Positions 1 through 64,000 of a stretch of DNA of 64,000 nucleotides are shown here, one piece after another. The stretch spans positions 248,001 through 312,000 of the forward strand of contig NZ_CP126158.1 in the NCBI RefSeq assembly GCF_030127145.1. The letters run 5' to 3'. A model generated the notes under the pieces. It did no database searches, was not told where the DNA came from, and saw only the letters and a program-made list of their open reading frames with translations. The position numbers were made by a program, and so were the translations under genes. Each line of letters starts with the position of its first letter. Within the stretch, counting starts at the first letter, position 1. Source of the stretch: Halobaculum halobium (GTDB lineage Archaea; Halobacteriota; Halobacteria; Halobacteriales; Haloferacaceae).

Positions 1-2
1 TC

Positions 3-1838
3 CTTCGGATCGGCGGGGACGCCGTTCGCGCGGCGCTGCCGGCCGTCTTGAGCTTCCTCGCGGACCTCACGCGACTCGGCGAACTCGGCGTTCGCGAGCT
101 GTTCCCGCTGCTTTTCGTCTCGTCGGCGACAGTCGGCGTCGGCTCGGCGCTCGCGGTGTACCTGCTCCGCTGGGAGATCCTCGACCAGCGCGCACACGCC
201 AGGGCGAGCCAGATCGAGGCAACGCTTCCCCGGACGGTCGCGTTCGTGTACGCGCTGTCGCGCTCGGGGATGGCGCTTCCGGCGGTGTTGGAGACGCTGT
301 CTCGCAACGAAGACGTGTACGGTGAGGCGGCCCGCGAGCTCGGCGTCGCCGTCCGCGACATGAACACGTTCGGGACGGACGTGCTCACCGCGCTCGAACG
401 CACGGCCGACCGCACGCCCTCACAGAATATGGCCGAGTTCGGGGAGAACCTCGCGTCCGTGCTCGGCAGCGGCCGGGAGGTATCGGCGTTCCTGCACGAC
501 CAGTACGAGCGCTACCAAGAGGAGGCCGAGTCGCAGCAGGAGCAGTACCTCGAACTCATCTCCGCGTTCGCGGAGGCGTACGTGACGGTGCTCGTCGCCG
601 GGCCGCTGTTCTTCATCACGATCCTCGTCGTCATCGGGATCGTCCTCTCGGACACGCTTCCGTTGTTGCGGGCGGTCGTCTACCTCGCGATCCCGCTCGC
701 GAGCTTCGGGTTCGTCGTCTACATCGATTCGATCACCCGGTCGAGCGGCGACACGATCGCCCCGGATCAGCCGGTTGATGACGCGCGGGTGCTCGCGGTG
801 GCGGCCTCGAACGTCGCCGGACTCGGCGGCTCGGACGCACGGGCGGACGGCGGCGTGACTGCCGGCGACGCCGATGCCGCTGTGGAAGGCGATCGGTGGG
901 CGGCGAGCAGGGAACGGCTGGCTGTCTATGATCGGATCGAGGCCGTGCTCGACGCCGCGAGCCGCCCGGCGGGACTCCTGCTCGAACGGCCGGGGCTGAC
1001 TGCCGTCTTCACGATCCCCGTCGGCGTGTGCTGGGTGTGGATGCGAACGCCGTCGATCCCGCTGTCGCTGGGACCGTTCGCTCGGGTCGTCGACTCCCCG
1101 GTGATCGAGGCGACGCTACTGGTGCTCGCCGGGTACGGGATCGCCTACGAGGTCGAGAAACGCCGGATCCGGGGGATCGAACGCGCGGTTCCCGACTTTC
1201 TCGACCGGATGGCAAGCATCAACGACGCAGGGGTGAGCGTCGTCGAGAGCCTGCGCCGGCTCACCGGCTCGGACCTCGGCAAAGTCACGCCGGAGGTCCA
1301 GCGCGTGTGGCGGGACGTGCAGTGGGGCGCGACCGTCACGACGGCGCTCGACCGGTTCCGTCAACGCGTCCGCTCGCCGATGGTGTCGCGCGCCGTCGCG
1401 CTCACCACGAACGCGGTCGACGCGAGCGGCGACGTGGCGCCGGTGCTTGCGATCGCCGCTGACGAGGCGCGTTCGACGCGGCAACTCCGGAGGGAGCGAC
1501 GGCAGGTCATGGTGACGTACCTCCTCGTGATCTACGTCTCCTTCGCGGTGTTTATCGGGATCATCGGTGCGCTGACGGTCGCGTTCATTCCGGCCGTCGA
1601 GGGGGCGCAGCTGTCGGCCCCGGGCGGCGTGGGGGGCGTTTCGACGGGCGTGTTCGAGGGGATCGGAAACGTCGACACCGGCAGCTACGTCGTGTTGTTC
1701 TATCACGCCGCGGCGATTCAGGCGATCGCGTCGGGTCTGATCGCCGGACAGCTGGGCGAAGGCAGCGTCAGCGACGGCGTGAAACACGCCACCGTCATGC
1801 TCCTGCTCGCATATCTCACGTTCGTGATCGTCGGATGA
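3..1838 (+). CDS. TadC-like type II/IV pilus assembly membrane protein (5' end cut off)
   Basis: Inner-membrane platform protein of an archaeal Tad-type pilus, expected to sit beside a TadA-type ATPase encoded upstream of the window. The frame is open to the window edge, so the TTG at 48 is probably internal. Two T2SSF-like halves are visible: a first helical bundle (roughly residues 50-170 from that TTG) followed by paired membrane helices, then a second cytoplasmic bundle around residues 370-480 (VPDFLDRMASINDAG, then ALTTNAVDASGDVAPVL) and more membrane helices at the C terminus. It has the same layout as the protein at 11438-13492, so the genome has at least two pilus systems. The stop overlaps the next start by four bases. 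Confidence 0.85.
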   Translation, partial: LRIGGDAVRAALPAVLSFLADLTRLGELGVRELFPLLFVSSATVGVGSALAVYLLRWEILDQRAHARASQIEATLPRTVAFVYALSRSGMALPAVLETLSRNEDVYGEAARELGVAVRDMNTFGTDVLTALERTADRTPSQNMAEFGENLASVLGSGREVSAFLHDQYERYQEEAESQQEQYLELISAFAEAYVTVLVAGPLFFITILVVIGIVLSDTLPLLRAVVYLAIPLASFGFVVYIDSITRSSGDTIAPDQPVDDARVLAVAASNVAGLGGSDARADGGVTAGDADAAVEGDRWAASRERLAVYDRIEAVLDAASRPAGLLLERPGLTAVFTIPVGVCWVWMRTPSIPLSLGPFARVVDSPVIEATLLVLAGYGIAYEVEKRRIRGIERAVPDFLDRMASINDAGVSVVESLRRLTGSDLGKVTPEVQRVWRDVQWGATVTTALDRFRQRVRSPMVSRAVALTTNAVDASGDVAPVLAIAADEARSTRQLRRERRQVMVTYLLVIYVSFAVFIGIIGALTVAFIPAVEGAQLSAPGGVGGVSTGVFEGIGNVDTGSYVVLFYHAAAIQAIASGLIAGQLGEGSVSDGVKHATVMLLLAYLTFVIVG

Positions 1839-2551
1839 CGCAGGGCGACCCGACCGCGGACGGAAGCGAGCGGCCCGAGGCGGACGAGCCACCGCAGTCG
1901 CGGCCGGCGGGGAGCGCGGTCGCGTCGACGTACGACCGCATCGCCGCCCACTTTTCAAAGACGCGCGAATACGCCTGGCCGGAGGTGGAGTCATTCCTCG
2001 ACGGTCGCTCCGGAGGCGTCGGGCTCGACGTGGGGTGCGGCAACGGACGACACTCCGACTCGCTCAACGAGCGGACAGAACGGGTCGTCGGCGTCGACGT
2101 CAGCGGTGAACTGTTGCGCGAGGCACGGGCCAGAGCACGCGATCGCGGGTACGCCTCGGGCGTGTCGTTCGTCGCGGGCGACGCGGCCGCGCTTCCCGTC
2201 GGCGACGACCGGGTCGCGCTCGCGGTGTACGTCGCCGCGCTCCACCACCTCCGACCGCGACAGCGGCGCGTCGCCTCGCTGTCGGAACTCGCGCGGGTGC
2301 TCGAGCCCGGCGGACGAGCGCTCGTCAGTGCGTGGAGCACGGCTCACGAACGGTTCGACGCCGACGCGGACGCCGAGACGGGGTTCGACACGGCGGTCGA
2401 CTGGACGCTCCCCGGCGGGGAGACGGTGCCGCGCTTCTATCACATCTACGCGCCTCGCGAGTTCGACGCGGACCTGGTCGCGAGCGACCTTCGAGTCATC
2501 GACTCGGAGGTCTCAAGCGGCAACTGTTACGCGGTCGTCGCGTCGGAGTGA
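1835..2551 (+). CDS. Class I SAM-dependent methyltransferase
   Basis: The 238-residue protein has a Rossmann methyltransferase fold. Motif I is LDVGCGNGRHS near residues 65-75, followed by an acidic strand end (VVGVDVS) and a motif-IV-like segment (VAVYVAALHHL). The order and the HHL segment resemble Trm9/ALKBH8-type tRNA wobble-uridine methyltransferases, but the substrate cannot be read from the sequence. The ATG overlaps the stop of the preceding TadC-like gene (ATGA), so the two are probably co-transcribed even though their functions look unrelated. A disordered acidic leader of about 30 residues precedes the catalytic domain, as is usual in haloarchaea. Confidence 0.85.
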   Translation: MTQGDPTADGSERPEADEPPQSRPAGSAVASTYDRIAAHFSKTREYAWPEVESFLDGRSGGVGLDVGCGNGRHSDSLNERTERVVGVDVSGELLREARARARDRGYASGVSFVAGDAAALPVGDDRVALAVYVAALHHLRPRQRRVASLSELARVLEPGGRALVSAWSTAHERFDADADAETGFDTAVDWTLPGGETVPRFYHIYAPREFDADLVASDLRVIDSEVSSGNCYAVVASE

Positions 2552-2642
2552 GCACGCGATCGACGGCTCCGGGTTACGGCGCGCGGCCGGCGGGATGTGA
2601 AGCCGTCCCGGGTGGATGCACGGTCCGCACGACCGGACGCGT

Positions 2643-2650
2643 TTTTATAC
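2643..2650 (+). promoter_or_regulatory. TATA box for the flavoprotein gene
   Basis: A T-rich TTTTATAC element lies about 30 bases before the ATG at 2676, the usual haloarchaeal spacing for a very short leader. A GAGGT purine stretch also lies just before the ATG. Confidence 0.6.
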
Positions 2651-2675
2651 GACGGCCGGTCCAACACCGAGGTAG

Positions 2676-3767
2676 ATGAACACCGACGGCGAGTTCGACT
2701 ACGACGTGACGGTTGTCGGGGGCGGCCCCGCAGGACTGACGAGCGCGCTGTACGCGACCCGGCTCGGGCTGGACACGCTCGTCGTGAACCGCGGCGGCGG
2801 CCGCGCGGCGATGATGCGCGACACGCACAACGTGATCGGCGTGACCGAGGAGACCTCCGGTAACGAGTTCCTGCAAACTGCACAAGAACAGGTGCAGAGT
2901 TACGGCGGGGAGTACCGCCGGGGGTTCGTCGAGGACGTCGAGGCGCTCGGTGACGGTGGCGCCGACGAGGCCCCCGACGGCTTCCGCGTCGACACGGGCG
3001 ACGCGGAGCTGACGACCCGCCGCGTCGTGCTCGCGACGGGCTTCTCGGACGGGCGACCCGACCCGCCGCTGCCGCGGACTGGGATGGGCCTACACTACTG
3101 CCTCCACTGCGACGCGTACATGTTCGTCGACGAGTCGGTGTACGTGATGGGGACGGACGACGCCGCCGCCCACGTCGCCATGATCATGCTCAACTTCACT
3201 GACGAGGTGGACGTGCTCCTGCGCGGCGCGGAGCCCGAGTGGTCCGACGACACCGCGGAGCTGCTGGCGAACCACCCGATCGACGTGATACCCGAAGACG
3301 TCACGGGCATGGAGAAAGACGACGACGGCTGGCTGGAGAGCTTCGAGTTCGAGGACGGGACCGTCCGCGAGTACAAGGGCGGCTTCCCGATGTACGGCTC
3401 GGAGTATCACGCCGAGCTCGCGGACGCGCTCGGACTGGAACGGGAGGACTCCGGCGAGGTCGCCGTCGACGACCACGGCCGCACCTCCGTCGACGGCGCG
3501 TACGCGGTCGGCGACCTGACGCCCGGCCACAACCAGATCCCCGTGGCGATGGGCGAGGGCGCCAAGTGCGGCATCGCGATCCACATGGACCTGCGGGCGT
3601 TCCCCCGCTCGAGCGAGAAGATCGCCGAACTCGGCCCTGTCGACGAGAGCGAGGTGCCGGCGATCTCGCCGGAGCTCATGGCGACGGCAGTCACCCACGA
3701 GGGGCACGCGGCCGGACCGCGGACCGAGGCCGAGACCGTGGAAGGAGAGGCGACGGCCGACGACTGA
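2676..3767 (+). CDS. Thioredoxin-reductase-like FAD/NAD(P) oxidoreductase
   Basis: The 363-residue flavoprotein is of the TrxB type. The N-terminal FAD dinucleotide-binding motif is VVGGGPAGLTSALYA (about residues 12-26). A CxxC pair in YCLHCDAY (about residues 142-149) occupies the position of the redox-active disulfide of thioredoxin reductase. A C-terminal FAD motif reads YAVGDLTPGHNQIPVAMGEG. The NAD(P)-binding region appears shortened and lacks an obvious GxGxxA (it reads VYVMGTDDAAAHVAM), so the electron donor is uncertain, as in ferredoxin- or F420-dependent archaeal relatives. It is a single gene with its own TATA box. Confidence 0.85.
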   Translation: MNTDGEFDYDVTVVGGGPAGLTSALYATRLGLDTLVVNRGGGRAAMMRDTHNVIGVTEETSGNEFLQTAQEQVQSYGGEYRRGFVEDVEALGDGGADEAPDGFRVDTGDAELTTRRVVLATGFSDGRPDPPLPRTGMGLHYCLHCDAYMFVDESVYVMGTDDAAAHVAMIMLNFTDEVDVLLRGAEPEWSDDTAELLANHPIDVIPEDVTGMEKDDDGWLESFEFEDGTVREYKGGFPMYGSEYHAELADALGLEREDSGEVAVDDHGRTSVDGAYAVGDLTPGHNQIPVAMGEGAKCGIAIHMDLRAFPRSSEKIAELGPVDESEVPAISPELMATAVTHEGHAAGPRTEAETVEGEATADD

Positions 3768-3841
3768 TCCGGGCCGAGCGTCGACGACCGCGAACGGTAA
3801 ACCCCTTATTCCCTCACCGAATACGGGGTGGTACCCTCGGT

Positions 3842-3852
3842 GCGCCGGTGGT
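3842..3852 (+). repeat. Copy of the tRNA-Gly 5' end
   Basis: The 11 bases GCGCCGGTGGT are identical to the first 11 bases of the tRNA at 3908 and lie 66 bases upstream of it. Together with the fragments downstream of the tRNA this suggests past recombination at the gene. Confidence 0.5.
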
Positions 3853-3853
3853 G

Positions 3854-3875
3854 CGCGAATCCGAACGGATTCGCG
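3854..3875. other. Perfect 10-bp hairpin
   Basis: CGCGAATCCG and its exact reverse complement are separated by two bases, between the flavoprotein gene and tRNA-Gly. It could be a terminator of the flavoprotein transcript or a protein-binding palindrome. There is no T-tract after it. Confidence 0.5.
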
Positions 3876-3907
3876 AGTGACGGCCCGCGAGGAACACAGT
3901 GACGAAC

Positions 3908-3979
3908 GCGCCGGTGGTCTAGCTGGTATGACTTTGGCCTTCCAAGCCAACGACCCGGGTTCAAATCCCGGCCGGCGCA
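3908..3979 (+). tRNA. tRNA-Gly (anticodon UCC)
   Basis: A 72-base cloverleaf. The acceptor stem GCGCCGG pairs with CCGGCGC, the anticodon stem TTGGC/GCCAA encloses CTTCCAA, giving anticodon TCC, and the T arm reads CCGGGTTCAAATCCCGG. The discriminator base is A, and the CCA end is not encoded. Confidence 0.95.
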
Positions 3980-4017
3980 GTTCTGCTGCGAATGAAGTGA
4001 GCAGAGAAATCGCCACG

Positions 4018-4082
4018 GCGGGATTTGACTCAGGGAGCACATCTTCGATTTGCGACCGTGGTTCACACTCCCGGCCGGCGCA
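4018..4082 (+). repeat. Inverted and direct fragments of the tRNA-Gly 3' half
   Basis: Bases 4061-4082 repeat the T-arm and acceptor 3' end of the tRNA: TCCCGGCCGGCGCA is exact, preceded by GTTCA with a small difference. Bases 4018-4034 contain GGGATTTGA, which matches the reverse complement of the T arm. Such 3'-end copies are what tRNA-directed integrases leave behind, but the interval is only about 100 bases, so at most a scar remains. Confidence 0.5.
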
Positions 4083-4258
4083 CTCACGCCTCTCCCCGCC
4101 CGGTTCGGCGTCCAATTCGGGCGTGAACGTCTCAAAACAGCGATACCACCGGTGCAGGTCGTCGACGGGTCGACCGGCGAACGTCACCTCGAGTCCGACC
4201 CTCACGACGAGCAGGCGGCTCCCGCAGTTCGGACACCTGGTGTCGAATAGCCCCACAC
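4061..4258 (-). pseudogene. Possible zinc-finger protein, 3' end overwritten by tRNA-derived sequence
   Basis: From a GTG at 4258 the minus strand reads MGLFDTRCPNCGSRL and continues for about 65 protein-like residues with further cysteines (YRCFETF, RECAGREC). The frame then runs without a stop through the tRNA-Gly fragments and the tRNA itself, which a real gene would not do. I read it as a small zinc-ribbon gene whose end was lost when the tRNA-derived sequence was inserted. A non-coding interpretation remains possible. Confidence 0.3.
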
Positions 4259-4339
4259 ACGCGCGTCGTCGCGGCCCAAATAGACGCTGTGGCGGACCGT
4301 CAGACCTCGGGTCGGATCGAGTCGAGGGGCACCGTCCCG

Positions 4340-5653
4340 TCAGTCGTCGGCCACGTCGGGGTCCGCCTCCACGTCCGCGAGCGCGGCCTCCCGCGCCGAC
4401 GCCCGCCGGAACACGACCCAGAAGACGCCGGAGGCGACGACGATGAACCCCGCGGCCGTGTAGAACGCCACGCTTGTGGAGACGTACTGCTTGATCGCGC
4501 CGATCCCGACCGGCCCCGCGACCTGGCCGACTTTCCACGAGATCGACCGGAGGCTCATCGCAGAGGCGACGGAGTCGTAGCGTTCGCCCTCCTCGACGAA
4601 CAGCGACATCGACGCCGGCAGGCGAAGCGAGTCGGCGATCCCGAGCACCATGTACGCCCCGAAGAGGCTGAAGAACGCCCCGCCGAGCACCTGCTCGCCG
4701 CCGAACGCGACGAACCGAACCGGGTCGATGGCACCCTCGAAGTAGTAGCTGAGCGGGATGAGGGCCGTGCCGATTCCGTACAGGAGCGCGCCGGCGACGA
4801 CGAAGTACTCCTTGTTGCCGACGCGGTCGGTGAGGTCGCCGACGTACCCCTGCGTGATCGACTTTGTGAGCTTTCCGCCCGCGAGGATCCAGCCGATGGC
4901 GAACGCGGTCGTGCCGAACTCGGTGCGCGCGAGGATGGGGAGGAAGATGATGACGGCCATCTTGCCGACCGAAAAGGCGAGCCGGAAGACGACGAGCGCG
5001 CGGATCATCGGGAGATCCAGCAGCGCCTTCAGCGTCGCGACGCCGCCGCCGGCGTCGTTCTCGGTGCCGCCGCCGGGGTTGTCGCGGAGGTTGACGAACA
5101 CGAGGACGAACGCGAGGATCGTGACCCCGGTGAGCACGAGGTAGGTGAACGTGTAGCCCTCCGCGAACAGGAGGTACCCCCCGACCACGTCGCCCGCGAG
5201 GCTGGAGAACGCCGCGACCTGGTTGTACGAACCGAGCCAGCGACCGTTCTCGTCGTCCGGCGCGATGTGCCCGACGACGGTCGAGCCCGTGATCCAGAGG
5301 ACGGACGCGCCGACGCCCTGCAACACCCGAACGAGGATGACGTGGGCCGCGCTCTCGACGAGCATGAACCCGAAGAAGACGACGACGTTGATCGCGAGCC
5401 CGAGCAGGAGCCAGTGTTTGGCGTTGCCCGTGTCGACCTTCCGGCCGAGCGGGACGACGATGAGCAGCTGGACGACCGCAAAGGCGGTGCCGAACAGCCC
5501 CTCGACCGTCCCGGTCGTGTCGAACTGCTCGGCGTAGAGCGCCAGAGCGATGAGCAGCGTCGAATACGCCTGACTCCGCGCGAACGCCGTGCCCGCGAGC
5601 GCCGAGAACTCCCGGTCGCGCAACAGCGCGACGGAGCTGCCGAACTGCGCCAC
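4340..5653 (-). CDS. MFS transporter
   Basis: The 437-residue protein has about 12 hydrophobic helices, organised as two six-helix halves of the major facilitator superfamily. The first loop holds FGTAFAVVQLLIVVPLGRKVD, a variant of the MFS loop-2/3 signature, and the second half contains GYVGDLTDRVGNKE. The substrate is unknown. An in-frame ATG lies 39 bases upstream (5692), but a TATA-like TTTAAG lies at about 5683-5689, between the two candidates. I therefore prefer the GTG at 5653, which starts directly before the conserved LLRDREFSAL segment. Confidence 0.85.
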   Translation of the reverse strand: MAQFGSSVALLRDREFSALAGTAFARSQAYSTLLIALALYAEQFDTTGTVEGLFGTAFAVVQLLIVVPLGRKVDTGNAKHWLLLGLAINVVVFFGFMLVESAAHVILVRVLQGVGASVLWITGSTVVGHIAPDDENGRWLGSYNQVAAFSSLAGDVVGGYLLFAEGYTFTYLVLTGVTILAFVLVFVNLRDNPGGGTENDAGGGVATLKALLDLPMIRALVVFRLAFSVGKMAVIIFLPILARTEFGTTAFAIGWILAGGKLTKSITQGYVGDLTDRVGNKEYFVVAGALLYGIGTALIPLSYYFEGAIDPVRFVAFGGEQVLGGAFFSLFGAYMVLGIADSLRLPASMSLFVEEGERYDSVASAMSLRSISWKVGQVAGPVGIGAIKQYVSTSVAFYTAAGFIVVASGVFWVVFRRASAREAALADVEADPDVADD

Positions 5654-5767
5654 TGTTACGTTCCGAAATACACAGCGTGCGCTTAAACTCAATCATCGCG
5701 GCCGTCTGCGAGGTGTACTCGCACGGCACACACGTCGGTTGCGGCGGTGAGAGCCCGCAGCGGGATG

Positions 5768-6652
5768 CTACAGCTCGATCCGTTCGACGAGCTGGTCGTC
5801 GCTCTTGGTGTTGATCGCGACGATCCGAACCTTGTCCTCGATGAGCGAGTCGTGGAGCTTGGACTTCAGGAGGTTGTCGACCTGGTAGACGCCCGCGGCG
5901 TTCACCATCTTGATCTCGACGAGCACGGGCATCGCGTCGCCGTCGTGGCCGTCTGCCTCGCTGCCCGGCTTCAGTTCGACGTTGCTGATCGCCCGCGAGG
6001 AGAGCGTGTTGATGCCGCGACCGCCCTTCTCGTACGGGATGCGAGAGCGACCGCGTTCCATGTCGAGTGCGTCGGCGACCCGGATGACGCCGGCCTCGCG
6101 CGTGAGCGGCGTCTCCTCGGTGTGATGACAGAGAATGGCGTGAAGCACCTCCGCTTTCACGCGAACGGTTTCCTCGGTTCCGTAGTAGTCGAACTGCGGG
6201 AGCAGCCGGTCGAGGAGGTCGGCGGCCAGCGGAATCGAGTAGTAGGCGTGTTCGTCTCGGTGGACGACGTGTCCGATGTCGTGGAGGGTGGCCGCGAGCG
6301 CGATGATGACGGGTTCGTCGGCCGCAGGGAGCCCCTGATCGCTCGCACCGTTGAACGCCACGTTCCCGCGTTTCAGCAGTTCGTACAGCCGCAGCGCTCG
6401 GTTTCGAACGATCTCGATGTGCTTTGCGCCGTGGTCGTTGTACCCCTTGCGCGTGACCGCGTTGACGTTCTGCGCGCGGAGGTACGTCTGGATCTCGGGG
6501 TCGGTTTCGATGACCTCCAGCACGTCGTTCACCCGTTCGTCGGGAAACACGTGCTCGGCGTCGGGATCGTACTGCCGAACGCTCATCTTGTTCAGGTCGT
6601 CGGCCCCGTCGTCGTCCTGCTGGACGTCGCCTGATCCGGCGTTGTCATTCAT
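5768..6652 (-). CDS. HD-domain metal-dependent phosphohydrolase
   Basis: The 294-residue cytoplasmic protein has a classic HD signature: H78 in HGAKHIE, the catalytic pair in LHDIGH (about residues 123-128), and following histidines in HRDEH and CHHTEE. This arrangement is found in hydrolases of nucleotides and phosphoesters. The start is the ATG of MNDNAG at 6652; longer readings run into non-coding sequence. The C-terminal part (from about residue 200) is a separate beta-rich domain. The preferred substrate cannot be determined from the sequence. Confidence 0.85.
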   Translation of the reverse strand: MNDNAGSGDVQQDDDGADDLNKMSVRQYDPDAEHVFPDERVNDVLEVIETDPEIQTYLRAQNVNAVTRKGYNDHGAKHIEIVRNRALRLYELLKRGNVAFNGASDQGLPAADEPVIIALAATLHDIGHVVHRDEHAYYSIPLAADLLDRLLPQFDYYGTEETVRVKAEVLHAILCHHTEETPLTREAGVIRVADALDMERGRSRIPYEKGGRGINTLSSRAISNVELKPGSEADGHDGDAMPVLVEIKMVNAAGVYQVDNLLKSKLHDSLIEDKVRIVAINTKSDDQLVERIEL

Positions 6653-6833
6653 ACTTCGGTGGAGGGCGGGCGGTCGCAAAAGCCCTCCCCAAGCCGGTGC
6701 ACCTCGAAGACCCACTCCGCCGCGCCGCCGCCCGCGGACCGCTCGCTCGAGTGGACGAGGGGGAATCGACGGCGTAGTGACTGTTGGTTGAACTGTCGAA
6801 GCATTTACCAACTACTATTTGGATAGTTCAAAT

Positions 6834-7334
6834 ATGGATACCGAATCGACTGGAGAAGAAGAAGAGGAGGAAGCGCCAACGGCGGGACCGAGCGGACACG
6901 AGCCCGAACGGGATGACGGTCCCGGGAACGGACAGAACGTCACCGAGCCCCCGGAGGAGGACGTTCAAACGAAGGGACCGAACGACATGTACTGTTCGTC
7001 GTGCGGGGCAGTGATCAGAAAGAACGCGGAGCTGTGTCCCGAATGCGGAGTCGCCCCAGGTAACGCTACGACTGGGGGGTCCTCGGCGGGAACGTCCCAC
7101 TCCGCGGCGCCAACAAGCGGATCCGGGATGGGGAAGAACAAGTACACCGCTATCGGGGCTGTTTCGGGACTCGTCGGGTTCGCACTGCTCCCGATCGTCT
7201 TCGGTCCCATCGCGATATTCTGCGGGTATCGAGTGTACCAGAACCACGACGAGACCCACGGCATCGCGTTGATGGCGTGGGGAGGCCTCAGCCTCGTCGT
7301 CGGCATGGCCGTCGGCGCCTGGGTGCTCTCGTAG
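6834..7334 (+). CDS. Zinc-ribbon membrane protein (DUF4190-like)
   Basis: The N terminus is an acidic disordered stretch of about 45 residues. A double zinc ribbon follows (CSSCG then CPECG), then a Gly/Ser/Thr linker and two hydrophobic helices (IGAVSGLVGFALLPIVFGPIA and IALMAWGGLSLVVGMAVGAW). Such zinc-ribbon/DUF4190 proteins are common and uncharacterised in archaea. The ATG at 6834 is preferred over an in-frame TTG at 6819 because a TATA-like ATTTACC lies about 28 bases upstream. Confidence 0.75.
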   Translation: MDTESTGEEEEEEAPTAGPSGHEPERDDGPGNGQNVTEPPEEDVQTKGPNDMYCSSCGAVIRKNAELCPECGVAPGNATTGGSSAGTSHSAAPTSGSGMGKNKYTAIGAVSGLVGFALLPIVFGPIAIFCGYRVYQNHDETHGIALMAWGGLSLVVGMAVGAWVLS

Positions 7335-7670
7335 CGGCGGGTCGCGACCGATCCTGGCGCCCGCTGTCGAGGCGTCGGATGTGGTCCCGGCCGTCCGGAC
7401 CCGCGACAGGTTCGGGTTCCCTCCGTCTCTCCATACTCGGTCACGGTATCCCGAGCGGACACGGCAGATGCGAGTGAGCCGGCCCCGGATGTTCACCCGC
7501 GAGAGTCCTGCTACGGGTGTCGATCGCACCGCCGAACCAGTAGTGAGATCACAGCTGACTCCCACTGACATCGCCCGTTCTGCCGTACATTCGGGAGGTG
7601 AACCCCTCTATCCCGGATACTGTGCAGTCCAAAAAGCCTATAATTGCCACCGGGTAAGCCGGGAGTAGAG
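7335..7670. other. Intergenic region without a recognisable gene
   Basis: Open frames here show no protein-like composition. The last 35 bases hold the tatA promoter (CCTATAATT at 7638-7646). Confidence 0.5.
7638..7646 (+). promoter_or_regulatory. TATA box of tatA
   Basis: CCTATAATT lies about 27 bases upstream of the ATG at 7671, consistent with a leaderless message. Confidence 0.65.
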
Positions 7671-7958
7671 ATGCTCACTAGCCTACCCCTGTTCGGCGCC
7701 ATCCCGGGCGGTCCGGAGATGCTCATCATCCTGCTCGTGTTGGTGCTGCTGTTCGGCGCGAACAAGATCCCCAAGCTGGCCCGGTCCACCGGGCAGGCGA
7801 TGGGCGAGTTCAAGAAGGGACGCGAGCAGGTCGAAGACGAACTTCAGGAGATGCAGGAGGGCGAGGGCGACGAAGACGAAATCGCCGCCGATTCCACCGT
7901 CGACTCGACCGTCGATTCCACCGACGATGCGGTCGAGACCGAGACGGAGAAGAACTAA
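7671..7958 (+). CDS. tatA: Twin-arginine translocase subunit TatA
   Basis: The 95-residue protein has the TatA layout: a short outside N terminus, the conserved GGPEMLIILLVLVLLFG transmembrane helix (about residues 13-29), the hinge GANKIPKLARSTGQ, an amphipathic helix (MGEFKKGREQVEDELQEM), and an acidic tail of repeated Asp-Ser-Thr. TatA forms the pore for folded proteins, the main export route in haloarchaea. The ATG at 7671 is chosen because it follows the TATA box at leaderless spacing; an upstream GTG/ATG extension would be non-conserved. Confidence 0.92.
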   Translation: MLTSLPLFGAIPGGPEMLIILLVLVLLFGANKIPKLARSTGQAMGEFKKGREQVEDELQEMQEGEGDEDEIAADSTVDSTVDSTDDAVETETEKN

Positions 7959-8007
7959 CGCGCCGTCCCGGACCGCTTTTATCTCCGCGCCGAACACTCC
8001 CCACCCG

Positions 8008-8080
8008 GGGCGTGTGGCCAAGCGGATACGGCGAGCGGTTCCTAACCGCTAGATCGCGGGTTCGAATCCCGTCACGCCCG
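8008..8080 (+). tRNA. tRNA-Arg (anticodon CCU)
   Basis: A 73-base cloverleaf with acceptor stem GGGCGTG/CACGCCC, anticodon stem AGCGG/CCGCT around TTCCTAA (anticodon CCT), T arm GCGGGTTCGAATCCCGT and discriminator G. CCA is not encoded. Confidence 0.95.
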
Positions 8081-8325
8081 TTTCCGTTCGGTTTACTCAC
8101 GCGATATCTGCGACGAGCGAAGGGAGGGACCGTCGCGCAGACAGCTTTCCGCGATTCGAATCGAAGGAACCAGTGCAGTCGCCCGCCGGCCGACCAGGAG
8201 ACGACGGCGTTCATTCCAGCGCAACAAACCTATCATAAACCGGAAGCGAGTATGTCAACTCAACAGATAGAGCGGTCCTTCACCGCGATTTGCGGGTTTT
8301 CTCATCGGTGATACGGAGGGCAAGC

Positions 8326-8331
8326 ATTTAA
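8326..8331 (+). promoter_or_regulatory. TATA-like element before the pilus operon
   Basis: ATTTAA lies about 29 bases upstream of the ATG at 8358 and supports that start over an in-frame GTG at 8349. Confidence 0.55.
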
Positions 8332-8357
8332 CGTGGCCCCCGAAGTGAGTGAACGCA

Positions 8358-11300
8358 ATGGCTACCGACGAGGCTGACGCGGCCGCCGGTTCCGGATTCG
8401 ACGACGAATCCGGATCGACGGCGCGTCCGGGGGATACCGCCGTCGTCGGGGAGTACACGTGGCCGGACTTCCTGCGAGAGCACGGACACGAAGCCGCGGC
8501 CGACGAACTCGCCGACCGCCTTCGGACGGAGGTCGTCGAGGAGGACGAAAACGGCGAGGAGGTCGTTCGGATCGCGGTCCGCGCGGCGACCGCTGAGGAT
8601 CTGGCGGCGCTCGGCGTCGCAGACACCGTTGCCGACGCGTTGGGGATCGATCCCGTCGACGTGTCATCGGTCGTCGGTGGCGCGGGCGCACTCGGCGCCT
8701 CGATCGCCGAGCGCTCCCCGCTGCTCGCGTACGACGAGACCCCCGTCTGGAAAGACATCTACACGTGGGACGACTACCGGGAGGAGTACTTCCTCGACGA
8801 GGAGGGGAACCCACCGACCGACGAGGAGGACGAGCCCTTGGAGTTCACCGACGCCGACAAGGCCGAGGCGCTCGGGTTCGATCCCAATCGCGTCGAGGAG
8901 ACGCTCGGCCATCTCGCGAAGCGCGCGCCGGAACTCGACGAGGTGATCGACGAACGAACGGTCGACGTGGCCGACGACATCGATGAGGACGCGTTCTTCA
9001 GCGACGCCGCGGGGGCGACGACGATCGCGAACCGGTACGACTTGGAGAAGGCGGTGCCGATACCGAAGAAGCGCCACTTCCGCGAGATCGAACGCTACTG
9101 GGTGAACGAGCCGTACTCGTTCGTGATCGTCTTTCACTCGACGAAAGAGAACGAACAGAAGTACTACGTCGTCGAACCGTACCGCAACGCCATCGAGATC
9201 GACCTGTTCGACTTCCTCGAGGGAAAGCTCCGCTCGGCGATCAAATACGCCGACGAGGGAGAGGTCGCGGCCGACGAGGACCACCGCAAGCTGACGATCC
9301 GCGAGGAGACGTACGACCTCCTGGAGCGATACGACCTCTACACGCGAGACGGCGGCCCGAAGCTCGGCGACAAGCTCTCCGACCTCTTCGGCGTCGACGT
9401 TGACGACGACGGCGCCGCGGGACGACTGATCCGCGCGCTCGGCGTCGCACCACGCGACGTGGACGGCGAGATAGACGGGATCGCCGCACGGCCGGAACCC
9501 GCCGTTCTCGCGGAGGACCCCGACACGCTCACGGAGTACACCGTGACGAAGGCGCTGTACTACCTCGAACGCGACTTCGTGGGCTACGAACGCATCGACG
9601 GGATCAAACACGACATCAACGTCGAGGACATCTCCGTCGACGGCTACAACTCGCCCGTCTTCGTCTACCACTCCGACTACGAGCAGATCATCTCGAACGT
9701 CTATCACGGCGAACAGGAACTCGACGACTTCGTCGTCAAACTCGCCCAGCGCTCCGGCAAGGGGATCTCTAAGCGCCGGCCGCAGGTCGACGCGACGCTC
9801 CCTGACGGCTCGCGGGCGCAGTTGACCCTCGGGAAGGAGGTGTCAGATCACGGGACGAACTACACGATCCGCCAGTTCAAGGACGTCCCGTTCACGCCGA
9901 TCGACCTCATCAACTGGAACACGTTCAGCCTCGACGAGATGGCGTTCCTGTGGCTGTGCATCGAGAACCACAAGTCGCTGATCTTCGCGGGCGGCACCGC
10001 GTCCGGGAAGACGACGAGCCTGAACGCCGTCTCGCTGTTCATCCCCTCGAACTCGAAGATCGTCTCCATCGAGGACACCCGCGAGGTCGAGTTGCCCCAG
10101 CGCAACTGGATCGCCTCCGTCACCCGCCCCTCGTTCGCGGACGACGACGGCGGCGACGTTGACGAGTTCGACCTGCTGGAGGCCGCGCTGCGCCAGCGTC
10201 CCGACTACATCGTGATGGGGGAGATCCGCGGCGAGGAGGGTCGAACCCTGTTCCAGGTCATGTCGACCGGGCACACCACCTACACGACGTTCCACGCGGA
10301 CAACGTCGGCGAGGTGCTCAAGCGGTTCACGACCGAGCCGATCAACGTCTCGAAGACGATGTTCACGGCGCTGGATCTGGTGTCGGTGCAGGCGTCGACG
10401 CGCGTGCAGGGGCGAAAGGTTCGACGGAACAAGTCGCTCACGGAGATCAACCACTACGACGCCGAGAACGACGAGATCAACGTCCAAGACGTGTACCAGT
10501 GGCAGGCGGAGACGGACGAGTTCCTCCACATGGGCGACTCCAACACGCTCGAGGAGATCATGTTCGACCGCGGCTGGAGCGTCGAGACGCTCGAAGAGGA
10601 ACTGCTCAAGCGGCGCACGGTGATCGCGTATCTCATCGACCGCGGGCTCAACACGTACACGCAGGTCGCGGCGACGCTGCAGGCGTTCATCAACGATCCC
10701 GAGACGATCCTCTCGCTCATGGCGAACGAGCGACTGGAGGCGAGCCTCGACGACCTCCGGGAGATGGAGTCGGTCCTGATCGACGTCGACGAGGACAAAG
10801 AGGCGATGGTTCCTCGACCGGAGCCGTCGGAGGCGCAGGCTGCGGAGGCGGCGTCGATCCTCGAAGAGGCGGAGTCGATCCTCACGGAGTTCCGCGGTGC
10901 GCGCTCCGACGGCGTCGCGGCCGCACTCGGCGCCGTCGAACCGGCCGCGGACGTCCCGGCCGACCCCGGGCCGGCGACGCATCCACTGCCGACACGGCTG
11001 TCGAAGCTGACGCCGCTGACGCCGACAGCGACGGCGAGAGGGATGCTCACACCGGCGGCGACAGCGACGCGGACACCGCCGGCGACGCGCCCGACCCCCC
11101 GTTCGACGGTATCGGACCGGAGCCGCTCGACGTCAGCCGGTCGGACGAGGTCGATGTCGCGGGTGAGGCCGCGGTCGACGAGGCGGCCGACGCGTTCGAC
11201 GCGATCGATCAGTTCGATGCCCGTTTCGAGGAGGACGGAAGCGATCCGATCGACGACGACACCCGGATCGGTGAACTCGACACCACCGACGAGACCGACG

Positions 11301-11437
11301 GAAGCGATGAATCCGACGCCACCGACGCCGTCGCGGACGACGCCTCCCCAGACGAGGAGGCGGCCCCCGACGAGGAGGTGATCGACGACTGGGGGTTCGG
11401 AGAGGTGGCGTCGACCGACGACGCGGAGGAGGAGTAG
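8358..11437 (+). CDS. TadA/PilB-type pilus secretion ATPase, frameshifted in its acidic tail
   Basis: Hexameric traffic ATPase that powers assembly of an archaeal Tad/type IV pilus. Walker A is GGTASGKTT near residue 545, Walker B and the Asp/His boxes follow (VSIEDTREVELP, YIVMGEIRGEEGRT, MSTGHTTYTTFHADN). A long N-terminal domain of about 450 residues is typical of haloarchaeal PilB homologues. The literal frame stops at 11381, but from about 10970 its translation turns into Arg/Thr/Pro-rich sequence. The neighbouring frame instead gives an acidic haloarchaeal tail ending in EEE-stop directly before the next ATG (11438). A single missing base between about 10960 and 10985, in a C/G-rich stretch, explains this, giving a 1026-residue protein. 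It may be a real mutation or a sequencing error. Confidence 0.85.
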
Positions 11438-13492
11438 ATGAGCCTCGACACCGACGCCGGCTTCGGAAGCGCGCGGGGGTTCGCCGACGCGTTCTATCCG
11501 CTGTTTCGGCGGCTGTTCGACGAGGAGGGCGACTTCGTCGACACCGTCGACACGAAACTGACCCAAGCGCGGATGAACCAGCCCGTCGAGTTGTACGTCT
11601 CTCGCGCACTCGGCGTCGGCGTACTCGTCGGGCTGGCGCTGTGGGCGATTGGCATGGTCCTCGGCTGGAGCCTGTTCGCGTTCGGGATCGTGCAGGCGGA
11701 GTCGATCGGGCTGGGGATCCCGGCGAGTTCCCCCGAGCAGGCGGCACTGCTGGAGTCACTTACCGAGCCCGTGGCCGTGCTCGTGAGCGGCGTCGTCTTC
11801 GGGAGCATCGGCTTCGGACTCGGGTTCGGCACGCTGCTCGCGGTTCCGTACCAGCGGGCCGACGCGCGCAAGCGCGAGATCAACATGCTCCTCGCGGACG
11901 CGGTCTCGTTCATGTACGCGCTTTCGGTGGGCGGGTTGAACCAACTGGAGATCTTCGAGGCGATGGCGCAGGCCGACGACACCTACGGCGAAGTCGCCAA
12001 GGAGTTCCAGAGCGTCGTCCAAGAGACGAGCTACTTCGGGACCGACTACCGCAACGCCGTCCGTCAGCAGTCGATTGAGACGCCCAGCGAGGAGTTCTCG
12101 CAGTTCCTTACGGACATGCTGTCGATCATCAACTCCGGGGGCGACATGGAGCGATTCCTCTACGACAAGAAGGAGAAGCACCTTCGGACGTCGAAACAGC
12201 AACAGGAGCTGACGCTGGAGACGCTGGAGCTGTTCGGCGAGATGTACATGACGCTGTCGCTGTTCCCCCTCCTGCTCATCATCATCCTCGTCATCATGTC
12301 AATGCTCGGACAGGGCCAGGACTTCCTCCTGACGGCGACCGTGTACCTCCTCACACCGCTGATCGGGGTCGGCTTCCTCGTGCTCGTCTCGACGGTGAAA
12401 CAAGACGAGGTGGGCGACGGCTACCTCGATCCCGGCGGCGTCGACGAACACTTCGCCGAGGAGCAGCGCGAGGGGTTGCTCCACCTCGGGCTCGTCGAAG
12501 CGTTCGTCGGCGAGTTCACCGTCTTCGACCGGATCCGCTCGCGCGAGGGAACGCACAAGACCGGCGAACTGCTGAAGGCGCCGCACCTGTTCTTCCGAGA
12601 CAACCCCCTGTTCACGCTCGCGCTCACCGCCCCCGCCGCGCTCGTGTTGGTCGGGTTCGGAGTGGCGTCGGGCGACGCGCCGCTGACGTTCCAGGGGTTC
12701 GTCGACAACCCGGTGTGGTCGACGTTCGTGTGGGTGTACGTCCCCGCGTACGTCACGCTGATCCCGCTGGTGATATTCTACGAGTGGCACCAGATCCGGC
12801 GCGGGGGGATAACCGGGAAGCTCTCGGACAACCTCCGGAAGCTCTCATCGGCGAACGACACCGGGCAGACGCTGTTGGAGTCGATCCGGACGACCGCCGA
12901 CACCTCCAGCGGAAAGCTGGCCGAAGAGTTCGAAGTGATGTACGCGAAAGTGAACTACGGGATGAGCCTTCGGGAGGCGATGGTCGAGTTCAACAACAAG
13001 TACCACATCCCGCGGCTCGCGCGGACGGTGAAGCTCATCTCGGAGGCCCAGCAGGCCTCCAGCCAGATCACAGACGTGTTGACGACGGCGGCGCAGGCCT
13101 CGGAGAACCAGGACGACATCGAACGCGAGCGGGTCTCGCGGACCCGGATGCAGGTGGCGATCATCCTCATGACGTACCTCACGCTGCTCGCGGTGATGGC
13201 CATCCTGAAGCTCCGGTTCCTGGACGTGCTCGCGGGGTTGACCGCGCAGGCGGGCGGTGGCGGCGGCGCTGGAGCCGCGGCCGGCGGGGGCGGCGGGCTC
13301 GGATCCGGCGGCTTCGGCGGCAACGTCGACGTCGACCGCCTGTCGGTGCTGTTCTTCCACGCGGTGACGATTCAGGCGATCCTGTCGGGGATCATCGCGG
13401 GCTACATCCGGAGCGCGGATGTCGTCTCGGGGATGAAGTTCGTCGTGGTCCTGCTCACCGTCGCACTCGGCGTGTGGGTGGTGGTGGCGTGA
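11438..13492 (+). CDS. TadC/PilC-type pilus assembly membrane protein
   Basis: The 684-residue membrane platform follows its ATPase directly (stop TAG then ATG). It has two T2SSF repeats: cytoplasmic bundles around residues 130-260 (RKREINMLLADAVSFMYALS) and 445-590 (KLSDNLRKLSSANDTGQTL), each followed by paired membrane helices. A Gly/Ala-rich loop (about residues 600-635) precedes the last helices. It anchors the ATPase and extrudes pilin subunits. It shares its layout with the partial protein at the window start. Confidence 0.9.
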   Translation: MSLDTDAGFGSARGFADAFYPLFRRLFDEEGDFVDTVDTKLTQARMNQPVELYVSRALGVGVLVGLALWAIGMVLGWSLFAFGIVQAESIGLGIPASSPEQAALLESLTEPVAVLVSGVVFGSIGFGLGFGTLLAVPYQRADARKREINMLLADAVSFMYALSVGGLNQLEIFEAMAQADDTYGEVAKEFQSVVQETSYFGTDYRNAVRQQSIETPSEEFSQFLTDMLSIINSGGDMERFLYDKKEKHLRTSKQQQELTLETLELFGEMYMTLSLFPLLLIIILVIMSMLGQGQDFLLTATVYLLTPLIGVGFLVLVSTVKQDEVGDGYLDPGGVDEHFAEEQREGLLHLGLVEAFVGEFTVFDRIRSREGTHKTGELLKAPHLFFRDNPLFTLALTAPAALVLVGFGVASGDAPLTFQGFVDNPVWSTFVWVYVPAYVTLIPLVIFYEWHQIRRGGITGKLSDNLRKLSSANDTGQTLLESIRTTADTSSGKLAEEFEVMYAKVNYGMSLREAMVEFNNKYHIPRLARTVKLISEAQQASSQITDVLTTAAQASENQDDIERERVSRTRMQVAIILMTYLTLLAVMAILKLRFLDVLAGLTAQAGGGGGAGAAAGGGGGLGSGGFGGNVDVDRLSVLFFHAVTIQAILSGIIAGYIRSADVVSGMKFVVVLLTVALGVWVVVA

Positions 13493-14031
13493 GCGACGGG
13501 ACCGAGCGCGGGGGGGACGCCGCTGACAGCGACGGCTGCGACCGCGGACAGACGACGATCGACTACGCCATCGGCGTGAGCGTGTTCCTGGTGGTCGTCG
13601 CGTTCGTGTTCGCGTTCGCTCCGTCGCTCACGGCGCCGTTCACCGGCGACGCGACGGACGCGGTCGTCGTCGCCGATCGCTCGGCCGACAGGCTCGCGAA
13701 CGACCTGCTCGTCGAGGACCCGTCGCGCCCGGCGGTCCTCGACGCCGACTGCACCGCGGGCTTCTTCGACACCGACGAACCCGTCGACGGCGACTGCCGG
13801 TACGACACGGACGCGAGTGATCTCCAGGGCGCGCTCGGACTCTGGTCGCCCGTCCGGACGGCGAACGTGAGCGTCGTCGGCGAGGGCGGGGTCCGCGTGC
13901 TCGGGGACGGTGCGGACGCAGTTTCGCTCACGGCCGGTCCGTCGCCGCCGCGCGGCGCGGACGTGTCGGTGGCGCGGCGGGCGGTCCTGCTCGACGGTTC
14001 GGACGCGACAGTGATCGTGAGGGTGTGGTGA
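13489..14031 (+). CDS. Pilin-like membrane-anchored protein of the pilus operon (DUF7287-like)
   Basis: The start is a GTG overlapping the TadC stop (GTGA). The protein has about 180 residues: a short charged leader ending in DRGQTTIDYAIGVSVF, then one hydrophobic helix and a small extracytoplasmic domain with two cysteines. The leader plus helix is pilin-like, suggesting processing by an archaeal prepilin peptidase. I believe it belongs to the haloarchaeal DUF7287 group, but this is recalled rather than computed. Confidence 0.75.
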   Translation: MSDGTERGGDAADSDGCDRGQTTIDYAIGVSVFLVVVAFVFAFAPSLTAPFTGDATDAVVVADRSADRLANDLLVEDPSRPAVLDADCTAGFFDTDEPVDGDCRYDTDASDLQGALGLWSPVRTANVSVVGEGGVRVLGDGADAVSLTAGPSPPRGADVSVARRAVLLDGSDATVIVRVW

Positions 14032-14033
14032 TC

Positions 14034-14621
14034 ATGCGCGCACAGGCACACACGCTCGAGGGATTTGCGGCGGCGATCATCCTGTTGAGCGGCGTCCTCT
14101 TCGCGCTGCAGGCGACGGCCGTCACCCCGTTGACCGCGAGTACCTCTAACCAGCACATCGAGAATCAGCAGGCGGCCGTCGCCGAGGGGACACTCGCGGC
14201 CGCGGAGGCGAACGGGACGCTCGCGCCGACGCTGTTGTACTGGAACGCGACTGCCGAGCGGTTCATCGGTTCCGGGTCCGACGGCGTGTACACCGGCGGC
14301 GGTCCGCCGACGCCGTTCGGCGCGACGCTGAACCGGACGTTCGGGGCCGACCGAATCGCGTTCAACGTCGAGATCAGCTTCCGAACGGCCAGCGACGGCC
14401 GGGGCCGAACGCGGATCGTGTACATGGGGTCGCCGAGCGACAACGCCGTCGCGGCGACACGGACGGTGGCGCTGTTCGACGACAACACGGTCGGCGACGG
14501 ATCCGCCACGCTCGCGGAGATCGAAGCCGACCCGAACCGGGAGTTCTACGTGGACGACACGGATCCCGACGGGCCGCTGTACGGCGTCATGGAGGTGCGC
14601 ATCGTCGCATGGCGGATCTGA
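14034..14621 (+). CDS. Pilin-like protein of the pilus operon (DUF7288-like)
   Basis: The 195-residue protein begins MRAQAHTLEGFAAAIILLSG, a short leader running straight into one hydrophobic helix, followed by an extracytoplasmic beta-rich domain with several N-glycosylation-type sites (NGT, NAT, NRT). It starts two bases after the preceding stop; a GTG at 14025 is a weaker alternative. It is probably a minor pilin. The DUF7288 assignment is from memory of similar operons. Confidence 0.75.
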   Translation: MRAQAHTLEGFAAAIILLSGVLFALQATAVTPLTASTSNQHIENQQAAVAEGTLAAAEANGTLAPTLLYWNATAERFIGSGSDGVYTGGGPPTPFGATLNRTFGADRIAFNVEISFRTASDGRGRTRIVYMGSPSDNAVAATRTVALFDDNTVGDGSATLAEIEADPNREFYVDDTDPDGPLYGVMEVRIVAWRI

Positions 14622-15643
14622 TGGGGGGCCGGGACGACGGCGGCGGAGAACGGGGCCAGCTCGTGCTCGTCGCCGGGTTCGCCCTCGCGGTCGTGCTCGT
14701 CGCGTTAGTGCTGCTTGCGAACACCGCGATCTTCACCGAGAATCTCGCGACCCGCGACAACGGCGTCGGCGAGCGCGAGGTGCTCGGCTACCGCGCGTCC
14801 GTCGTCGACGGCGCCGGCGGGATCATCGACCGCGAGAACGCGGCGGAATACGACGGGCACGACCCGCTGGAGGAGAACGTCACCGCGGGGCTAGGCGTGC
14901 TCAACTCACAGTTGCGGGAAATCGGCGCCCGACGGGCCGCCAGTGCGCGCGCAGACGTGGACGCCGCGGTCTTCGTCAACGGTTCGCTGGTACGCCAGAA
15001 CGGCACCGCCGACGACCCGCGGCAGTTCACGAGCACCGGCTCCGACGCGAACTGGACGGTCGCGACCGACCTCGAACCCGCAGGCGACGGGAGGGCGACG
15101 CGGGCGTTCGTCGCGGTCGTGACGACATCGTCGCTGGAGCCGGCCTCTGCGAGCGACCCGGACGACGCCTTCCACGTCGTCGTGACGAACGGGAGCGCGG
15201 CGTGGCACGCGTACCTGTACGAAGACACGAGCGACGGGGCCATCTCAGTCGCCGTCAAGCCGGCCGGCGAACCCGCGTCGGCGACGAGCGAGGTCTGCTC
15301 GGTGTCGGCGTCGAATACGACGGTCGACTTCACTCGGGGGACCGTCGGTGGAGACGAGTGCGCTGGACTCGCCTTCGGCGGCGACGTGGTCGACAGCGCA
15401 GCCACCGACGAGTACGACGTGCGCGTCCGCAACGGCGACCGCGCCGCCGGCGGCTACGACCTGACTGTTCGGACGGCGAGTTCCGGCTCGGTCTCGACCG
15501 GGAACCTCTCGACGACGGCGTCGGCGGACGAGCCGTACGTCGTCCCGGCCGTCTACGCGGCCGAGATTCCGATCCGGTATCAGACCAGCGAGGTGACGTA
15601 CGCGGCGACCGTTCGCGTGGCGCCGGGGGAACGCGATGACTGA
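14609..15643 (+). CDS. Pilin-like protein of the pilus operon (DUF7261-like)
   Basis: The 344-residue protein has leader MADLMGGRDDGGGERGQ followed by a hydrophobic helix (LVLVAGFALAVVLVALVLLA). A large exported domain of about 300 residues follows, rich in Thr, Ser, Val and Asn-X-Thr/Ser sites. It overlaps the previous gene by 13 bases and the next by eight, so the operon is tightly coupled. The size of the ectodomain suggests an adhesive or tip subunit, which is inference. Confidence 0.75.
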   Translation: MADLMGGRDDGGGERGQLVLVAGFALAVVLVALVLLANTAIFTENLATRDNGVGEREVLGYRASVVDGAGGIIDRENAAEYDGHDPLEENVTAGLGVLNSQLREIGARRAASARADVDAAVFVNGSLVRQNGTADDPRQFTSTGSDANWTVATDLEPAGDGRATRAFVAVVTTSSLEPASASDPDDAFHVVVTNGSAAWHAYLYEDTSDGAISVAVKPAGEPASATSEVCSVSASNTTVDFTRGTVGGDECAGLAFGGDVVDSAATDEYDVRVRNGDRAAGGYDLTVRTASSGSVSTGNLSTTASADEPYVVPAVYAAEIPIRYQTSEVTYAATVRVAPGERDD

Positions 15644-16127
15644 TCCGGCTCGTGGGGGAGACCGCTCGCCCGCAGATCCGGGCCGGTATGGGTCGGCCCG
15701 CGACCGGGCCACGGCGACGACTCTGTCGTACGTGTTGACGCTCGGCATCACGGCGCTGTTGATCAGCGGCCTGCTCGTCGCGGCCGGCGGCGCCGTCGAG
15801 CAACAGCGGGAGGACACGACCCGCGAGGCGCTGGAGGTGGTCGGACAGCAGCTCTCGTCGCGGCTGATGGCGGCCGACCGCCTCGTCGGCGCCGGCGGGA
15901 GCGAGGTCGCCGTCCGAGGCTCGTACCCCGAGACGGTCGCCGGCACCACCTACTCGGTCGCGGTGCGTTCGGGGTCGCCAACGACGATCGAGCTGACCGC
16001 CACCGGCACGCGTGTCTCGGTCACCGTCGCGGCGGCAACGCGTACGCCCGTCGCCGACGCCACGGTTTCGGGCGGCGACGTGACGGTCGTCTACGCCGGC
16101 GGACAACTGGAGGTGCGCGAGTCGTGA
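15636..16127 (+). CDS. Pilin-like protein of the pilus operon (DUF7266-like)
   Basis: The 163-residue protein has a charged leader of about 25 residues, then RATATTLSYVLTLGITALL as the start of a pilin-type hydrophobic helix, and a short beta-rich domain. The helix retains the QLSSRL segment seen in haloarchaeal minor pilins. It overlaps both neighbours. Confidence 0.75.
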   Translation: MTDPARGGDRSPADPGRYGSARDRATATTLSYVLTLGITALLISGLLVAAGGAVEQQREDTTREALEVVGQQLSSRLMAADRLVGAGGSEVAVRGSYPETVAGTTYSVAVRSGSPTTIELTATGTRVSVTVAAATRTPVADATVSGGDVTVVYAGGQLEVRES

Positions 16128-16879
16128 ACCGAGCCCAAAGCGACGCGATGGGGTTCGTGCTGGTGTTCTCGTTGATCGTGCTCACCGTGGGAACCGTGTA
16201 CGCGGCGGGGTACCCCGCGCTGGAGGAGTTCCGGACGGGCGAGCAGATCGAGAACATGGAGCGGGCGTTCGACGTGCTCGACGACAACCTCGACGACATC
16301 GTGCGCGAGGGCGCGCCGAGTCGAGCGACCGAGATCAAGCTCAATGGGGGCACGCTCGCGGTAAACGGCTCCACGACCATCACGGTGAACGCGACGACAG
16401 GCGACGCCGTCGAGGGGGCGAACTTCACGGTTTCGGACGAGAGCACGCCGATCACGTACACGAGAGGGGACACCACAGTGGTCTCGACACACGGCGCAGT
16501 GCTCCGACAGGACGGCGACGCAGCCGTGATGCGCTCGGCCCCCGGGTGGGTGGTCGACGGCGACCACGCCCTGATCCCGCTGGTGGTCACCGACCGGACC
16601 GGAGATCGAGTCGCGTTCGGCGGGAGTTCGACCGTGCTGGTCCGCGGTCAGGTGACGGGCCGGGGCGTCGCAGCGGAGCTCGCCGCCGACACCGGCAGCG
16701 ACGTGACCGTGACCGTCACGGTGGACTCACCGCGGGCGGTTGCCTGGAAGCGCTACTTCGAAGCCGAGGGGTTCACCGCCGTCGACGGCGACCCGGCTGA
16801 CGGCGAAGTGACGTACCGGTTCGACGTCGACAGCGTGGTCGTCCAACAGACGACCGTCTCGGTGGAGTTAGAGGGGTGA
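16124..16879 (+). CDS. Pilin-like protein, last gene of the pilus operon (DUF7289-like)
   Basis: The 251-residue protein starts with a GTG that overlaps the previous stop. Leader MNRAQSDAMGFVLVFSLIV begins the hydrophobic helix. The exported part contains NATTG, NGST and a beta-rich C terminus. The sequence RAQSDAMGF is the pilin-like leader found in the haloarchaeal families that accompany TadA/TadC. This gene closes an eight-kilobase operon that starts at 8358. Confidence 0.75.
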   Translation: MNRAQSDAMGFVLVFSLIVLTVGTVYAAGYPALEEFRTGEQIENMERAFDVLDDNLDDIVREGAPSRATEIKLNGGTLAVNGSTTITVNATTGDAVEGANFTVSDESTPITYTRGDTTVVSTHGAVLRQDGDAAVMRSAPGWVVDGDHALIPLVVTDRTGDRVAFGGSSTVLVRGQVTGRGVAAELAADTGSDVTVTVTVDSPRAVAWKRYFEAEGFTAVDGDPADGEVTYRFDVDSVVVQQTTVSVELEG

Positions 16880-16930
16880 GTCGACCGGCGATACCGAGGA
16901 AGCGTTCGTCCGGGAGTGTCCCAGTGTGCG

Positions 16931-18352
16931 TCAGTCCTCGTCGATCTCGATCTCGGTGACGGAGACGTGGAGGTACGTGATTCGCGGCGCGTTCGACGCG
17001 CTCACGTCGAGGTTGATCGTCCCGACGCTCGGGTCGTACTCGAAGTCGTTCGGCTTTCCGTTCACGTCGATCGTGTCGCCGACGAGTCCGCCCTCGAAGT
17101 TCGTTCCGCCACCGCCGCCGCCGTTGAGGTCGACGTCCGACCCGGGCGCGTAGACGAATCCCACGAACAGGTAGTTCCCGTTGAAGTCGACGTCGCCGTC
17201 GGAGTGGACGAGCACGCGGAGTTGACTGGCGGGACCGTCGGGGTTCACGTCACCGTTCACGGAGAAGTCCTCGCGGACGTAGAAGGTGGTCTCGTTCCCA
17301 CCGGTGACGTCCACGTCGCCGGCCCCGAAGTCGCCGTCGACGACGACCGTGACGTTCCCGTCGGACGTGTCGATCGCGAGGTCACCGTCGTAGCCGTCGT
17401 CGAAGAAGTACGTCTCGCCGTCGTCCATATCGCCGGTCGAGAAGTTGCCCTCGTCGACGCACGCGTCGGGGTCGGTCTCACACTCATCGACGTGCGACTC
17501 GATCACGTCGTCCGCGGACGGCTGGACGACGCCGTCGCGGTACGGTTCGGGCGGCGGCCCGGGGTTGGCGGAAATCCCGCCCGCCGTGGTGGAGGCGACG
17601 ACGTTGTCGAAGTCGGTGTCGAACGGAACGATCAACTCGGTCCGTGCGGTCCGATTGCCGTCGTAAACCGTCACGTCGCCGCTGGTCCGCTGCTCGAAGA
17701 ACCGTCCCCACGCGTCGTAGTACTCGCTCCCGACGGTGATCACCACGACGCCCTCGTCGAGGGGGTTCGCGCGCCCGCTCCCCTCGTCGGGGTACACCGC
17801 GCTCGGGTCGCTCGAGCGCCGCACGACGACCTCACCGTCGAGCCGCTCGTCGCCGCCGACGCGCACGAGCGGGAGCGTCAGCGTCGTGCCGCGGTAGTGG
17901 AACTCCGGCGGCGACACCATCGCACTGCTGTCGCCCGACCGCCGCCAGACGCCCCCGCCCTGGTACGCGACGGACGCGTCGCCGTCCTCGTAGACGACCG
18001 CACCGAGGGTGGTATTCGTGATCTCGTACTCGAACGCCCCGGTCGAGGCGTTGTACACCGAGATGTTCATCCAGCCGGCGTCGGCGTCGATCCGCCGCGT
18101 CGCGTCGGCGCTGCCCGCAAGTTGCACCCGCTGTGAGTCGCTGTCGCCGTGGGCGACGAGGCTCGCCTTCGAGTCGAACTGCGTCATCGACTGCTCGGCG
18201 GCGCCGGTCGTCGCCGACTGTTGGACGCCCGCGATCGCCTCGCCGCCGAACGCGACGACTGTCGTCGCGCCGGCGATGGTGATCACGAGCAGGAGGACGA
18301 CGCTGATCACGTCGCCCTGGGCTCGACTGTCGCCCGTCCCCCCGGGACTCAT
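16931..18352 (-). CDS. Exported pilin-like protein with a repetitive beta domain (DUF7289/DUF7305-like)
   Basis: Convergent to the pilus operon. The 473-residue protein starts MSPGGTGDSRAQGDVISVV, a short leader and hydrophobic helix as in archaeal pilins. Residues about 320-440 contain short repeated strands with Gly/Asn turns (GDVDVTGGN, FSVNGDVNPDG, GDVDFNGNYLFVGF), then YAPGSDVDLNGGGG and LVGDTIDVNGKP. This resembles the beta-helix domain seen in PilX-type proteins. The ATG at 18352 is preferred over upstream in-frame codons because a TATA-like element (minus strand, 18375-18382) lies at leaderless distance. The role is probably surface adhesion. Confidence 0.75.
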   Translation of the reverse strand: MSPGGTGDSRAQGDVISVVLLLVITIAGATTVVAFGGEAIAGVQQSATTGAAEQSMTQFDSKASLVAHGDSDSQRVQLAGSADATRRIDADAGWMNISVYNASTGAFEYEITNTTLGAVVYEDGDASVAYQGGGVWRRSGDSSAMVSPPEFHYRGTTLTLPLVRVGGDERLDGEVVVRRSSDPSAVYPDEGSGRANPLDEGVVVITVGSEYYDAWGRFFEQRTSGDVTVYDGNRTARTELIVPFDTDFDNVVASTTAGGISANPGPPPEPYRDGVVQPSADDVIESHVDECETDPDACVDEGNFSTGDMDDGETYFFDDGYDGDLAIDTSDGNVTVVVDGDFGAGDVDVTGGNETTFYVREDFSVNGDVNPDGPASQLRVLVHSDGDVDFNGNYLFVGFVYAPGSDVDLNGGGGGGTNFEGGLVGDTIDVNGKPNDFEYDPSVGTINLDVSASNAPRITYLHVSVTEIEIDED

Positions 18353-18544
18353 GGAGAGCAATTGGAAAACAAGCGGCATAAGGGTTCGTTTCAGAGTATC
18401 ACATCCGAATCTGTTGGTTCGCGGACCGTGACCCGACCCGTCGCTGGAGAGCGGGTGGAGAAAACAAGGGAGGACGGTGTCGGAAGTCGACTACCGCGTC
18501 GACGCCTCGGCCAGTGTCTGTGGTGAGTCGCCGTTTTTCGAGGG

Positions 18545-18727
18545 TCAGATCACGCGGACGGTCGTGTCGGGTGAGCCCTCAATCGGACTCTCAGGATCAC
18601 TGCCAGAGGCTGATATCGTGAACTCGACTGGCGGCGTGCCGTCAGTGGCCGTCAGGTTCACGATCTCCGCGTCAGCGACCGTGTCCCCGCCCCTGCGGGT
18701 CGCTATCACATACTGCTGGTTGCCTAT
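18545..18727 (-). pseudogene. 3' remnant of a type IV pilin gene
   Basis: The minus strand reads GNQQYVIATRRGGDTVADAE and continues through VEFTISASGS to TTVRVI-stop. The pattern GGDTVADAEIVN is typical of the C-terminal half of haloarchaeal pilins of the Pilin_N type. The frame is closed by a TGA at 18728-18730, and the conserved N terminus (hydrophobic VSPVIG-type segment) is nowhere in the window. The break lies immediately before the recombinase module, suggesting that an integrated element split or truncated the gene. Confidence 0.6.
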
Positions 18728-18846
18728 TCACAACTGATGCCCGGTTGGCGGGTGCTAGACGGTGCTCCCGCTACACGGTATGAAATCAGAGTGGACTCGG
18801 TGGGACATGAGTCCATAGCGATGCACCCTCGCCGTCGTGCGAATTC

Positions 18847-19917
18847 TCACTGATCATCGTCTTGGGTATTCGCTGAATCGTCCTCGTCGTCAAGCCGGAG
18901 CAGATCAACCAGATCTGCCCGCCGTTCGCGATACTGCTCGTCCATGGTCGGGAAGTCGTAGTGCTGGATCAGCCGCTTCGGCCCCGTGTTGACGCGCTCG
19001 GCTACGTCGTCGAGATCCCAACCGGAGTTCCGGAGATTGCTGATCGCGCCGGTCCGAACCGCGTGCGGACTCCGAGCTGACGGACACGATCGAGCTGCGC
19101 GGAGCGACATCCACTCACAGCTGCCCGGCTCGCGATCGTGCGGGCACTCGACCGACTGACACGGCAGCGTCGCGAAGTACGTATACCGCCGGATCGTCGT
19201 CTTCGAGGCCCTGCCTTGCGCGGTCGTCAACAACGGCCGCCGCCGGTGCTCGTCGCGCACCTTGTCGCGGACCTCTCGCACGTAGTCCCGCAACACATCG
19301 ACAGCGGGATCCGCGAGGCCGACCTTCCGCTCGGGGTTGTGCGCCTGCTTGATCGGCGTGCCGGTGTCAGGCCGGTGGTAGAACTCGATCGTACCCTCGT
19401 CGAGATCCACGTCCTCCATGTCGATCCCACGAAGGGCGGACATCCGCGCGCCGGTCCACCACTCCAGTTCTAACAGGACGTGCTGGAGGGTCGCCCGACT
19501 CGCCCCGACAGGCTGGCTCCGGAACTCGCGGATCGTCGACGCGGCTAGCTCGGGATCGAGGCGCTCGGTGTTGACCTCCTCGTCGGTGCTCGTTTGCGGC
19601 GGGTTGAGCACCTCGCTGATGCCGTCCTGGGCGATCCCGAGCGTCTCGGCCCACTCTAGCCAGTTGTTCATCGTCCGGTACTCCTTCGAGAGCGAGACCT
19701 TCTGCGGGTCACGCGACCTCCGCCGAGCGTCGAACTCGTCGAGCTTCCACGGCGTCAAATCGGAGAGCGACTCGATGCCCTCCGACTCGCAGAACTCGAC
19801 GATCTGCTTGATCCGGTACCAGTAGGTCGCCAGGGTGTCCTCCGTAAGGTCGATCTCCCGCTTCGACAGCCAGCGCTCGGCGGCCTCGCGTGCCGTCACG
19901 TCCTGGGGCGAGCTCAC
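18847..19917 (-). CDS. Tyrosine recombinase / integrase
   Basis: The 356-residue site-specific recombinase has an N-terminal SAM-like core-binding domain (about residues 10-100) and a C-terminal catalytic domain. Catalytic candidates are Arg158 (TGARMSALRG), the HxxR pair in SPHAVRTG (about 285-288) and Tyr320 in IQHYDFPT (or Tyr329). A Cys-rich insert (CQSVECPHDREPGSC) precedes the HxxR, as in other haloarchaeal integrases. The GTG at 19917 overlaps the stop of the upstream gene (GTGA), so this start is preferred over an upstream ATG. It is the last gene of a six-gene operon and lies at the apparent left end of the mobile element. Confidence 0.9.
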   Translation of the reverse strand: MSSPQDVTAREAAERWLSKREIDLTEDTLATYWYRIKQIVEFCESEGIESLSDLTPWKLDEFDARRRSRDPQKVSLSKEYRTMNNWLEWAETLGIAQDGISEVLNPPQTSTDEEVNTERLDPELAASTIREFRSQPVGASRATLQHVLLELEWWTGARMSALRGIDMEDVDLDEGTIEFYHRPDTGTPIKQAHNPERKVGLADPAVDVLRDYVREVRDKVRDEHRRRPLLTTAQGRASKTTIRRYTYFATLPCQSVECPHDREPGSCEWMSLRAARSCPSARSPHAVRTGAISNLRNSGWDLDDVAERVNTGPKRLIQHYDFPTMDEQYRERRADLVDLLRLDDEDDSANTQDDDQ

Positions 19918-20198
19918 GGTTCTCCTCCGGTCTGCCCGGGTTCCCACGCGGTCGTCGGAGTGGGGCCGTCATACGTCGGGTCGACCGAGTCGGGGCGGTG
20001 CGGACACCGACCGTCAACGGGGTCACCCGCTCGCCCGGCGCGAAGGTGGCCGAACTCCGTGCCGTCGTCACCGATCGTGATCGGCTTGCGACAGACGCGA
20101 CAGCGGAGGTTACCGCTGCGGGCGGCCCGCACCGACTCGATCACGATGTGGTCCGGCACCGCGATCGGGTCGGTGAGACGGCGGCGTGTCGTGCTCAT
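19914..20198 (-). CDS. Small zinc-finger-like protein of the integrase operon
   Basis: The 94-residue protein has one CxxC (CRVCRKPI) followed by a histidine and a cysteine further on (FGHLRAG, GRCPH), enough for one zinc site. The segment around RCRVCRKPITIGDDG resembles short haloarchaeal zinc proteins of unknown role. It overlaps the genes on both sides by four bases. Confidence 0.65.
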   Translation of the reverse strand: MSTTRRRLTDPIAVPDHIVIESVRAARSGNLRCRVCRKPITIGDDGTEFGHLRAGRAGDPVDGRCPHRPDSVDPTYDGPTPTTAWEPGQTGGEP

Positions 20199-20551
20199 CG
20201 ACCCTCCTCGTGCCGCGGCAGGACGTACGCGTCGTGACCCTCGGTTTGCTGGTGGCTCTTTACCTTCGTCTCGGCGGCGGGTTCACCGCGGAAGCCACCG
20301 AGACGGCCGCAAGCGTCGTCGCACCACGCGATGTACTCGATCTCATCGGGATCGGGCTCGCCGCCGTCGGCAACGAGGCGCTCGGACTTCGCCCGACACG
20401 TCTTCACCGCCGCGATCTCGGCGGCCACGTCCCGGTACCACTCGCGAGCGAACTCGACGGTGCCGGACGCTCCGATCGCGATCGAGATCTCGAACGCACG
20501 CCGCGCCGACTCTCGCTCCTCGCGCAGCTCGTCGAGCTCGCGTTCAGGCAC
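20195..20551 (-). CDS. Hypothetical protein of the integrase operon
   Basis: The 118-residue charged protein has an N-terminal alpha-helical stretch (MPERELDELREERESARRAF) and two or three cysteines (CRAKSERL, CDDACGRL) without a full zinc motif. No family is recognised. Translation is coupled to both neighbours by short overlaps. Confidence 0.6.
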   Translation of the reverse strand: MPERELDELREERESARRAFEISIAIGASGTVEFAREWYRDVAAEIAAVKTCRAKSERLVADGGEPDPDEIEYIAWCDDACGRLGGFRGEPAAETKVKSHQQTEGHDAYVLPRHEEGR

Positions 20552-20831
20552 GCTCGGTCACCTTCGTCTCCTCGAACTCGGCGTCGCGAGCCTGTGCAAG
20601 CTGCACCGTGGCCTCGCGTGCTTCGTCCGACCGGTCGGCATGGATCAGACCGAGGGTGTGACCGTCGGTCTTGATGATTGCGAGCTCGCGGTTCGCGAGC
20701 GCCTCGATCTGCTCGTCGGTCAGCGTGACGACCCGCACGTCGACTCCGTTGTCGCTGGTCGCGTCGGCCAACGGTGTGCCGTGGCCGTCCTCGACGCCGA
20801 TCTCGCTGTGGTCGAAACCGTCGTCAGTCAC
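20544..20831 (-). CDS. Hypothetical protein of the integrase operon
   Basis: The 95-residue acidic protein contains VVTLTDEQIEALANRELAII, a helix-rich segment typical of small halophilic accessory proteins. There are no cysteines or membrane segments and no recognised family. It overlaps both neighbours. Confidence 0.6.
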   Translation of the reverse strand: MTDDGFDHSEIGVEDGHGTPLADATSDNGVDVRVVTLTDEQIEALANRELAIIKTDGHTLGLIHADRSDEAREATVQLAQARDAEFEETKVTERA

Positions 20832-21199
20832 GCGGACTCACCTCGGGTGCGACGACAGTTCGACCGGTGGCGGGCGATCCCCAGTGGCGTCTGCCGTGTC
20901 GCGCCGCACTCACACTCGAAGCCACCCTTGACGGCGCCGTGTTCCGGTTGGCCGCCGTCGGTCGCAGCACCCTCGCCGCGGTCGACACCGTCCGGCCCCT
21001 GGCAGTCGGGGCACAGATGCCGGATCTCGGGGGAGTACTCGTCGGGCGGCGACACGTCGATCGTGTCCGTCACGCGCTGGGGGACGTAGCCACCGCAGCC
21101 CTCACAGGTCACTGATCGCCGCGGACAGTCGTGGGCGTGACTCCGAACGTGAAGATCCCGACCACAGTCGCCACAGGTGTCCGGGTCGTTGATCCTCAC
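20828..21199 (-). CDS. Multi-zinc-finger small protein of the integrase operon
   Basis: The 123-residue protein has several zinc-binding pairs: CGDCGRDL, CPRRSVTCEGCGG, CPDCQGP and a C-terminal CECGATRQTPLGIARHRSNC resembling a C2H2 finger. At least three zinc sites are plausible, suggesting nucleic-acid or protein binding. It overlaps the upstream stop by four bases. Confidence 0.65.
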   Translation of the reverse strand: MRINDPDTCGDCGRDLHVRSHAHDCPRRSVTCEGCGGYVPQRVTDTIDVSPPDEYSPEIRHLCPDCQGPDGVDRGEGAATDGGQPEHGAVKGGFECECGATRQTPLGIARHRSNCRRTRGESA

Positions 21200-21630
21200 G
21201 CCGACTCACCTCCCTCGACCGTCTCCGCAGCATCGTGCCACGCGGTATCGACAACCTCGGCGGCTTCTTCGACACTATCGTCGACGGCCTCGATCACGTC
21301 GCGGACGGTTGCGACGGTCGGCTCACCGTCGACGTTCTCTATCGCGGTGATCGCGGTGACTACCTCGTCCGTGTCGTACTCCGCGAGCGGGTCCTCACCG
21401 CCGTCGGTCATGACGCGCTGCGACCCGCCGTCAAGAGCGAACGCGACCTCGCGCAGCGTCACACCGCTCACGTCGAGCCCGCACGGCGCAAGCCGCGTCC
21501 GGCCCGGTCCGGCGCTCGCGATACCGTGGTCGGCGAGTGCGCGGCCGCAGTCGGGACAGGTAGTCAACTCAACAATCGATCCGCCGTCTCGTGCGGGGGT
21601 TTGAAGCCCCCCGTTCGTCTTGTCGTACAT
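21196..21630 (-). CDS. Zinc-motif protein, first gene of the integrase operon
   Basis: The 144-residue protein begins with MYDKTNGG and an early CPDCGRALADHG zinc half-site and a later PCGLDVSGVTLREVAF. The C-terminal 70 residues are acidic and helical. The start is the first ATG of the frame after a 150-base region containing a strong TATA-like element. No family is recognised. Its place at the head of the operon suggests an early or regulatory gene. Confidence 0.6.
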   Translation of the reverse strand: MYDKTNGGLQTPARDGGSIVELTTCPDCGRALADHGIASAGPGRTRLAPCGLDVSGVTLREVAFALDGGSQRVMTDGGEDPLAEYDTDEVVTAITAIENVDGEPTVATVRDVIEAVDDSVEEAAEVVDTAWHDAAETVEGGESA

Positions 21631-21770
21631 GGCTTTCGTGCCTGGTCCACGAAGGCCCGCGCGGACCGGCGTCCCAAGCGCCGGGTCCGCAATCTTCTGC
21701 GAGCAGGGACCCATCAGGGAGCGACGGGTCCGCGAAGCGCCTTCGTTACAGGTTCGTGGGAACAGGAGGG

Positions 21771-21782
21771 ACTTATAATTTA
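21771..21782. promoter_or_regulatory. AT-rich promoter element between divergent operons
   Basis: CTTATAATTTAG is a good TATA candidate on either strand between the integrase operon (leftward) and the winged-helix gene (rightward). It lies about 140 bases from the leftward start and 90 from the rightward one, so it would give leadered transcripts. Confidence 0.4.
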
Positions 21783-21872
21783 GCCTATTCAAGATAGCTA
21801 TCAATCTCATATGAGACAGAATCGCAGTCAAGCACACGCAATTAAGCGAGCTGAGGGGTGTACTACAGTCGA

Positions 21873-22151
21873 ATGCGACCCCGGCCGAACTGGATGACAA
21901 TGAGTGACTCCGCAGTTTTGGAGTTTTTAGCGGAGCATGACCTCGAACTGTCTCCAAAGCCCCTTTCACGGAATCTAAACCGCCACGGGTACGATATCGG
22001 CTATTCGACAGTCCGGCTGAGGGTACGGACGCTTGAGGAACATGGCCTGTTGAGCAAGGACGACGATGGTTACTACGAAGTGACCGAGAAAGGCCAGCTC
22101 TGGCTGAACGACGAACTCGATGTCGAAGACCTTGAGCACGAGGAGGAGTGA
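21873..22151 (+). CDS. Winged-helix repressor-like protein (phiH1-repressor type)
   Basis: The 92-residue protein starts MRPRPNWMTMSDSAVLEFLA, the N terminus typical of haloarchaeal phiH1-repressor-like winged-helix proteins. A recognition-helix region follows (GYSTVRLRVRTLEEHGLLSKD) and then a wing (YYEVTEKG). It is divergent to the integrase operon, the usual position of an element's lifestyle repressor. A TATA-like AATTAAG lies about 30 bases before the ATG. The acidic tail may mediate contacts with partners. Confidence 0.8.
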   Translation: MRPRPNWMTMSDSAVLEFLAEHDLELSPKPLSRNLNRHGYDIGYSTVRLRVRTLEEHGLLSKDDDGYYEVTEKGQLWLNDELDVEDLEHEEE

Positions 22152-22303
22152 TGTACGACCATCGGTTTCTGGTAGTGTACGCCGCCTTTCTCGTGATCGT
22201 CCTCGGGACCTCTATCGGTTTCTTGGCGATGGTACTGTCGCTGTTCCGACTCGGTGAACCGCTTACCTCTGCCAACTCGCGCACCATGGTGATCACTCCG
22301 TGA
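22151..22303 (+). CDS. Single-helix membrane mini-protein
   Basis: Fifty residues: MYDHRFLVVYAAFLVIVLG then TSIGFLAMVLSLFRLGEP and a short polar tail. It shares one base with the preceding stop (TGATG), so it is translationally coupled to the repressor-like gene. Its 3' end overlaps the 3' end of the convergent gene at 22293. One long or two short hydrophobic helices are likely. Function unknown. Confidence 0.6.
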   Translation: MYDHRFLVVYAAFLVIVLGTSIGFLAMVLSLFRLGEPLTSANSRTMVITP

Positions 22304-22307
22304 TCAC
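22289..22307. promoter_or_regulatory. Paired GTGATCAC palindromes
   Basis: GTGATCAC-TCC-GTGATCAC lies where two convergent genes overlap. Each half is itself a palindrome and both lie at gene ends. It could be a tandem operator, a terminator hairpin or chance codon usage. Confidence 0.35.
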
Positions 22308-22544
22308 GTCGAGGTGCAGTCCGAGCCGGTGGACTGTCGCCTTACACCAGGTCGGCATCCCGCCAGTCCCCTCGTAGATCGCCACGTCGTCGTCGGTCAC
22401 ACGGAACCGCTCGCGCTCGTTGCCACGCCGGAGCGTCAGCTCGACCTCGCTGGAGCGGAAATCGTCTTTGTCGATACTGAATCGCACTTCCGGTGCATCA
22501 TCATCGGAGTCCTGGCTCCCCAGGACACGATCGCTCGTCGACAT
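22293..22544 (-). CDS. Small haloarchaeal protein of unknown function
   Basis: The 83-residue acidic protein has alternating charged strands (FRSSEVELTLRRGNERERF, RVTDDDVAIYEG) and ends in HRLGLHLDVITE. It looks like a small beta-barrel-type soluble protein. No family is recognised. It is convergent to the winged-helix/mini-protein pair, and its codon use is GC-rich like the integrase module. Confidence 0.55.
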   Translation of the reverse strand: MSTSDRVLGSQDSDDDAPEVRFSIDKDDFRSSEVELTLRRGNERERFRVTDDDVAIYEGTGGMPTWCKATVHRLGLHLDVITE

Positions 22545-22919
22545 CCGGCCGATGTGAGCGCTGGGTGGTACTTGAAGCGCTGAGAGAACTCCACTTTATT
22601 CCACTAGAATATATTGGAAACGCCAAACAGCGGTCCCCCGGTGAGCCGCTTCCGGACAAATACCTACCAAATTCCGGCACTTCCGGAGCTGAATGATATG
22701 AAACCCCCCACTTCCGGCAGATAATCTGTCCCAATCACCCAGTTACTGACAATTTGAGATCTCTGTCTGTCAGCACATAGCCTGTACTCGCTGGTAACGA
22801 TAGAGCGTGTATTCCGCAGGATTTCAACAGAGGCTATACTCCCAATATTATTGTGTCTGAACACGAACGCCCAAATTATAAGTGACTCGCCGAAGGATCA
22901 AAAGCTTGTATTCAAACAT
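22545..22919. other. AT-rich intergenic region with an IS-end remnant
   Basis: No gene is visible. Base composition drops sharply compared with the integrase module. Bases 22818-22834 (AGGATTTCAACAGAGGC) match the terminal sequence seen at 24416-24431 and, inverted, at 39792-39808, so this is probably the end of a lost insertion sequence. A TATA-like AAATTATA at 22873-22880 serves the next gene. Confidence 0.5.
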
Positions 22920-23648
22920 ATGTCAAGCAATAGATATATATTAGGTGGGATCCCAATAATGATCGGGGTTTCACATATCTCTCTAGGTATTTCTGAAGAC
23001 TTTTATATAGTGTTGGAAGGGGCTATTCCGCAGATATGGATCTTCGTTGTCAAACCGATCGCTGCTGTGGGGAATTGGGCGGGCCTATGGGGGCCGAGTC
23101 CTGACTGGTCGGTCTGGCTATATGGGATTATTTTCATTATTATCGGCGTGGCTGCCTCCGTGCGGTTTTCATATCAAATTAAAGTGCTGTCAGTCATATT
23201 CTTCAGTGTAAATCTTGGTCTGTACTGGATGCTGTTCCTCTGGAGCGAATGGGGGCCGTTGGGCGAGTTCATTGTGGGAAGCATCGGCTATACGCTACTA
23301 ATTGGCACCGCGATAGCTGTCTTTATTTCCGCGTCCCCCTCGTCGGGGAAACCTTCCGTATCTCAATCTGAGAGAAGTTCACAGCATGCCGTTCAGACGG
23401 ACGAAATGGCTGAAAATCACCCATCAGTGGGGGAGACCTCAACTGGCGAAGCGAGCAGATCGGCCACGGAGATGCAGTCAGCGAACAAACCGAACCCACG
23501 GGTAAGCGCTGATATGAGTACCACCCCAAACGAACCCGCCGATAATGATGGACCAGACGGCTCTCAACAGACCAATGAGAAACAGTCCAAAGAGGAATCA
23601 GTGAGCGACGATGAAAACGAGGAGGACGATGAACCCAACCTGTTCTAA
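22920..23648 (+). CDS. Four-helix membrane protein with acidic tail
   Basis: The 242-residue protein has about four hydrophobic segments in the first 140 residues (YILGGIPIMIGVSHISLGIS, LYGIIFIIIGVAASVRFSY, VIFFSVNLGLYWMLFLW, YTLLIGTAIAVFISA), then a disordered tail of about 100 residues rich in Ser, Glu, Asp and Asn. The start is the ATG after the TATA at 22873; a longer reading is possible. Its AT-rich codon use differs from that of the flanks, consistent with recent transfer. Function unknown. Confidence 0.65.
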   Translation: MSSNRYILGGIPIMIGVSHISLGISEDFYIVLEGAIPQIWIFVVKPIAAVGNWAGLWGPSPDWSVWLYGIIFIIIGVAASVRFSYQIKVLSVIFFSVNLGLYWMLFLWSEWGPLGEFIVGSIGYTLLIGTAIAVFISASPSSGKPSVSQSERSSQHAVQTDEMAENHPSVGETSTGEASRSATEMQSANKPNPRVSADMSTTPNEPADNDGPDGSQQTNEKQSKEESVSDDENEEDDEPNLF

Positions 23649-23756
23649 TCGCTCCTACACAAGTGCGTCTTGTGAATATTCATTTATTCAAAACCCCTGG
23701 AATACAGAATTTCTCATATAATATGTAATAAGCTCTCACCAATGCAAAAATAGACT

Positions 23757-24431
23757 GTTCGAGAAACCTCTTGCGAACGCTTTTATGGAGGATCTCGTGG
23801 ATACTGTTGAGCGGTAGTTACAGAACCGAACAGGACAAGCACACCGCGTCATCGGTGTTGCGTTTGACGAATGACGGTGCGACCTGTGAGTCGTGTTCTC
23901 TGGTCGTCGTTACGTCGAGATCAATGATTGCATTCGTTCCCGTATCTACGATCAGTGTAACTTTCAACTGCTGAATCGTCAATTACGTTCGCTTCGTGTA
24001 GTGTTTCGAGGCGTGACTGCTGTCGAACCCGGAAGCGTCGACCCCCACGACACCGTTAGTCAAAAAAAGTGTAAGCGAGAGGTTGAGCAGGACATGCCAA
24101 ACCGACATATCGAGCCGATTGAACGCCTTATACAATTGCGAAGGTGACGGGGTTCTACGAGATCGATAGTATTCCGAATGCGGGGTATCTCAATGAGTTC
24201 GTCAAGGAGCGCCCCGTATGTCGTGGTCTTCTGAACTTTGAGACCGAGTAAAACGATGTCCTGGGGGAGTGTTACTCTCGTCTTGAGAATTTCAATGTGT
24301 AGCGAGCGACAGCTCGGCGTGCCAAGTTAAATTCCTGTTCAATGAACCGGAGTAACAGCGACTTCGGGAGGGCTTCCATCCGGTCAGACTACCGGACGTA
24401 CCTGTAACTTCTTGAAGATTTCAATAGAGCC
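23757..24431 (-). mobile_element. Dead IS5-family insertion sequence
   Basis: The minus strand starts MEALPKSLLLRFIEQEFNLA at 24379 and, across several frameshifts and stops, yields further IS5/ISH transposase pieces: NLSLTLF, NGVVGVDASGFD, HASKHYTKRT and LTIQQLKVTLIVDTGTNA (the DDE-domain region). The C-terminal third is missing. The transposase-proximal end of the element is the AGATTTCAATAGAGCC at 24416-24431. No intact open reading frame remains, so it is inactive. Confidence 0.75.
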
Positions 24432-24503
24432 GAAAGTGTGAAAGGTTATATGTTATATGAATGCCAGATTCTATCAAATATGGAGATCCCGATTAGGGGA
24501 GAT

Positions 24504-25931
24504 ATGGCAACACAAAACGCACCCGTCGAGATTCGACTTGAAGAGCGGACTGAGGCGGAATTCAATCTTGCTCAGACAGGTGATTACGTCAATCTGAAGG
24601 GAATAGACGGCCGACTCGTTCTCGATTTCGAGGTTAATAGAGGCGAGGTAATGGATAATATCAAGCGCGTTGAAGATCCAGGAGTAGTTGACAAGCTCAA
24701 AACTCGTATTAATATGTTTTTAGAGGATTGGGCACTCGAACCAGATATTATGAATACAATAAAATTAAATTATGGTACTTTATTATTAGAAGGTATCGAG
24801 CCGATCGGAAGTTTGGAACAGAATGTTCCCTTAGTAAAAGAGATCTCCCGACAGAAACTCAAGGAAACGTCTCCGAGCGACCTGAAGCGAGAACTACGCC
24901 AAGAGGTTACATACAGTACCACCTACGATGAGTTAATTGAAGATATTGAAGCGTATCTCGAACGAGAAGGGCTCAAACCCGAGGACTTCGAATTTGGAGT
25001 TCCGTTCCAGATACAGGCTGAGGCCGAAGCAATAAACGACGAGAACGAGGATATCTTTGGGACGAAGTTCACCGTGGGCGTGAAGAACAACCGTGCTATC
25101 GGGCGTGAATACGAGAACGAAAGTCACCAAATGGCAGGTACCGTACTCTTAAGAATTGAGATGCCGCCGGAGATTGGGAAACAGATCAACAAATCTGAGG
25201 GCGTGTATGACTCAGCCAAGGGCGAGTACAGGTTCCCAATGGGGCGAGTCGAAGAGGATGGTGAGGAATATATTCAGTTTGTGGTCCCTGTGACAGCGGG
25301 CCGGGATCTGGAAGAACTTAAAGGAGAGATCGAGATCGAGATGGAGACTCCCTTCACATACCTTGCTCCGACTGGAGTGTTTGACCCGGGGGGCAAGAAA
25401 ATTGACCTTGGGTCACATCATTACGATATGAGCACCCGCGGGAAATTCGAAGCGTCGTTCTATACAGAAACGTCTGAGATTCTCAAACGAGATCTTGTGG
25501 AGGTCTCGAAAAAGTTCACTGTTGAAGGTATCACCCCACCCGACGCTGTAGAGTATATCGACAATACGCTGCGATCTCGGGGTATCAGTGCAAGCTGGGA
25601 AGGTCTCGACGACGAGCTCGAACCGCGTGAAGGGACGGAGGTTCGGTCGTTCCACGGCGAGTGGATAAATGGTTCGACGCTCCTTGAGGATACCCGCATC
25701 TCAGTAGATATCCTTCTCTCTGGCTATCGATCATCCGGGGAACGAAGAGCTGAGATGGCTGAGGAAGAACACGACCTTCCCACAACCGAACGGTCGGTGG
25801 CGATGTCCTACGGTAAGACAGGAATCCGTATCGACGGTCGGGGATCGGATCAAGACAAAATCGACGATTACGTGTCAGATCTCCGTGATGAAATCAAACT
25901 TCGACTCGAAAACAACGCAATGGAGGTGTAG
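24504..25931 (+). CDS. Uncharacterised protein, first gene of a two-gene cassette
   Basis: The protein of about 475 residues has no recognised family. It is soluble and strongly charged, with beta-rich stretches in the middle (AGTVLLRIEMPPEIGKQ, EYIQFVVPVTAGRDL, TPFTYLAPTGVFDPGG). It carries a helical segment at about residues 130-170 and a C-terminal helix. The ATG at 24504 has an AGGGGAG purine stretch five bases upstream. The ATG at 24480 is an alternative that fits the TATA-like TTATATG at about 24445-24456. The gene is AT-rich and is followed after three bases by a zinc-finger membrane gene, so the two probably act together. Defence or surface functions are possible but unproven. Confidence 0.6.
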   Translation: MATQNAPVEIRLEERTEAEFNLAQTGDYVNLKGIDGRLVLDFEVNRGEVMDNIKRVEDPGVVDKLKTRINMFLEDWALEPDIMNTIKLNYGTLLLEGIEPIGSLEQNVPLVKEISRQKLKETSPSDLKRELRQEVTYSTTYDELIEDIEAYLEREGLKPEDFEFGVPFQIQAEAEAINDENEDIFGTKFTVGVKNNRAIGREYENESHQMAGTVLLRIEMPPEIGKQINKSEGVYDSAKGEYRFPMGRVEEDGEEYIQFVVPVTAGRDLEELKGEIEIEMETPFTYLAPTGVFDPGGKKIDLGSHHYDMSTRGKFEASFYTETSEILKRDLVEVSKKFTVEGITPPDAVEYIDNTLRSRGISASWEGLDDELEPREGTEVRSFHGEWINGSTLLEDTRISVDILLSGYRSSGERRAEMAEEEHDLPTTERSVAMSYGKTGIRIDGRGSDQDKIDDYVSDLRDEIKLRLENNAMEV

Positions 25932-25934
25932 CAT

Positions 25935-26378
25935 ATGTTGACGAAGACCTCCGCTGACAAACCTTATCCTGAACAGAAGGAGTGTCTTGAAAACACGAAA
26001 ATCTGTACGTTCGATGTTGAGTACATATGTCACGAGTGTGGGAAACCACTTTGTAAGAAGTGTTCCGTTGGAATCCGCCATCAGCCCCGACTAGTGAAGT
26101 TCTCACGGAGAGGCCGCACACGACAGGGGGATCGAACCGAGTGGCACTGTCAGGACCCGGAGTGTCTGCGGGAGCATCAAATCCAGAGTAATAAAATCCT
26201 CGGAGGAATTGGCGCAATTATCATCGGTGTATTGCTAATTTCACAGATAGATATATCAAGAATAGCGGTGGTGGGATTAGTTGGAATCATCCTCGGCGGA
26301 TTCCTGTTATATAAGGAGTGGAAATTGAAAAGACCGCAAAATGAGGAGTTATCGCTTTTAGATATGTGGTCGCCATAA
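25935..26378 (+). CDS. Zinc-finger membrane protein, second gene of the cassette
   Basis: The 147-residue protein has a B-box-like cysteine/histidine cluster: CTFDVEYICHECGKPLCKKC, then WHCQDPEC and H. Two hydrophobic helices follow (GGIGAIIIGVLLISQI and IAVVGLVGIILGGFLLYKEW) with a short cytoplasmic tail. The zinc domain could recruit the upstream gene product to the membrane; this is inference from the three-base spacing and shared AT-rich composition. Confidence 0.65.
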   Translation: MLTKTSADKPYPEQKECLENTKICTFDVEYICHECGKPLCKKCSVGIRHQPRLVKFSRRGRTRQGDRTEWHCQDPECLREHQIQSNKILGGIGAIIIGVLLISQIDISRIAVVGLVGIILGGFLLYKEWKLKRPQNEELSLLDMWSP

Positions 26379-26627
26379 AATAGTGCCCTTACACCCGCAC
26401 GATATACGGTAGATTCGGGTAGAACCTATGAGTAATACGAGTCCTAATCTAACAGGACCAACCTGTATTTAATCGAACTCGTCTCTTTTGAAATCCTCTA
26501 CCGCTGATAGTTTGTTGAGGCATTGCGCGATACAGAGGGTGCCTCTTCCGATGGGCCAGATCAAACGGAGGATTCAGCGGACGAGAGCGGGCGGGAGCGA
26601 GCGGCAGTACGGACAACCCGCTTCGGA
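26379..26627. other. Intergenic region with an IS-end-like fragment
   Basis: TTTTGAAATCCTCTACC at about 26486 resembles the left end of the IS family marked elsewhere (GTTGAAATCCT). Downstream sequence becomes GC-rich but no intact gene is visible. Confidence 0.35.
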
Positions 26628-27023
26628 CTACCCTATCTGTACGGTGAACACGATCTGGTTGTTCAACAGAATGTGAAGCGGCTTGCCTGCGTCGTTCCAC
26701 TCCTGAGTTTCCGAGTACGCCGAGTCTCTGGTCTCGTCGGTGAAGGAAACCTCCACGTCGTAGTCGCTCTCCATGATGACCTCGTTGTTGATTTTCCTCT
26801 CCGAATGCGGGGCCAGGTCAAAACTAGTCTCGATGGTCGTTGATGTGCTTCCGGCCTGCGTCACCGTCACCTCGACCGTCCGCGACACCTCGGCCACGTT
26901 GTGGAAAATCACATCAGTTGCGCCTCGGCTGCTCCCAGACCCATCGACACAGCCAGCGACTCCCGCGAGACCCACGACCCCGAACCCGGCGAGGAAGCGT
27001 CGCCTCGATCGCGTCATTGCCAT
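26628..27023 (-). CDS. Tat-exported lipoprotein of unknown function
   Basis: The 131-residue protein starts MAMTRSRRRFLAGFGVVGLA, with a twin-arginine motif followed by a lipobox (GVAGC), so it is expected to be exported by Tat and lipid-anchored. The mature part is a single beta-sandwich-like domain of about 110 residues (VEVTVTQAGSTSTTIETSF). A TATA-like element on the minus strand (27045-27052) fits the ATG at 27023. Confidence 0.8.
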   Translation of the reverse strand: MAMTRSRRRFLAGFGVVGLAGVAGCVDGSGSSRGATDVIFHNVAEVSRTVEVTVTQAGSTSTTIETSFDLAPHSERKINNEVIMESDYDVEVSFTDETRDSAYSETQEWNDAGKPLHILLNNQIVFTVQIG

Positions 27024-27175
27024 ATACCTGATTCAGACCACGCCATTAAAAGGCCAGTCTAGGTTCCAATCCCTCTTTGTGTCTCTCCGAGCCTGACAGG
27101 GATGCGCCCTGTATTCAGCACGCCCGCTAAAACCTATCCCTGAATGAGGGTTTCAACAGGGACAGCAAGATCCCG

Positions 27176-28189
27176 TTATTCGACTGCGCCGATCGAAAGA
27201 TACCGGGTCCCGCGCCCGCTCCCCTTCTTGCGGATACACCCATACCGAACGAGCACGTTCAGATACCGGCGACGTTCTCGCGGCTCGGCGTCCGGGTACT
27301 CGAGCTCGAACATCTCGGCGAGGTCCTCGGCACGAATCTCGCCCGCGTCGTCGATCATGTGCTTCAGCAGGCGGTGAGGCGTGTCGAGGCGCTCGATGTT
27401 ATACCGCCGGATCGACTCCTGGGCGGGCTCCCGAACGTCGGCGACGAGCGCCGGAGTCACTCGCTCGTCCCGTGACTTCCCTTCGACGTACGCCTCGCGG
27501 AGGATCGAGATCGCCTCGCGGGCGTTCCCGGCGGCGGTGTCGGCGATCACTTCGAGCGTGCCGTCAGTGATCCCCGAGAGGTCGCCCGCGTCGATCCGTG
27601 ATTCGAGGATGTCGACGATCTCGTGCTGGGCGTACCGGTCGAGTTCGATGTGTGGGCCGGTTCGGAGCCGGGAGGCAGTCGCCGAGTCGAGTCGCGCCGC
27701 GAACCGCTCGTACTCGTGCATGACGAAGATCGGCGTGACGCCCGCGGTCTCGAACAGGACGTGCGCGAGGTGCTCGTCCTCGATGTGCTCCGCTTCATCG
27801 AGGGTGAGCACGACCGGCGAGTCGGCGTCCTCCAGCTGTGCGAGGAGTTCCGACGCGGCGTTCGCCTTCGGCGACGACCGCGATTTCAGCCTGGCGTCGA
27901 CGAGCGCTTCTTCGAGAATCGCGGCTCGTGAGCGCGTCCGGAGACAGTCGACGTGCGCTGTATTCACCGTCGTCTCCCGCCGAAGTTCACGCACTGCGAA
28001 CCGTGCGAGTGCAGTCTTTCCTGCACCAGTCGGCCCGGAAATGCAGATCGGGTACGCCGGCTGATCGGAGCGAAGCGGGTCAAGGCCACTCGCCAACTGA
28101 CGAAGCGTCGAGTCGCGATGTGGCATCCGCTCGGGGACTCGATCGAGTTCGAGCACCCGCGGCACGGACACGGCTACTCCGCTCGCCAT
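27176..28189 (-). CDS. Orc1/Cdc6-family replication initiator
   Basis: The 337-residue AAA+ initiator has Walker A GPTGAGKTA (about residues 52-60), Walker B VVLTLDEAEH (about 126-135), a sensor-like region (TSRLRTG) and a C-terminal winged-helix domain (LLKHMIDDAGEIRAEDLAEM). It is expected to bind origin repeats and load the helicase. It is shorter than chromosomal Orc1 proteins and is typical of plasmid-borne copies. Its ATG overlaps the end of the upstream small gene by 16 bases. The region upstream of that gene holds origin-like repeats. Confidence 0.88.
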   Translation of the reverse strand: MASGVAVSVPRVLELDRVPERMPHRDSTLRQLASGLDPLRSDQPAYPICISGPTGAGKTALARFAVRELRRETTVNTAHVDCLRTRSRAAILEEALVDARLKSRSSPKANAASELLAQLEDADSPVVLTLDEAEHIEDEHLAHVLFETAGVTPIFVMHEYERFAARLDSATASRLRTGPHIELDRYAQHEIVDILESRIDAGDLSGITDGTLEVIADTAAGNAREAISILREAYVEGKSRDERVTPALVADVREPAQESIRRYNIERLDTPHRLLKHMIDDAGEIRAEDLAEMFELEYPDAEPRERRRYLNVLVRYGCIRKKGSGRGTRYLSIGAVE

Positions 28190-28530
28190 TGGTGCCGGGG
28201 GTGGATCCAGTCCCACTCGCTGAGGTCGACATCGGCGAAGTACTCGCCACGTCCGGCGTACCGGATCTCCTCGGGAACGTCCCGGGCGAGATCGTCGACG
28301 CCGTGCTCGTCGAAGTTCGCGGCGACGACGTGGTTCCAGAAGTAGTCCCAGTAGAGCGCGATCTCGCAGTCGTTGACGAGCCCCAGGAGCTCGTAGCGAC
28401 CTTCGTCGGTGTCGTCGAGGTGGCGAGTCATGTTGACCGCCTCGCTCGGGGAGCGGTGCTCGGCGATCGTCCACGCGAGTTCGCCTTGGACGTGCGTGAA
28501 CGTCCCCGAACCTTCGGTAGTTCCTGACAT
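28174..28530 (-). CDS. Small protein co-transcribed with Orc1/Cdc6
   Basis: The 118-residue acidic protein starts MSGTTEGSGTFTHVQGELAW. It is rich in Trp/Tyr/His near the C terminus (YWDYFWNHVVAANFDEHG, DWIHPRHQW). It overlaps the orc gene, so both are probably made from the same promoter in the origin region. No family is recognised; a role in origin control is a guess from position only. Confidence 0.6.
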   Translation of the reverse strand: MSGTTEGSGTFTHVQGELAWTIAEHRSPSEAVNMTRHLDDTDEGRYELLGLVNDCEIALYWDYFWNHVVAANFDEHGVDDLARDVPEEIRYAGRGEYFADVDLSEWDWIHPRHQWRAE

Positions 28531-28729
28531 CAACTCAGTACGGACACCGTTCGATATTAGAAGCGGGCCATGAGCGGGGTGTAAGTGAAACCCCCCGGAT
28601 GCGGGTGGTGTGTTCCGGTGGAAGTGAACTGTGCAATGCGCTCTACTTTCACTCCGGTCAACGAATGTTAAATACAGGCCAGTTCCAACTGCCAATACTC
28701 CCGCACAGAACCCACCAGGGAGTTCAACT
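28531..28729. other. Origin-like/regulatory region upstream of the orc operon
   Basis: The region holds related short motifs in both orientations: GTAAGTGAAACC (28581-28592), GGTGGAAGTGAAC (28617-28629) and CTTTCACTCCGG (28648-28659), plus a small palindrome TTCCGGTGGAA. GGAAGTGAAAC-type motifs recur at 37496-37506 and 37603-37613. Placement next to orc/cdc6 fits an origin, but the motifs are shorter than canonical haloarchaeal origin recognition boxes. It also carries the promoter of the CBASS genes. Confidence 0.45.
28667..28674 (+). promoter_or_regulatory. TATA box of the CBASS operon
   Basis: GTTAAATA lies about 60 bases before the ATG at 28730, giving a short leader. A CAGGGAG purine stretch lies just before the start codon. 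Confidence 0.55.
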
Positions 28730-29668
28730 ATGACCATCTCGGCTCAAAAGCTTGAACGTTGGACGAACTACGAAACGGCGGCAATCAACGGTGCAAAGGA
28801 GACTCATCAGCATATACGTGCGAACCTCGACAAGGATACGTCACGACTCAATAACAGGAGTGATGCACGATTTGATACGCTGCTCCAAGGTTCCTATGCA
28901 AACACAACCCTCGTCCGAGGCAGCGGTGATGTCGACATCTTGGTTAGGCTGACCAACCCATACAAGGGAGATCTATCCAAGTTAGATTCAAGAAAAGCTA
29001 ATCACTACGAACGTACTGCGGACTACTTCCAAGCGAGTTACAGCTTAGAGGATTTCCAGTCAGATGTTCTTGCGGAACTTGAGGAGATTTACGGTTCGAA
29101 CGCAGTGACACGCGGGAACAAGGCTATCGAGATCGACCAAAGCAAGTGCCAACTTACCACAGATGCGGACGTGGTGCCCTGTCAGGAGTATCGGAGATAC
29201 ACCAACTATCAGGGCGAACAGCATGACCCGGAAATGTTCTACAGGGGAATTAGATTCTTTCCAGCTAATGGAGGCGATACAATCATCAACTTTCCAGAGC
29301 GGCACATCGAGAAGGGCACCGAGCTGAACGACGCAGCCAATGGTAACTACAAAGAGACAATACGGCTCTTCAAGAATGCGCGTAATGCGCTTGTTGAGGA
29401 AGGTCGAATCAAGAAGGACGACGTTCCTTCGTACTTCATAGAATGCTTGTTGTCTAACGTTCCTTCAAGCAAGTTTCACAGTTCTGATCTACTGGATCGC
29501 TTCGGTTCGATCATCATCTACTTACAGAGTGAAGAGGTGGATTTCACGACGTTCTCAGCCCAACATGGTCTTGAACCTCTGTTTGGCCGGTTTGATGAGA
29601 CCAAATGGGATCGTCGTTCTGCAAATCAGTATATTGACGCACTCGGTTGGCTGTATCACAACGGGTAG
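28730..29668 (+). CDS. CD-NTase (cGAS/DncV-like nucleotidyltransferase) of a CBASS
   Basis: The 312-residue enzyme has the polymerase-beta-type signature of CD-NTases: QGSYANTTLVRGSGDVDILV, where Gly54-Ser55 and Asp67/Asp69 form the first two parts of the active site. A third acidic residue lies in TTDADVVPC (Asp145 or Asp147). It would make a cyclic oligonucleotide when a virus is sensed. It is followed after seven bases by a Cap15-like effector gene, the minimal type I CBASS arrangement, without Cap2/Cap3 ancillary genes. The product nucleotide cannot be predicted by eye. Confidence 0.85.
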   Translation: MTISAQKLERWTNYETAAINGAKETHQHIRANLDKDTSRLNNRSDARFDTLLQGSYANTTLVRGSGDVDILVRLTNPYKGDLSKLDSRKANHYERTADYFQASYSLEDFQSDVLAELEEIYGSNAVTRGNKAIEIDQSKCQLTTDADVVPCQEYRRYTNYQGEQHDPEMFYRGIRFFPANGGDTIINFPERHIEKGTELNDAANGNYKETIRLFKNARNALVEEGRIKKDDVPSYFIECLLSNVPSSKFHSSDLLDRFGSIIIYLQSEEVDFTTFSAQHGLEPLFGRFDETKWDRRSANQYIDALGWLYHNG

Positions 29669-29675
29669 CTGAAAC

Positions 29676-30326
29676 GTGCACACCTATTCCACTGATAACG
29701 ATAAGCGGGTTAAAGTCGCGGCCGGTTTGGGTATTCTCAGCTATCTCGTCACATCTAATCTGGACTTCTTGATCAGACTATTTCAGCCCTTCACACCGTT
29801 TGGACTCGATCCTACAGTCGTATCGACTGGGATGGTGCTCTCAGCGGTACTGATCATCTTTGAGAGGCGAGCTTGGTCCGTTGGGGTACTCCGGTCCCTT
29901 GGTGTTGTAGCCGTTCCCGATCTGTCTGGACACTGGGAGGGGACACTGACCCCGATTGAGTCAGCGACTGCAGGTGACGAGGAGTACAAATCAGGCGATG
30001 AGGTCGAAATCGAACTTAAGATCCGCCAAACATGGAGGAGAATCGTCATCCAACTGGAGACGGAAGATTCGATATCTGAAAGCTTAGGCGCTTCATTTGT
30101 GACTGATAAGATTGACCCCAAGATCCACTACTACTACGAAAATACACCAAAGCCAGGAACATCACAGACCATGAGCCCTCATCGAGGCAGTGCAGAGCTG
30201 ACTGTTATCAATCAGGGTGAATTGAGGGGTCGTTATTACACGGGACCCGACAGACAAAGCTACGGAGAGATTCGACTTCAGAAAAAGCGAAAGGCGAGCC
30301 TGATGTCTAGGATTCTATCTAAATAA
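29676..30326 (+). CDS. Cap15-like CBASS effector (two membrane helices plus beta-barrel)
   Basis: The 216-residue protein starts at a GTG seven bases after the CD-NTase stop. Two hydrophobic helices (about residues 12-32 and 47-64) are followed by DLSGHWEGTLTP, then alternating strands (VEIELKIRQTWRRIVIQLET, SAELTVINQGELRGRYY) ending GEIRLQKK. This matches Cap15, whose barrel binds the cyclic nucleotide and whose helices oligomerise to disrupt the membrane. I assign it by pattern and context. Confidence 0.8.
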   Translation: MHTYSTDNDKRVKVAAGLGILSYLVTSNLDFLIRLFQPFTPFGLDPTVVSTGMVLSAVLIIFERRAWSVGVLRSLGVVAVPDLSGHWEGTLTPIESATAGDEEYKSGDEVEIELKIRQTWRRIVIQLETEDSISESLGASFVTDKIDPKIHYYYENTPKPGTSQTMSPHRGSAELTVINQGELRGRYYTGPDRQSYGEIRLQKKRKASLMSRILSK

Positions 30327-30330
30327 CTGT

Positions 30331-30681
30331 TCAGAGGGTATTACCGAGCCCGTCTCCGAAGTATCCACATTCATCACACCGAACGTGTGTTCGCATTTTT
30401 GCATTAGCTGTCTCAGCATCTGAAGAGCCCTTTACTGCGCCGAACAGTCCACCTAATATCGCTCCCTGTGGCCCGAACGCGCCTCCAAGTAATGCACCAC
30501 CCGCTGCACCGGCTAGAAATCCTCCCCATTGGCTCTTTGATCTCTCTTCTCCCTCTGACTTTGCCTCGTCCTCGCTCAGGATACGAGTAGGATAGGCCGA
30601 TTCAGAGTCGCATTTTGGACAGGATATGTCATCCTGCTCCAGTGGGAAATCCTTGTGAAACGATGGCCCCGCGTCAGACAT
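30331..30681 (-). CDS. Zinc-ribbon protein with a glycine-zipper membrane segment
   Basis: The 116-residue protein has an N-terminal CPKCDSESAYP half-ribbon and a C-terminal CDECGYFGDG that could close one zinc site. Between them lies GGFLAGAAGGALLGGAFGP, a glycine-zipper helix pair. It converges on the CBASS operon with a four-base gap. A role in CBASS is not indicated. Confidence 0.65.
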   Translation of the reverse strand: MSDAGPSFHKDFPLEQDDISCPKCDSESAYPTRILSEDEAKSEGEERSKSQWGGFLAGAAGGALLGGAFGPQGAILGGLFGAVKGSSDAETANAKMRTHVRCDECGYFGDGLGNTL

Positions 30682-30784
30682 GTGATCGTTGATGAGTTGC
30701 TCAACGGAATAATTCTCTCGTTCAATTGAGCGATCTCCTGAGTTTCTTAGACCTTCAGACAGTCATTATCAAGGAGATCGTCCC

Positions 30785-31018
30785 TCAGTACGCCGAAAGC
30801 TGGCTATCTACACTACTGGATAGTGATCGCCTGATCTGGTCGCGATCCTACCCAAGCGGCGATAGCACGCTTTCCGCGGTCCGGACCGATTGTTCCTGAT
30901 TCCATTCAGTACCGTAGGACGGTAGCTCTTGGTAACTAAATCGGACACGCGCCAGTCCGCGTGCGTCGTTATCAACGACGACGTACTCAGCGCGCTGTCC
31001 GGGTTCAAGCGATGCAGT
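30785..31018 (-). pseudogene. C-terminal remnant of a second PolB gene
   Basis: The minus strand encodes EPGQRAEYVVVDNDARGLAR, then VRFSYQELPSYG and TAESVLSPLG, a stop codon in place of the conserved Trp, and DRDQIRRSL. This aligns without gaps to the last 75 residues of the intact PolB at 34158-36365 (GQRVEYLVFDDDARGLGR, AESVLSPLGWDRERIRR). The upstream part is missing and replaced by the gene at 31051-32595. It is therefore a dead paralogue, not part of the intact gene. Confidence 0.8.
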
Positions 31019-31050
31019 TCCTCCTGACAGAGGAGACGCTGATCAGGGCT

Positions 31051-32595
31051 TCAGGACCAAATAGCAGCCTTCTCTGCGGAACCGCTGAACCCTGTCGGCG
31101 CGCACCGAATCTGAACTTCGTCCATCAACACCGAGTCCGAGACCGCGAACACCAACCATCCAACCATCAGTTCTCCTTCTGACTGATATCCTCTGTCGAA
31201 GAGCTCTCCACTGACCGGATCAGAGATCGTCGAGACATATCCGGTGTCGAACCTGTCGTAGGTTTCACTGTTGCTCACAACAGCGAATGACTCCTCATCA
31301 GGTATTGTTCCGCCCCCACCGATGTTCTCTCGGCTGACTTCCGCCAAGAGGATCTGTTGGCCAGAGTCAGCTGTGTACGTCTCTTCGGAGTAGCCTTTAC
31401 CGACTGTGATCGACTGAACGAACTGCGGATAGAGTGTCTCAACGGTGACTTCCCACCGATCACCGAACGCGTAGCTCTCGCCGAAGTCTCTCGATACTGG
31501 TTTGATATCGATCTCGTCCCGTCCGCTGGCCCCATCCGGCCCACGAACCCGATATTTACGGTCAGTGAGTACATTGGCCGAATCGGACAACTCGACTTCT
31601 TTCGTAGATTCGGCGCTGACCGACTCACTGATCGTAGCGATCTGCTCCCACGCGCCGGACTCGTCTTCTGTCCCGATCCGCCGTTCGAGAATGGCGTTGT
31701 AGAACCCGTCTCCCTCCCCAGTGTTCTCGAATTCGACGATAACCGGATATTCTGCGTCCAGTTCTGCGCTGCTGGGTGTGAGAACACCAACCGTCGAGGT
31801 GTTCGGGGTCGGGAGCTCTCCAAGAGACCAGCTGATCTCCGGCGTCTCTGAATCGCCCAACGAACGGTAGAACGAAAAAGCATCTCCAGCGAGATCTCGG
31901 CTCACATCGAACACGACATACCCTGTCTCTCCGGGTTGTGCATCGCGATACGTAACAGCCGAGTCGTCGTCCGGAAACAGTGCCTGTGACTGAGCAACCT
32001 CGTCATCAAGCTCGAATGCACGTAGCGCTGGATCGGACTCACCATCTGGATTTTCAACGGCGAGATCAACCGCCACGTAGATACCGTTGTCTGGGCTGAC
32101 AACCTCCGTCTCATCGAATTCCTCTTGGAGGAACGATTCTACGAGCCGCGGGTTTGACACGGACAGTGTGAGGTCGCCGATAGCAACCTGTTCTCCGAGA
32201 TCAGCATTTACCGTCGTGATCTCGATCTCGTGAGATGCGTCGTAGTCGGTGATCCGGAATGAATACTCACCGGTGTACCCGATGAATGTTGGGCCGACAG
32301 TTGTTGACTTCGTCTCTGTGATCGGGATCTCCTCGATAGTCACGTTCTCATCGATGCTGAAAGCACCTTCACCGATCGTCAGAGTAGTACTGAATGTTCC
32401 AGTCCGACCTCCGGTGTTCTTCGCGCTCACTTCGAGCTCGAAGTCCTCTCCGGCATTCGCTTCCTCTGGACCGGATATTTCCACATCCTCGAAATAGGGC
32501 GGACCGGAGCGGACGGCGCCACGAATCGTGTTGCACCCTGCGAGGCTGGCGAGAGAAGACGCGCCGACGAGTGAGAGAACTTTTCTTCGATCCAT
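31051..32595 (-). CDS. Exported lipoprotein with CARDB-like repeats
   Basis: The protein of about 514 residues starts MDRRKVLSLVGASSLASLAG then Cys: a Tat-type signal with lipobox. The mature part contains several immunoglobulin-like CARDB-type domains, recognisable by repeats such as FELEVSAKNTGGRTGTFST and YPVIVEFENTGEGDGFYNA. Such domains are typical of archaeal surface proteins. The gene sits in the gap left by a decayed PolB cassette. Starting at an upstream ATG would place seven residues before the Tat signal; the ATG at 32595 is more likely. Confidence 0.75.
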   Translation of the reverse strand: MDRRKVLSLVGASSLASLAGCNTIRGAVRSGPPYFEDVEISGPEEANAGEDFELEVSAKNTGGRTGTFSTTLTIGEGAFSIDENVTIEEIPITETKSTTVGPTFIGYTGEYSFRITDYDASHEIEITTVNADLGEQVAIGDLTLSVSNPRLVESFLQEEFDETEVVSPDNGIYVAVDLAVENPDGESDPALRAFELDDEVAQSQALFPDDDSAVTYRDAQPGETGYVVFDVSRDLAGDAFSFYRSLGDSETPEISWSLGELPTPNTSTVGVLTPSSAELDAEYPVIVEFENTGEGDGFYNAILERRIGTEDESGAWEQIATISESVSAESTKEVELSDSANVLTDRKYRVRGPDGASGRDEIDIKPVSRDFGESYAFGDRWEVTVETLYPQFVQSITVGKGYSEETYTADSGQQILLAEVSRENIGGGGTIPDEESFAVVSNSETYDRFDTGYVSTISDPVSGELFDRGYQSEGELMVGWLVFAVSDSVLMDEVQIRCAPTGFSGSAEKAAIWS

Positions 32596-32616
32596 AACCG
32601 GCCGTGAGCAACGCAT

Positions 32617-32969
32617 CTAATCAATCCACCGTCACGATTTGCGGGACTGATAGTAACCCATCGACGAATGGGTGTAAAATTCATCGACGACTGTCTAATC
32701 GAGGTACAATTTCCAGCTGCCAAAGGTAAGGCCAACAAAAATCCAGTAGCATGAGTGCCATCGGCGCTAGATGTCGGTGAGGCCCCATTGAACCCGAGTG
32801 TAGCTGGACTACTGGGAATAGAGTCGCGAGCCGTCCGTGCTCAGTGGAAACAAAACCCGAACAATCCAACGGCTTATCGTAGCTGGAAGACTCAATTGTC
32901 TTGCGATTCCCAGATAGTCGTTCAATTATACAGAAGACAGAAGATCTATGCGGAAGTGAATATAGAATT
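32617..32969. other. Intergenic region with a remnant of the RecA-like gene's upstream region
   Basis: No gene is visible. Bases 32805-32856 match 37455-37506 at 40 of 52 positions without gaps, the region just upstream of the RecA-like gene. This marks the far end of the decayed second PolB cassette. Confidence 0.55.
32805..32856. repeat. 52-bp diverged repeat (copy 1)
   Basis: Ungapped match to 37455-37506, sharing the core AGTCGCGAGCC. Copy 2 lies immediately upstream of the RecA-like gene, so this copy is likely its lost counterpart. Confidence 0.6.
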
Positions 32970-34016
32970 TTACTTTTTATTCAATTCAACTAACATATCG
33001 ACCATAATGTACTCTGAGAACAGATTCTTGTATTCTCCCTCGCTGTAAAAGAAGAGGACACCAAAGACAAAGAGAAACGCACCGAAGTATTCGCTCCCGA
33101 GATCAGTGTTTATCAGATCTATAATAATTGGTGTGTACTCCGGTGACGACTGTAGAAGCGTATACTTGCTTTCTCTCCAAGTCAAATCGTAAGACGCTGT
33201 ACCAATGATAACTTGATAAGCAGAGAATGAAAATAATACTACCCACATACTCCTAGAAAATGAGAAAATTGCTTGGAAAAGGTTAGCTCGACTTGATTCT
33301 CCCGACTCTAGTATGCTCATTGCCGAAGTATAAACCATATTCCCGTCATTACTATCCAACCAAGAAACCTGTGACTCTATCGACTGCTTGAATGACTCAT
33401 TGAGTGGTCTATCCTGTTTAAAACGATTCTTGAACTGGTTTCTGTGTGGTGTCAGGACTTTACTAAACCAGTCACGCAGAGACTCAATTGGCCCAATTGC
33501 GGCTAAGACATAACCTAAGCTGTAAGAAAAGAAAAGTTCGTATCTACCGGTCGCAACTCCATATGCCAAGGTACCTACAATAGGTACAATCAACACCGCC
33601 AAGGAAAGTACTACATATAGGTCCGATGGGTCGTCCTGTTTACCATTATTGTTATTTGAACCCGACTCACTAGATTCTTCATCTGTTTGATCATCAAAAT
33701 ACCCACTGACCGCACTATTTAAAACATTCTTTGCGGTGATGATTGAGTTCCAATACGCTCGCATTGATAGATATATCGTCGACTCAATGTAAACTGAGAT
33801 AGTGTGAATTGCTTGACCAACAGCAAAGCCAAACACGAAGACAATCAGTACGGTTACAGCCAGAAGTGCGCCAGGCGAGGTGTCAGTGCCAGATAGACTC
33901 CCTGTTGGAAGAGACAGGATGCTGAGTGTAAGAAAGGAAATGCCAGGAAACGCCTTCGCATACAGACTGTAAGAATCGAAGATACTCGAGAGATTACTTT
34001 GCACAACATTCCCCAT
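32970..34016 (-). CDS. Multi-helix membrane protein of unknown function
   Basis: The 348-residue protein is notably AT-rich compared with the neighbouring polymerase. Hydrophobic helices lie at about residues 45-75 (ALLAVTVLIVFVFGFAVGQA), 135-180 (VVLSLAVLIVPIVGTLAYG, SYSLGYVLAAIGPIESL), 265-285 (MWVVLFSFSAYQVIIGTA) and near the C terminus (EYFGAFLFVFGVLFFYSEG). A cytoplasmic Asn/Ser-rich loop separates the first helices. No family is recognised. Its composition and position in an accessory zone suggest transfer. Confidence 0.65.
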   Translation of the reverse strand: MGNVVQSNLSSIFDSYSLYAKAFPGISFLTLSILSLPTGSLSGTDTSPGALLAVTVLIVFVFGFAVGQAIHTISVYIESTIYLSMRAYWNSIITAKNVLNSAVSGYFDDQTDEESSESGSNNNNGKQDDPSDLYVVLSLAVLIVPIVGTLAYGVATGRYELFFSYSLGYVLAAIGPIESLRDWFSKVLTPHRNQFKNRFKQDRPLNESFKQSIESQVSWLDSNDGNMVYTSAMSILESGESSRANLFQAIFSFSRSMWVVLFSFSAYQVIIGTASYDLTWRESKYTLLQSSPEYTPIIIDLINTDLGSEYFGAFLFVFGVLFFYSEGEYKNLFSEYIMVDMLVELNKK

Positions 34017-34157
34017 AGATTACAACATATTAAATGGACTTACTCACTGATATATGAACTACCCGCAAGATCTTGATCTGGGCGTAGGATGGCCTGTTAT
34101 TGGAGCAATGCACGGTGTCTGGCGTCGGCTCAAGGCAACCCCGAAATTGAACAAATC

Positions 34158-36365
34158 CTACTCGAATGCAGATAACCGGCTATCTCGATATCCCACCAGC
34201 GTTCTCCGTATCCGCTCACGGTCCCATCCCAGCGGCGACAACACGCTCTCGGCAGCCCGAATCGCTTGCTTCCGATACCAGGCCGTATCATACCCACGCA
34301 GTTCCTCGTGACTCAGCCGGACCCGCCCCAGCCCGCGAGCGTCGTCGTCGAACACCAGATACTCGACCCGCTGGCCCGCCGCTAATGCACAATCCTTCCA
34401 CTTCGCGCGCTTCAACGCAGCCACGGTCACCGTCTCGTGACGGTATTGTTCGGCACGCTTCGACACGCGTTGCGTAATCAATAAATCGGACGGCGGGACT
34501 TCCTCTCGCTCCAGCCGTCCGAGCCACGTCGCGAGTTCCGATACGACCGCCTCCGCGTCGTGGGTCCGATCGAGCGTCCGGATCAACGTGGACTGGAGCT
34601 GCGCGATCCACGTCGGGGTGTCGTCCTGTCGCGATTCGATCCCACGCGTCTTCACCGCGTCTCCGAGTCCTTCGTCGGGATACTCGACGCCCTGACGACG
34701 GCCAAAGTACCGTGTCAGCGCCCCCCCGTCGCCCCCGCGACGTGGACAGAACGCGACCCAGTCGAAACCCCCCTCATACTCCAATTCGATCCGGGTCGCC
34801 TCAGAAACCTCCGTTGCAATATCGTCGAGTGGTCGTCGATCACTCTCGGCGACCTCGGGTGCGGGCGTCACCCAGATCGAATCGACGATTCCGTGAAGGA
34901 CTCGCCAGCCTCCTTCTTCGAGTGCGGCTTTCGCGTCCAGCAGGATCTCGCGAGCGAAGGCGTTGATCGATTCGTGACACTCGATCCGACCGAACTTGGC
35001 GTTTGAGAACCCCTGATATCCGAAGCAGGACACGAGGATCCACTTGATCGCTGAGGATCGCGCCTCCAGGGTCGCCCGTTCCTCAGGGTCGTCCGTCTCC
35101 TGGATCCGGCGCTTGATATCGCTCCGCCCGTCGATGAGCGGCCCGAGAACGTCCGGAAGATAGCCGTCTCGTACGCAGATCGAATACCCGATCTTCGGGA
35201 CCGCTTCGTTGTCACAACAGCCGCATCGGACCGTCTCCGGCGAGATGTTGTATTCGCGGATGATGTTCGGATACATCGACGCGAAGTCGAGTTCGTACAC
35301 ATCCTCGTGGACGCCGACCTCGGGCGCGAGTGTCGTCCCGCCTCGGTCGGCGGTGTCCAGCGTCGAGGCGGAACGGAAGAATTCGGGTCGCCACGCCCGC
35401 CACGGAACGAGAACTCCACAGGACCGGGCCTCGCGGATCTGCATGGCCGTCAACACGCGCCCGATCGAGGCCCACCCGAGTTCTTGTAACGGCAACCCCG
35501 CGCGTTCAACGAGGTCAAGACACCCGTCGAGGCCCGATTCGCTGTAGAAGAACGTATTCGCTCTGTCCAGAATCACGCGCCCCGGAACCGAATACCGGGC
35601 AGGGGAGTGACCGACCCGTCCATAGCTCGTGTACGTCGATTCGGAGGCCAACTGTGTGAATCCCGGTTCGCGACCAAGGGAGTACGGCTCCAGCCCGTAC
35701 TCTGCGGCCGCCTCGAAAAGCAACGGGACGACGCGAGCGGTGTCAACGACGAGAACATCGGGATCGACAGATGAAATGCGGTGTTCGACCGTTTCCGCGA
35801 CCTCCTTTGGAGACGACCCGATTTCTCCCCCGTCGATCTGGAGCTGTCCCAAGGCGGAGATACCCGACTCGTGAGCCGGAAACTGGATACGGAGTGTACG
35901 GAGGTCGCGGACTGAGGTATCTGGAGCCGCCTCGGTGTCGGTTTTAAGCGTGTACCGTAGTTGTCGGGTGAGGTCGACGTTGTAACAGGTGTGTTCGTCG
36001 GGATCTCCGAATTGGTGGATCCGCCGAGCAACCGAACGGATGTCTCCAACCCGTCGACAATCCACACGAAGAACCGGCCGCGCGCTCGATCGAAACGTCT
36101 GCCGCCACACGTCGATCTCAATGTTCGCAACGGCGTCCTGTCCGTCGAGAAATGACCGCAGATCTCGGAGTGATTCTGGAATCGCGCCGCGCTTCGCCAA
36201 TTTCGGATCCGGATCCGGACCTCCGTCACGACCGTACAACTCTGAGACAGGGGATCCGAAGAACAACGTGGGCCGATAATCATCGACGACGGTCCGATCG
36301 ACACCGTCCTCCGACAGCCGCCACTCGATAACCGATTCGTCGTCGTAGTCGATCGCGAGTACCAT
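34158..36365 (-). CDS. Family B DNA polymerase (PolB2-like)
   Basis: The 735-residue polymerase has motif A DFASMYPNIIREYN (about residue 360), a motif-B-like helix (SSAIKWILVSCFGYQGFSNA, about 440) and motif C as GIVDSIWV rather than the canonical DTDS, so only one of the paired aspartates is present there. I see no convincing DxE exonuclease motif in the N-terminal third, suggesting no proofreading. It heads a cassette with a small protein and a RecA-like protein, which resembles the archaeal PolB2/RadA-paralogue operons proposed as translesion systems. A diverged C-terminal copy exists at 30785-31018. Confidence 0.85.
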   Translation of the reverse strand: MVLAIDYDDESVIEWRLSEDGVDRTVVDDYRPTLFFGSPVSELYGRDGGPDPDPKLAKRGAIPESLRDLRSFLDGQDAVANIEIDVWRQTFRSSARPVLRVDCRRVGDIRSVARRIHQFGDPDEHTCYNVDLTRQLRYTLKTDTEAAPDTSVRDLRTLRIQFPAHESGISALGQLQIDGGEIGSSPKEVAETVEHRISSVDPDVLVVDTARVVPLLFEAAAEYGLEPYSLGREPGFTQLASESTYTSYGRVGHSPARYSVPGRVILDRANTFFYSESGLDGCLDLVERAGLPLQELGWASIGRVLTAMQIREARSCGVLVPWRAWRPEFFRSASTLDTADRGGTTLAPEVGVHEDVYELDFASMYPNIIREYNISPETVRCGCCDNEAVPKIGYSICVRDGYLPDVLGPLIDGRSDIKRRIQETDDPEERATLEARSSAIKWILVSCFGYQGFSNAKFGRIECHESINAFAREILLDAKAALEEGGWRVLHGIVDSIWVTPAPEVAESDRRPLDDIATEVSEATRIELEYEGGFDWVAFCPRRGGDGGALTRYFGRRQGVEYPDEGLGDAVKTRGIESRQDDTPTWIAQLQSTLIRTLDRTHDAEAVVSELATWLGRLEREEVPPSDLLITQRVSKRAEQYRHETVTVAALKRAKWKDCALAAGQRVEYLVFDDDARGLGRVRLSHEELRGYDTAWYRKQAIRAAESVLSPLGWDRERIRRTLVGYRDSRLSAFE

Positions 36366-36371
36366 ACTGTG

Positions 36372-36689
36372 CTATTCCTCGTCGGTGACAGACACCTCAG
36401 GCGGCCGGTCCGGAGTCTCTCTCTCGTCCCTGACTTCCGCCTCAAGTTCCGTGACTCGACGTTCGAGTTCGTCGATCCGGTCCTCTTGTTCGATGTCGAT
36501 GCTGACGAGTACCGGCGCGAGGCGGTCAGGGTGATTCAGGTGGCCTGCCGCGTCGGCGTGTTCTCTCGCGTAAGTCCACAGCCGATCGAACAGCGGTTGG
36601 TGGCGTCGACGGAGTGCGCGCCGGAAGTCTCCCCACTCGTCCTCCATCCGTGAGAGAATATCACGGAACGTCGGATTCGTCCGTCCCAT
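36372..36689 (-). CDS. Small coiled-coil protein of the PolB cassette
   Basis: The 105-residue protein starts MGRTNPTFRDILSRMEDEWG, with conserved RRALRRRHQPLFDRLW, and ends in a coiled coil (EDRIDELERRVTELEAEV). This N terminus is shared, as I recall, by haloarchaeal proteins encoded beside PolB2 genes. It starts three bases after the stop of the RecA-like gene, which would be translated first; a GTG at 36698 is an alternative. It may bridge polymerase and DNA or RecA-like protein; inference. Confidence 0.7.
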   Translation of the reverse strand: MGRTNPTFRDILSRMEDEWGDFRRALRRRHQPLFDRLWTYAREHADAAGHLNHPDRLAPVLVSIDIEQEDRIDELERRVTELEAEVRDERETPDRPPEVSVTDEE

Positions 36690-36691
36690 AG

Positions 36692-37444
36692 TTACCACCC
36701 CTCCGGTGTGACCGGTGTCGACGGGTTCGGGACGGTACTGGGTGTGTCTGCCGTGGGACCGTTCTCGTCGACCAGAGCGCCGGCGGCCCGGGCACGGTGT
36801 TGGAGGATCTCCTGCCAGAACGCGAGCGTGGTTTGCATCCAGCCGTCCCCGAGGTGGTAAACCAGCGTCTCGTCTCCGCCCTTCTCGTCGGTGAACCGCG
36901 GGCCGAACTTCGTTGCCTGACAGGTCAGCGTCTCGCGAGCGGCGGCCACGAGCGGCTCGCTCAATTCATCCTCGCGTGACCGGGTGAGAACAACGGGAAC
37001 GTTGCGTTCCCGAGCGATGCCGGCGAGTGTCGCGAGTCGGCGAACGAGGAGATCACGCGCTTGTTCCCGAGAGATATCGTCCTCTCGATAGAGTCGGTCC
37101 ATACCTGGCACAACGAGGAGTGCTGGCTGATCCCTATCGAGGGTGCTATTCGAGACGATCCGCGGGAGTCGGTCCAGTAAGGAAGCGTGCTGATAGGCCG
37201 TGAATCCCCGCCCGACCGTAATGCGGTCGAGATATCTCGAATGAGGGGCGAGCCGGTGAAGCGTGCGGGTTCGGGCGTGGCCGCCGGCGTCAACCCAAAA
37301 TGCTCGCCCAGACTCCCCGAGCAAATGATCGAGGACGACCGCACACAGCGGCTCGACGCCAAGAGACGAGTCGATGTCGAGTAGTGTTACTCCCGGTTGG
37401 AGCGACGGTAACTCGACCCCACCGTTCGAACAGTCGCGTTGCAT
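36692..37444 (-). CDS. RecA-superfamily-like protein without a P-loop, PolB cassette
   Basis: The 250-residue protein has a Walker-B-like strand (PALLVVPGMDRLY) and a later segment (VPVVLTRSREDELSEPL) that fit a RecA/RadA fold, but there is no GxxxxGK[ST] where Walker A is expected (GVTLLDIDSSLG). It is therefore a probable non-ATP-binding RecA paralogue, comparable in principle to bacterial ImuA, the partner of error-prone polymerases. It is the first gene of the three-gene cassette. Confidence 0.7.
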   Translation of the reverse strand: MQRDCSNGGVELPSLQPGVTLLDIDSSLGVEPLCAVVLDHLLGESGRAFWVDAGGHARTRTLHRLAPHSRYLDRITVGRGFTAYQHASLLDRLPRIVSNSTLDRDQPALLVVPGMDRLYREDDISREQARDLLVRRLATLAGIARERNVPVVLTRSREDELSEPLVAAARETLTCQATKFGPRFTDEKGGDETLVYHLGDGWMQTTLAFWQEILQHRARAAGALVDENGPTADTPSTVPNPSTPVTPEGW

Positions 37445-37454
37445 ACACCAAGAG

Positions 37455-37506
37455 TGGATTACTGGACGTATAGTCGCGAGCCATCCATGCTCGGCGGAAG
37501 TGAAAC
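37455..37506. repeat. 52-bp diverged repeat (copy 2), promoter region of the PolB cassette
   Basis: Matches 32805-32856. It ends in GGAAGTGAAAC, a motif found again exactly at 37603-37613 and in variants near the orc origin region, so it may be a regulator binding site controlling the cassette. Confidence 0.55.
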
Positions 37507-38160
37507 ACGAGGATATCCGGGTGCTATTCGAGGCGAATGGTCAGGGTCGTCTTGCGGTTTCCGTGTGAGAGGATTTAATACCCGAAGTACCAGTCGAGTT
37601 GCGGAAGTGAAACGACTGAAAGATCGTGGATCGGTGTTCTGGCATGACCGCGCGGGGGTGCATGAGCACGATCGTCCTTCCCCAAAACTGAACATCTGAG
37701 ACAGTTACCCGTGCGCTGTAGTGTTCGGTTTTGCCCCCGACCGAGACCGACCACGCTGAACACCTGATCCACCGCGCATTGGTCGTTTATATGTGATTCT
37801 GAGACTAGCCACTCCCGAGCCCCACTGAGTGAGGGCACTTGTTCAGATATGGTTGACTCACTCGTTCTAATCCAGAGGGATCGTTCCGGGCCGATGAATT
37901 CACTCTACCCCCACAACACCGGGTAATTCCATTGGAATCTGAGTCAGCGAAGATGGCTGGTGGCCACTGATTGAAAAGCTCTGTTGGCTATCTCATTCTG
38001 TGGTCGGTTTCTGCTGCATGGCGAATACAGACTGCACATCGGCCCCAATCTAATTTCAATCACATATTACCATACTCAGCTTGGTTTCACAGATCTCTTT
38101 CCTCCTGTCGGCGACGGTAGATGCCTAATTTTATATTCTAACTACATATCAGTTTCTTAC
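37507..38160. other. Long intergenic region
   Basis: No convincing gene. It contains the second GGAAGTGAAAC (37603-37613), an AT-rich TTTAATA at about 37574, and a GCTCTGTTGG at 37976-37985 that weakly resembles the local IS ends. A TATA-like TTTTATATT (38129-38137) serves the gene at 38161. Confidence 0.45.
38129..38137 (+). promoter_or_regulatory. TATA box of the surface-repeat protein gene
   Basis: TTTTATATT lies about 27 bases before the ATG at 38161, indicating a leaderless transcript and fixing the start. Confidence 0.65.
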
Positions 38161-39663
38161 ATGACTAGAGACAAACTAAAAGTCCTACTCTTAGTCTTCA
38201 CCATCGTCGCTGCCGTCAGTATCAGTGGCCTGGCAACAGCTCAGTCGGACGACTGGCCAGATGACGACCCCAAGGAGGTGTCTCTTGGAACTTACTCCGG
38301 AGAGGTGAGTTCGACCGATGATCGCGATCTTTTCGTGATCCCTGTTTCAAAAGGACAAGTTCTGAATCTCGAACTGTCGAAGGATGCTGGAGAGTCCGTA
38401 TATGCACATGTGGACTATCCTGGCGGAGATTTCTCACTCAGAGATGACGAAGGAACTAGTTCGTCCAGACGAATTACCGTTGAGGAAGATGGGTTATTGA
38501 GGTTCAGTGTTGGTGGTTTCCCTGATGGGTCGAGCCTTCCGTGGACGATCACTGCGGAAGATTCGGGAGAACGCGACCAATGGTATGACACTGAAACACC
38601 CGAGGAATCATTCGGTAGTCATTCTGGACAGGTGAGTTCGGTCGATGATCGCGATCTCTTCGTGGTCCCTGTTTCAAAAGGGCAAGTCCTGAACCTCGAA
38701 CTGTCGAAAGATGCCGGAGAATCTGTATATGCACATGTGGACTATCCTGGCGGAGATTTCTCACTCAGAGATGACGAGGGAACCAGTCCATCCAGAAGGA
38801 TTACCGTCGAAGAAGATGGGCTTGTGAGGTTCAGTGTTGGTGGTTTCCCTGATGGGTCGAGCCTTCCGTGGACGATCACTGCGGAAGATTCGGGAGAACG
38901 CGACCAATGGTATGACACTGAAACACCCGAGGAATCATTCGGTAGTCATTCTGGACAGGTGAGTTCGGTCGATGATCGCGATCTCTTCGTGGTCCCTGTC
39001 TCGGAGGGCCAAGTGGTCTATCTGAAACTGTCGAAGGATGCTGGAGACTCCGTATATACACATGTGGACTATCCTGGCGGGGATATCTCGCTTAGGAATG
39101 ACGAGGGAACTAGTGAGTCCAATCGGGTTACAGTCGAAGAGGATGGCCTTTTGAGCTTCAGTGTTGGTGGTTTCCCTGATGGGTCGAGTCTCCCGTGGAC
39201 GGTGACCGTAGGTACAGGGAGCTCCGAGACAACAAGCACAGCCGAACCCACGGAAGCGAGCACACCCACATCTACACCAGCTCCAACTCCAACTCCCACA
39301 CCAACCCCCACACCAACCCCCACACCAACTCCCACACCAGCTCCAACTCCAACATCCACACCAGCTCCAACGTCCACGTTTACTCCAGTTCCGACAACCA
39401 TACCGACGGATACGGCTAGTGACCGCACGGAGAATTCTGAATCATCTCCGACTGAGGATGAGGTTGATTCTGGAGATGATGTACAAGACAGTGATGGAGA
39501 TGGTGTAATAGACTCCAAAGATTATGCACCCCGTGACCCTGAGGTGCAAGAACAGAGTGACGTTCAGAATACCTCTAGCGGTTCAGCACCGGGCTTCGGA
39601 GTTATCGTTGCTGTTGTGGCGCTGATTGTCATTTCACTTGCTGTTATTCACCGGAGTGAATAG
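38161..39663 (+). CDS. Stalked surface protein with three tandem PPC-like domains and a PGF-CTERM anchor
   Basis: The 500-residue exported protein has signal peptide VLLLVFTIVAAVSISGLATA. Three tandem domains of 109 residues follow, each starting near a DRDLFVVPVSKGQVL-like strand and ending FPDGSSLPWTIT, similar to bacterial pre-peptidase C-terminal domains. A Thr/Pro stalk (repeated TPTP) then leads to a calcium-binding-like DSDGDGVIDSKD. The C terminus APGFGVIVAVVALIVISLA fits the PGF-CTERM signal processed by archaeosortase. Repeats 2 and 3 are nearly identical in nucleotides, a sign of recent duplication. Likely a cell-surface adhesin or shield; the ligand is unknown. Confidence 0.8.
   Translation: MTRDKLKVLLLVFTIVAAVSISGLATAQSDDWPDDDPKEVSLGTYSGEVSSTDDRDLFVIPVSKGQVLNLELSKDAGESVYAHVDYPGGDFSLRDDEGTSSSRRITVEEDGLLRFSVGGFPDGSSLPWTITAEDSGERDQWYDTETPEESFGSHSGQVSSVDDRDLFVVPVSKGQVLNLELSKDAGESVYAHVDYPGGDFSLRDDEGTSPSRRITVEEDGLVRFSVGGFPDGSSLPWTITAEDSGERDQWYDTETPEESFGSHSGQVSSVDDRDLFVVPVSEGQVVYLKLSKDAGDSVYTHVDYPGGDISLRNDEGTSESNRVTVEEDGLLSFSVGGFPDGSSLPWTVTVGTGSSETTSTAEPTEASTPTSTPAPTPTPTPTPTPTPTPTPTPAPTPTSTPAPTSTFTPVPTTIPTDTASDRTENSESSPTEDEVDSGDDVQDSDGDGVIDSKDYAPRDPEVQEQSDVQNTSSGSAPGFGVIVAVVALIVISLAVIHRSE
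38266..39213 (+). repeat. Three tandem 327-bp coding repeats
   Basis: The unit is repeated with a 327-base period. A long stretch around the junction of units 1/2 (from about 38507) is repeated virtually unchanged at the junction of units 2/3. The reading frame is preserved, so unit number could change by recombination. Confidence 0.8.
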
Positions 39664-39791
39664 TCGATAATCTCAGCCCACATTTATCAGAAACTACCTG
39701 TATAATCCGTCCCGATTTGCTGAAAACATCTTCTTTACCCAGCAAGGAATCAATTCTAACCGGTTTTACATTTGCAGAGTTGGAAGTCACC

Positions 39792-39808
39792 GGCTCTGTT
39801 GAAATCCT
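39792..39808 (+). repeat. IS-end remnant
   Basis: GGCTCTGTTGAAATCCT is the reverse complement of 22818-22834 with one mismatch and of the IS end at 24416-24431 with two or three. No transposase is attached. The 249 bases between 39664 and 39912 hold nothing else recognisable. Confidence 0.5.
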
Positions 39809-39912
39809 CAGTAAGTGATATATTCTGACCCGGTTGCGGTCAATCCAGACTGAGATCGACTGTAACTCAGATAATCACGACAACACTTTCCGAGAGGGGA
39901 TGTTGGTGTGAC

Positions 39913-40257
39913 ATGTCTATGCAGGGTAACATGTCCGTCTACTGTGTATGTACACCGGTTGTTGATACGAAATACGACTCTGAGAGTGATCGTTCCGCTA
40001 CAGACGCTATTGTAAGGGCTCTGGCGGACGCTGCCGGTGTTGATCCAACCGATATCCCCCCGCTGTTTGATTACGTTGACCCGGACGCTCTCAACACGCT
40101 GTTTGATTCTTCTGACAGGGGCACAGGCGGTGATACCCTCCTCAGTTTCCAGGTAGACACGTGGAACGTGTTCGTCCGCTCCGACGGTCGCATTCGCGTC
40201 TGTGACGCAACTCAACCAACCGAACCAGAACCCGTATTTGAGTCCACAACCGCCTAA
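39913..40257 (+). CDS. HalOD1 output-domain protein
   Basis: The 114-residue protein is almost entirely one HalOD1 domain: IVRALADAAGVDPTDIPPLF, then VDPDALNTLFD, a central Gly-rich turn and VFVRSDGRIRVCD. HalOD1 is a haloarchaeal output domain associated with response regulators; stand-alone copies are common and unstudied. An in-frame ATG at 39931 is an alternative start. Confidence 0.8.
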   Translation: MSMQGNMSVYCVCTPVVDTKYDSESDRSATDAIVRALADAAGVDPTDIPPLFDYVDPDALNTLFDSSDRGTGGDTLLSFQVDTWNVFVRSDGRIRVCDATQPTEPEPVFESTTA

Positions 40258-40298
40258 TTCGGGTTCTGTGCGTGGCCAGCGCTACTGATTCATTCGCG

Positions 40299-40506
40299 CC
40301 CTGTAATCAGCACAACCTCATTAAACAATCAGCGTCTGAAGATCTCAGCAGAAGCGAGTCAGGTAGTTGGGTCGTGAACTGTAGTTCTTGCCCAGGTCGG
40401 TCAAGACATCGGTTCTTCATGTGCGTAACTGTCGGTGCGTAGCAGACACCGGATCTATTGGAGTCTCGTTTATTGATAATTTGTCGGAACCGTGCTGAAT
40501 ACAGGA
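40299..40506. mobile_element. Candidate MITE (non-coding, about 208 bp)
   Basis: Imperfect terminal inverted repeats CCCTGTAATCAGCAC (left) and GTGCTGAATACAGGA (right) bound a segment without coding potential. The right repeat's sequence CTGTATTCAGCAC also occurs at about 27111, suggesting a dispersed family. No clear target-site duplication was found. Most of the gap between the HalOD1 gene and the next gene is this segment. Confidence 0.4.
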
Positions 40507-40636
40507 CGAGAATGCAGCACGTCGCTGTGCCGAATTAGAGGATTGCCTAATCTGGTCAGTGCACAAAAATAATGAATCGAAATGAATGATGTTCCCTCCA
40601 TTTTCGGTTACGACCGGTGTGCAAGACATAGAGAAT

Positions 40637-42478
40637 CTATCTCGCAGCCCGTCTCCCGAGGACAAACACCAGCAATGCAGCTAAGATTGCGCCAAGGGCA
40701 GTTTCGGAGATCGCCGCCCAGCGACCCCAGCCAACTGGTTGGTAATTCCCAAATCCGAGTGTCGTGAATGTGAGGGTGCTAAAATACAGTGCTTGGGGAA
40801 AGACCACTGGGATGTCCCCGATGGTAGAAGCATGGAGAATTTGACCGGTGTCTGTAACGCGGAGCCCGCTGAGTGAGTACATAATAGCATAGCCAAACAC
40901 GAACGAAAGTGCTGTAATCAGGATACGCCACGGGCTTTCTCCATATAGCAAGACAAGTCGGGCAGTCGAAGCACGTACCCACTTAGCCCACCGTCGGAGA
41001 GCTAGACTTGGTGCCGCTGCCGCCTGTTCAGCGTATCGCTGGCGGTGCATATCTTGCCGTCGCACGAATCCGATTGCTTGCAATGTTGGCAGAGAGTTAT
41101 CTCGGCCAATTGTCTCGATGAGATGGTATTGCCGTGCGGCTTTCTGATATCGACGAGTGGCGTCATCCCTACCATCCTCATCGTTCTCCAACTCAGTCCC
41201 TGCGGAGGTTTGAGGCCTGAGTGGGAGGTAGGATCGAATAGCCGCGATATATTGATACAGACCCGATTGTGCCTCGGTGTCGAATTTGGGATCTGCGTCT
41301 ACGCGTGAGGGGCGATTCGGGGTATCGTCTCTAATCGAAAGAAAATCGACAGTCTCATCGATAAATGAATTCCCGAAAAGCGCTCCATCTATGTCAGCGC
41401 CGTAAAAACTACAGTTAGAGATATTGGCTTCTATGAACTTCACTCGTGTGAAATTGGCACCTTCGAAATTGCCATTTGAGATAGTCTGACCTATAAAATC
41501 GGCCCCTTCAAATGTTACTTGGCACTTTGGCCCGAACGTCGTTTCAGCGAATGACACGTCTCCTTCGACATCGAATGTGGCACTATTGAATGCGATGTCG
41601 CTCTCCCCTTCGAACGACAATCCCCTAAAGTAGATGTCACCCTCGCCTGAGAATGTGCTATTGGGGAAGTGAAATCTAGTATCGTCGGGAAACTCAGCAT
41701 CCCAGAAGATCGTCCCTGTGCCGCTGTTGAAGGTTGTCTGATCGAAATGGATCATCCGATATCCGAAGTCCACATTACCGAAGTGGACAGTACCTCCAAC
41801 ATCAAATTCTGACAATGAGAAATCGACGACCGTTCGAGAGCCGAACTCACTCTCAGTGAAAATAACAGATCGACCAACATCAAATTCGGCGCGATTAAAA
41901 TCGACAGTCGCCACATCGAAAACACTCTCACGAAATGTAACCCGATCGTCGGTACAGAACTTAGTCTGCGAGAAGTCAACGTTTGAAAACCGACTATCGA
42001 ATCCACACCCCCGTGCGTCGAGACTCGGTTCGATCCGAACTCCGCTCAGGTCAACATCGCCACTGAAGCGGGCGTGCGTGAGTCGAATCGGGTAATCATC
42101 GTCCGCAGCTATAGTCGTTCCCGCAGCAATTTCGAGGTTGCCAAAATTGGCCCCAATAAATTGCTTCCTTCTCCGGGTAATCTCTGTATCCCTGGCTTCA
42201 GTCGCTCTATCGAGCGCCTCGAGAAGAGCTTCACCTTCGTCTATATTATCAGGGAGCTCGTGGGGAGGTGTATGAAAGATACAGGTTGGTAACGTCCCTC
42301 GTGAAGGGTGTTCAAAGGCGTCATGCGGACATTCCCAGGATTCAACTTCTAACCGGTGATCCGGAGTGGCATCTTGACCTGGTTGCGTATCTACCAATAG
42401 CCAGTCCGATGGCGCCTCCCCATGCCAGTTGGACGGGTCCGACATATGGGCTTTGTATGTACAAATTGCTTGAGGCAT
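40637..42478 (-). CDS. Pentapeptide-repeat protein fused to an ion-channel pore
   Basis: The 613-residue protein has a short N terminus with Cys/His pairs (WECPHDAFEH, CIFH). Residues about 130-400 form a long array of pentapeptide-like repeats, with Phe every five residues and turns such as FSGDVDLSG and FEGANFTRVKFIEANI. After a linker, two hydrophobic helices (ILITALSFVFGYAIMYSL and ALGAILAALLVFVLG) flank STLTFTTLGFGNYQP, a potassium-channel-like selectivity filter. The combination suggests a sensor or scaffold controlling a two-helix ion channel. Proteins with this general plan (pentapeptide plus Ion_trans_2) are known from prokaryotes, but the function is undetermined. The start is uncertain between the ATGs at 42478 and 42445. 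Confidence 0.75.
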   Translation of the reverse strand: MPQAICTYKAHMSDPSNWHGEAPSDWLLVDTQPGQDATPDHRLEVESWECPHDAFEHPSRGTLPTCIFHTPPHELPDNIDEGEALLEALDRATEARDTEITRRRKQFIGANFGNLEIAAGTTIAADDDYPIRLTHARFSGDVDLSGVRIEPSLDARGCGFDSRFSNVDFSQTKFCTDDRVTFRESVFDVATVDFNRAEFDVGRSVIFTESEFGSRTVVDFSLSEFDVGGTVHFGNVDFGYRMIHFDQTTFNSGTGTIFWDAEFPDDTRFHFPNSTFSGEGDIYFRGLSFEGESDIAFNSATFDVEGDVSFAETTFGPKCQVTFEGADFIGQTISNGNFEGANFTRVKFIEANISNCSFYGADIDGALFGNSFIDETVDFLSIRDDTPNRPSRVDADPKFDTEAQSGLYQYIAAIRSYLPLRPQTSAGTELENDEDGRDDATRRYQKAARQYHLIETIGRDNSLPTLQAIGFVRRQDMHRQRYAEQAAAAPSLALRRWAKWVRASTARLVLLYGESPWRILITALSFVFGYAIMYSLSGLRVTDTGQILHASTIGDIPVVFPQALYFSTLTFTTLGFGNYQPVGWGRWAAISETALGAILAALLVFVLGRRAAR

Positions 42479-42530
42479 CGTCTGCCAGGACCTCAGTTGG
42501 CTAAGATAAAAGAGCCTGGTCAAAGTATGG

Positions 42531-43067
42531 CTACCATAGCTCCTCGGCTTCTGCGTCTAACTGCGTCCCTGCGTACTGCAGGTAATCGTTCGCGCTCGAT
42601 AGATCGGCGTGACCCATTGTCTGCCGGATATATTGTGGCGTCGCACCCCACGCCGCGATCAACGTCCCGTAGGTGTGCCGGAGGACGTGTGGCGTGATCT
42701 TCTTGCGGAGGTCGGTCTCGGCGGCCACACGCTTCACGCGGTTCGTGACGGTCTGACGAGTAGCGTCGTACGCTTCGTGATAGCTGAAGTAATCACGAAG
42801 CCGTCGCACTGTGCCGGGGTGCTTCAGCGGGATCGTCCGCGCGGAGTGCTCAGTCTTCGGCGACCACTCGCCTTCGGTGGGGGGCACCCGGAGTCGCTCG
42901 GATTGCCAGTCGATCCAGCCGTCGCGAAGGTGCGCGAGTTCGTCGGCTCGCATCCCGGTGTGAGCGAGCGTGTAGATCGCCACCTGGTGGTCGAGATTTC
43001 GCTCGTCGGCGGCCGCGAGCAACTTGTCGAGCTCGGATTCTGTGAGGGGTTCTCTTGTCCATGCCAT
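42531..43067 (-). CDS. Small tyrosine recombinase (catalytic core only)
   Basis: The 178-residue protein carries a full set of catalytic residues: Arg40 (AHTGMRADEL), Lys71 (SPKTEHSART), His127-x-x-Arg130 (PHVLRH), His153 (MGHADLSS) and Tyr162 or Tyr165 (ANDYLQYAG). There is no N-terminal core-binding domain, so it is about half the size of the integrase at 18847. Such short recombinases occur on haloarchaeal plasmids and proviruses. It could act in resolution or inversion, or be the integrase of a second nested element. Confidence 0.85.
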   Translation of the reverse strand: MAWTREPLTESELDKLLAAADERNLDHQVAIYTLAHTGMRADELAHLRDGWIDWQSERLRVPPTEGEWSPKTEHSARTIPLKHPGTVRRLRDYFSYHEAYDATRQTVTNRVKRVAAETDLRKKITPHVLRHTYGTLIAAWGATPQYIRQTMGHADLSSANDYLQYAGTQLDAEAEELW

Positions 43068-43171
43068 AGCTGACAGTAAAACGAGTTTCCAGCGAGACCT
43101 AAATACGGCCCGTGTGGAGGGGGTCAGCGCGGTCGAGTTTGACAGTCCCCCGTCTCTGTAAAACCTCTCGC

Positions 43172-43429
43172 CTACCACGGACCGGTCCGCAGGCCGATAC
43201 CTATCGCCCCTGGAATCACTACGATCAGGACGGCTCCGGCACCACACTCAAGAACTGGAACTATACCAGAAATTCCGCTAATCTCTCCAGCCAACACTGT
43301 CGGACAACTATTGATCAGTGGAAGTGCTATCTTGTTACGTGCAGAGGCCACTGGGGCCCCTACCTCGGATACGGCCCAGAACGCCACCAATACCAACCCT
43401 ACACTCACGAAGGCAGTCTTGAATCGCAT
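43172..43429 (-). CDS. Small two-helix membrane protein
   Basis: The 85-residue protein has MRFKTAFVSVGLVLVAFWAV as a first hydrophobic helix or signal, and a second (CGAGAVLIVVIPGAIGIGL) near the C terminus. Two cysteines lie between or in the helices. No family is recognised. It may be an orphan of the recombinase-associated accessory cluster. Confidence 0.5.
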   Translation of the reverse strand: MRFKTAFVSVGLVLVAFWAVSEVGAPVASARNKIALPLINSCPTVLAGEISGISGIVPVLECGAGAVLIVVIPGAIGIGLRTGPW

Positions 43430-43542
43430 ATCGTCAAATGATCAAGGATAAGTCAAGTATCTTGCACCCAATCCTGTTTGACAGTCGTGTAGCTCTGTAA
43501 ACAAAGACGAACTACTGTTCGCCGTTAGTACGGGGTATCCAA

Positions 43543-43807
43543 ATGGCGAAAGAACAATTCTACCACATTGACGGACACGGGGAGTTGGAAGTAGGCGAGA
43601 CAATGAATCTTGAGTGGCCGCCTCGGATTAAGGATAAAGTTCAGGTACGGTCAGAATCTTCAAACGAAGATGTCCTGGTGTCTGAATATCCTGATATCTA
43701 ACGCTCGCAAATACTGGAGGGGAGAACCTGGCTCGGACTCACCGACATGGGAAGTTGTGATGGAGCCCCCGTTCGAAGTAATGGAACAGGTGCCAGAGCC
43801 ACAATAG
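43543..43807 (+). pseudogene. Decayed small haloarchaeal gene
   Basis: An ATG at 43543 opens 52 residues (MAKEQFYHIDGHGELEVGET, then MNLEWPPRI) ending in a stop at 43699-43701. In another frame, ARKYWRGEPGSDSPTWEVVM continues to EVMEQVPEPQ-stop at 43807. Both halves look protein-like and complementary, so this is probably one gene broken by a frameshift and an internal deletion. It may be related to DUF2441-type proteins, but I am not sure. Confidence 0.45.
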
Positions 43808-44026
43808 AATATTCTATTTCCTTACATATTCTCGATAGAGTGATTTGAAACCGGACTAAGGCTTGTAGCGTCAACACGATGATGGGCGTTGGGGGCCATC
43901 CAGTAAACAGAAACGCAGTATAGCCAGACTCAGGTCTGTCCAATGACCGGTTCAATACTCTCACCAAGGATCATTCGCTGCGTATTTCCACCGAAATAAT
44001 ATGTACGATGAGCCCAATCAGAGATT
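43808..44026. other. AT-rich intergenic region
   Basis: No gene or clear repeat is visible. Composition is low in GC like the following membrane-protein gene. Confidence 0.4.
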
Positions 44027-44647
44027 GTGACAAAAGAAAAAGAAGAAGAAGAAGACACAAAAGAAATTAGTGGACAAAAACTGGATGAGGCACGCTTCAC
44101 GGTCAATAATCAATTACAAGTGGCTAATTCCAATGAAGATAAAGCATTTAGACTCTTACAATTCAACTTGACAGCACTCGCGGCGATTTTCACAGCATTT
44201 TCAGTCGTACCGTCGATAAACGCTTCAGTTACCGAATTCATCAATATACCAAATGCTCTAGCCTTGTTCCTACTCCTAGGTTCTATTGTAACAGCAGCGA
44301 TAAGTTTCTTGAGTGGATCAAAGGTACTCGGAGTCAATGCAGGTATGCTTCAAGTAGAAATTGATACTGCTGATGAAATGAAGAATGCACTAGTCGAATC
44401 GTACTCTAAGTGGATCTCTGAAAATAGAAAATCAGTTCAGTTTCAATCATATATGACGACATATTCGATCATAATGTTTGTTAATTGCTTGATATTCGCA
44501 ATTTATGGAGTAAGCGCTACGGTATCTGGTTCGGTCGGATCTTTCTGGTACTATGTATTTCTCATCATAATTATGATATCTGGGTTATTTATTAGCTCTA
44601 CGGCTTATTATTCTGACCGGTTCGCTGAGTTATTGATGACTAATTAG
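44027..44647 (+). CDS. Four-helix membrane protein, AT-rich
   Basis: The 206-residue protein has a charged N terminus (KEKEEEEDTKEISG), an amphipathic helix (LDEARFTVNNQLQVANSNED), then two pairs of hydrophobic helices (NLTALAAIFTAFSVV and ALALFLLLGSIVTAAISFL; later YSIIMFVNCLIFAIYGVSA and YYVFLIIIMISGLFISSTA). The plan recalls small membrane effectors such as S-4TM or SLATT proteins, but no sensor gene is adjacent. The start is a GTG preceded by AT-rich sequence. Confidence 0.6.
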   Translation: MTKEKEEEEDTKEISGQKLDEARFTVNNQLQVANSNEDKAFRLLQFNLTALAAIFTAFSVVPSINASVTEFINIPNALALFLLLGSIVTAAISFLSGSKVLGVNAGMLQVEIDTADEMKNALVESYSKWISENRKSVQFQSYMTTYSIIMFVNCLIFAIYGVSATVSGSVGSFWYYVFLIIIMISGLFISSTAYYSDRFAELLMTN

Positions 44648-44663
44648 AACTGTATAATACAGA

Positions 44664-44930
44664 TCAGTCCGCCGTCCGCGGCTGTCCGAACGCGTCCTGC
44701 TCCATGAGCCGCTGTGCGGCGAGTCGCTCGACGACCTCGGTCTCCAACGGGTCGGGGACCTGCGCGTCGTCGACGAGCCGCACGAGGTAGACGCGCCGCC
44801 CGAGCCGATCGACCACGACGTTCTGCTCGCCCGGAATCGCGCCGTCCTCGTTGAGAACGCCGTCACGTTCGAGCCCGCACTTCGGGAGCGTCACCACACC
44901 GCTTTTCCCGCGCTTTCTGAGCTGTCGCAT
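44664..44930 (-). CDS. AbrB/SpoVT-like DNA-binding protein
   Basis: The 88-residue protein has an N-terminal swapped-hairpin-type segment (GKSGVVTLPKCGLERDGVL) and a C-terminal charged helix (LETEVVERLAAQRLM). It is divergent to the membrane-particle operon and shares the 150-base control region with it, so it is a candidate regulator of that operon. A TATA-like element on the minus strand at 44953-44960 gives a leaderless start. Confidence 0.7.
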   Translation of the reverse strand: MRQLRKRGKSGVVTLPKCGLERDGVLNEDGAIPGEQNVVVDRLGRRVYLVRLVDDAQVPDPLETEVVERLAAQRLMEQDAFGQPRTAD

Positions 44931-45080
44931 ACTCGACGCGACCTGACCACTGCTAATAAAGGGCCCGTGCGGAGCGAACGCGCCTACTCTCAGAGTGCCA
45001 TTGTATGGATCTTCTGCTGAGGTTCTAGTACGGGCGTCAGGTCTCCCGCTGTATCGGCCGCCCTACCGGCCGAACAAAGC
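44931..45080. promoter_or_regulatory. Control region between the AbrB-like gene and the particle operon
   Basis: Divergent promoters. The leftward TATA is CTAATAAA (44953-44960). No strong TATA is seen for the rightward operon, which may depend on an activator. Confidence 0.5.
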
Positions 45081-45236
45081 ATGGGATCGGACACCCCGCC
45101 GCCACGAGGCGGCACCGACGACGGTTTCGAGGAGCATCGTATCAAGCGCCCCAGCGAGCCGGGGCTCGACCTCACGCTCGGCGACGTAGCACGCGTCGAC
45201 GAGCACGTCGGCGATCTCGTCGGAGGTCGAGCGTGA
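45081..45236 (+). CDS. Short acidic protein, first gene of the membrane-particle operon
   Basis: Fifty-one residues: MGSDTPPPRGGTDDGFEEHR then a helix-prone stretch (DLTLGDVARVDEHVGDLVG). Its stop overlaps the next GTG (GTGA), so it is probably translated. No family is recognised. Confidence 0.5.
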   Translation: MGSDTPPPRGGTDDGFEEHRIKRPSEPGLDLTLGDVARVDEHVGDLVGGRA

Positions 45237-45463
45237 GTTCGCGGACGCTCGGGGAGGTGGTCAAAGGACTCCTGTCGGCACTCGGCGACGCCCTCGACGC
45301 GGTGATCGGCGCCGGCGAGAGCGAACCCGATCCCGACAACCGGCCGCCGATCACGCCGAGCGCGAAGGCGATCGAGACGTGGCCGACGGAGTCGCAACAC
45401 GAGCACGACCCGATCCAGCAACCGTTTCAGGGGCATCCGAAGCCGCTGGGGGGCGACCTGTGA
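45233..45463 (+). CDS. Small protein of the particle operon
   Basis: The 76-residue protein has a short amphipathic N-terminal helix (LGEVVKGLLSALGDALDAVI) and a disordered, Pro/Gln/His-rich C terminus (TPSAKAIETWPTESQHEHD). GTG start in overlap with the preceding stop and GTGA overlap with the next gene. No family is recognised; the helix could lie on a membrane surface. Confidence 0.6.
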   Translation: MSSRTLGEVVKGLLSALGDALDAVIGAGESEPDPDNRPPITPSAKAIETWPTESQHEHDPIQQPFQGHPKPLGGDL

Positions 45464-45699
45464 GCGAGTGCCCGTGGCCCGGCTGCGACGAGCTGCCGAC
45501 CGTGACCGTCGTCGAGCCACCGGCAGACGACGAGATCGAGCCCGGGATGTCCGGCGCACCAGCCGGCCGGTACTGTCCCGAGCACGCCCAACGCGTCCGC
45601 GACGGTGACTCGTGGTCGGTCGACGAGGTCGAACCCGATCGCGTCGAGTCCGAGGTGCGCTGGCAGGACTACTCGACAACGGAGGTCGGCGACGCGTGA
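45460..45699 (+). CDS. Small zinc-finger protein of the particle operon
   Basis: The 79-residue protein has four candidate zinc ligands: CPWPGCDELP at the N terminus and YCPEHAQRV in the middle. Overlaps on both sides couple its translation. This treble-clef-like pattern is common in haloarchaeal viral and plasmid proteins of unknown role. Confidence 0.65.
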   Translation: MSECPWPGCDELPTVTVVEPPADDEIEPGMSGAPAGRYCPEHAQRVRDGDSWSVDEVEPDRVESEVRWQDYSTTEVGDA

Positions 45700-45956
45700 G
45701 CACGACGGCGGAGGAGCGCGTTCGGTTCCTCGGCGCGGTGATCGTCACGTCGATCGTCTCGCTGTCGTTCACGCTGTCGGTGCTGCTCGACGGCGGACTA
45801 CTCGCGGCAGCGGCGTCGCTGCTGCCGCTCCCGCTGTGGGCGTACATCGCGTGGGAGGAACTCGGCACCGCGGCGCCGACGCGCGACCGCGAGACCGAGC
45901 TCGCAACGGACGGAGGAACACGGACTCGCCGCCCGGAAAGCGGCGATGACACATGA
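45696..45956 (+). CDS. Two-helix membrane protein of the particle operon
   Basis: The 86-residue protein has two hydrophobic helices (FLGAVIVTSIVSLSFTLSVL and LLAAAASLLPLPLWAYIAW) and a charged tail (TRDRETELATDGGTRTRR). GTG start by GTGA overlap; its stop overlaps the ATG of the large exported protein. Confidence 0.65.
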   Translation: MSTTAEERVRFLGAVIVTSIVSLSFTLSVLLDGGLLAAAASLLPLPLWAYIAWEELGTAAPTRDRETELATDGGTRTRRPESGDDT

Positions 45957-47473
45957 ACTTCAACGAGCTATTCAGCAAGCGAGCGGCGGCGCTCGCGATG
46001 GTGGTACTGCTCGTCGCCAGTTCGGGCGGAGCGCTCGCCCAGGCGGCGATGACGATCAACGATCCGACGCAGATCAACTACGAGAGCGACGCGGTGCAGA
46101 ACCCCGGCGTCGAGGTGACACTCGAAAAGGACACCCACCAAGTCGGGTGGGACACCGTCGAGTACGAGGGTGACGACGGTGAGGTGAAGACACCGGACGC
46201 CCGCGTGAACGACTCGGAGGCGAACCCGGTCGGGATCACCGCTACCGACATCGCGTTCGAGGATGCGGGTGCGTTCCCGCGGTACAACGAGAGCCACTCG
46301 GCGCTGCACGCCGACGAGTGGTCGACCGAGACGGGCGTCTCCGTCTCGAACACGACGACCGCGCCCGACGTGGACGCGCTGAACGTCGCGACGAACGGCT
46401 CGTTCTTTGACGGTAACTCGGCGACGGCGACGTACACACTCTCGGAGTCAATCGACTCTGACGAGAACAAGCGCTCGCTGCAGCTGTTCGCCGACGTGAA
46501 CACGCTGGACGCCGGCGCACACGTCGAGGTTCGGATCGTCGACGAGGACGGCGACTACAAGACCGCCGTGATCGACCCGGACAACTCGACGGACGCCGAC
46601 CACGTCTTGGCGAACGCGACTGGTGAGGGCTACGTCCTGCAGCACCAGCTCGGCAAGATGGACACGACGACCGTCGGCGGCTCCGACGGCGAGTTCGACA
46701 ACATGGCGTCCGTCGAGATCGTCGTGATGGACGGCGACGCCGACGTGTCGCTGTCGGTGATCAACGCCGAGAAGCTCGGCGAGTACACGCTCGGCGAGCA
46801 ACGCGTCGACACCGACGACGACGGCGAGAAAGACGACACGCGGACGATCACCGAGCCGAGCGGGACCTACTGGGTGACCGGCTACGACACGCTCGGCGAG
46901 ACGTTCTCGAACGCGACGATCGCAGGGTCAGAGGTCGCGATGATCTTCGACGCGTCGTCGCTCGAAACCGAGACGGACGCCCGGATCGAGTTCACCGACG
47001 ACCGCGGTGACTCGGGCGTGTACCCCGGCTTCGAGTTCATCGTCGACGTGTACTACCGGCTCAGCTTGCCGAGCGCGTACGACGTGAGCTACTCGAACGC
47101 AGAGCTGACCGACACGGTTGAGCGACCGTCGAGCCGGTACGAGACCGTCGAGTACGCGGAGGGCGTCTCCGACACCGAGTTCGAGGAGATCTCCTCGTGG
47201 TCGAGCGTGAAGTCGAGCTACGACTCGCAGGGCGACGAGGTGACGCTCGACTCGACGATCCAGCCGGGCCAGGAACTCGCGATCCACTACGAGTACCTCG
47301 TCACGGCCTCCGAGAAGGACACGTTCCCGGCGTCGAGCGGCGCGGCTCCCGGGCAGTACGCTGGTGAATCGGGCGGGTGGCTCTCGAACATCCCAATCGT
47401 TGGACAGTGGCTTGGTGGCATCGCGGCCGCCGTCGGCGCGCTGTTCGGCGGCAAGTGGGCGATGGGGAAGTAA
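45953..47473 (+). CDS. Exported, membrane-anchored protein; spike-like candidate
   Basis: The 506-residue protein starts with signal peptide MNFNELFSKRAAALAMVVLL then VASSGGALAQA. About 440 residues of acidic beta-rich ectodomain follow, with several Asn-X-Ser/Thr sites, and a C-terminal hydrophobic segment (NIPIVGQWLGGIAAAVGALF) ends in a short basic tail. Size, signal and C-terminal anchor match the plan of spike proteins of haloarchaeal pleomorphic viruses; I cannot show homology. The ectodomain ends with EYLVTASEKDTFPASSG before the anchor. Confidence 0.75.
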   Translation: MNFNELFSKRAAALAMVVLLVASSGGALAQAAMTINDPTQINYESDAVQNPGVEVTLEKDTHQVGWDTVEYEGDDGEVKTPDARVNDSEANPVGITATDIAFEDAGAFPRYNESHSALHADEWSTETGVSVSNTTTAPDVDALNVATNGSFFDGNSATATYTLSESIDSDENKRSLQLFADVNTLDAGAHVEVRIVDEDGDYKTAVIDPDNSTDADHVLANATGEGYVLQHQLGKMDTTTVGGSDGEFDNMASVEIVVMDGDADVSLSVINAEKLGEYTLGEQRVDTDDDGEKDDTRTITEPSGTYWVTGYDTLGETFSNATIAGSEVAMIFDASSLETETDARIEFTDDRGDSGVYPGFEFIVDVYYRLSLPSAYDVSYSNAELTDTVERPSSRYETVEYAEGVSDTEFEEISSWSSVKSSYDSQGDEVTLDSTIQPGQELAIHYEYLVTASEKDTFPASSGAAPGQYAGESGGWLSNIPIVGQWLGGIAAAVGALFGGKWAMGK

Positions 47474-47474
47474 G

Positions 47475-47891
47475 ATGTCGCAGGCAGAGCCGCTCACGCT
47501 GATCGAGAAGGCGCGCGGCCGAGGACTCACCGGGATCGCCAAACAGGGCATCGGCGGGTGGCTGCTGGCGCTGTCGTCGAGTCTCATCCTCGGCGTGCAG
47601 GCGCTCACTCAAGTCCTAATCGTCCCGATCGACCTGTTCGTCAACATCACCGAGGCGGCGGGAGAGGCGTTCATCGTCTCCCCGCTCGGCGTGGTGATCG
47701 CCGGAAGCGAGGCGTCCGCGCAGTCGATCGCGGAGTTCGAGTTCCTCGGGCTGCCGATCGGCACGGTCGTCGTGCTGGGGTCGTTCGCGATCGTGGCGCT
47801 GTACCTCCGGCAGCCGTGGTCCTCGGACTTCGTTCCGGGGACGTTCACCGACTCGCTGGGGACCGGGACCGAGGAGGAGGGCGAAGCGTAG
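47475..47891 (+). CDS. Membrane protein of the particle operon
   Basis: The 138-residue protein has about three hydrophobic stretches (GGWLLALSSSLILGVQAL, VLIVPIDLFVNITEAAGEAF, IGTVVVLGSFAIVALYL) and an acidic C terminus. It begins two bases after the preceding stop. The sequence is Gly/Ala/Val-rich like the other small membrane proteins of the operon, pointing to a membrane-embedded complex. Confidence 0.7.
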   Translation: MSQAEPLTLIEKARGRGLTGIAKQGIGGWLLALSSSLILGVQALTQVLIVPIDLFVNITEAAGEAFIVSPLGVVIAGSEASAQSIAEFEFLGLPIGTVVVLGSFAIVALYLRQPWSSDFVPGTFTDSLGTGTEEEGEA

Positions 47892-47892
47892 C

Positions 47893-47955
47893 ATGACCGC
47901 CAGCCGCCCGCAGCAGTCTCGAACTGGAGATCTCGTGAGGTGGCAGCGTGGCTGA
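47893..47955 (+). CDS. Twenty-residue basic micro-ORF
   Basis: Reads MTASRPQQSRTGDLVRWQRG then stop, overlapping the next GTG start at 47948. It fills an otherwise empty 56-base gap in an operon that has almost none. A similar micro-ORF occurs at 49145. It could be a translational coupling device rather than a functional peptide. Confidence 0.35.
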   Translation: MTASRPQQSRTGDLVRWQRG

Positions 47956-48322
47956 ACGGGATCAGGGCGGCGGCGGTGGCGCTATCAACGTCGGCGTACT
48001 CGCCGATCGGTTCCTCACCGAGAACAACAAGATCGCGGTCGGCGCGCTCGGCGGTGGCCTCGTGGGAGGCGGGCTGTACGCACTGCTGCAGGGGCTCGTC
48101 GGCGTCGTCCTGAGCGGCGGGGCGGCGATCGATCTGCTGCTACGGGGCTACGCGGAGGCGCTCACGTCGAACGTGAACGCGCTGCTCGACGGCCTGCAGG
48201 CCGAGGTCGCGGACGCATGGGATCCGTTCCAAGCGGGCGCGTTCTCGCTGCCGCTGAACCTGATCGTCGTGCTCGCCGGCATGGGAGTGCTCGCACTCGC
48301 AGTGTGGTGGTACCGTGGCTGA
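47948..48322 (+). CDS. Glycine-rich membrane protein of the particle operon
   Basis: The 124-residue protein has N-terminal GGGGGAINVGVLADRFL, hydrophobic helices at about residues 30-60 (IAVGALGGGLVGGGLYALLQ) and at the C terminus (LPLNLIVVLAGMGVLALAVW), with an amphipathic stretch between them. GTG start. Confidence 0.7.
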   Translation: MAERDQGGGGGAINVGVLADRFLTENNKIAVGALGGGLVGGGLYALLQGLVGVVLSGGAAIDLLLRGYAEALTSNVNALLDGLQAEVADAWDPFQAGAFSLPLNLIVVLAGMGVLALAVWWYRG

Positions 48323-48836
48323 CGAGCTCGGGATCTCGGACACGGAGGGAAGCGCCGGCTCGACGAGTTCGGCCGGCTCGGAGAGTGGCGGCGGCGGGCC
48401 GGTGCTGCCGTCGTGGCTCCCGAGCTCTCGGTCGGGGTTCCTGGCGCTCGTCCGGGGAGCTGTGTTCCGGCCGATCGTGAAGACGATCCTCGGGATCGCT
48501 GCGACGGCGTACGGAGCGGTCCTCACGCTGTTTCAGGGCTCCGAGCCGGGCTTTTCGCGCGAGGAGTCCGTGTGGGGACTCGCCGATCTGCTCCCCGCGC
48601 TGGCGTCGTACGGGCTCGACCTGATCGAGTTCGTGTACGGCGCCTACGTCGACGTGGGCTTGTTCATCGCGGGAGCGATCACGCCGTCGGTGTCGGGCCC
48701 TGTCGACGGGCTGATCCTGCTGGTGGTGTTCGCCGTCGAGGCGGTCGTCACCGTGTTCGTCCTGATCCGCGGGACGAGAGCGATCGCGGACGCGATCCCC
48801 GGCGTGTCCGGGGTCGAGACGTTCCTATTCGGGTGA
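48315..48836 (+). CDS. Multi-helix membrane protein of the particle operon
   Basis: The 173-residue protein has a disordered Ser/Gly-rich N terminus and about four hydrophobic segments (FRPIVKTILGIAATAYGAVL, WGLADLLPALASYGLDLI, VYGAYVDVGLFIAGAI, GLILLVVFAVEAVVTVFVLI). GTG start overlaps the preceding gene by eight bases. The helix count and small size resemble structural membrane proteins of lipid-enveloped archaeal viruses; function by analogy only. Confidence 0.7.
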   Translation: MADELGISDTEGSAGSTSSAGSESGGGGPVLPSWLPSSRSGFLALVRGAVFRPIVKTILGIAATAYGAVLTLFQGSEPGFSREESVWGLADLLPALASYGLDLIEFVYGAYVDVGLFIAGAITPSVSGPVDGLILLVVFAVEAVVTVFVLIRGTRAIADAIPGVSGVETFLFG

Positions 48837-48842
48837 TCACAG

Positions 48843-49148
48843 ATGGGAAAACTCAGAGACAAGACGACGGAGGTACTCACACACCCGGTTTCGGCGGCAG
48901 CGAGTGCGTTTGCCGCCCTCGGGAGCGTCCTGAACCCGGAGTTCGTGTTCGCGCTCGGCTCGGCGCTGTACGCTGCGGCGCCGAGCCTGTTTACGGGCTC
49001 GTCGATCGCGGCGTTCACGCTCCCCCAGGTGTTCCCGGGGCTATCGATTCTCAAGCCGGTGTTCCTCGCGATCGTCGCGATCGCGGGGCCGCTGTACCTC
49101 CTGCGGCTGGTGAACAGTTCGACGGATACGATCGAGGACGAACTATGA
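48843..49148 (+). CDS. Small membrane protein of the particle operon
   Basis: The 101-residue protein has charged leader MGKLRDKTTEVLTHPVSAAA and hydrophobic stretches across residues 18-85 (FALGSALYAAAPSLFTG, PVFLAIVAIAGPLYLLRLV). Its stop overlaps the ATG of the next micro-ORF (ATGA). Confidence 0.65.
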   Translation: MGKLRDKTTEVLTHPVSAAASAFAALGSVLNPEFVFALGSALYAAAPSLFTGSSIAAFTLPQVFPGLSILKPVFLAIVAIAGPLYLLRLVNSSTDTIEDEL

Positions 49149-49201
49149 CACGAGACACACAGAGCAAGACGAATCGCCGGCGGGCAGGGGGTGGTCGGTA
49201 G
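49145..49201 (+). CDS. Eighteen-residue basic micro-ORF
   Basis: Reads MTRDTQSKTNRRRAGGGR then TAG, which overlaps the following GTG (TAGTG). Together with the micro-ORF at 47893 it suggests that short basic peptides are used to keep ribosomes coupled along the operon, or that they bind nucleic acid. Confidence 0.4.
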   Translation: MTRDTQSKTNRRRAGGGR

Positions 49202-49632
49202 TGCCGACCGAGATCCTCTCGCTGCTCGCGGAGAACTGGATGTGGGTGATCGGCGCGACGTTGTTCGCGCTGATCGCGTACTGGGCTGTCGACGAGGGGC
49301 GAGACGCCGACGACCGCGTCGAGACGGTCGAACGCGTCACCGATCGCGCGGAGAACGCGACGGGCGGGTTCCTCTCGGGGGCCCGAGCGCTGCTGCTCGG
49401 CTTCGCCGGGATCGGCGTAACCGTCGCGGGCGAGCTGCTCGGGCTCGCAACAGCGCTGAACGAGCTACTCGGTGGGGTGCCGTACCTCGTCGGGATGCTC
49501 CTGTACGGCGGACTGAGCTTCGCAGGCGTCTATCTCGACGTGCGGCCGGCGACGCTGGGAATCGCGTTCCTGATCGTGTTCATGACGGTGTCGATGATGT
49601 GGATCGGGAACCGTCAGGGGAGGGCGGCGTAG
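49201..49632 (+). CDS. Four-helix membrane protein of the particle operon
   Basis: The 143-residue protein has hydrophobic segments at about residues 12-30 (NWMWVIGATLFALIAYW), 58-85, 92-112 and 115-135, and a charged loop (DEGRDADDRVETVERVTDRA) after the first helix. GTG start. Four helices in a 140-residue protein is the plan of VP3-like proteins of pleolipoviruses, an analogy only. Confidence 0.65.
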   Translation: MPTEILSLLAENWMWVIGATLFALIAYWAVDEGRDADDRVETVERVTDRAENATGGFLSGARALLLGFAGIGVTVAGELLGLATALNELLGGVPYLVGMLLYGGLSFAGVYLDVRPATLGIAFLIVFMTVSMMWIGNRQGRAA

Positions 49633-49633
49633 C

Positions 49634-49741
49634 ATGGTCGCCGCCGAGATCGTCACCGGCGCGTTCGAGGTACTCGCAACCGGCGCGAGAGTGACCGTCG
49701 AGGCGATCTCGGCGGGATGTTTCGCGGGGGTACTCGCGTGA
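49634..49741 (+). CDS. Short hydrophobic peptide of the particle operon
   Basis: Thirty-five residues (MVAAEIVTGAFEVLATGARV, then TVEAISAGCFAGVLA). The stop overlaps the next GTG (GTGA). Its continuous coupling to both neighbours supports translation. Confidence 0.45.
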   Translation: MVAAEIVTGAFEVLATGARVTVEAISAGCFAGVLA

Positions 49742-51438
49742 AGCGAGCACTCCTCGCGACGCTGCTCGTCGTGTCGCTCGTGGTGCCGCTCGTCGCCGTC
49801 GGCGGGGCCGTCGCCGACGGTCACGACGGAGCGGCCAACGAGACCGACACGGACAGCGAGGCGTACACGTACGAGGACCTGAAGCGCGGCGGGACGACCT
49901 ACGAGAGCGCGCCGTCCTCGATGCGGTTCCTCGGCGACTACAGCAGCGCGACCGTCCGCGTGTTCCCGGTCGGACCGGGTGAGTCGGGCTGGCACTACCT
50001 CGAACGCGGCGAGGTGGTCAACTCGAATTCGGTGCAGCTACGGACGGTTCGACTCGCTCCCGTGGACGAGCTCGACCGGACGCTGAACGTTACCGTCGTC
50101 GCGTGGCAAAAGGGCACCCGGACGGTCGAGCGCGGGAACTCGACCGTCGAGGAGACGGTTGCGACGAACGTGACCGTGCGGCGCCAGCAGATCGAGGCGG
50201 GGCGCGGCTACGACACGGCGAACGTCTCGCTCGGTCAGCACTACGACTCGACCTACCAGATCACGATGTGGGTCGAGGAGAACCCCGACTCGCGCTGGCG
50301 GTTCGCGCATCGCTCGGTCGAGACGACGCGGGCGCTGCCGTTCGTTCCGACGTGGGGCGGCTACTGGTCGTTCACCACGACGAACGTCCTGCTGTGGATC
50401 GTCGTGCTGACCGGCGTCACCGTGGTCGGCGCCGTGGGCTCAGTCGAGATCACCGGCAAGGGCCCGGGGCTCGGGCTCGTCACGTGGGCGATCATCATCG
50501 CGATCGGCTCGGCAACGGTCGGCATCGGCGCGTTCGTGTGGACGGCGTCGTTGCTGTCGGCGGCGCCGCCGGTGATCGCGTTCGTAATCGCGGCGGTGAT
50601 CGGGATCGTCGTGCTCGAAACGACCGAGAAGGGCGTGTTCAGCGTCGCGCTCATGCGGTTGTTCACTGAGGAGAAGAAGAACCCACGCGGCGACTTCGCG
50701 AAGGAAGCACGAGAGGCCGAGTTCGAGAAGGTGACGCTGGCGAACACGGCGACCGGGACGAAGGTGATCAAGCCGGGGCTACGGCCGTGGCTCGCCCGGT
50801 TGCGGACCGGCGGCACGGAGTTCGTCGGGCTCGAACGCATCGAGTTCGAGTTCGACCTCGGGAGCCCGGAGGTGCCGTTCACCGAGAGCGTCGCGGATAA
50901 ACTGATCTTCGTCGACGAGGACGGCGTCGGAGACGACGGTGAGCTCGTGACCGCTTCGCCGTCGACGGTCGAGTGGGACCTCCCGCTGCGCGTCGAGACC
51001 GACGACGGCGTTCGAACGAACTGGACGGCGGTGTTCTCGCTGGCGTTCCACGCTCTCGTACCGTTCGCGCTGGCGTACCAGACGATGAGCTATCTGGGAG
51101 TCGGCGGCGGGCGCGTCGTCGGGGCGTTGTTCGCCGCTGTCGTCGTGTACGCGGTTCACACCCGGGTCACCGAGGGCCGTGCAGAGTTCATGCCCGCGGT
51201 TGGCATGACACAAGACGCGGTCGCGACAGCGATGCACCTGCAGTCGGAGGTCGACGACTACCAGACGCTCGAAAAGGCGCTCTCCGCGCTCGTCGACGAA
51301 CGGAACTCGACGGACGAGTTGATCGAGACGCTGCAGGAACTCGACGCGGAGGCGGCCGTGCGAGACGCATCGCGACGTGACACGAGCCCGGGATCGTTCG
51401 CCGAGGGGACGAACCCGACTGCGGAGGCTGACGACTGA
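49738..51438 (+). CDS. Large exported/membrane protein of the particle operon
   Basis: The 566-residue protein starts with signal peptide MKRALLATLLVVSLVVPLVA. An ectodomain of about 180 residues with many Asn-X-Ser/Thr sites follows, then a cluster of hydrophobic helices (about residues 220-305), a charged soluble domain (about 310-430), two further helices (about 435-480) and a cytoplasmic tail with coiled-coil character (DYQTLEKALSALVDERNS). It spans the membrane several times and has domains on both sides, which suits a protein linking an outer surface layer to the interior. No family is recognised. Confidence 0.7.
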   Translation: MKRALLATLLVVSLVVPLVAVGGAVADGHDGAANETDTDSEAYTYEDLKRGGTTYESAPSSMRFLGDYSSATVRVFPVGPGESGWHYLERGEVVNSNSVQLRTVRLAPVDELDRTLNVTVVAWQKGTRTVERGNSTVEETVATNVTVRRQQIEAGRGYDTANVSLGQHYDSTYQITMWVEENPDSRWRFAHRSVETTRALPFVPTWGGYWSFTTTNVLLWIVVLTGVTVVGAVGSVEITGKGPGLGLVTWAIIIAIGSATVGIGAFVWTASLLSAAPPVIAFVIAAVIGIVVLETTEKGVFSVALMRLFTEEKKNPRGDFAKEAREAEFEKVTLANTATGTKVIKPGLRPWLARLRTGGTEFVGLERIEFEFDLGSPEVPFTESVADKLIFVDEDGVGDDGELVTASPSTVEWDLPLRVETDDGVRTNWTAVFSLAFHALVPFALAYQTMSYLGVGGGRVVGALFAAVVVYAVHTRVTEGRAEFMPAVGMTQDAVATAMHLQSEVDDYQTLEKALSALVDERNSTDELIETLQELDAEAAVRDASRRDTSPGSFAEGTNPTAEADD

Positions 51439-52352
51439 TGTCGTCGGATCTCCCGTCGCTCGGCTCGACGATCGAGAACACCGACGAGACGGCCACGGCG
51501 GCCGTCGACGGTCTCGGCGACGCGCTCGCACAGCTCGACGGGGTTCGAGCGGGCGAGGTCGACGAGTCGGTGCTCCCGGAGTTCGAGCGCGAGGACACGT
51601 CCGACGAGATCGTCTCGACGCGGCCGGCGCTGCAGGCGCTCAACGAGCAGCAACTCGACGCGCTGCGGGAGTTCAGAGACGAGGGCGTCGAGCATCGCCC
51701 GGCGCTGCTCCGGTGGCTGCTGCGGCTGCAGTACCGGACGCTGGGGCGGCTCCCGGACTACTGGTACTTCCACATCGCGACGGACCCGACGGCGCTTGCG
51801 TGTGTCCTCACGGGGCCCACGCGGGGCGTCTACAACCGCCGCGGCGAGACGAACGTCACGCCGAAAGAGGCGTGGGGGACGCGCCGGCGACTCGTCGCGC
51901 GGTACCTCCGACCGGCGTGTCGCGAGGCGTTCCGGTTCCTGCGGCCGAAGGCGACGGAGTACCTCGACGACGAGTACGACCCGGAGAAGATGGCAGCGCT
52001 GGCGATGCGGCCGGCGCTCGACGAGCACTACCAGCGTCAGGAGGAGGCACTTGCCGAGTTCCATGAGGGGTTCGAGTCGGCGGACGTGCTCGACGCGTGG
52101 CTGCAGCGGCTCGACGCGGCGACGTTCGGGACGATGAAAGCGGTCCACCCGGAGTTCGACTACGAGCTGACGACGACCCGGCTGCAGCCGGAGCTGTCGA
52201 CGAGTTCTGAGCAGATGTACGTCGAGGCACGCGAGCGGATCATCGCGCGGTTCCTGCTGCCGGCGTGCAACGTGGCCGTCCGGGAGCTGGCGGAGCGAGC
52301 GGGCGAATCGGACGATCAGGAAACCACCGCGAGCAGCGGGGTCGAACTATGA
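51438..52352 (+). CDS. Soluble helical protein upstream of the particle ATPase
   Basis: The 304-residue protein has no membrane helices. It is rich in Arg, Glu and Leu, with helices such as EQQLDALREFRDEGVEHRPA and RRLVARYLRPACREAFRFLR and another conserved-looking segment (IIARFLLPACNVAVRELAE). The two similar RYLRPAC/RFLLPAC segments suggest an internal duplication. It shares one base with the previous gene and four with the ATPase gene, so it may be the ATPase's partner. Confidence 0.65.
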   Translation: MSSDLPSLGSTIENTDETATAAVDGLGDALAQLDGVRAGEVDESVLPEFEREDTSDEIVSTRPALQALNEQQLDALREFRDEGVEHRPALLRWLLRLQYRTLGRLPDYWYFHIATDPTALACVLTGPTRGVYNRRGETNVTPKEAWGTRRRLVARYLRPACREAFRFLRPKATEYLDDEYDPEKMAALAMRPALDEHYQRQEEALAEFHEGFESADVLDAWLQRLDAATFGTMKAVHPEFDYELTTTRLQPELSTSSEQMYVEARERIIARFLLPACNVAVRELAERAGESDDQETTASSGVEL

Positions 52353-53647
52353 GTAAGACACAACAGACCCACGAGACGACACGAGCAGAGATCGTCGAGG
52401 CGTTCGAAGCGGAGACGCGGACCTCGACGTACCGCGGCACGAGCTACGGGATCACCGACGCCGCGTCGATGCGACGCGATCACGGGCTCCGACCGTTCTG
52501 GAAACAACTGTACGAGACGACCGACGCGACGACGATCGACACAACCGCGGACGCGGTGGCGTACCCGGGCGTCGTTCCGGACTGTCTGATCCACCTGCGG
52601 CGCGACGAGCGAGAGCTGCTCAAGCGCGACGACCCGGACCTGTCGAACCTCCCGAAAGCACGGCGGAACGTGCTGCGGTGGCTCGCCGTCGACGACGACG
52701 CGCTTGCCAAGATGTCGATCGGCGGGACGGACGTACTGGCGACGGGACAGCCGGGCTCGGGGAAGTCGACGCTCGGGAACGACCTGGCGCGGCAGGTCCT
52801 CGAACTCAACCCGGAGGAGGCGTTCGTGTGGCGCGGCACGCCGTCGCGAGCGGAGTGGACGCCGCTCGCACCGTGGACGAAGCTCCTGCTCCCGTCGAGC
52901 GTCGAGTCGAGCGTACGGGTGCAGCCGCCCGCACACGCGTCGGGCTCGTTCACGCTCGACCCCGAGAACGTGGCACGCGAGGTCGTGTACTACGACGACG
53001 TGTACGACCTGCTCGGAGAGTTCGAGGCCGGCACATTCCACGTCGTCTATCCGGATCCAGCGGGGCGCGGTATCGCGGACGTGTTTCAGCGCTCGCCACG
53101 GACGGACCACTTCGAGTGGGTCAACGACGCGAGCATGGCCGACGAGAGCGAGTACGACACGCCGACGCCGCTGTCACACTGGTGGTTCGGGTTCGTGGTC
53201 GCGCTCGTCGACGAGGCGGGGCCGGAGGCGCTCTCGCTGCTGCTCGACGAGGTGGGCGACCTCCTGCCACAGGCCGCCCGCAGCGGTCCGAAGAACCACA
53301 ACTGGTACGAGAAGATCGAGGCGTTCCGCGACGCGCTCGTCGACGCGCGCAAGAACAACAAGACGCTGTTCATGATGGGCCACAACGAGGCCGACGTTCA
53401 CGATCTCGTCCGGCGGAAGCTACGCTGGCGGGTGACGATGCCCGGGTGGCCGAACCCGACGGCTGGCGACAGCGTTGTCGGGTTCAAATCGGCCCCGATG
53501 CACGAGCAGCACACGCAGTACATGACGGTGGGGCGGGGGCTGTGGTGGAACGCGCTGCACTACACGAAGTTCAGCTGGGGCGACCTCGCCAAGCCGACAG
53601 TCGCGAAGGTTGCTGTCGAGCTCGGCGGTCGGGGTGATCGTCGATGA
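52349..53647 (+). CDS. P-loop ATPase of the particle operon
   Basis: The 432-residue protein has Walker A TGQPGSGKST (about residues 132-141) and a Walker-B strand ALSLLLDEVGDLLPQ (about 290-305). A later segment, NNKTLFMMGHNEADVHD, fits a sensor strand ending in Asn/His. The order is compatible with the FtsK/HerA-like or VirB4-like packaging ATPases of enveloped archaeal viruses; no membrane helix is present. The C-terminal region (MPGWPNPTAGDSVVGFKSAP) has no recognised motif. It could drive DNA loading or particle assembly; inference from context. Confidence 0.8.
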   Translation: MSKTQQTHETTRAEIVEAFEAETRTSTYRGTSYGITDAASMRRDHGLRPFWKQLYETTDATTIDTTADAVAYPGVVPDCLIHLRRDERELLKRDDPDLSNLPKARRNVLRWLAVDDDALAKMSIGGTDVLATGQPGSGKSTLGNDLARQVLELNPEEAFVWRGTPSRAEWTPLAPWTKLLLPSSVESSVRVQPPAHASGSFTLDPENVAREVVYYDDVYDLLGEFEAGTFHVVYPDPAGRGIADVFQRSPRTDHFEWVNDASMADESEYDTPTPLSHWWFGFVVALVDEAGPEALSLLLDEVGDLLPQAARSGPKNHNWYEKIEAFRDALVDARKNNKTLFMMGHNEADVHDLVRRKLRWRVTMPGWPNPTAGDSVVGFKSAPMHEQHTQYMTVGRGLWWNALHYTKFSWGDLAKPTVAKVAVELGGRGDRR

Positions 53648-53829
53648 TCGACGGGGTCGATCGGCGCCAGCGAGCCGGAGCAGTCAGATATCTGACGCCA
53701 GACGTACGCGCGCGTAACGAATCGATTAGGACAACCCCCCGGGGGCGGGTGCGCGCCGTTGCTTCGAGCGCTCGCGTCGGGCCAACGCGTGAGCGGGCGA
53801 GCGCCTCGGAGGTGGTTGCTCGTGCGTGA
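53644..53829 (+). CDS. Small basic protein of the particle operon
   Basis: The 61-residue Arg/Ala-rich protein reads MIDGVDRRQRAGAVRYLTPD, then RNESIRTTPRGRVRAVASSA. Its start overlaps the ATPase stop and its end overlaps the GTG of the giant surface protein by eight bases. Its basic nature in an acidic proteome suggests nucleic acid binding, but low complexity also fits a coupling ORF. Confidence 0.45.
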   Translation: MIDGVDRRQRAGAVRYLTPDVRARNESIRTTPRGRVRAVASSARVGPTRERASASEVVARA

Positions 53830-56800
53830 TCGGACACGCCGCGCGTCGGCGATCGCGTTCGTCGCGCTGCTGCTCGTGTCGACGGTCGCGGTCGGCATCC
53901 CGCTGGCGAGCATGAACGCGGCGGCGGCTCCGTCAGGCATGGTCGCGCTCGACGGTTCGTCGATCACCGAGGAGGTACCGAGTGGCGAGTCGATCCCGGC
54001 GAACGCCTCGGAGTTCGAGGGGCGGATCTACTCGACCGAGCACGCGGAGTCGATGTCGCTGACGCTCACAACCGGCGGACACGCTGACGAGGTGATGAAC
54101 TCCGACGCGGTCCGCCTTGACGGCGAGGGCATGGTGCTGGTGCTCGCCGACGACGAGAACCACGGCGCTCGCGAGGTCGCGATCGAGGCGACGGTGCTCT
54201 CGAACTCGCTGGGGTACGTGCCGAAGTGGGCCGTCGGAACACACGAAGACGGCTCGACGTGGAAGCGGCCGGTCACGTACGAGGACGGTTACGTGCGGTT
54301 CGAGGTACCGCACTTCTCCTCGAACGCGGTGAGCTTCGAGTCGGAGGTCGAGATCACGGCGGACGCTGCAGTGAACGCGTCGGCGTTCGAGTACGATATC
54401 GCCGACGGCGGGCTCGACGCGGCCTCGAAGCCGACGGCGAACTGGACAGGCGTCACGAACACCGAGTGGGACAACGAGTCGGCGTCGGCAGTGGCGAACG
54501 GCGGCTCGGTGAGCGTGCCGGTCGCGGGCAACCTCGCGCCGACGGACGAAACGGTGACGTTCGGCGGCACGGAGACACTATTCGCCGAGACGCGCTCGGG
54601 GACGAGCGTCACTGAGGGCGACACGGCGACGATCTCGGTGAACGGCGACGCGGCACCGCGGAACGGCGAGGTGACGTTCTACGGGAGCGGCTCGTCGAAC
54701 TCACGGACGGTGTCGGTGACAGGTGCAAGCGACGGATCCACCAAAGCGTATGATGTCGGTGGTAATCTCGCGCCGACGGGCGAGTCGGTGACGTTCACCG
54801 GCGAGACACAAACGACCAACGGCGATCAGTCATGGTCTGGCGTCTCACTCGGTAACTCGGTATCTCTCTCGAATCCCGGCAATATCGAGCCGGCAGGACC
54901 GGGCAGTAACAACAATCCGACGGTAACGGTCACGCCTCAAGCAAGTAGCAAGCAAAACCCGAACGGCGGTCAGACGGCCTATACCGTCCCAACTATCGCG
55001 GATGGAACGAGCGCTCAGGTGGTCGTGAAGGAGACCGGCGGGACCGTCACACAAGTCGAGTTCTACATCAATTCCTTGTCCGGAAACCCGACGGCGGACA
55101 TCTACATCAATGGGAACGGGCTGGACCAGTCACTTCAGGACGGCACACAAGTCCGTGATAGCTATGCGATCTCGTCGGGTTGGAACACCCTATCGATCTC
55201 GTCGGTCGACACCGGGACGGGGCCGGTGACGATCGAGTTCGTCGACGACGGCGCGAACGGCGGAGATAGCGCCTCACTCGGTGGTGACTCAGGTGGCTCT
55301 GGATACGTCGAGTATAATGACGGTTCGTGGACGGATTCCGGACGGATTCCGGCGGTATCAGCGACCTACAAACTCGCAGAGAGTGTCTCGGTCGATGGCG
55401 TATCCTACGGGACCGTCACCTCCTCGGAAACGCAAACAATCGATATAACGGCGAGTCAGGAGTCGCTCTCGACTTCGGGCTCCGGAACTGTCGATATATC
55501 GATCGACAAGACCGATCGAACGGCGACGGAGGATCCGAGTGTGGACCTCGACGACGACGGCACCGCCGAGGCCTCCGTCTCGGGTATCCTTACCGACGGC
55601 GAGACAGCGACCGTCTCCTCTTTCGACGTGTCGACGGGCTCACAGACGACGACGACCAACACCAACGCCGGATCTACCGTCAGCTGGGACTTCGACTTCA
55701 CCGAGGAGTCGGGAGTCAAGGATCCGACCGTCGACATCGACGACGACGGCCAGATCGACGCGAGCTACTCGGGCGTGCTTCGCGACGGCGAGACCGCGAC
55801 GGAACCGGTGTCGCTGTCGACCGGGTCGAAGACGCTCGACTTCGGCGGCAGTGGCTCGACGTACGACTGGGAGCTGGCGTACGACCGGGTCGAGCACACG
55901 GAGAACCCGAGCGTCGACGTGGACAACGACGGCACTGCAGAGGCGACGTACACGGGCACGCTCGGGCCGTCGGAGTCGGTGACGAAGGCGGTCAACCTCT
56001 CGACTTCGACCTCGTCGGTGGACGTGTCGACGAGCTCGTCGACGACCGTCGACGTGACCGTGTCGTTCAAAGAGCGGACCGGGACCGACGGCGCCGTGCT
56101 CGTCGTGAACGGCAACGAGACACTCCCGACCGGCACGCTGGCGGACGGCGAGCAGGCGAACGCGACGCTGTCGACGGACGTGCTCCGCGAGGGCTCGAAC
56201 GACGTGCGGGTCGAACTCGCGGATGGGTTCCTGTCGACGGATGCGCCGGAAATGCAGGTCGGACTCGTCTACTCGCATGACACGCTCGACCGCAAGACGG
56301 TGGTGTACTCGGCGGAAAAGTGGTCGGAGCGATACAACGTGAGTAAGACGTTCGCCTCCGAGCGCGCCGAGGCGTCGATGAACATCACGTTCGAGCAGAA
56401 CGTCGTCGAGATCCGGACTGTCGAGTACCGCGTGAACGAGTCGGGCTCGTGGACGGCGCTCGGGCCGGACTACTACACGCTCGACGGGAACGATATCAGC
56501 GTCGACCTCGACGACGCCTACGGCGGAGAGATCCCCGCGAACACGACGATCGAGGTGCGCACGAACGGCTCGCGAGTACAGACGAATGGGATGCAGATCT
56601 CGGTCACCGAGGCGACGACGACGGGCGACACTCTCGACTCGGAGATCTCGGTCGACACGGTGACGACGGGCGAACCGTCGTGGATCGGCGTCGGGCCGAC
56701 CTCGGACGGCTCGCGTGTCCACTACAGCTACGACGAGAGCTACGGCTCGGCGTCGGACTACACGGTGATCGAGGCGAACGGCGACCAACAACTGCACCTG

Positions 56801-57727
56801 CCGAACGCGGAACCGGGCGACACGCTTCGGGTGACGCACCTGCCGGTGTCGGCGTCGCCGGCGAAGGGCGACGTGAAGCTGACCGTCGAGGACAGCGGCG
56901 GCGACCCGGAAATCGGCGTGTATCCCGGCCCGGACGGTGAGGGCGACGCCGTCGAGTTCGGCTACTACGACACCACAGACGGCACGAAGTACCTGCTGTA
57001 CTCCGAGACGAGCGGGATCGTCCGAGACTCGGCGACGGCGAACTCGCCGGTGTTCCTCACCGACGACGACTCGAAAGAACTGCTCGTGATCCGGACGGAG
57101 AACACGAGCACGTCGAGCACCGACGACTCGTCGAGTGACTCAGGGCCGTTCGTGCCGGCCGGACAGTTCGGCGAGGAGTCCAACGGAGGCGTCTCGCTGG
57201 GGATGCTGGCACTGATCGGCGTCCCGCTGCTGGGGCTCGCCGGCGCGGTGGTCGTGTACCGGCGGCGCGGTGGCGACACGACGGAGGATGCGTCGACGCC
57301 GGTTCGCGTGGCCTCGACGGTCGGGCGCGCGGTCTCGACGGGCGTGCGGACGCTCTCGGGAGAACCGCGCGTGGTCGCCGCGCTGTCGGTCTTGGGCGGC
57401 ATCGCGCTCGTGCTGACGGGTGCGGTGTCGCTCCCGCCGGGGACGGGCCTACTGCTCGTGATCGCCGGCCTGCCGCTGGTGACGTTCCTCGTACTGCGGC
57501 GTCTCGACTCGTGGTCGCCGCTCGTGTTCGGGACAGTCTCGACGGTCGCGGTCGTGCTCGGGCTGCAGCTGCTCGGCGCCGACCCGGTCGGACAGGTTCT
57601 CGACGCACTCGGGCCGGGCGTGCTCATCCTCGCGCTCGGGCTGTTGGTGCTGGCGTACCAGGGGATTCAGGCGGCGCGGGCGCCGGAGGAGGTGAACGAG
57701 ATCAACATCGGGGACGGCGACGCATGA
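53822..57727 (+). CDS. Giant surface protein of the particle operon
   Basis: The 1301-residue protein starts at GTG 53822, where MRDRTRRASAIAFVALLLVS is a standard signal peptide. Residues about 230-360 contain two related beta-rich units (NLAPTDETVTFGG, NLAPTGESVTFTG). Three repeats of about 60 residues follow at about 570-740, each with a DPSVDLDDDG-type acidic turn that could bind calcium. A large mixed region follows, then a Ser/Thr/Asp-rich linker and about five hydrophobic helices from residue 1120 on (LGMLALIGVPLLGLAGAVVV, VVAALSVLGGIALVLTGAV, VLILALGLLVLAYQGIQAA). It is probably the main exposed protein of the particle or of producing cells. Confidence 0.75.
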   Translation: MRDRTRRASAIAFVALLLVSTVAVGIPLASMNAAAAPSGMVALDGSSITEEVPSGESIPANASEFEGRIYSTEHAESMSLTLTTGGHADEVMNSDAVRLDGEGMVLVLADDENHGAREVAIEATVLSNSLGYVPKWAVGTHEDGSTWKRPVTYEDGYVRFEVPHFSSNAVSFESEVEITADAAVNASAFEYDIADGGLDAASKPTANWTGVTNTEWDNESASAVANGGSVSVPVAGNLAPTDETVTFGGTETLFAETRSGTSVTEGDTATISVNGDAAPRNGEVTFYGSGSSNSRTVSVTGASDGSTKAYDVGGNLAPTGESVTFTGETQTTNGDQSWSGVSLGNSVSLSNPGNIEPAGPGSNNNPTVTVTPQASSKQNPNGGQTAYTVPTIADGTSAQVVVKETGGTVTQVEFYINSLSGNPTADIYINGNGLDQSLQDGTQVRDSYAISSGWNTLSISSVDTGTGPVTIEFVDDGANGGDSASLGGDSGGSGYVEYNDGSWTDSGRIPAVSATYKLAESVSVDGVSYGTVTSSETQTIDITASQESLSTSGSGTVDISIDKTDRTATEDPSVDLDDDGTAEASVSGILTDGETATVSSFDVSTGSQTTTTNTNAGSTVSWDFDFTEESGVKDPTVDIDDDGQIDASYSGVLRDGETATEPVSLSTGSKTLDFGGSGSTYDWELAYDRVEHTENPSVDVDNDGTAEATYTGTLGPSESVTKAVNLSTSTSSVDVSTSSSTTVDVTVSFKERTGTDGAVLVVNGNETLPTGTLADGEQANATLSTDVLREGSNDVRVELADGFLSTDAPEMQVGLVYSHDTLDRKTVVYSAEKWSERYNVSKTFASERAEASMNITFEQNVVEIRTVEYRVNESGSWTALGPDYYTLDGNDISVDLDDAYGGEIPANTTIEVRTNGSRVQTNGMQISVTEATTTGDTLDSEISVDTVTTGEPSWIGVGPTSDGSRVHYSYDESYGSASDYTVIEANGDQQLHLPNAEPGDTLRVTHLPVSASPAKGDVKLTVEDSGGDPEIGVYPGPDGEGDAVEFGYYDTTDGTKYLLYSETSGIVRDSATANSPVFLTDDDSKELLVIRTENTSTSSTDDSSSDSGPFVPAGQFGEESNGGVSLGMLALIGVPLLGLAGAVVVYRRRGGDTTEDASTPVRVASTVGRAVSTGVRTLSGEPRVVAALSVLGGIALVLTGAVSLPPGTGLLLVIAGLPLVTFLVLRRLDSWSPLVFGTVSTVAVVLGLQLLGADPVGQVLDALGPGVLILALGLLVLAYQGIQAARAPEEVNEINIGDGDA

Positions 57728-58017
57728 GCCTCCTCGAACCCCTGCTCCGGTTCCTCGGCGTGCCGGGGACGATCGTCACCGCGGCGGTGATCGCGTTCTC
57801 GGCGTATCACGCGAAGCACCTGCTCGACGTGTTCACCCGCGTCGGTGTGTGGGTCAGGATCGGCGGGGCGGCGGTCGTGCTCTTGGTGATCTTCGCCGTG
57901 CTCGTGCCGGGGTTCACGCTCTCGCTCGACGTAGGGCGGTTGCTCGGGTTCGGTGGCGACCTCGTCGACGGCGTGCTCGATCTGGCGCGGCTGGTGCCGT
58001 GGGGTGAGTTAGTGTGA
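57724..58017 (+). CDS. Two-helix membrane protein of the particle operon
   Basis: The 97-residue protein has hydrophobic segments PGTIVTAAVIAFSAYHA and VRIGGAAVVLLVIFAVLV and an amphipathic C terminus (GGDLVDGVLDLARLVPWG). ATGA overlap with the giant protein and GTGA overlap with the next gene. Confidence 0.65.
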   Translation: MSLLEPLLRFLGVPGTIVTAAVIAFSAYHAKHLLDVFTRVGVWVRIGGAAVVLLVIFAVLVPGFTLSLDVGRLLGFGGDLVDGVLDLARLVPWGELV

Positions 58018-58418
58018 ACGAACTCCTCGTCGCGTCCGTAGTAGTGTTCCTGGCACTCGGCGTGTTCGAGGAGTACCGCGACCAATTACCGACGCGCGTC
58101 CGAGTAGCGCTTGGCGACCTCGACCTCGACGACCCGCGGACGGTCGAGGAGATCCGTGAAGCGTACCTCCGTGACCACATCGGCGACCGGGAGTTCGAGC
58201 GGCGGCTCGGCGTCGCGATCGACGAGGACGCCGCGCAGCTGCGACGGGTCGCGGAGAGCGTCTCGGGGATCGGCCCGGATACGTCGTGGTCGCTCGTCGC
58301 GCAGGGCTACCGGAGCGAGCGACAGGTACGCGACGCGAGCGTCGACCAACTCGCTGACGATGTACCGAACGTCGGCGAGCAGCGTGCCGGGCAACTTCTG
58401 CGGACTGTCGACGAATAG
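58014..58418 (+). CDS. Membrane-anchored helix-hairpin-helix protein, last gene of the particle operon
   Basis: The 134-residue protein has a short N-terminal hydrophobic helix (LLVASVVVFLALGVFEE). A soluble part includes a short domain (DDPRTVEEIREAYLRDHIGD REFERRL) of the SHOCT-like kind, then two helix-hairpin-helix elements (VSGIGPDTSWSLVAQGYRS and VPNVGEQRAGQLLRTV). HhH pairs bind DNA backbone non-specifically. One membrane anchor plus an HhH domain would tether DNA to the inner face of a membrane. Confidence 0.7.
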   Translation: MNELLVASVVVFLALGVFEEYRDQLPTRVRVALGDLDLDDPRTVEEIREAYLRDHIGDREFERRLGVAIDEDAAQLRRVAESVSGIGPDTSWSLVAQGYRSERQVRDASVDQLADDVPNVGEQRAGQLLRTVDE

Positions 58419-58721
58419 GACACCGCCGGCGGTACGGAAGCGGGGCGGGAGGGCGCCGGGTCAGGCGCCCGTAATGCGGGGGGCGGCCGAACGCGCCGAA
58501 GGCGCGTGAGGTACTTTCGGAGTGTGGATTCTTATCCACACGCCTAACGGAGAACGGTAGCCCCCGGGCGCGGTTTCGACGGGATCTCGCCGCGGCGCTG
58601 TCGGTCACCAGCGCGGAATCCTCGAGGAACACAAGCGAACTTTAGCGTAACGTATTTGAATACAAACGGACTTTCGCAAGAAGAGACGAACGCGAGTGTT
58701 GCCACTCGAAACCCGCCGCTG
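58419..58721. other. Convergent intergenic region with three hairpins
   Basis: It separates the rightward particle operon from the leftward zinc-finger/methyltransferase operon. Apart from the hairpins no gene is visible. Confidence 0.6.
58451..58541. terminator. Three consecutive hairpins, probable bidirectional terminator
   Basis: GGGCGCC/GGCGCCC (58451-58470, loop six), ACGCGCC/GGCGCGT (58491-58507, loop three) and GTGTGGAT/ATCCACAC (58522-58541, loop TCTT) all have perfect stems. They lie between two operons that end toward each other. The last is also a candidate protein-binding palindrome. Confidence 0.5.
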
Positions 58722-60941
58722 TCAGCCGGGTTTGAAGTAGTCCCACCCGGTCGGCAGCAGGTCGAGCAGCGTCTCGTCGGCGTACGTCACCTCCTCACCG
58801 TTCCGCAGGCGCCCGCGAACGCGGAACGTCCGCGAGAACAACCCGAGCGTGTCGCCGCCCTGGTCGTTCCGGAAGGCGATCGCGCCCTCGCGGATCAGCC
58901 GCCGCAGCTCCGACCGGTCGGCACACTCCCACCCGAGGACGATCTCGTCTTTCTCGCCGTCCGCACGGACCTCCTCAACCCAGTTGTCGCGCCAGCGGAG
59001 CCACGCGGAGCCCTCGCCGGGCGTCGCGGCGACGTTCTCGGCGCGCACGAGGTTGTCGGCGGCGCCTTCGAGATCGTGCTCGACGACGGCGTCGACGGCA
59101 TCCAGCCGCTTCACGACCTGTTGGGCGAGATACTGCGAGCGCAGCTGCACGTCGGCGTAGCTCGTCTGTACCAACTCACCGAGCTGGCGGAGCGCACGCC
59201 GGACGGTCGAGACGGCCTTCCCGATCTCGTCGGCGATGTCCGCTGGTGAGAGTTGCCCGCCGTCGGTGACGAGCGTCCGGAGCGTGTCGACGTGCGTGTC
59301 GTTCAGGTTCCCGAGGAAGGCCCACCGCTCGACGGCGTTCTTCTGCTCGCTCTCGATCCGCGGCGTTGGGTCGTCGACGAGCTTGCGGAACCGCGAGGCG
59401 CCGACGGGCTCGAAGTAGTCGTCGGCGACGTACGGCCCCTCCGTGGGCCGCAGCGGGATGTCCGCCCACTGCAGCACGTTCAGCAGCGTCTCGTCGAGCT
59501 CGCGTTCGAGCGAGTCGAGATCCTCCCAGTACACGGTGTCAGCCATGACCGAGTGCTGTAGCGAGACACCGACTTTCGGATGCTGCAGGGCGCCGGTGGC
59601 CGCGTCGGGGTTCCGCCCGTAGTAGTGCTTGATCTCTTTCGCGAGATCGTGCCCGCCGACGAGGTGGCCGGCACGCATCGACCCGATCGTCGCCGTGTGG
59701 TACGAGCCGGCCCGCTCGCGATCGTCGCGGACGGACTTCGCGTACCCCTCGCGGTCACCCGCCAGCAGCATACTGACGCGGTGGATCGGGCCGTCGATCG
59801 CGATCAGCTTCCCCGTCTCGCCGTCCTCGGCGCGGATGTACAGCTCGGCGTCGATGATGTTCGAGGAGCCGTGGATCTTCTCCCGGTCGAACGACTCGGG
59901 ATCCACGTACGTCGGGCCGTTCCACTTGACGCCCTGCTGCTCTTTGATCGCCTCGATCGCTCGCCGCAGCAGGTCCGGGTAGCGACTGAACTCGATGTTC
60001 GTGCCGTCGAACTCTGCGTCGAACCCGAGCAGGTCGGTGGGGTTGATCGAGACAGTGTCACCGGCATTCGTCTCGGCATCCTGGTCGGGCCACCGCGGCC
60101 GGAGTCGGAAGTACGCCCGCGCCCGGCCGTCGTCTTTCGCGTCGCTGTAGGAGTCGTACGCGGCGGGGAACACGTAGACGCGAGGCTCTTTCACCGTGTC
60201 GAGCCGCCAGTCGATGTCGGCGGCGACGTGCTCGTCGGGCGGGTTGATGTTCGAGTCGGAGTACCGCAGCGCGACGGCCCACTCCTCGACGACCTCGTCG
60301 CCGTCAAGATCGTCGTCGGCCTGCCGCTCTGCGACGCGCCGGGTGTCGGCTGGCAGCTCGTCGGCCGTGACCTCGAAGCCGCTGAATAGTTCACCGTCGT
60401 GTTCCTTCCGGGCGGAGTCGAGCGCGTAGTACCAGTTGAACGGTTTGCGCCGCTCGCTCGTGTCGTACTTGACGTACGCGCCGAACTCGTGGTACCACGG
60501 CTGCACGGCGCGCCGCTGCGCGAACGGATCGAGGTCGCCCTCGACGCCCTGCTCGCCGTCCGGTGTGGATCGCTGGCGCTGGCGCCGCTTGTACCAAGCG
60601 CGGAACGGCTGACAGTCGTAGTAGTGATCGTCGGGGTTTGCTCCGGACGCGGCGGTGTGTGGCTCGTGGCAGAACCGGCAGGTTGCGACGGGCCGCTGTG
60701 CGCACGACTCGCCGTGTGTTCGCGCCTGCTCGTTCGTCTTGTGGTGACTCCGACAGTGCCGACAGACAGCGACGAAGCCCTCCCGCTGTGGGCCGCTCTC
60801 GCGGTTGTCACGGGCGTCCGGCCCGTCGGTGTCCTCGGCGTCGCGGGGCTGGCTCGCGTCCGTCTCGGCTGACAGGAGCGCGTCGAGGTGCTCGTCGGCG
60901 TCGTCGCGGATCTCCTCGTCGTCCGCGTCGGGGCCGATCAC
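58722..60941 (-). CDS. Large zinc-finger/winged-helix protein (DUF7845-like)
   Basis: The 739-residue protein has an acidic N terminus of about 55 residues. A Cys/His cluster follows at about 60-125 (CRHCRSHHKTNEQARTHGESC, CRFCHEPHT, DDHYYDC), enough for two or three zinc sites. A region of about 400 residues starts PWYHEFGAYVKYDTS and resembles the haloarchaeal DUF7845 domain. A winged helix follows (LSPADIADEIGKAVSTVRRA, about residue 565), then a C-terminal beta domain. Such proteins are common near haloarchaeal proviral genes. It could initiate replication or regulate late genes; neither can be decided here. It overlaps the upstream gene by four bases. Confidence 0.7.
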   Translation of the reverse strand: MIGPDADDEEIRDDADEHLDALLSAETDASQPRDAEDTDGPDARDNRESGPQREGFVAVCRHCRSHHKTNEQARTHGESCAQRPVATCRFCHEPHTAASGANPDDHYYDCQPFRAWYKRRQRQRSTPDGEQGVEGDLDPFAQRRAVQPWYHEFGAYVKYDTSERRKPFNWYYALDSARKEHDGELFSGFEVTADELPADTRRVAERQADDDLDGDEVVEEWAVALRYSDSNINPPDEHVAADIDWRLDTVKEPRVYVFPAAYDSYSDAKDDGRARAYFRLRPRWPDQDAETNAGDTVSINPTDLLGFDAEFDGTNIEFSRYPDLLRRAIEAIKEQQGVKWNGPTYVDPESFDREKIHGSSNIIDAELYIRAEDGETGKLIAIDGPIHRVSMLLAGDREGYAKSVRDDRERAGSYHTATIGSMRAGHLVGGHDLAKEIKHYYGRNPDAATGALQHPKVGVSLQHSVMADTVYWEDLDSLERELDETLLNVLQWADIPLRPTEGPYVADDYFEPVGASRFRKLVDDPTPRIESEQKNAVERWAFLGNLNDTHVDTLRTLVTDGGQLSPADIADEIGKAVSTVRRALRQLGELVQTSYADVQLRSQYLAQQVVKRLDAVDAVVEHDLEGAADNLVRAENVAATPGEGSAWLRWRDNWVEEVRADGEKDEIVLGWECADRSELRRLIREGAIAFRNDQGGDTLGLFSRTFRVRGRLRNGEEVTYADETLLDLLPTGWDYFKPG

Positions 60942-61186
60942 TCGCCGTCACCTCGCCGGTCACGAGCAGCCTCTCTGTGGCGCTCGTTCCAATCGAGGAA
61001 CTCGGCGAACTGCCGCTCCTCAACCCGTGTCGGCCGACGGAGGAACGCGCTGCACTCGCGGCAGTGACCGATGAACTCACCCGCCGCGGCGTCGATGTGG
61101 TGCTCGGTCCCGCAGTTCTCGCACGCGATCCGCGGAACTCTGTGGGGACCGAGACGGCGACGGCGCGTCGACGGTGTCTCGATCAC
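60938..61186 (-). CDS. Zinc-finger mini-protein
   Basis: The 82-residue basic protein has CENCGTEHHIDAAAGEFIGH then CRECSAFLRR, a typical four-cysteine ribbon. It starts at a GTG overlapping the stop of the upstream mini-gene. Confidence 0.65.
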   Translation of the reverse strand: MIETPSTRRRRLGPHRVPRIACENCGTEHHIDAAAGEFIGHCRECSAFLRRPTRVEERQFAEFLDWNERHREAARDRRGDGE

Positions 61187-61311
61187 GCCTCGTCACCACC
61201 GAGCAGGTCGTCGCAGTTCGAGCAGGTGAACACGCCCGGCGAAATCTCACGGACGTTCCGACGCTTCCCGCAACCGCGGCAGATGTCGGAGCGAGGGTAG
61301 GCGGCGCTCAC
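61183..61311 (-). CDS. 42-residue zinc-ribbon mini-protein
   Basis: Reads MSAAYPRSDICRGCGKRRNV, then GVFTCSNCDDLL: two CxxC pairs that form a minimal zinc ribbon. GTG starts overlap stops on both sides. Confidence 0.6.
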   Translation of the reverse strand: MSAAYPRSDICRGCGKRRNVREISPGVFTCSNCDDLLGGDEA

Positions 61312-61433
61312 GCGGCCTCACCCCGGAACCGCGAGAAGTGCTCGCTGCGAGTCCACGGAACGACGCGCGCATCACCGCCGCCGTAGGCCCACACCGTCGC
61401 CCCGAGCAGGTGCAACCGACTGATCGCTGTCAC
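61308..61433 (-). CDS. 41-residue mini-protein
   Basis: Reads MTAISRLHLLGATVWAYGGG, then DARVVPWTRSEHFSRFRGEA. GTG start overlaps the upstream stop. No cysteines or recognised motif; translation is supported only by the coupling. Confidence 0.45.
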   Translation of the reverse strand: MTAISRLHLLGATVWAYGGGDARVVPWTRSEHFSRFRGEAA

Positions 61434-61921
61434 TGCTGTCCACCTCTGACGAGGCGCTGCTGCTCGGCGGTCGCGGCGGCGACGCGGTCGTCGAGCCACG
61501 ACATCTGCTCGCCGATCCCGGCGAGATCGAGCTGCTCGAACGGGAACGCGACGGACGGCCCGATCCCAGCGTGGAAGGTCTCGCGATCCCGGAGCGGGTC
61601 GACGTACGAGCGCCCGGCGAGCACGACGATCTCGTCGCCGGGCTCGGTGACGCCGAGCCACTCGATCAATTCCATCCCGACGCGGTGCGCCAACTCGTCG
61701 AGCGCGTCGCCGTCGAGGTCGTCGATGTGGGTCTCGTAGGGATCGAGTTCGGCGTCGGGCTTGACGAGTCCGTGTTCTGCCGAGAGGATCGCCCACTCGT
61801 CACCGACGGTCTCGGCGTACTCGCGCTTCTTCGCGAAGTACGTCGACGTGTACAGGTCGCGGGCCGCGGAGCGCTCGTCGCGCTTCGCGGCGCCGCAGCC
61901 GACGAGGACGTACTTAGTCAT
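61430..61921 (-). CDS. DUF6884-like protein
   Basis: The 163-residue protein starts MTKYVLVGCGAAKRDERSAA, then DLYTSTYFAKKREYAE and WAILSAEHGLVKPD. This pattern (CGxxK at the N terminus, the YxSxxFxxxRxYAE and ILSAKHGLL segments) belongs to DUF6884, common in phages and plasmids. The function is unknown; a possible relation to nucleobase modification is often suggested by genetic context. It overlaps the methyltransferase gene by eight bases. Confidence 0.75.
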   Translation of the reverse strand: MTKYVLVGCGAAKRDERSAARDLYTSTYFAKKREYAETVGDEWAILSAEHGLVKPDAELDPYETHIDDLDGDALDELAHRVGMELIEWLGVTEPGDEIVVLAGRSYVDPLRDRETFHAGIGPSVAFPFEQLDLAGIGEQMSWLDDRVAAATAEQQRLVRGGQQ

Positions 61922-63392
61922 CCGACGGCACCTCCTGCTCGCCGAACGTCGCCAGCGACGGCGTGTCGCCGGTGAGCGCCTCGTTCACGAGCGCGCGAGC
62001 GAGATTGACCGGGACGGCGTTCCCGATCTGCGCGGTTCGCGACGCCTTCGTGTCGCCAACGAACTCGTAGTCGTCGGGGAAGCCCTGCGCGGCAGCGAGT
62101 TCCCGCGGTTGTAGCATCCGATAGCGGAGCCCGAGCCCGAGCGGCGAGAGATCCGGAACGCACAGCGCGTGCCGATCCTTCGTCGTGACCGTCGGGAGCG
62201 GCTCGTCGACCGACGCCACGTCGGAGTTGCCGTAGTATTCGACGAAGAACGGCGAGACGAGGTGCCCGTCGTGGTTGCTCGCCGTCACCGTGTGCAGCGG
62301 GCGGTCGTCAGCGACGTAGGTCGCGTTCGTGTGCAGGCCACCGCGCGGCAGGTTCCGCGGCTTCACGAACGGCTGCGCCTCGATGAAGTGGATCGCGCCT
62401 TTCGTGGCGATCGTCGGCACCGGCTCGCGGTCGGCGTCGAGCGCCCGAGCCTTCGACTGCTGCCCCATCACCATGCGCGTGCCGCCGTCGGCGGCGGTCC
62501 CGGTCGACGAAACGAGGAACGGTTCGTCGCGATCGGCGAGCGCGTCGTCAAGATCGTCGACAGGAACGATATCGTCCTGCAGCCGCTCGATGTCGGCCGG
62601 CCCGAGGTCGGCGACAACATCGGCGTACTCGGCCACCTCGTCGCTGCAGTGATCGCGAAGTCCCTGCGCGATCCGCTGCATGGTGTTGTTCGAGAGCGGC
62701 CGCGAGCGGGTCCAGATCGACGACCCGCGGTCGGTCCAGTCGATGATCTCCGCAGCGGGCCGCCACGGAGCGCGGTCGTCGTCGGGAGCCGGAGCGCGAG
62801 CGTGAGTCGGCTCAGGGTGGGTGGCTCGGTGGCCGCGGCGCGCGACGACGAACAACCGCCGGCGTGAGGTCGCGTCACCATAGTCGGCCGCGTTCAGCAC
62901 GTCGTGGCTGACCGAGTAGCCGAGCGAGTGGATCACGTTGACCCACGCCTCGAACGTCTCGCCGTTGCGCGTCGGCTGTCCGTCGTCGTCGATCGGTCCC
63001 CAGCTCCGGAGTTCGGGGACGTTCTCGACGAGGACGGCGTCGGGCTGCGTCTTCTGGATCCAGTCGACGACGTGCCACGGCGACGCGCGGCGCTGCTCGG
63101 AGACGGGTTTGCCCCCACGAGCACCGGAGAAGTGCGTACATTCGGGACCGGCGACGAGCAGGTCCACGTCGTCGTCGCCGACGACCCGCGGCGGGTGGAG
63201 TTCCTCGACCTTCGCGTTGTGATGCTCCGCCCACGGGTGATTCTCCCGGTGCGTCGCGATCGCGTCGTCGTCGTGGTTGACCGCGATCAGCCGAACGTCG
63301 TAGCCGAGATCTTCGCATTCGAGCGCGAGCCCGTGAGAGAACCCACCGGCGCCGCAGAACAGGTCGATCGCGGTGAGGCGCGCGTCGGTCAC
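61914..63392 (-). CDS. C5-cytosine DNA methyltransferase
   Basis: The 492-residue enzyme has motif I AIDLFCGAGGFSHGL, catalytic motif IV GPECTHFSGARGGKP (EC instead of the usual PC), motif VI VLVENVPEL, motif VIII SRRRLFVVARR and motif X GNAVPVNLARAL. The target-recognition region (about residues 240-420) is long. No restriction endonuclease gene is adjacent, so it is probably an orphan methylase that protects or marks the element's DNA. Its target cannot be predicted by eye. Confidence 0.9.
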   Translation of the reverse strand: MTDARLTAIDLFCGAGGFSHGLALECEDLGYDVRLIAVNHDDDAIATHRENHPWAEHHNAKVEELHPPRVVGDDDVDLLVAGPECTHFSGARGGKPVSEQRRASPWHVVDWIQKTQPDAVLVENVPELRSWGPIDDDGQPTRNGETFEAWVNVIHSLGYSVSHDVLNAADYGDATSRRRLFVVARRGHRATHPEPTHARAPAPDDDRAPWRPAAEIIDWTDRGSSIWTRSRPLSNNTMQRIAQGLRDHCSDEVAEYADVVADLGPADIERLQDDIVPVDDLDDALADRDEPFLVSSTGTAADGGTRMVMGQQSKARALDADREPVPTIATKGAIHFIEAQPFVKPRNLPRGGLHTNATYVADDRPLHTVTASNHDGHLVSPFFVEYYGNSDVASVDEPLPTVTTKDRHALCVPDLSPLGLGLRYRMLQPRELAAAQGFPDDYEFVGDTKASRTAQIGNAVPVNLARALVNEALTGDTPSLATFGEQEVPSDD

Positions 63393-63712
63393 CGCTGCTC
63401 ACCTCCGTCGGTCTCGACGCGATCGGCGCCGTCGACGACCTCGCGCCACCCCTCGACTTCGTCTGCAGGGTCGTAGACGCGAGCGACGACGACCGTCTCG
63501 ATTGACCCGTCGTCGCTCACGTCGATCCGTTCGAGCGTGTTCTCGCCGGTGTGGTCGTAGGAGTGCGAGAACTGCGTGCCGCAGCCGCGACAGACGAGCA
63601 CGTCGTCGCGTTCGTAGTACAGATCGCCGTCGCAGTCGGGATCGGTGCAGCCGCGGAACGCGCCGTCGGAGTAGTTCTCCGCGTCGGCGACGGTGACGAG
63701 CGGGACGTTCAC
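63389..63712 (-). CDS. Zinc-ribbon protein of the methyltransferase operon
   Basis: The 107-residue protein has two cysteine pairs: CTDPDCDGDLYYERDD and CRGCGTQFSHSY. An acidic, helical C terminus follows. Overlaps on both sides. Confidence 0.65.
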   Translation of the reverse strand: MNVPLVTVADAENYSDGAFRGCTDPDCDGDLYYERDDVLVCRGCGTQFSHSYDHTGENTLERIDVSDDGSIETVVVARVYDPADEVEGWREVVDGADRVETDGGEQR

Positions 63713-63963
63713 CGTCCGTCACCTCCGTCAGTCCGCGCGGCACCGACGCGCGCGCCCTGGTTGAACGACGACTCGTCGTCGGGGTCGACGTGTGTGTCGA
63801 CGACTTTCCCGGCCGCGGAGCCGCGGCTGATGCGCGGCATCGAGTCGCAGGCGGGACAGCGGTGAACGTCGTTCTGCTCGTCGCCGAAGACGGCGGCGAA
63901 CCGGTCAGTGACGTGCGCCCCGCAGTGGAGGCAACCGGACTCGTCCGACCCGAGGCGCATCAT
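63709..63963 (-). CDS. Zinc protein (DUF7563-like)
   Basis: The 84-residue protein reads CLHCGAHVTDRFAAVFGD and then VHRCPACDSMPR, the signature of the haloarchaeal DUF7563 group. The ATG at 63963 overlaps an upstream stop (ATGATG); an in-frame GTG at 63972 is possible. Confidence 0.65.
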   Translation of the reverse strand: MMRLGSDESGCLHCGAHVTDRFAAVFGDEQNDVHRCPACDSMPRISRGSAAGKVVDTHVDPDDESSFNQGARVGAARTDGGDGR

Positions 63964-64000
63964 GGGCGACACACCCCGTCGTCGAGCGCCGGGCACTGCT
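63960..64000 (-). CDS. C-terminal end of an upstream gene (partial)
   Basis: The last codons read QCPALDDGVCRP-stop, whose TGA overlaps the next start. Only 13 codons are visible, with two cysteines; the operon therefore continues beyond the window. Confidence 0.35.
   Translation of the reverse strand, partial: QCPALDDGVCRP

Follow-up and report, generated by a model that had tools for sequence, protein, structure and literature searches.

A candidate capsid-less enveloped-particle operon on a betapleolipovirus-like integrated element of Halobaculum halobium

The operon at 45,081-58,418 of the window, the whole 64,000-nucleotide stretch of the Halobaculum halobium genome analysed here, raises the question of what a long run of genes for exported and membrane proteins could produce when no capsid gene accompanies it. 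The initial annotation read it as a factory for vesicles or pleomorphic virions and named pleolipoviruses and the plasmid pR1SE as the nearest concepts. The genes of the operon and of its surroundings are collected in Table 1.

The locus is one run of plus-strand genes with high GC3, and its description as a tight operon of mostly exported or membrane proteins, with a P-loop ATPase and a soluble neighbour (432 and 304 aa), was borne out. About 17 genes were counted instead of about 20. The head-to-tail overlaps ascribed to them hold for 11 of 16 junctions, mostly by 4 bp (GTGA/ATGA), while the remaining junctions are without overlap; likewise, the sizes given for the spike-like and giant proteins (506 and 1301 residues) stand, whereas the multi-pass protein has 573 aa from its ATG and not 566. 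By Kyte-Doolittle hydrophobicity, the spike-like protein holds two hydrophobic segments, the 573-aa protein five and the giant protein six, and the small proteins hold two each (those starting at 45,696, 47,475, 47,948, 48,315, 49,201 and 57,724) or one (48,843). A small ORF at 53,644-53,829 is doubtful as a gene, since only the sister element shares it.

Across the operon genes, dN/dS against the sister element (G139) ranges from 0.20 to 0.65, indicating purifying selection on the operon; the giant protein, with 54% identity and a dN/dS of 0.61, is the fastest-evolving among the large proteins. The synteny of ATPase and giant protein that had been proposed as a check recurs across haloarchaeal genomes, where about 40 other loci show the cassette families in unchanged order, and the operon is therefore not a chance arrangement. 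The spike-like family was found in 34 loci and the module ATPase in 44 of 242 Halobacteria genomes. As first reported, Pfam and PHROG scans of the larger ORFs gave no capsid, portal, terminase or tail gene; no relaxase was seen among the larger ORFs scanned by Pfam, and a homology search for structural genes of tailed or icosahedral viruses found none.

Table 1. Features of the element and its operon, in window coordinates
Feature	Position	Strand	Evidence or occurrence
attL core TGGACTCGGTGGGA	18792..18805	.	exact 14-bp repeat
Tyrosine integrase, adjoining attL	18847..19947	-	PF00589 2.3e-7; LSV-48N 1e-78, HRPV-9 3e-57, SNJ2 2e-54
Four small genes read with integrase (recombination-accessory position)	19914..21199	-	layout as in SNJ2
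PhiH1-like repressor	21858..22151	+	HRPV-9 2e-14, SNJ2 2e-11, LSV-48N 2e-8
Orc1/Cdc6 replication protein	27176..28474	-	LSV-48N 6e-54, SNJ2 gp8 3e-51; TIGR02928 1.4e-32, below its cut-off
Family B DNA polymerase (accessory)	34158..36365	-	NF004418 9e-273
Small divergent regulator	44664..44930	-	HRPV-9 6e-10, SNJ2 1e-3; phrog_14267 4e-16
Four small leader genes: 45081-45236, 45233-45463, 45460-45699 (Cys/His-rich), 45696-45956 (2 TM)	45081..45956	+	conserved mainly in sister Halobaculum elements
Spike-like protein, 506 aa: signal peptide, all-beta ectodomain with CBM-like jelly roll, Gly-rich linker, C-terminal hydrophobic helix	45953..47473	+	AlphaFold2, Foldseek
Five small membrane proteins: 47475-47891, 47948-48322, 48315-48836, 48843-49148, 49201-49632	47475..49632	+	equal positions across loci
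573-aa protein: signal peptide, external beta domain, several TM helices, cytoplasmic beta domain	49717..51438	+	AlphaFold2 pLDDT 78.5; 40 loci
304-aa soluble helical protein, two copies of one ~110-aa domain	51438..52352	+	40 loci
P-loop ATPase, VP8/Zot-like, 432 aa	52349..53647	+	Walker A G133-x-x-G136-x-G138-K139, Walker B D300-E301, R334; 42 loci
Giant surface protein, 1301 aa: signal peptide, long beta region, C-terminal TM helices	53822..57727	+	39 loci
Small membrane protein, 2 TM	57724..58017	+	hydrophobicity; position across loci
Protein with N-terminal hydrophobic helix and helix-hairpin-helix domain	58014..58418	+	PF14520 1e-7
Predicted rolling-circle origin hairpin GTGTGGATAAGAATCCACAC	58522..58541	-	equal place and form in SNJ2, HGPV-1, HRPV-3, HRPV-10, HHPV-3, LSV-48N
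Rep-Arvir (DUF7845 + winged HTH) rolling-circle initiator	58722..60941	-	PF25227 8e-87; LSV-48N 1e-146, HGPV-1 2e-67, SNJ2 1e-63
Rest of rep-side operon: DUF6884, C5-cytosine methylase, small zinc proteins, SNJ2 gp25-like protein (63709-63996)	60938..63996	-	profile matches and homology

The operon belongs to a mobile element of 45.36 kb integrated in tRNA-Ala(GGC). The second copy of the attL core, attR, is the 3′ end of this tRNA gene and lies 141 bp past the last position of the window (L042:141-154), and the empty integration site is present in four congeners; att repeat, integrase and empty sites in relatives, the marks of a tRNA-targeting integrated element, are thus all found. The sister element is integrated in another tRNA gene, tRNA-Trp. 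Elements carrying the module vary in size from 16.5 to 45 kb, the whole cassette with Rep being also found on a probably circular contig of 16,546 bp (L049), and further copies reside on 100-163-kb plasmids.

The strongest ties to pleolipoviruses are in genes that flank the operon and that the first reading did not use, namely Rep, integrase, Orc1/Cdc6 and the origin hairpin. Rep-Arvir, encoded just outside the run first delimited, retains the catalytic Tyr, matches betapleolipovirus isolates at E 1e-52 to 2e-67, and is present in 52 of 74 module loci, a count that includes duplicates. The origin hairpin of these genomes lies 168-188 nt downstream of rep, about 180 nt here, and a TAAG-loop hairpin follows rep in 18 of 42 module loci versus 0.6% of shuffles. 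The Betapleolipovirus genus marker, an HRPV-3 ORF9-type protein (Rep-Arvir) with this downstream hairpin, is therefore present; no window ORF matches the HRPV-3 ORF6-type protein (5064-5459) at E 0.01. Homologues of the four small genes read with the integrase adjoin it also in the sister element and in a further one (G063), and the family B polymerase likewise adjoins the module on a Halosegnis marinus plasmid. The operon itself occupies the slot between the border regulator, homologues of which flank the structural genes of HRPV-9 and SNJ2, and the convergent Rep, which is the virion-gene slot of these two viruses.

The products of the operon tell a different story from this backbone, since profile and structure comparisons gave no recognisable virion homologue for any of them except, weakly, the ATPase. 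The spike model (pLDDT 85.5 overall, above 90 across most of the ectodomain) has CBM jelly rolls and the HFTV1 turret as its best Foldseek neighbours, and no pleolipovirus spike was among the 50 best matches in PDB or BFVD, of which the latter may hold no VP4 models. The spike family aligned with ten VP4s at 16% in hhalign. As modelled, its fold is all-beta with a carbohydrate-binding-module-like domain, and not the V-shaped VP4 fold with its N1 four-helix bundle. None of the five small membrane families exceeded 15% against nine VP3s, which is weak evidence because short hydrophobic proteins align poorly. The 573-aa model had no BFVD match, and the two halves of the 304-aa protein align with each other (hhalign 99.5%, E 3e-22). 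Against ten pleolipovirus ORF6/ORF7 proteins these two families gave 26% over 33 columns for ORF6 and less than 15% for the remainder; ORF6- and ORF7-like proteins were thus not found between spike and NTPase. Profiles of the spike, the giant and the duplicated-domain protein found nothing in PDB.

Starting at Walker B, about 115 columns of the ATPase aligned with VP8 at 76% (95% reversed), although unrelated P-loop families score alike on Walker A. Both proteins share a GH-x-x-x-D-H/D-x-x-x-RR region, and phrog_22963 was matched by all 20 ATPase members scanned and phrog_1979 by three of the 20 (5e-6). Judged by these alignments, the ATPase may be distantly related to pleolipovirus VP8, alone among the module proteins. 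A defence-system reading of the ATPase (PADLOC mad8, 6e-7) was rejected, the match being to a generic P-loop with the partner genes absent, and an apparent LSV-48N 'ATPase' match proved to be Orc1/Cdc6. Weak Pfam matches such as Nramp and Usp were treated as noise.

The module families conserved enough to be scanned had no match in IMG/VR, in a scan that reaches close relatives only (a control query with HRPV-3 VP8 recovered its own virus and an 89% relative), and the ATPase and giant protein had none by tblastn against INPHARED. None of the 20 short DNA matches to the module examined as candidate CRISPR spacers lay in a repeat array, and no spacer was thus found.

The reading that best accommodates these observations, to which we give a probability of about 0.68, is that of a temperate virus-like element in which a betapleolipovirus/LSV-48N backbone is combined with an unrelated virion operon for a candidate capsid-less enveloped particle. 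Weighing against it are the presence of Rep-Arvir on plasmids and integrative conjugative elements as well (PMC13107129), the want of recognisable virion homologues beyond the weak case of the ATPase, the missing IMG/VR and INPHARED matches and CRISPR spacers, and a size far above that of any pleolipovirus. The suggestion of a pleolipovirus link without a matching structural core, and perhaps of a distinct lineage, is upheld. The element probably belongs to a widespread virus group so far undescribed. More tentatively, at slightly under even odds, the cassette defines a new haloarchaeal virus group of family rank, whose enveloped virions without capsid would have a non-VP4 spike fold, a hypervariable giant attachment protein and a VP8-like motor; its replication backbone would be the one common to pleomorphic and lemon-shaped viruses, and the group would be present in about one sixth of haloarchaeal species genomes and missed by virus-finding tools.

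Following this preferred reading, the integrase would excise the element, circularisation would join the integrase and rep operons, an arrangement demonstrated in SNJ2, and Rep-Arvir would nick the hairpin to start rolling-circle replication. The spike, the 573-aa protein and the giant protein would be exported to the cell membrane alongside the small two-helix proteins, which would shape or line it. One may speculate that the ATPase and the duplicated helical protein act on the cytoplasmic face of the 573-aa protein in DNA loading or budding, that particles would exit without lysis, and that the giant protein and CBM-like spike would bind host surface glycans.

The particle could instead be spindle-shaped, like those of LSV-48N and fuselloviruses, because LSV-48N, a virus of Haloferax (PP151251) with lemon-shaped particles (PMC12714723), has the same replication and integration genes. 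It carries the closest Rep (40% identity over 89%) and the closest integrase, shares Orc1/Cdc6 and the repressor, and is alike in composition, with numerous small membrane proteins and a surface protein of 904 aa; the giant would then be a tail or attachment protein, and one small two-helix protein the major coat protein. We consider this unlikely, since no module family matches LSV-48N or His1 structural proteins in profile comparisons (all below 16% except the P-loop), hmmsearch and hhalign against seven LSV proteins detected generic P-loop similarity only, gene order differs, and the spike, 573-aa and duplicated-domain proteins have no LSV-48N equivalent.

Still less probable is a plasmid or integrative element, not a virus, spreading in self-made vesicles, a mechanistically nearly identical particle. 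Accessory cargo (CBASS cyclase with 2TM effector, PolB, methylase), variable element size and the large plasmids carrying the module favour it, and the concept of pR1SE/apHPV plasmid-vesicle elements, a mobile element with a membrane-protein operon, an ATPase and no capsid genes, holds here. The hallmarks do not: pR1SE (KX687704) was compared through hallmark families, and of its reported core (PMC10818511) the S8 protease (apHPV ORF7; PF00082 confined in this genome to C1:911995 and C1:1089200) and the VirB4/HerA-like ATPase (ORF25; DUF87 only at C1:640750 and C1:2613557) lie outside the element, the module ATPase has no VirB4/HerA-like Pfam match, and the dedicated integrase, repressor and Rep have their matches in known viruses.

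A contact-dependent DNA-transfer or adhesion apparatus carried as cargo is improbable, for although an ATPase with multi-pass and large adhesin-like proteins could make an export complex and DUF7845 is found too on plasmids and integrative conjugative elements (PMC13107129), the element has no VirB4/VirD4-type ATPase, no relaxase was seen, and the cassette, which in most loci fills the viral structural slot adjoining Rep, travels together with genes of the viral backbone. Neither of the two points singled out at the outset as able to overturn the particle reading was borne out: no homology to a chromosomal secretion or surface-appendage system was found, and the operon has a mobile context (att sites, empty sites).

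If the particle is real, virion genes unlike anything on record have kept a common haloarchaeal virus-like lineage out of IMG/VR and the phage collections, and a single archaeal backbone for replication and integration has been joined to at least three unrelated particle-gene sets (pleomorphic, lemon-shaped and the present one). The origin of vesicle-like virions and the border between virus and plasmid-vesicle would then become directly testable in cultured strains.

Among plasmids, Haloarcula marismortui pNG100-pNG400 and a 100-kb plasmid of H. taiwanensis (L081) encode a related ATPase (about 29% identity), with most of the cassette also present on the latter and none of the rest on pNG100. 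Compared with the betapleolipoviruses SNJ2 and HRPV-9, the structural genes are not homologous, the NTPase possibly excepted; the spike is not V-shaped, a protein of 1.3 kilo-residues is added, and the elements measure 16.5-45 kb instead of 7-17 kb, the 45-kb element being far above any pleolipovirus. In common with both viruses are the integrase, repressor, border regulator, Rep-Arvir, origin hairpin, att-proximal gene and tRNA integration, with the Orc1/Cdc6 likeness being to SNJ2 among betapleolipoviruses, and alike too are the plus-strand slot of the structural operon and the order of its genes, from spike through membrane proteins to NTPase.

The membrane-protein operon lies in a mobile context, as the initial annotation had supposed, with att repeats, an integrase and a tRNA-Ala site that is empty in four congeners. 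A tyrosine integrase gene ends 42 bp from the repeat, TGGACTCGGTGGGA, whose second copy forms the 3′ end of tRNA-Ala(GGC), 141 bp past the right end of the window. The congeners G139, G242, G223 and G243 lack the element and have an unbroken tRNA-Ala, with the left-flank gene on one side and the right flank on the other. Because of this repeat pair and the empty sites, the element is delimited at about 45.36 kb. A sister element of ~29 kb in G139 occupies a tRNA-Trp that contains an intron, and has a 15-bp repeat of its own; it mostly lacks the low-GC stretch at 22-44 kb, cargo which includes a CBASS-type cyclase with a 2TM effector, PolB and other genes. Judged by their matches, the cyclase and effector constitute an anti-phage pair carried as cargo. 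The PolB set also adjoins the cassette on a 163-kb plasmid of Halosegnis marinus (L040:27580-30655), and the short second integrase-like protein is kept in the sister elements of G139, G063 and G223.

Features of the element in window positions (the element end continues the window numbering)
Position	Strand	Feature	Details
18792-64154		Mobile element	
18792		Left att core	14-bp repeat
28631-30326	+	CBASS-like oligonucleotide cyclase, then 2TM effector	PADLOC Cyclase 3e-89; effector 3e-46
34158-37444	-	Family B DNA polymerase (PolB)	Two companion genes
38296-39201		Imperfect tandem repeat	Unit ~327 bp; inside low-GC cargo
42531-43247	-	Second integrase-like protein	phrog_1, 5e-26
44664-44930		Small regulator	
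45081-58418	+	Membrane-protein operon	~17 genes
58722-60941		DUF7845 protein (Rep)	LSV-48N 1e-146; HGPV-1 2e-67; SNJ2 1e-63
63709-63996		att-proximal gene	SNJ2 8e-19

Gene calls and transmembrane counts from simple scripts bear out a tightly packed operon, with somewhat fewer genes than the 20 or so first proposed. It encodes three large exported membrane proteins (the spike of 506 aa, one of 573 aa and the giant of 1301 aa), seven small membrane proteins, as expected, one P-loop ATPase and a soluble helical protein of 304 aa which consists of one domain in duplicate (hhalign of the two halves, 99.5%, E 3e-22). Most module proteins are 73-87% identical to those of the G139 sister, whereas the giant reaches just 54% and the centre of its gene has no DNA similarity to its counterpart. 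In this comparison dN/dS rises from 0.20 (ATPase) through 0.36 (spike) to 0.61 (giant), and the divergence pattern of the giant fits a host-recognition protein.

When all ORFs of the element were compared with twelve haloarchaeal viruses, matches were found for the integrase (LSV-48N 1e-78, HRPV-9 3e-57, SNJ2 2e-54), Orc1/Cdc6 (LSV-48N 6e-54, SNJ2 3e-51), a PhiH1-like repressor, the small regulator at 44664-44930, the DUF7845 protein and the att-proximal gene, and the backbone is by these matches viral. DUF7845 proteins are Rep-Arvir rolling-circle initiators, with genetic proof in SNJ2, and the origin is a hairpin 176-197 nt behind rep (PMC13107129). The Rep in the window keeps the catalytic Tyr (Y283) of SNJ2 Rep, the KHYY motif and E25. 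A hairpin is present at matching distance in the window (GTGTGGATAAGAATCCACAC), SNJ2 (GTGTGGCTAAGGCCA) and LSV-48N (GTGTGGCTAAAGAGCCACAC), and pairing is preserved while stem sequences vary among elements. A hairpin of this kind with a TAAG loop lies within 400 nt of 18 of the 42 rep genes in loci retrieved with the cassette, usually 168-188 nt away, compared to 0.6% in shuffled sequence.

The structural genes of SNJ2 and HRPV-9 are flanked by a small divergent regulator, of which the window regulator is a counterpart, and a convergent rep. This same slot is filled by the 13-kb operon, which by gene layout thus occupies the place of virion genes. Of 74 cassette loci (some being one genome fetched twice), 52 have a rep nearby, which in most of them is convergent and 4-9 kb downstream of the ATPase. 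The ATPase itself was found in 44 of 242 Halobacteria genomes. The synteny search proposed around ATPase and giant was rewarding: in ~40 haloarchaeal loci from several families the genes follow one order, namely spike, small membrane proteins, 573-aa protein, duplicated protein, ATPase and giant, and most of the cassette is present in all 32 independently fetched named loci. A 16,546-bp contig (L049) holding a complete cassette and Rep is probably a circle, since gene order continues across its ends, and no terminal overlap was found in it.

Related copies were also observed elsewhere. Halobaculum litoreum (G242:C1) has two, at 20001-60000 and 2735001-2775000 (L110-L113), near opposite ends of the chromosome contig. 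The small Haloarcula marismortui plasmids pNG100-pNG400 (L041) encode a diverged ATPase relative without the remaining cassette. A cassette contig in a bacterial assembly labelled Rhizobium sp. S152 (L144, NZ_JAUDRZ010000015.1) is haloarchaeal and most likely contamination. In members of the phylum outside the Halobacteria (L198, G557:C83; L199, G482:C20) a related ATPase (1e-21 and 3e-20) adjoins genes for other membrane proteins along with a weak Rep-like match, possibly representing a further virus group.

The spike, 573-aa, 304-aa and giant proteins gave nothing above noise in Pfam, PHROGs and NCBIfam, PDB profile searches of these proteins found nothing, and ATPase and giant had no match in INPHARED, where phage records close to this genome may be absent; the scan of IMG/VR, sensitive to close relatives alone, gave no match. 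By these searches the four proteins are new. In the spike model (pLDDT 85.5) the ectodomain is all-beta and contains a jelly roll resembling carbohydrate-binding modules (CBMs); CBM families, together with the Haloferax tailed virus 1 turret, are among its neighbours, at low TM-scores. The suggested comparison with pleolipovirus proteins yielded no viral match for the 573-aa model and no pleolipovirus spike among the 50 best spike-model matches in PDB or BFVD, leaving a profile similarity between the ATPase and the NTPase VP8 (76-95% over ~115 columns that begin at Walker B and take in a common GH...D...RR motif). The VP8 PHROG was matched by 3 of 20 ATPase family members, and Pfam relates both the module ATPase and the His2 NTPase weakly to Zot. 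Unrelated P-loop families score similarly on Walker A, which makes a common ancestor of the ATPase and VP8 no more than plausible; the ATPase appears to be the sole link of the module proteins to pleolipoviruses.

Following the layout of SNJ2, excision would join up the integrase and rep operons, and conserved residues and origin suggest that Rep-Arvir would nick the hairpin and start rolling-circle replication. The operon would then build an enveloped particle with spike, 573-aa protein and giant exported to its membrane, which the small two-helix proteins would line or bend. Together, the ATPase and the duplicated helical protein would load DNA or drive release. Fold, variability and analogy further suggest that particles would bud off non-lytically and that spike and giant would bind glycans.

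The main rival reading is that of a spindle-shaped virus, because the closest backbone is common to the window element and the spindle-shaped LSV-48N. A pR1SE-like identity was rejected, as neither of its two hallmarks testable here was found (PMC10818511). In the literature searched no description of the cassette was found, and other papers may contain one. As for the preferred reading, a viral element encoding an enveloped particle, its genes place it outside the pleolipoviruses as defined by the structural core of that family, in agreement with the mismatch noted initially. The window spike model lacks the four-helix N1 domain that is conserved among pleolipovirus spikes (PMC10599561). While differing from pleolipoviruses in the structural core, the element does carry the replication hallmark of betapleolipoviruses.

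Follow-up and report, generated by a model that had tools for sequence, protein, structure and literature searches.

The locus described here raises the question of what a membrane-anchored protein with a DNA-binding type of domain does at the end of an operon from a likely mobile element. The window, that is, the whole 64,000-nucleotide stretch of Halobaculum halobium DNA that was analysed (contig NZ_CP126158.1, positions 248,001 to 312,000), carries the gene for this protein behind a long series of genes on the same strand. A first-pass annotation had described the product as a protein with one N-terminal membrane helix and two helix-hairpin-helix (HhH) elements, and had proposed that in a particle without a capsid it could hold the genome against the inner membrane face. 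The genes concerned were as follows.

42531 to 43247, minus strand: tyrosine integrase, upstream of the operon and aligned also in the sister locus L027
45953 to 57727, plus strand: core operon, genes A to J (open reading frames, Pfam scan, related loci)
57724 to 58017, plus strand: gene K, a 97-aa protein with two transmembrane (TM) helices, whose stop overlaps the start of the HhH gene by 4 bases
58014 to 58418, plus strand: HhH gene, a 134-aa TM-SHOCT-like-(HhH)2 protein (open reading frame, Pfam scan, alignment, AlphaFold model)

The HhH open reading frame spans exactly these coordinates and has a GTG start; start codons of family members were assigned by hand. Its position as the last gene of the operon was confirmed, since the run of plus-strand genes (45953-58418) ends with it and the following gene (58722-60941) lies on the minus strand.

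Gene A of the operon encodes a secreted protein with a hydrophobic C-terminal end, genes B to F small TM proteins, G a 573-aa TM protein, H a soluble protein, I (52349-53647) an ATPase and J (53759-57727) a large secreted surface protein. Genes A, G, H, I and J co-occurred in about forty loci of the window's family, and by inspection about 30 of the 34 related operons had a small TM gene like K after J. The operon as a whole (A to K; window 45953-58017) was seen again in L027, L062-L101, L103, L145-L153 and L209. The ATPase was present in 62 of the 392 genomes of the order and in 38 of the 170 genomes of the window's family, and had no match among phages or viral contigs. The operon proteins that were scanned against Pfam, PHROGs and NCBIfam gave no match to a capsid protein. 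The integrase, the operon and the downstream genes could be aligned between the window and genome G016. The operon looks like an undescribed haloarchaeal element family and the window element is likely to be mobile; that it forms particles is an inference.

Several features were recorded in the DNA around the operon. An AT-richer stretch on its 5' side holds a family B DNA polymerase gene (34158-36365) as well as the integrase gene, and on a Halosegnis plasmid the same operon adjoins a type B polymerase (L103 23529-24897). Further upstream, at 28631-29668, a weak SMODS-like nucleotidyltransferase match (E=0.0013, below the cut-off) marks a possible defence gene. A search for an attachment site returned, as the sole exact repeat of at least 16 bases between both sides, an unrelated 17-mer. 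A tRNA-Ala gene just beyond the window end (genome 312141-312212), which follows a minus-strand run encoding a DUF7845 regulator, a DUF6884 protein and a C5 methyltransferase, is a possible boundary of the element; no long second copy of it was found.

Within the HhH protein, the following parts were distinguished.

58023 to 58067, plus strand: single N-terminal membrane helix, core aa 4-18, N-terminus predicted outside (hydropathy, flank charges)
58140 to 58211, plus strand: SHOCT-like helix pair, aa 43-66, with E60, E62, R63 and R64 invariant (alignment A1)
58215 to 58301, plus strand: HhH element 1, helix aa 68-82, hairpin SGIGPD, helix aa 88-96 (Pfam, AlphaFold)
58317 to 58334, plus strand: connector helix, aa 102-107 (AlphaFold)
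58341 to 58412, plus strand: HhH element 2, helix aa 110-116, hairpin PNVG, helix aa 121-133 (Pfam, AlphaFold)

The hydrophobic stretch at aa 4-18 was also present in full-length relatives, and the Pfam family HHH_5 (PF14520) was found at aa 81-130 above its cut-off (E=9.7e-8, with a score of 32.8 bits where the gathering score is 27). Both observations upheld the one-helix, two-HhH description. The SHOCT-like helix pair at about aa 43-66 is an addition to that description and gives the order TM helix, SHOCT-like helix pair, (HhH)2. In an alignment of 14 relatives (A1), HHH_5 was listed for all 14, HHH_2 for 13, SHOCT (PF09851) for four (best E-value 7.2e-5) and the SHOCT-like DUF1707 for six; neither PF09851 nor DUF1707 was listed for the window protein alone, in which the SHOCT-like part was assigned through A1. 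Invariant positions in A1 include I56 and the four residues listed above in the SHOCT-like part, together with D70 and G121.

AlphaFold modelling of the HhH part only (69 aa, 4 sequences; mean pLDDT 79.9, pTM 0.61) gave five helices, including the connector, in the canonical (HhH)2 order. The full-length model (three sequences) was poor (pLDDT 58.9, pTM 0.31). In Foldseek comparisons, in which every E-value was above 0.001, the HhH model matched proteins expected for this fold: the C-terminal half of UvrC (TM-score 0.80, rmsd 1.3), ERCC1 (0.74), RuvA (0.69-0.74), NusA and the N-domains of RadA/Rad51. The HhH geometry was retained in a structural model. A profile search of PDB sequences matched DNA ligase, ribosomal protein L32e, Hef, XPF, DisA and UvrC, with ComEA (8dfk_A, E=0.009) as the last and marginal match. 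Some of the matched proteins bind DNA and others bind proteins or RNA, so the fold would be compatible with either kind of ligand.

Relatives of the HhH protein were sought in genomes, plasmids and viruses. At 1e-8 the protein was matched in eight of the 170 genomes of the window's family. The A1 profile at the same threshold matched 389 of the 392 genomes of the order through generic HhH proteins, so that only matches at E≤1e-27 were used for genome counts; these placed the HhH family in 30 of the 392. In the plasmid collection, 11 records matched the window protein at 0.01 and 18 matched the N. halobius copy at 1e-3. No relatives were found in viral contigs, and the phage collection held no match to the window protein at 0.01. 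The HhH protein of HRDV1 had weak matches to 13 bacteriophage records of that collection, none of them from an archaeal virus. Genome contigs yielded no relatives with the window protein as the query, and seven loci, two of them full length, with alignment A2.

The gene neighbourhoods of 33 distinct full-length haloarchaeal members were matched against reference proteins from the three module types, and 25 of the members belonged to or adjoined a module from one of three classes of element that are unrelated to each other. Eight were in the operon type of the window (the window, L027, L145, L149, L150, L151, L153 and L159, the last on the assumption of a circular contig). Fourteen were in or next to pR1SE-like modules (L015, L017, L020, L021, L022, L023, L030, L139, L143, L144, L146, L148, L152 and L154; a circular contig was likewise assumed for L143). 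Three were beside pleolipovirus genes (L016, L158 and L162), L158 being classed from one protein, the ATPase. Four of the remaining members had a clamp-like gene in their cluster but no genes with predicted membrane helices (L014, L031, L142 and L147), and four were in other contexts (L024, L029, L141 and L155). Left out of the tally were duplicate plasmids (L136, L137, L138 and L140), degenerate, split or truncated copies (L025, L026, L028, which is frameshifted, L156, L161 and L163-L168), two variants whose hydrophobic N-terminus differs (L157 and L160) and a weak blastp match that the family HMM did not confirm (L100, E=3e-5).

The TM-SHOCT-HhH genes of the L014-type cluster (L014 15815-21105) form a clade of their own, and the genomes or plasmids of all four members also hold a pR1SE-type ORF25. 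The 260-aa protein of this cluster had no Pfam match and appears clamp-like from a reading of its sequence. On the replicons of L014 (pR1SE2), L031, L141 and L155, ORF25 lies tens of kilobases from the HhH gene.

The arrangement at the modules varied. The HhH gene overlaps or is coupled to the preceding two-TM gene in L027 and a 10-TM gene in L015, and in HRDV1 it shares 4 bases with the homologue of HRPV-9 p21. Its place in L152 is between ORF24 and ORF25, the HerA-like gene, which it overlaps; the L030 copy runs on the other strand at a distance of about 3.1 kb from ORF25. A divergent second cluster was present in L015, L139, L143, L144 and L154.

As a control, 20 regions from the opposite side of these replicons were scored. 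None contained the operon type of the window or pleolipovirus genes; six contained pR1SE-type proteins (one as a lone protease match), and at least five of these six were from element-bearing plasmids themselves. Across the 392 genomes, with kinship ignored, the HhH family was found in 14 of the 24 genomes with ORF25 compared to 16 of the 368 without it (Fisher p 1e-11), and in 10 of the 62 with the operon ATPase compared to 20 of the 330 without it (Fisher 0.011). Ten of the 14 plasmid records with ORF25 also carried an HhH gene, which in six was downstream of ORF25, in the same orientation and no more than 10 kb away. The family tree required nine changes of module label, compared to 17.9 in shuffles, and lineages therefore stay with their own module type.

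The orientation of the protein was examined by comparing the flank before the helix with the ten residues after it in the 33 full-length members. Summed over all members, the preceding flank contained 2 K/R and 41 D/E residues and the ten following residues 49 K/R; K/R residues were more numerous after the helix than before it in 28 members, equal in five and fewer in none. Because of this excess and the positive-inside rule, an N-out/C-in topology is predicted, in which the HhH end would face the cytoplasm or the vesicle lumen. The inward C-terminal domain assumed in the first-pass annotation agrees with this prediction, which applies a rule that may be less sure in haloarchaea, where proteins are acidic. 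The last 72 residues have a net charge of -4 in the window protein and a median of -7 across members, and are net acidic in all members but one, where they are neutral. By a simple motif count that is off by a few residues in some rows, 32 of the 33 members have at least one hairpin that is followed by a K/R residue within six positions.

The HhH gene was found to be optional, not essential. It was present in only 10 of the 62 genomes with the operon ATPase, in eight of them adjacent to it, and in the 38 ATPase genomes of the window's family it lay alongside only in G000, G016 and G103, its frame being broken in G103. No HhH homologue was found in pR1SE (L018), or in HRPV-9 (L135) and the other archaeal viruses of the phage collection; pR1SE and HRPV-9 both make particles. 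Two elements that are about 92% identical differ in this respect: the gene is present in L149 and lost in L209, where 1.37 kb (L209 12696-14062 against L149 13952-14299) replaces most of it. The replacement DNA contains an opposite-strand open reading frame of 313 aa, which appears kinase-like from its sequence, and genes A to J and the two-TM gene are intact. A role as an essential genome holder was rejected, since there are particle-forming relatives without the gene and L209 has lost it.

The gene is also portable. In genome G013, a copy with a C-terminal part about 80% identical to that of the window, and with window-like DNA behind it, follows a HerA-like/10-TM module unrelated to the window operon. 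About 7 kb of transporter-like genes separate the two parts of this copy (L026 8494-8709 and 15830-16198). Between the window and L027, the HhH gene was the least conserved of 12 genes (48% compared to 54-87%).

The reading that we favour, tentatively and at somewhat less than an even chance, is that the HhH protein is an optional, portable DNA recruiter that faces the cytoplasm at the budding membrane. The N-terminal helix would anchor the protein, N-out and C-in, in the membrane patch where the vesicle of the element will form, the SHOCT-like pair may act as a spacer or bind a partner, and the (HhH)2 domain would bind the double-stranded DNA of the element, whatever its sequence, on the side of the membrane that faces the cytoplasm and, after budding, the lumen. 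The protein could thereby raise the odds that the genome is at the membrane while particles are assembled or loaded by the ATPase-containing module. The analysis shows the gene, its domains, a predicted topology and the association with the modules; we infer the DNA binding, the presence in particles and the recruiting role. A link between membrane and DNA is plausible because 25 of the 33 members are within or next to modules from three classes of element that are unrelated to each other; recurrence with modules that are unrelated in sequence suggests a shared partner, for which DNA and the membrane are the obvious candidates. The link proposed at first thus stands in part: the models and flank charges point neither to a loss of HhH geometry nor to an outward C-terminal domain, and the position at the end of modules in three capsid-less classes fits it, but the protein is not a general genome holder, given that pR1SE, HRPV-9, most related operons and L209 are without the gene.

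Competing explanations retain weight because the domain is net acidic, the L014-type contexts exist and the gene is dispensable. Against a recruiter, (HhH)2 domains can bind proteins, as the NusA match illustrates, and the last 72 residues are acidic; the four L014-type members lie among genes without a predicted membrane helix, four more members are in other contexts, and the gene is the least conserved of the 12 between the window and L027. One rival is an intracellular membrane anchor for replication or partition of the element in the donor, without a role in particle loading, that would work in the manner of phi29 p16.7. The general plan is the same, p16.7 being a membrane protein that binds DNA and draws it to the membrane (PMC4974454). 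The L014-type gene follows a clamp-like gene with no membrane genes, and in L017, L020, L022 and L023 ORF25 and the HhH gene are separated by an MCM or Cdc46-like gene. In most members, however, the nearest recognisable module genes are structural or membrane genes rather than replication genes, and we consider such an anchor unlikely. Ranked next, and also unlikely, is superinfection exclusion or defence, with a membrane-bound accessory protein catching or blocking the incoming DNA of related elements. An accessory and swappable gene would suit this function, as would the 1.37-kb stretch with an opposite-strand frame found in its place in L209, its divergence between the window and L027 and the window-like copy behind a different module in G013. 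The protein has no nuclease domain, however, and the family has stayed with a single type of module across long distances. Furthermore, the gene does not resemble a fast-evolving immunity gene, because the HhH proteins encoded by four other pR1SE-like plasmids share 44-53% identity with that of N. halobius, compared to 35-43% for their ORF25.

A protein scaffold, in which (HhH)2 would bind the ATPase of the module or another protein instead of DNA, is less probable again. The net acidic domain, the protein-binding NusA domains among the structural matches and the L152 arrangement, in which the gene directly overlaps that of the HerA-like ATPase, are in its favour, but basic residues occur near a hairpin in 32 of the 33 members, and DNA is a likelier common partner than any one protein where the partner modules are unrelated in sequence. 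A receptor for DNA uptake, with its binding domain on the outside of the cell, is very improbable. ComEA, the model for such a receptor, also has an N-terminal anchor, a middle domain and a C-terminal HhH pair, but its HhH pair is outside the membrane and is described as lacking a connector helix, and its middle part is an oligomerization domain (PMC9747964), whereas the window protein has a canonical connector in its model, a SHOCT-like middle part and flank charges that predict C-in. A ComEA-type uptake protein was rejected on topology and connector helix, and the profile match to ComEA was marginal.

A wider reading, which we regard as rather doubtful, would be that three or more unrelated kinds of haloarchaeal element without a capsid rely on one exchangeable adaptor between membrane and DNA, so that genome loading of vesicles has a common, sequence-independent step (a TM-SHOCT-HhH protein beside an ATPase keeps the DNA at the inner face of the membrane), and that the window operon family is a further vesicle-borne class. 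Pleolipovirus virions are described without nucleoproteins, and internal membrane proteins are only suggested to touch DNA (PMC5867852); recruitment of the plasmid by ORF25 is a prediction by the authors of PMC10818511. Because a protein with an anchor and a DNA-binding-type domain is common to three otherwise unrelated element classes, the entry of DNA into capsid-less archaeal particles becomes a step that can be approached by a single gene deletion in a genetically workable haloarchaeon. L149 and L209, near-identical natural elements with and without the HhH gene, provide a ready-made comparison.

Among known systems, vesicle-mediated transfer has been shown for pR1SE, and the pR1SE-like plasmid-vesicle plasmids (apHPVs) are described there as having no capsid (PMC10818511). 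A clear HhH homologue was found downstream of ORF25 in pHALXA03, pHTUR05, N. halobius, H. lacisalsi, Natrinema DC36 and Halosolutus. The window operon has no detectable protein in common with the apHPV core (ORF6-9 and ORF17-25), and its assignment as an apHPV was rejected because no reference protein matched a window open reading frame at 1e-5. The words helix-hairpin, hairpin and HhH are absent from the main text of PMC10818511, and a word search of PMC10599561 returned no mention of the HhH protein.

HRDV1 (L016, NC_025188) from Halorubrum sp. T3 was deposited as a plasmid and has the full HRPV-9-like structural gene order, with a spike protein 74% identical and the HhH gene at the end of the operon; it is apparently a pleolipovirus genome. 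Its replication protein belongs to PHROG 17376. Membership of the window operon in the Pleolipoviridae was rejected, as no HRPV-9 or HRDV1 reference protein matched the window at 1e-5; the operon ATPase gave only phrog_1979 at E=0.22.

In searches of open-licence PMC papers, no description of this HhH protein in such elements was found. The order TM, SHOCT, HHH had already been noted for two TM2-SHOCT-HHH proteins, which have two TM helices and PF12836, whereas the window protein has one TM helix and HHH_5; the passages on them give no link to mobile elements, and oligomerisation by SHOCT was unsupported in the authors' own test (PMC3581485). Unlike the window element, phi29 is a bacterial phage with a capsid, and the DNA-binding fold of its p16.7 protein is not known to be HhH. 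In common with the role proposed here, p16.7 is a membrane protein encoded by a virus, and it binds DNA and brings it to the membrane (PMC4974454).
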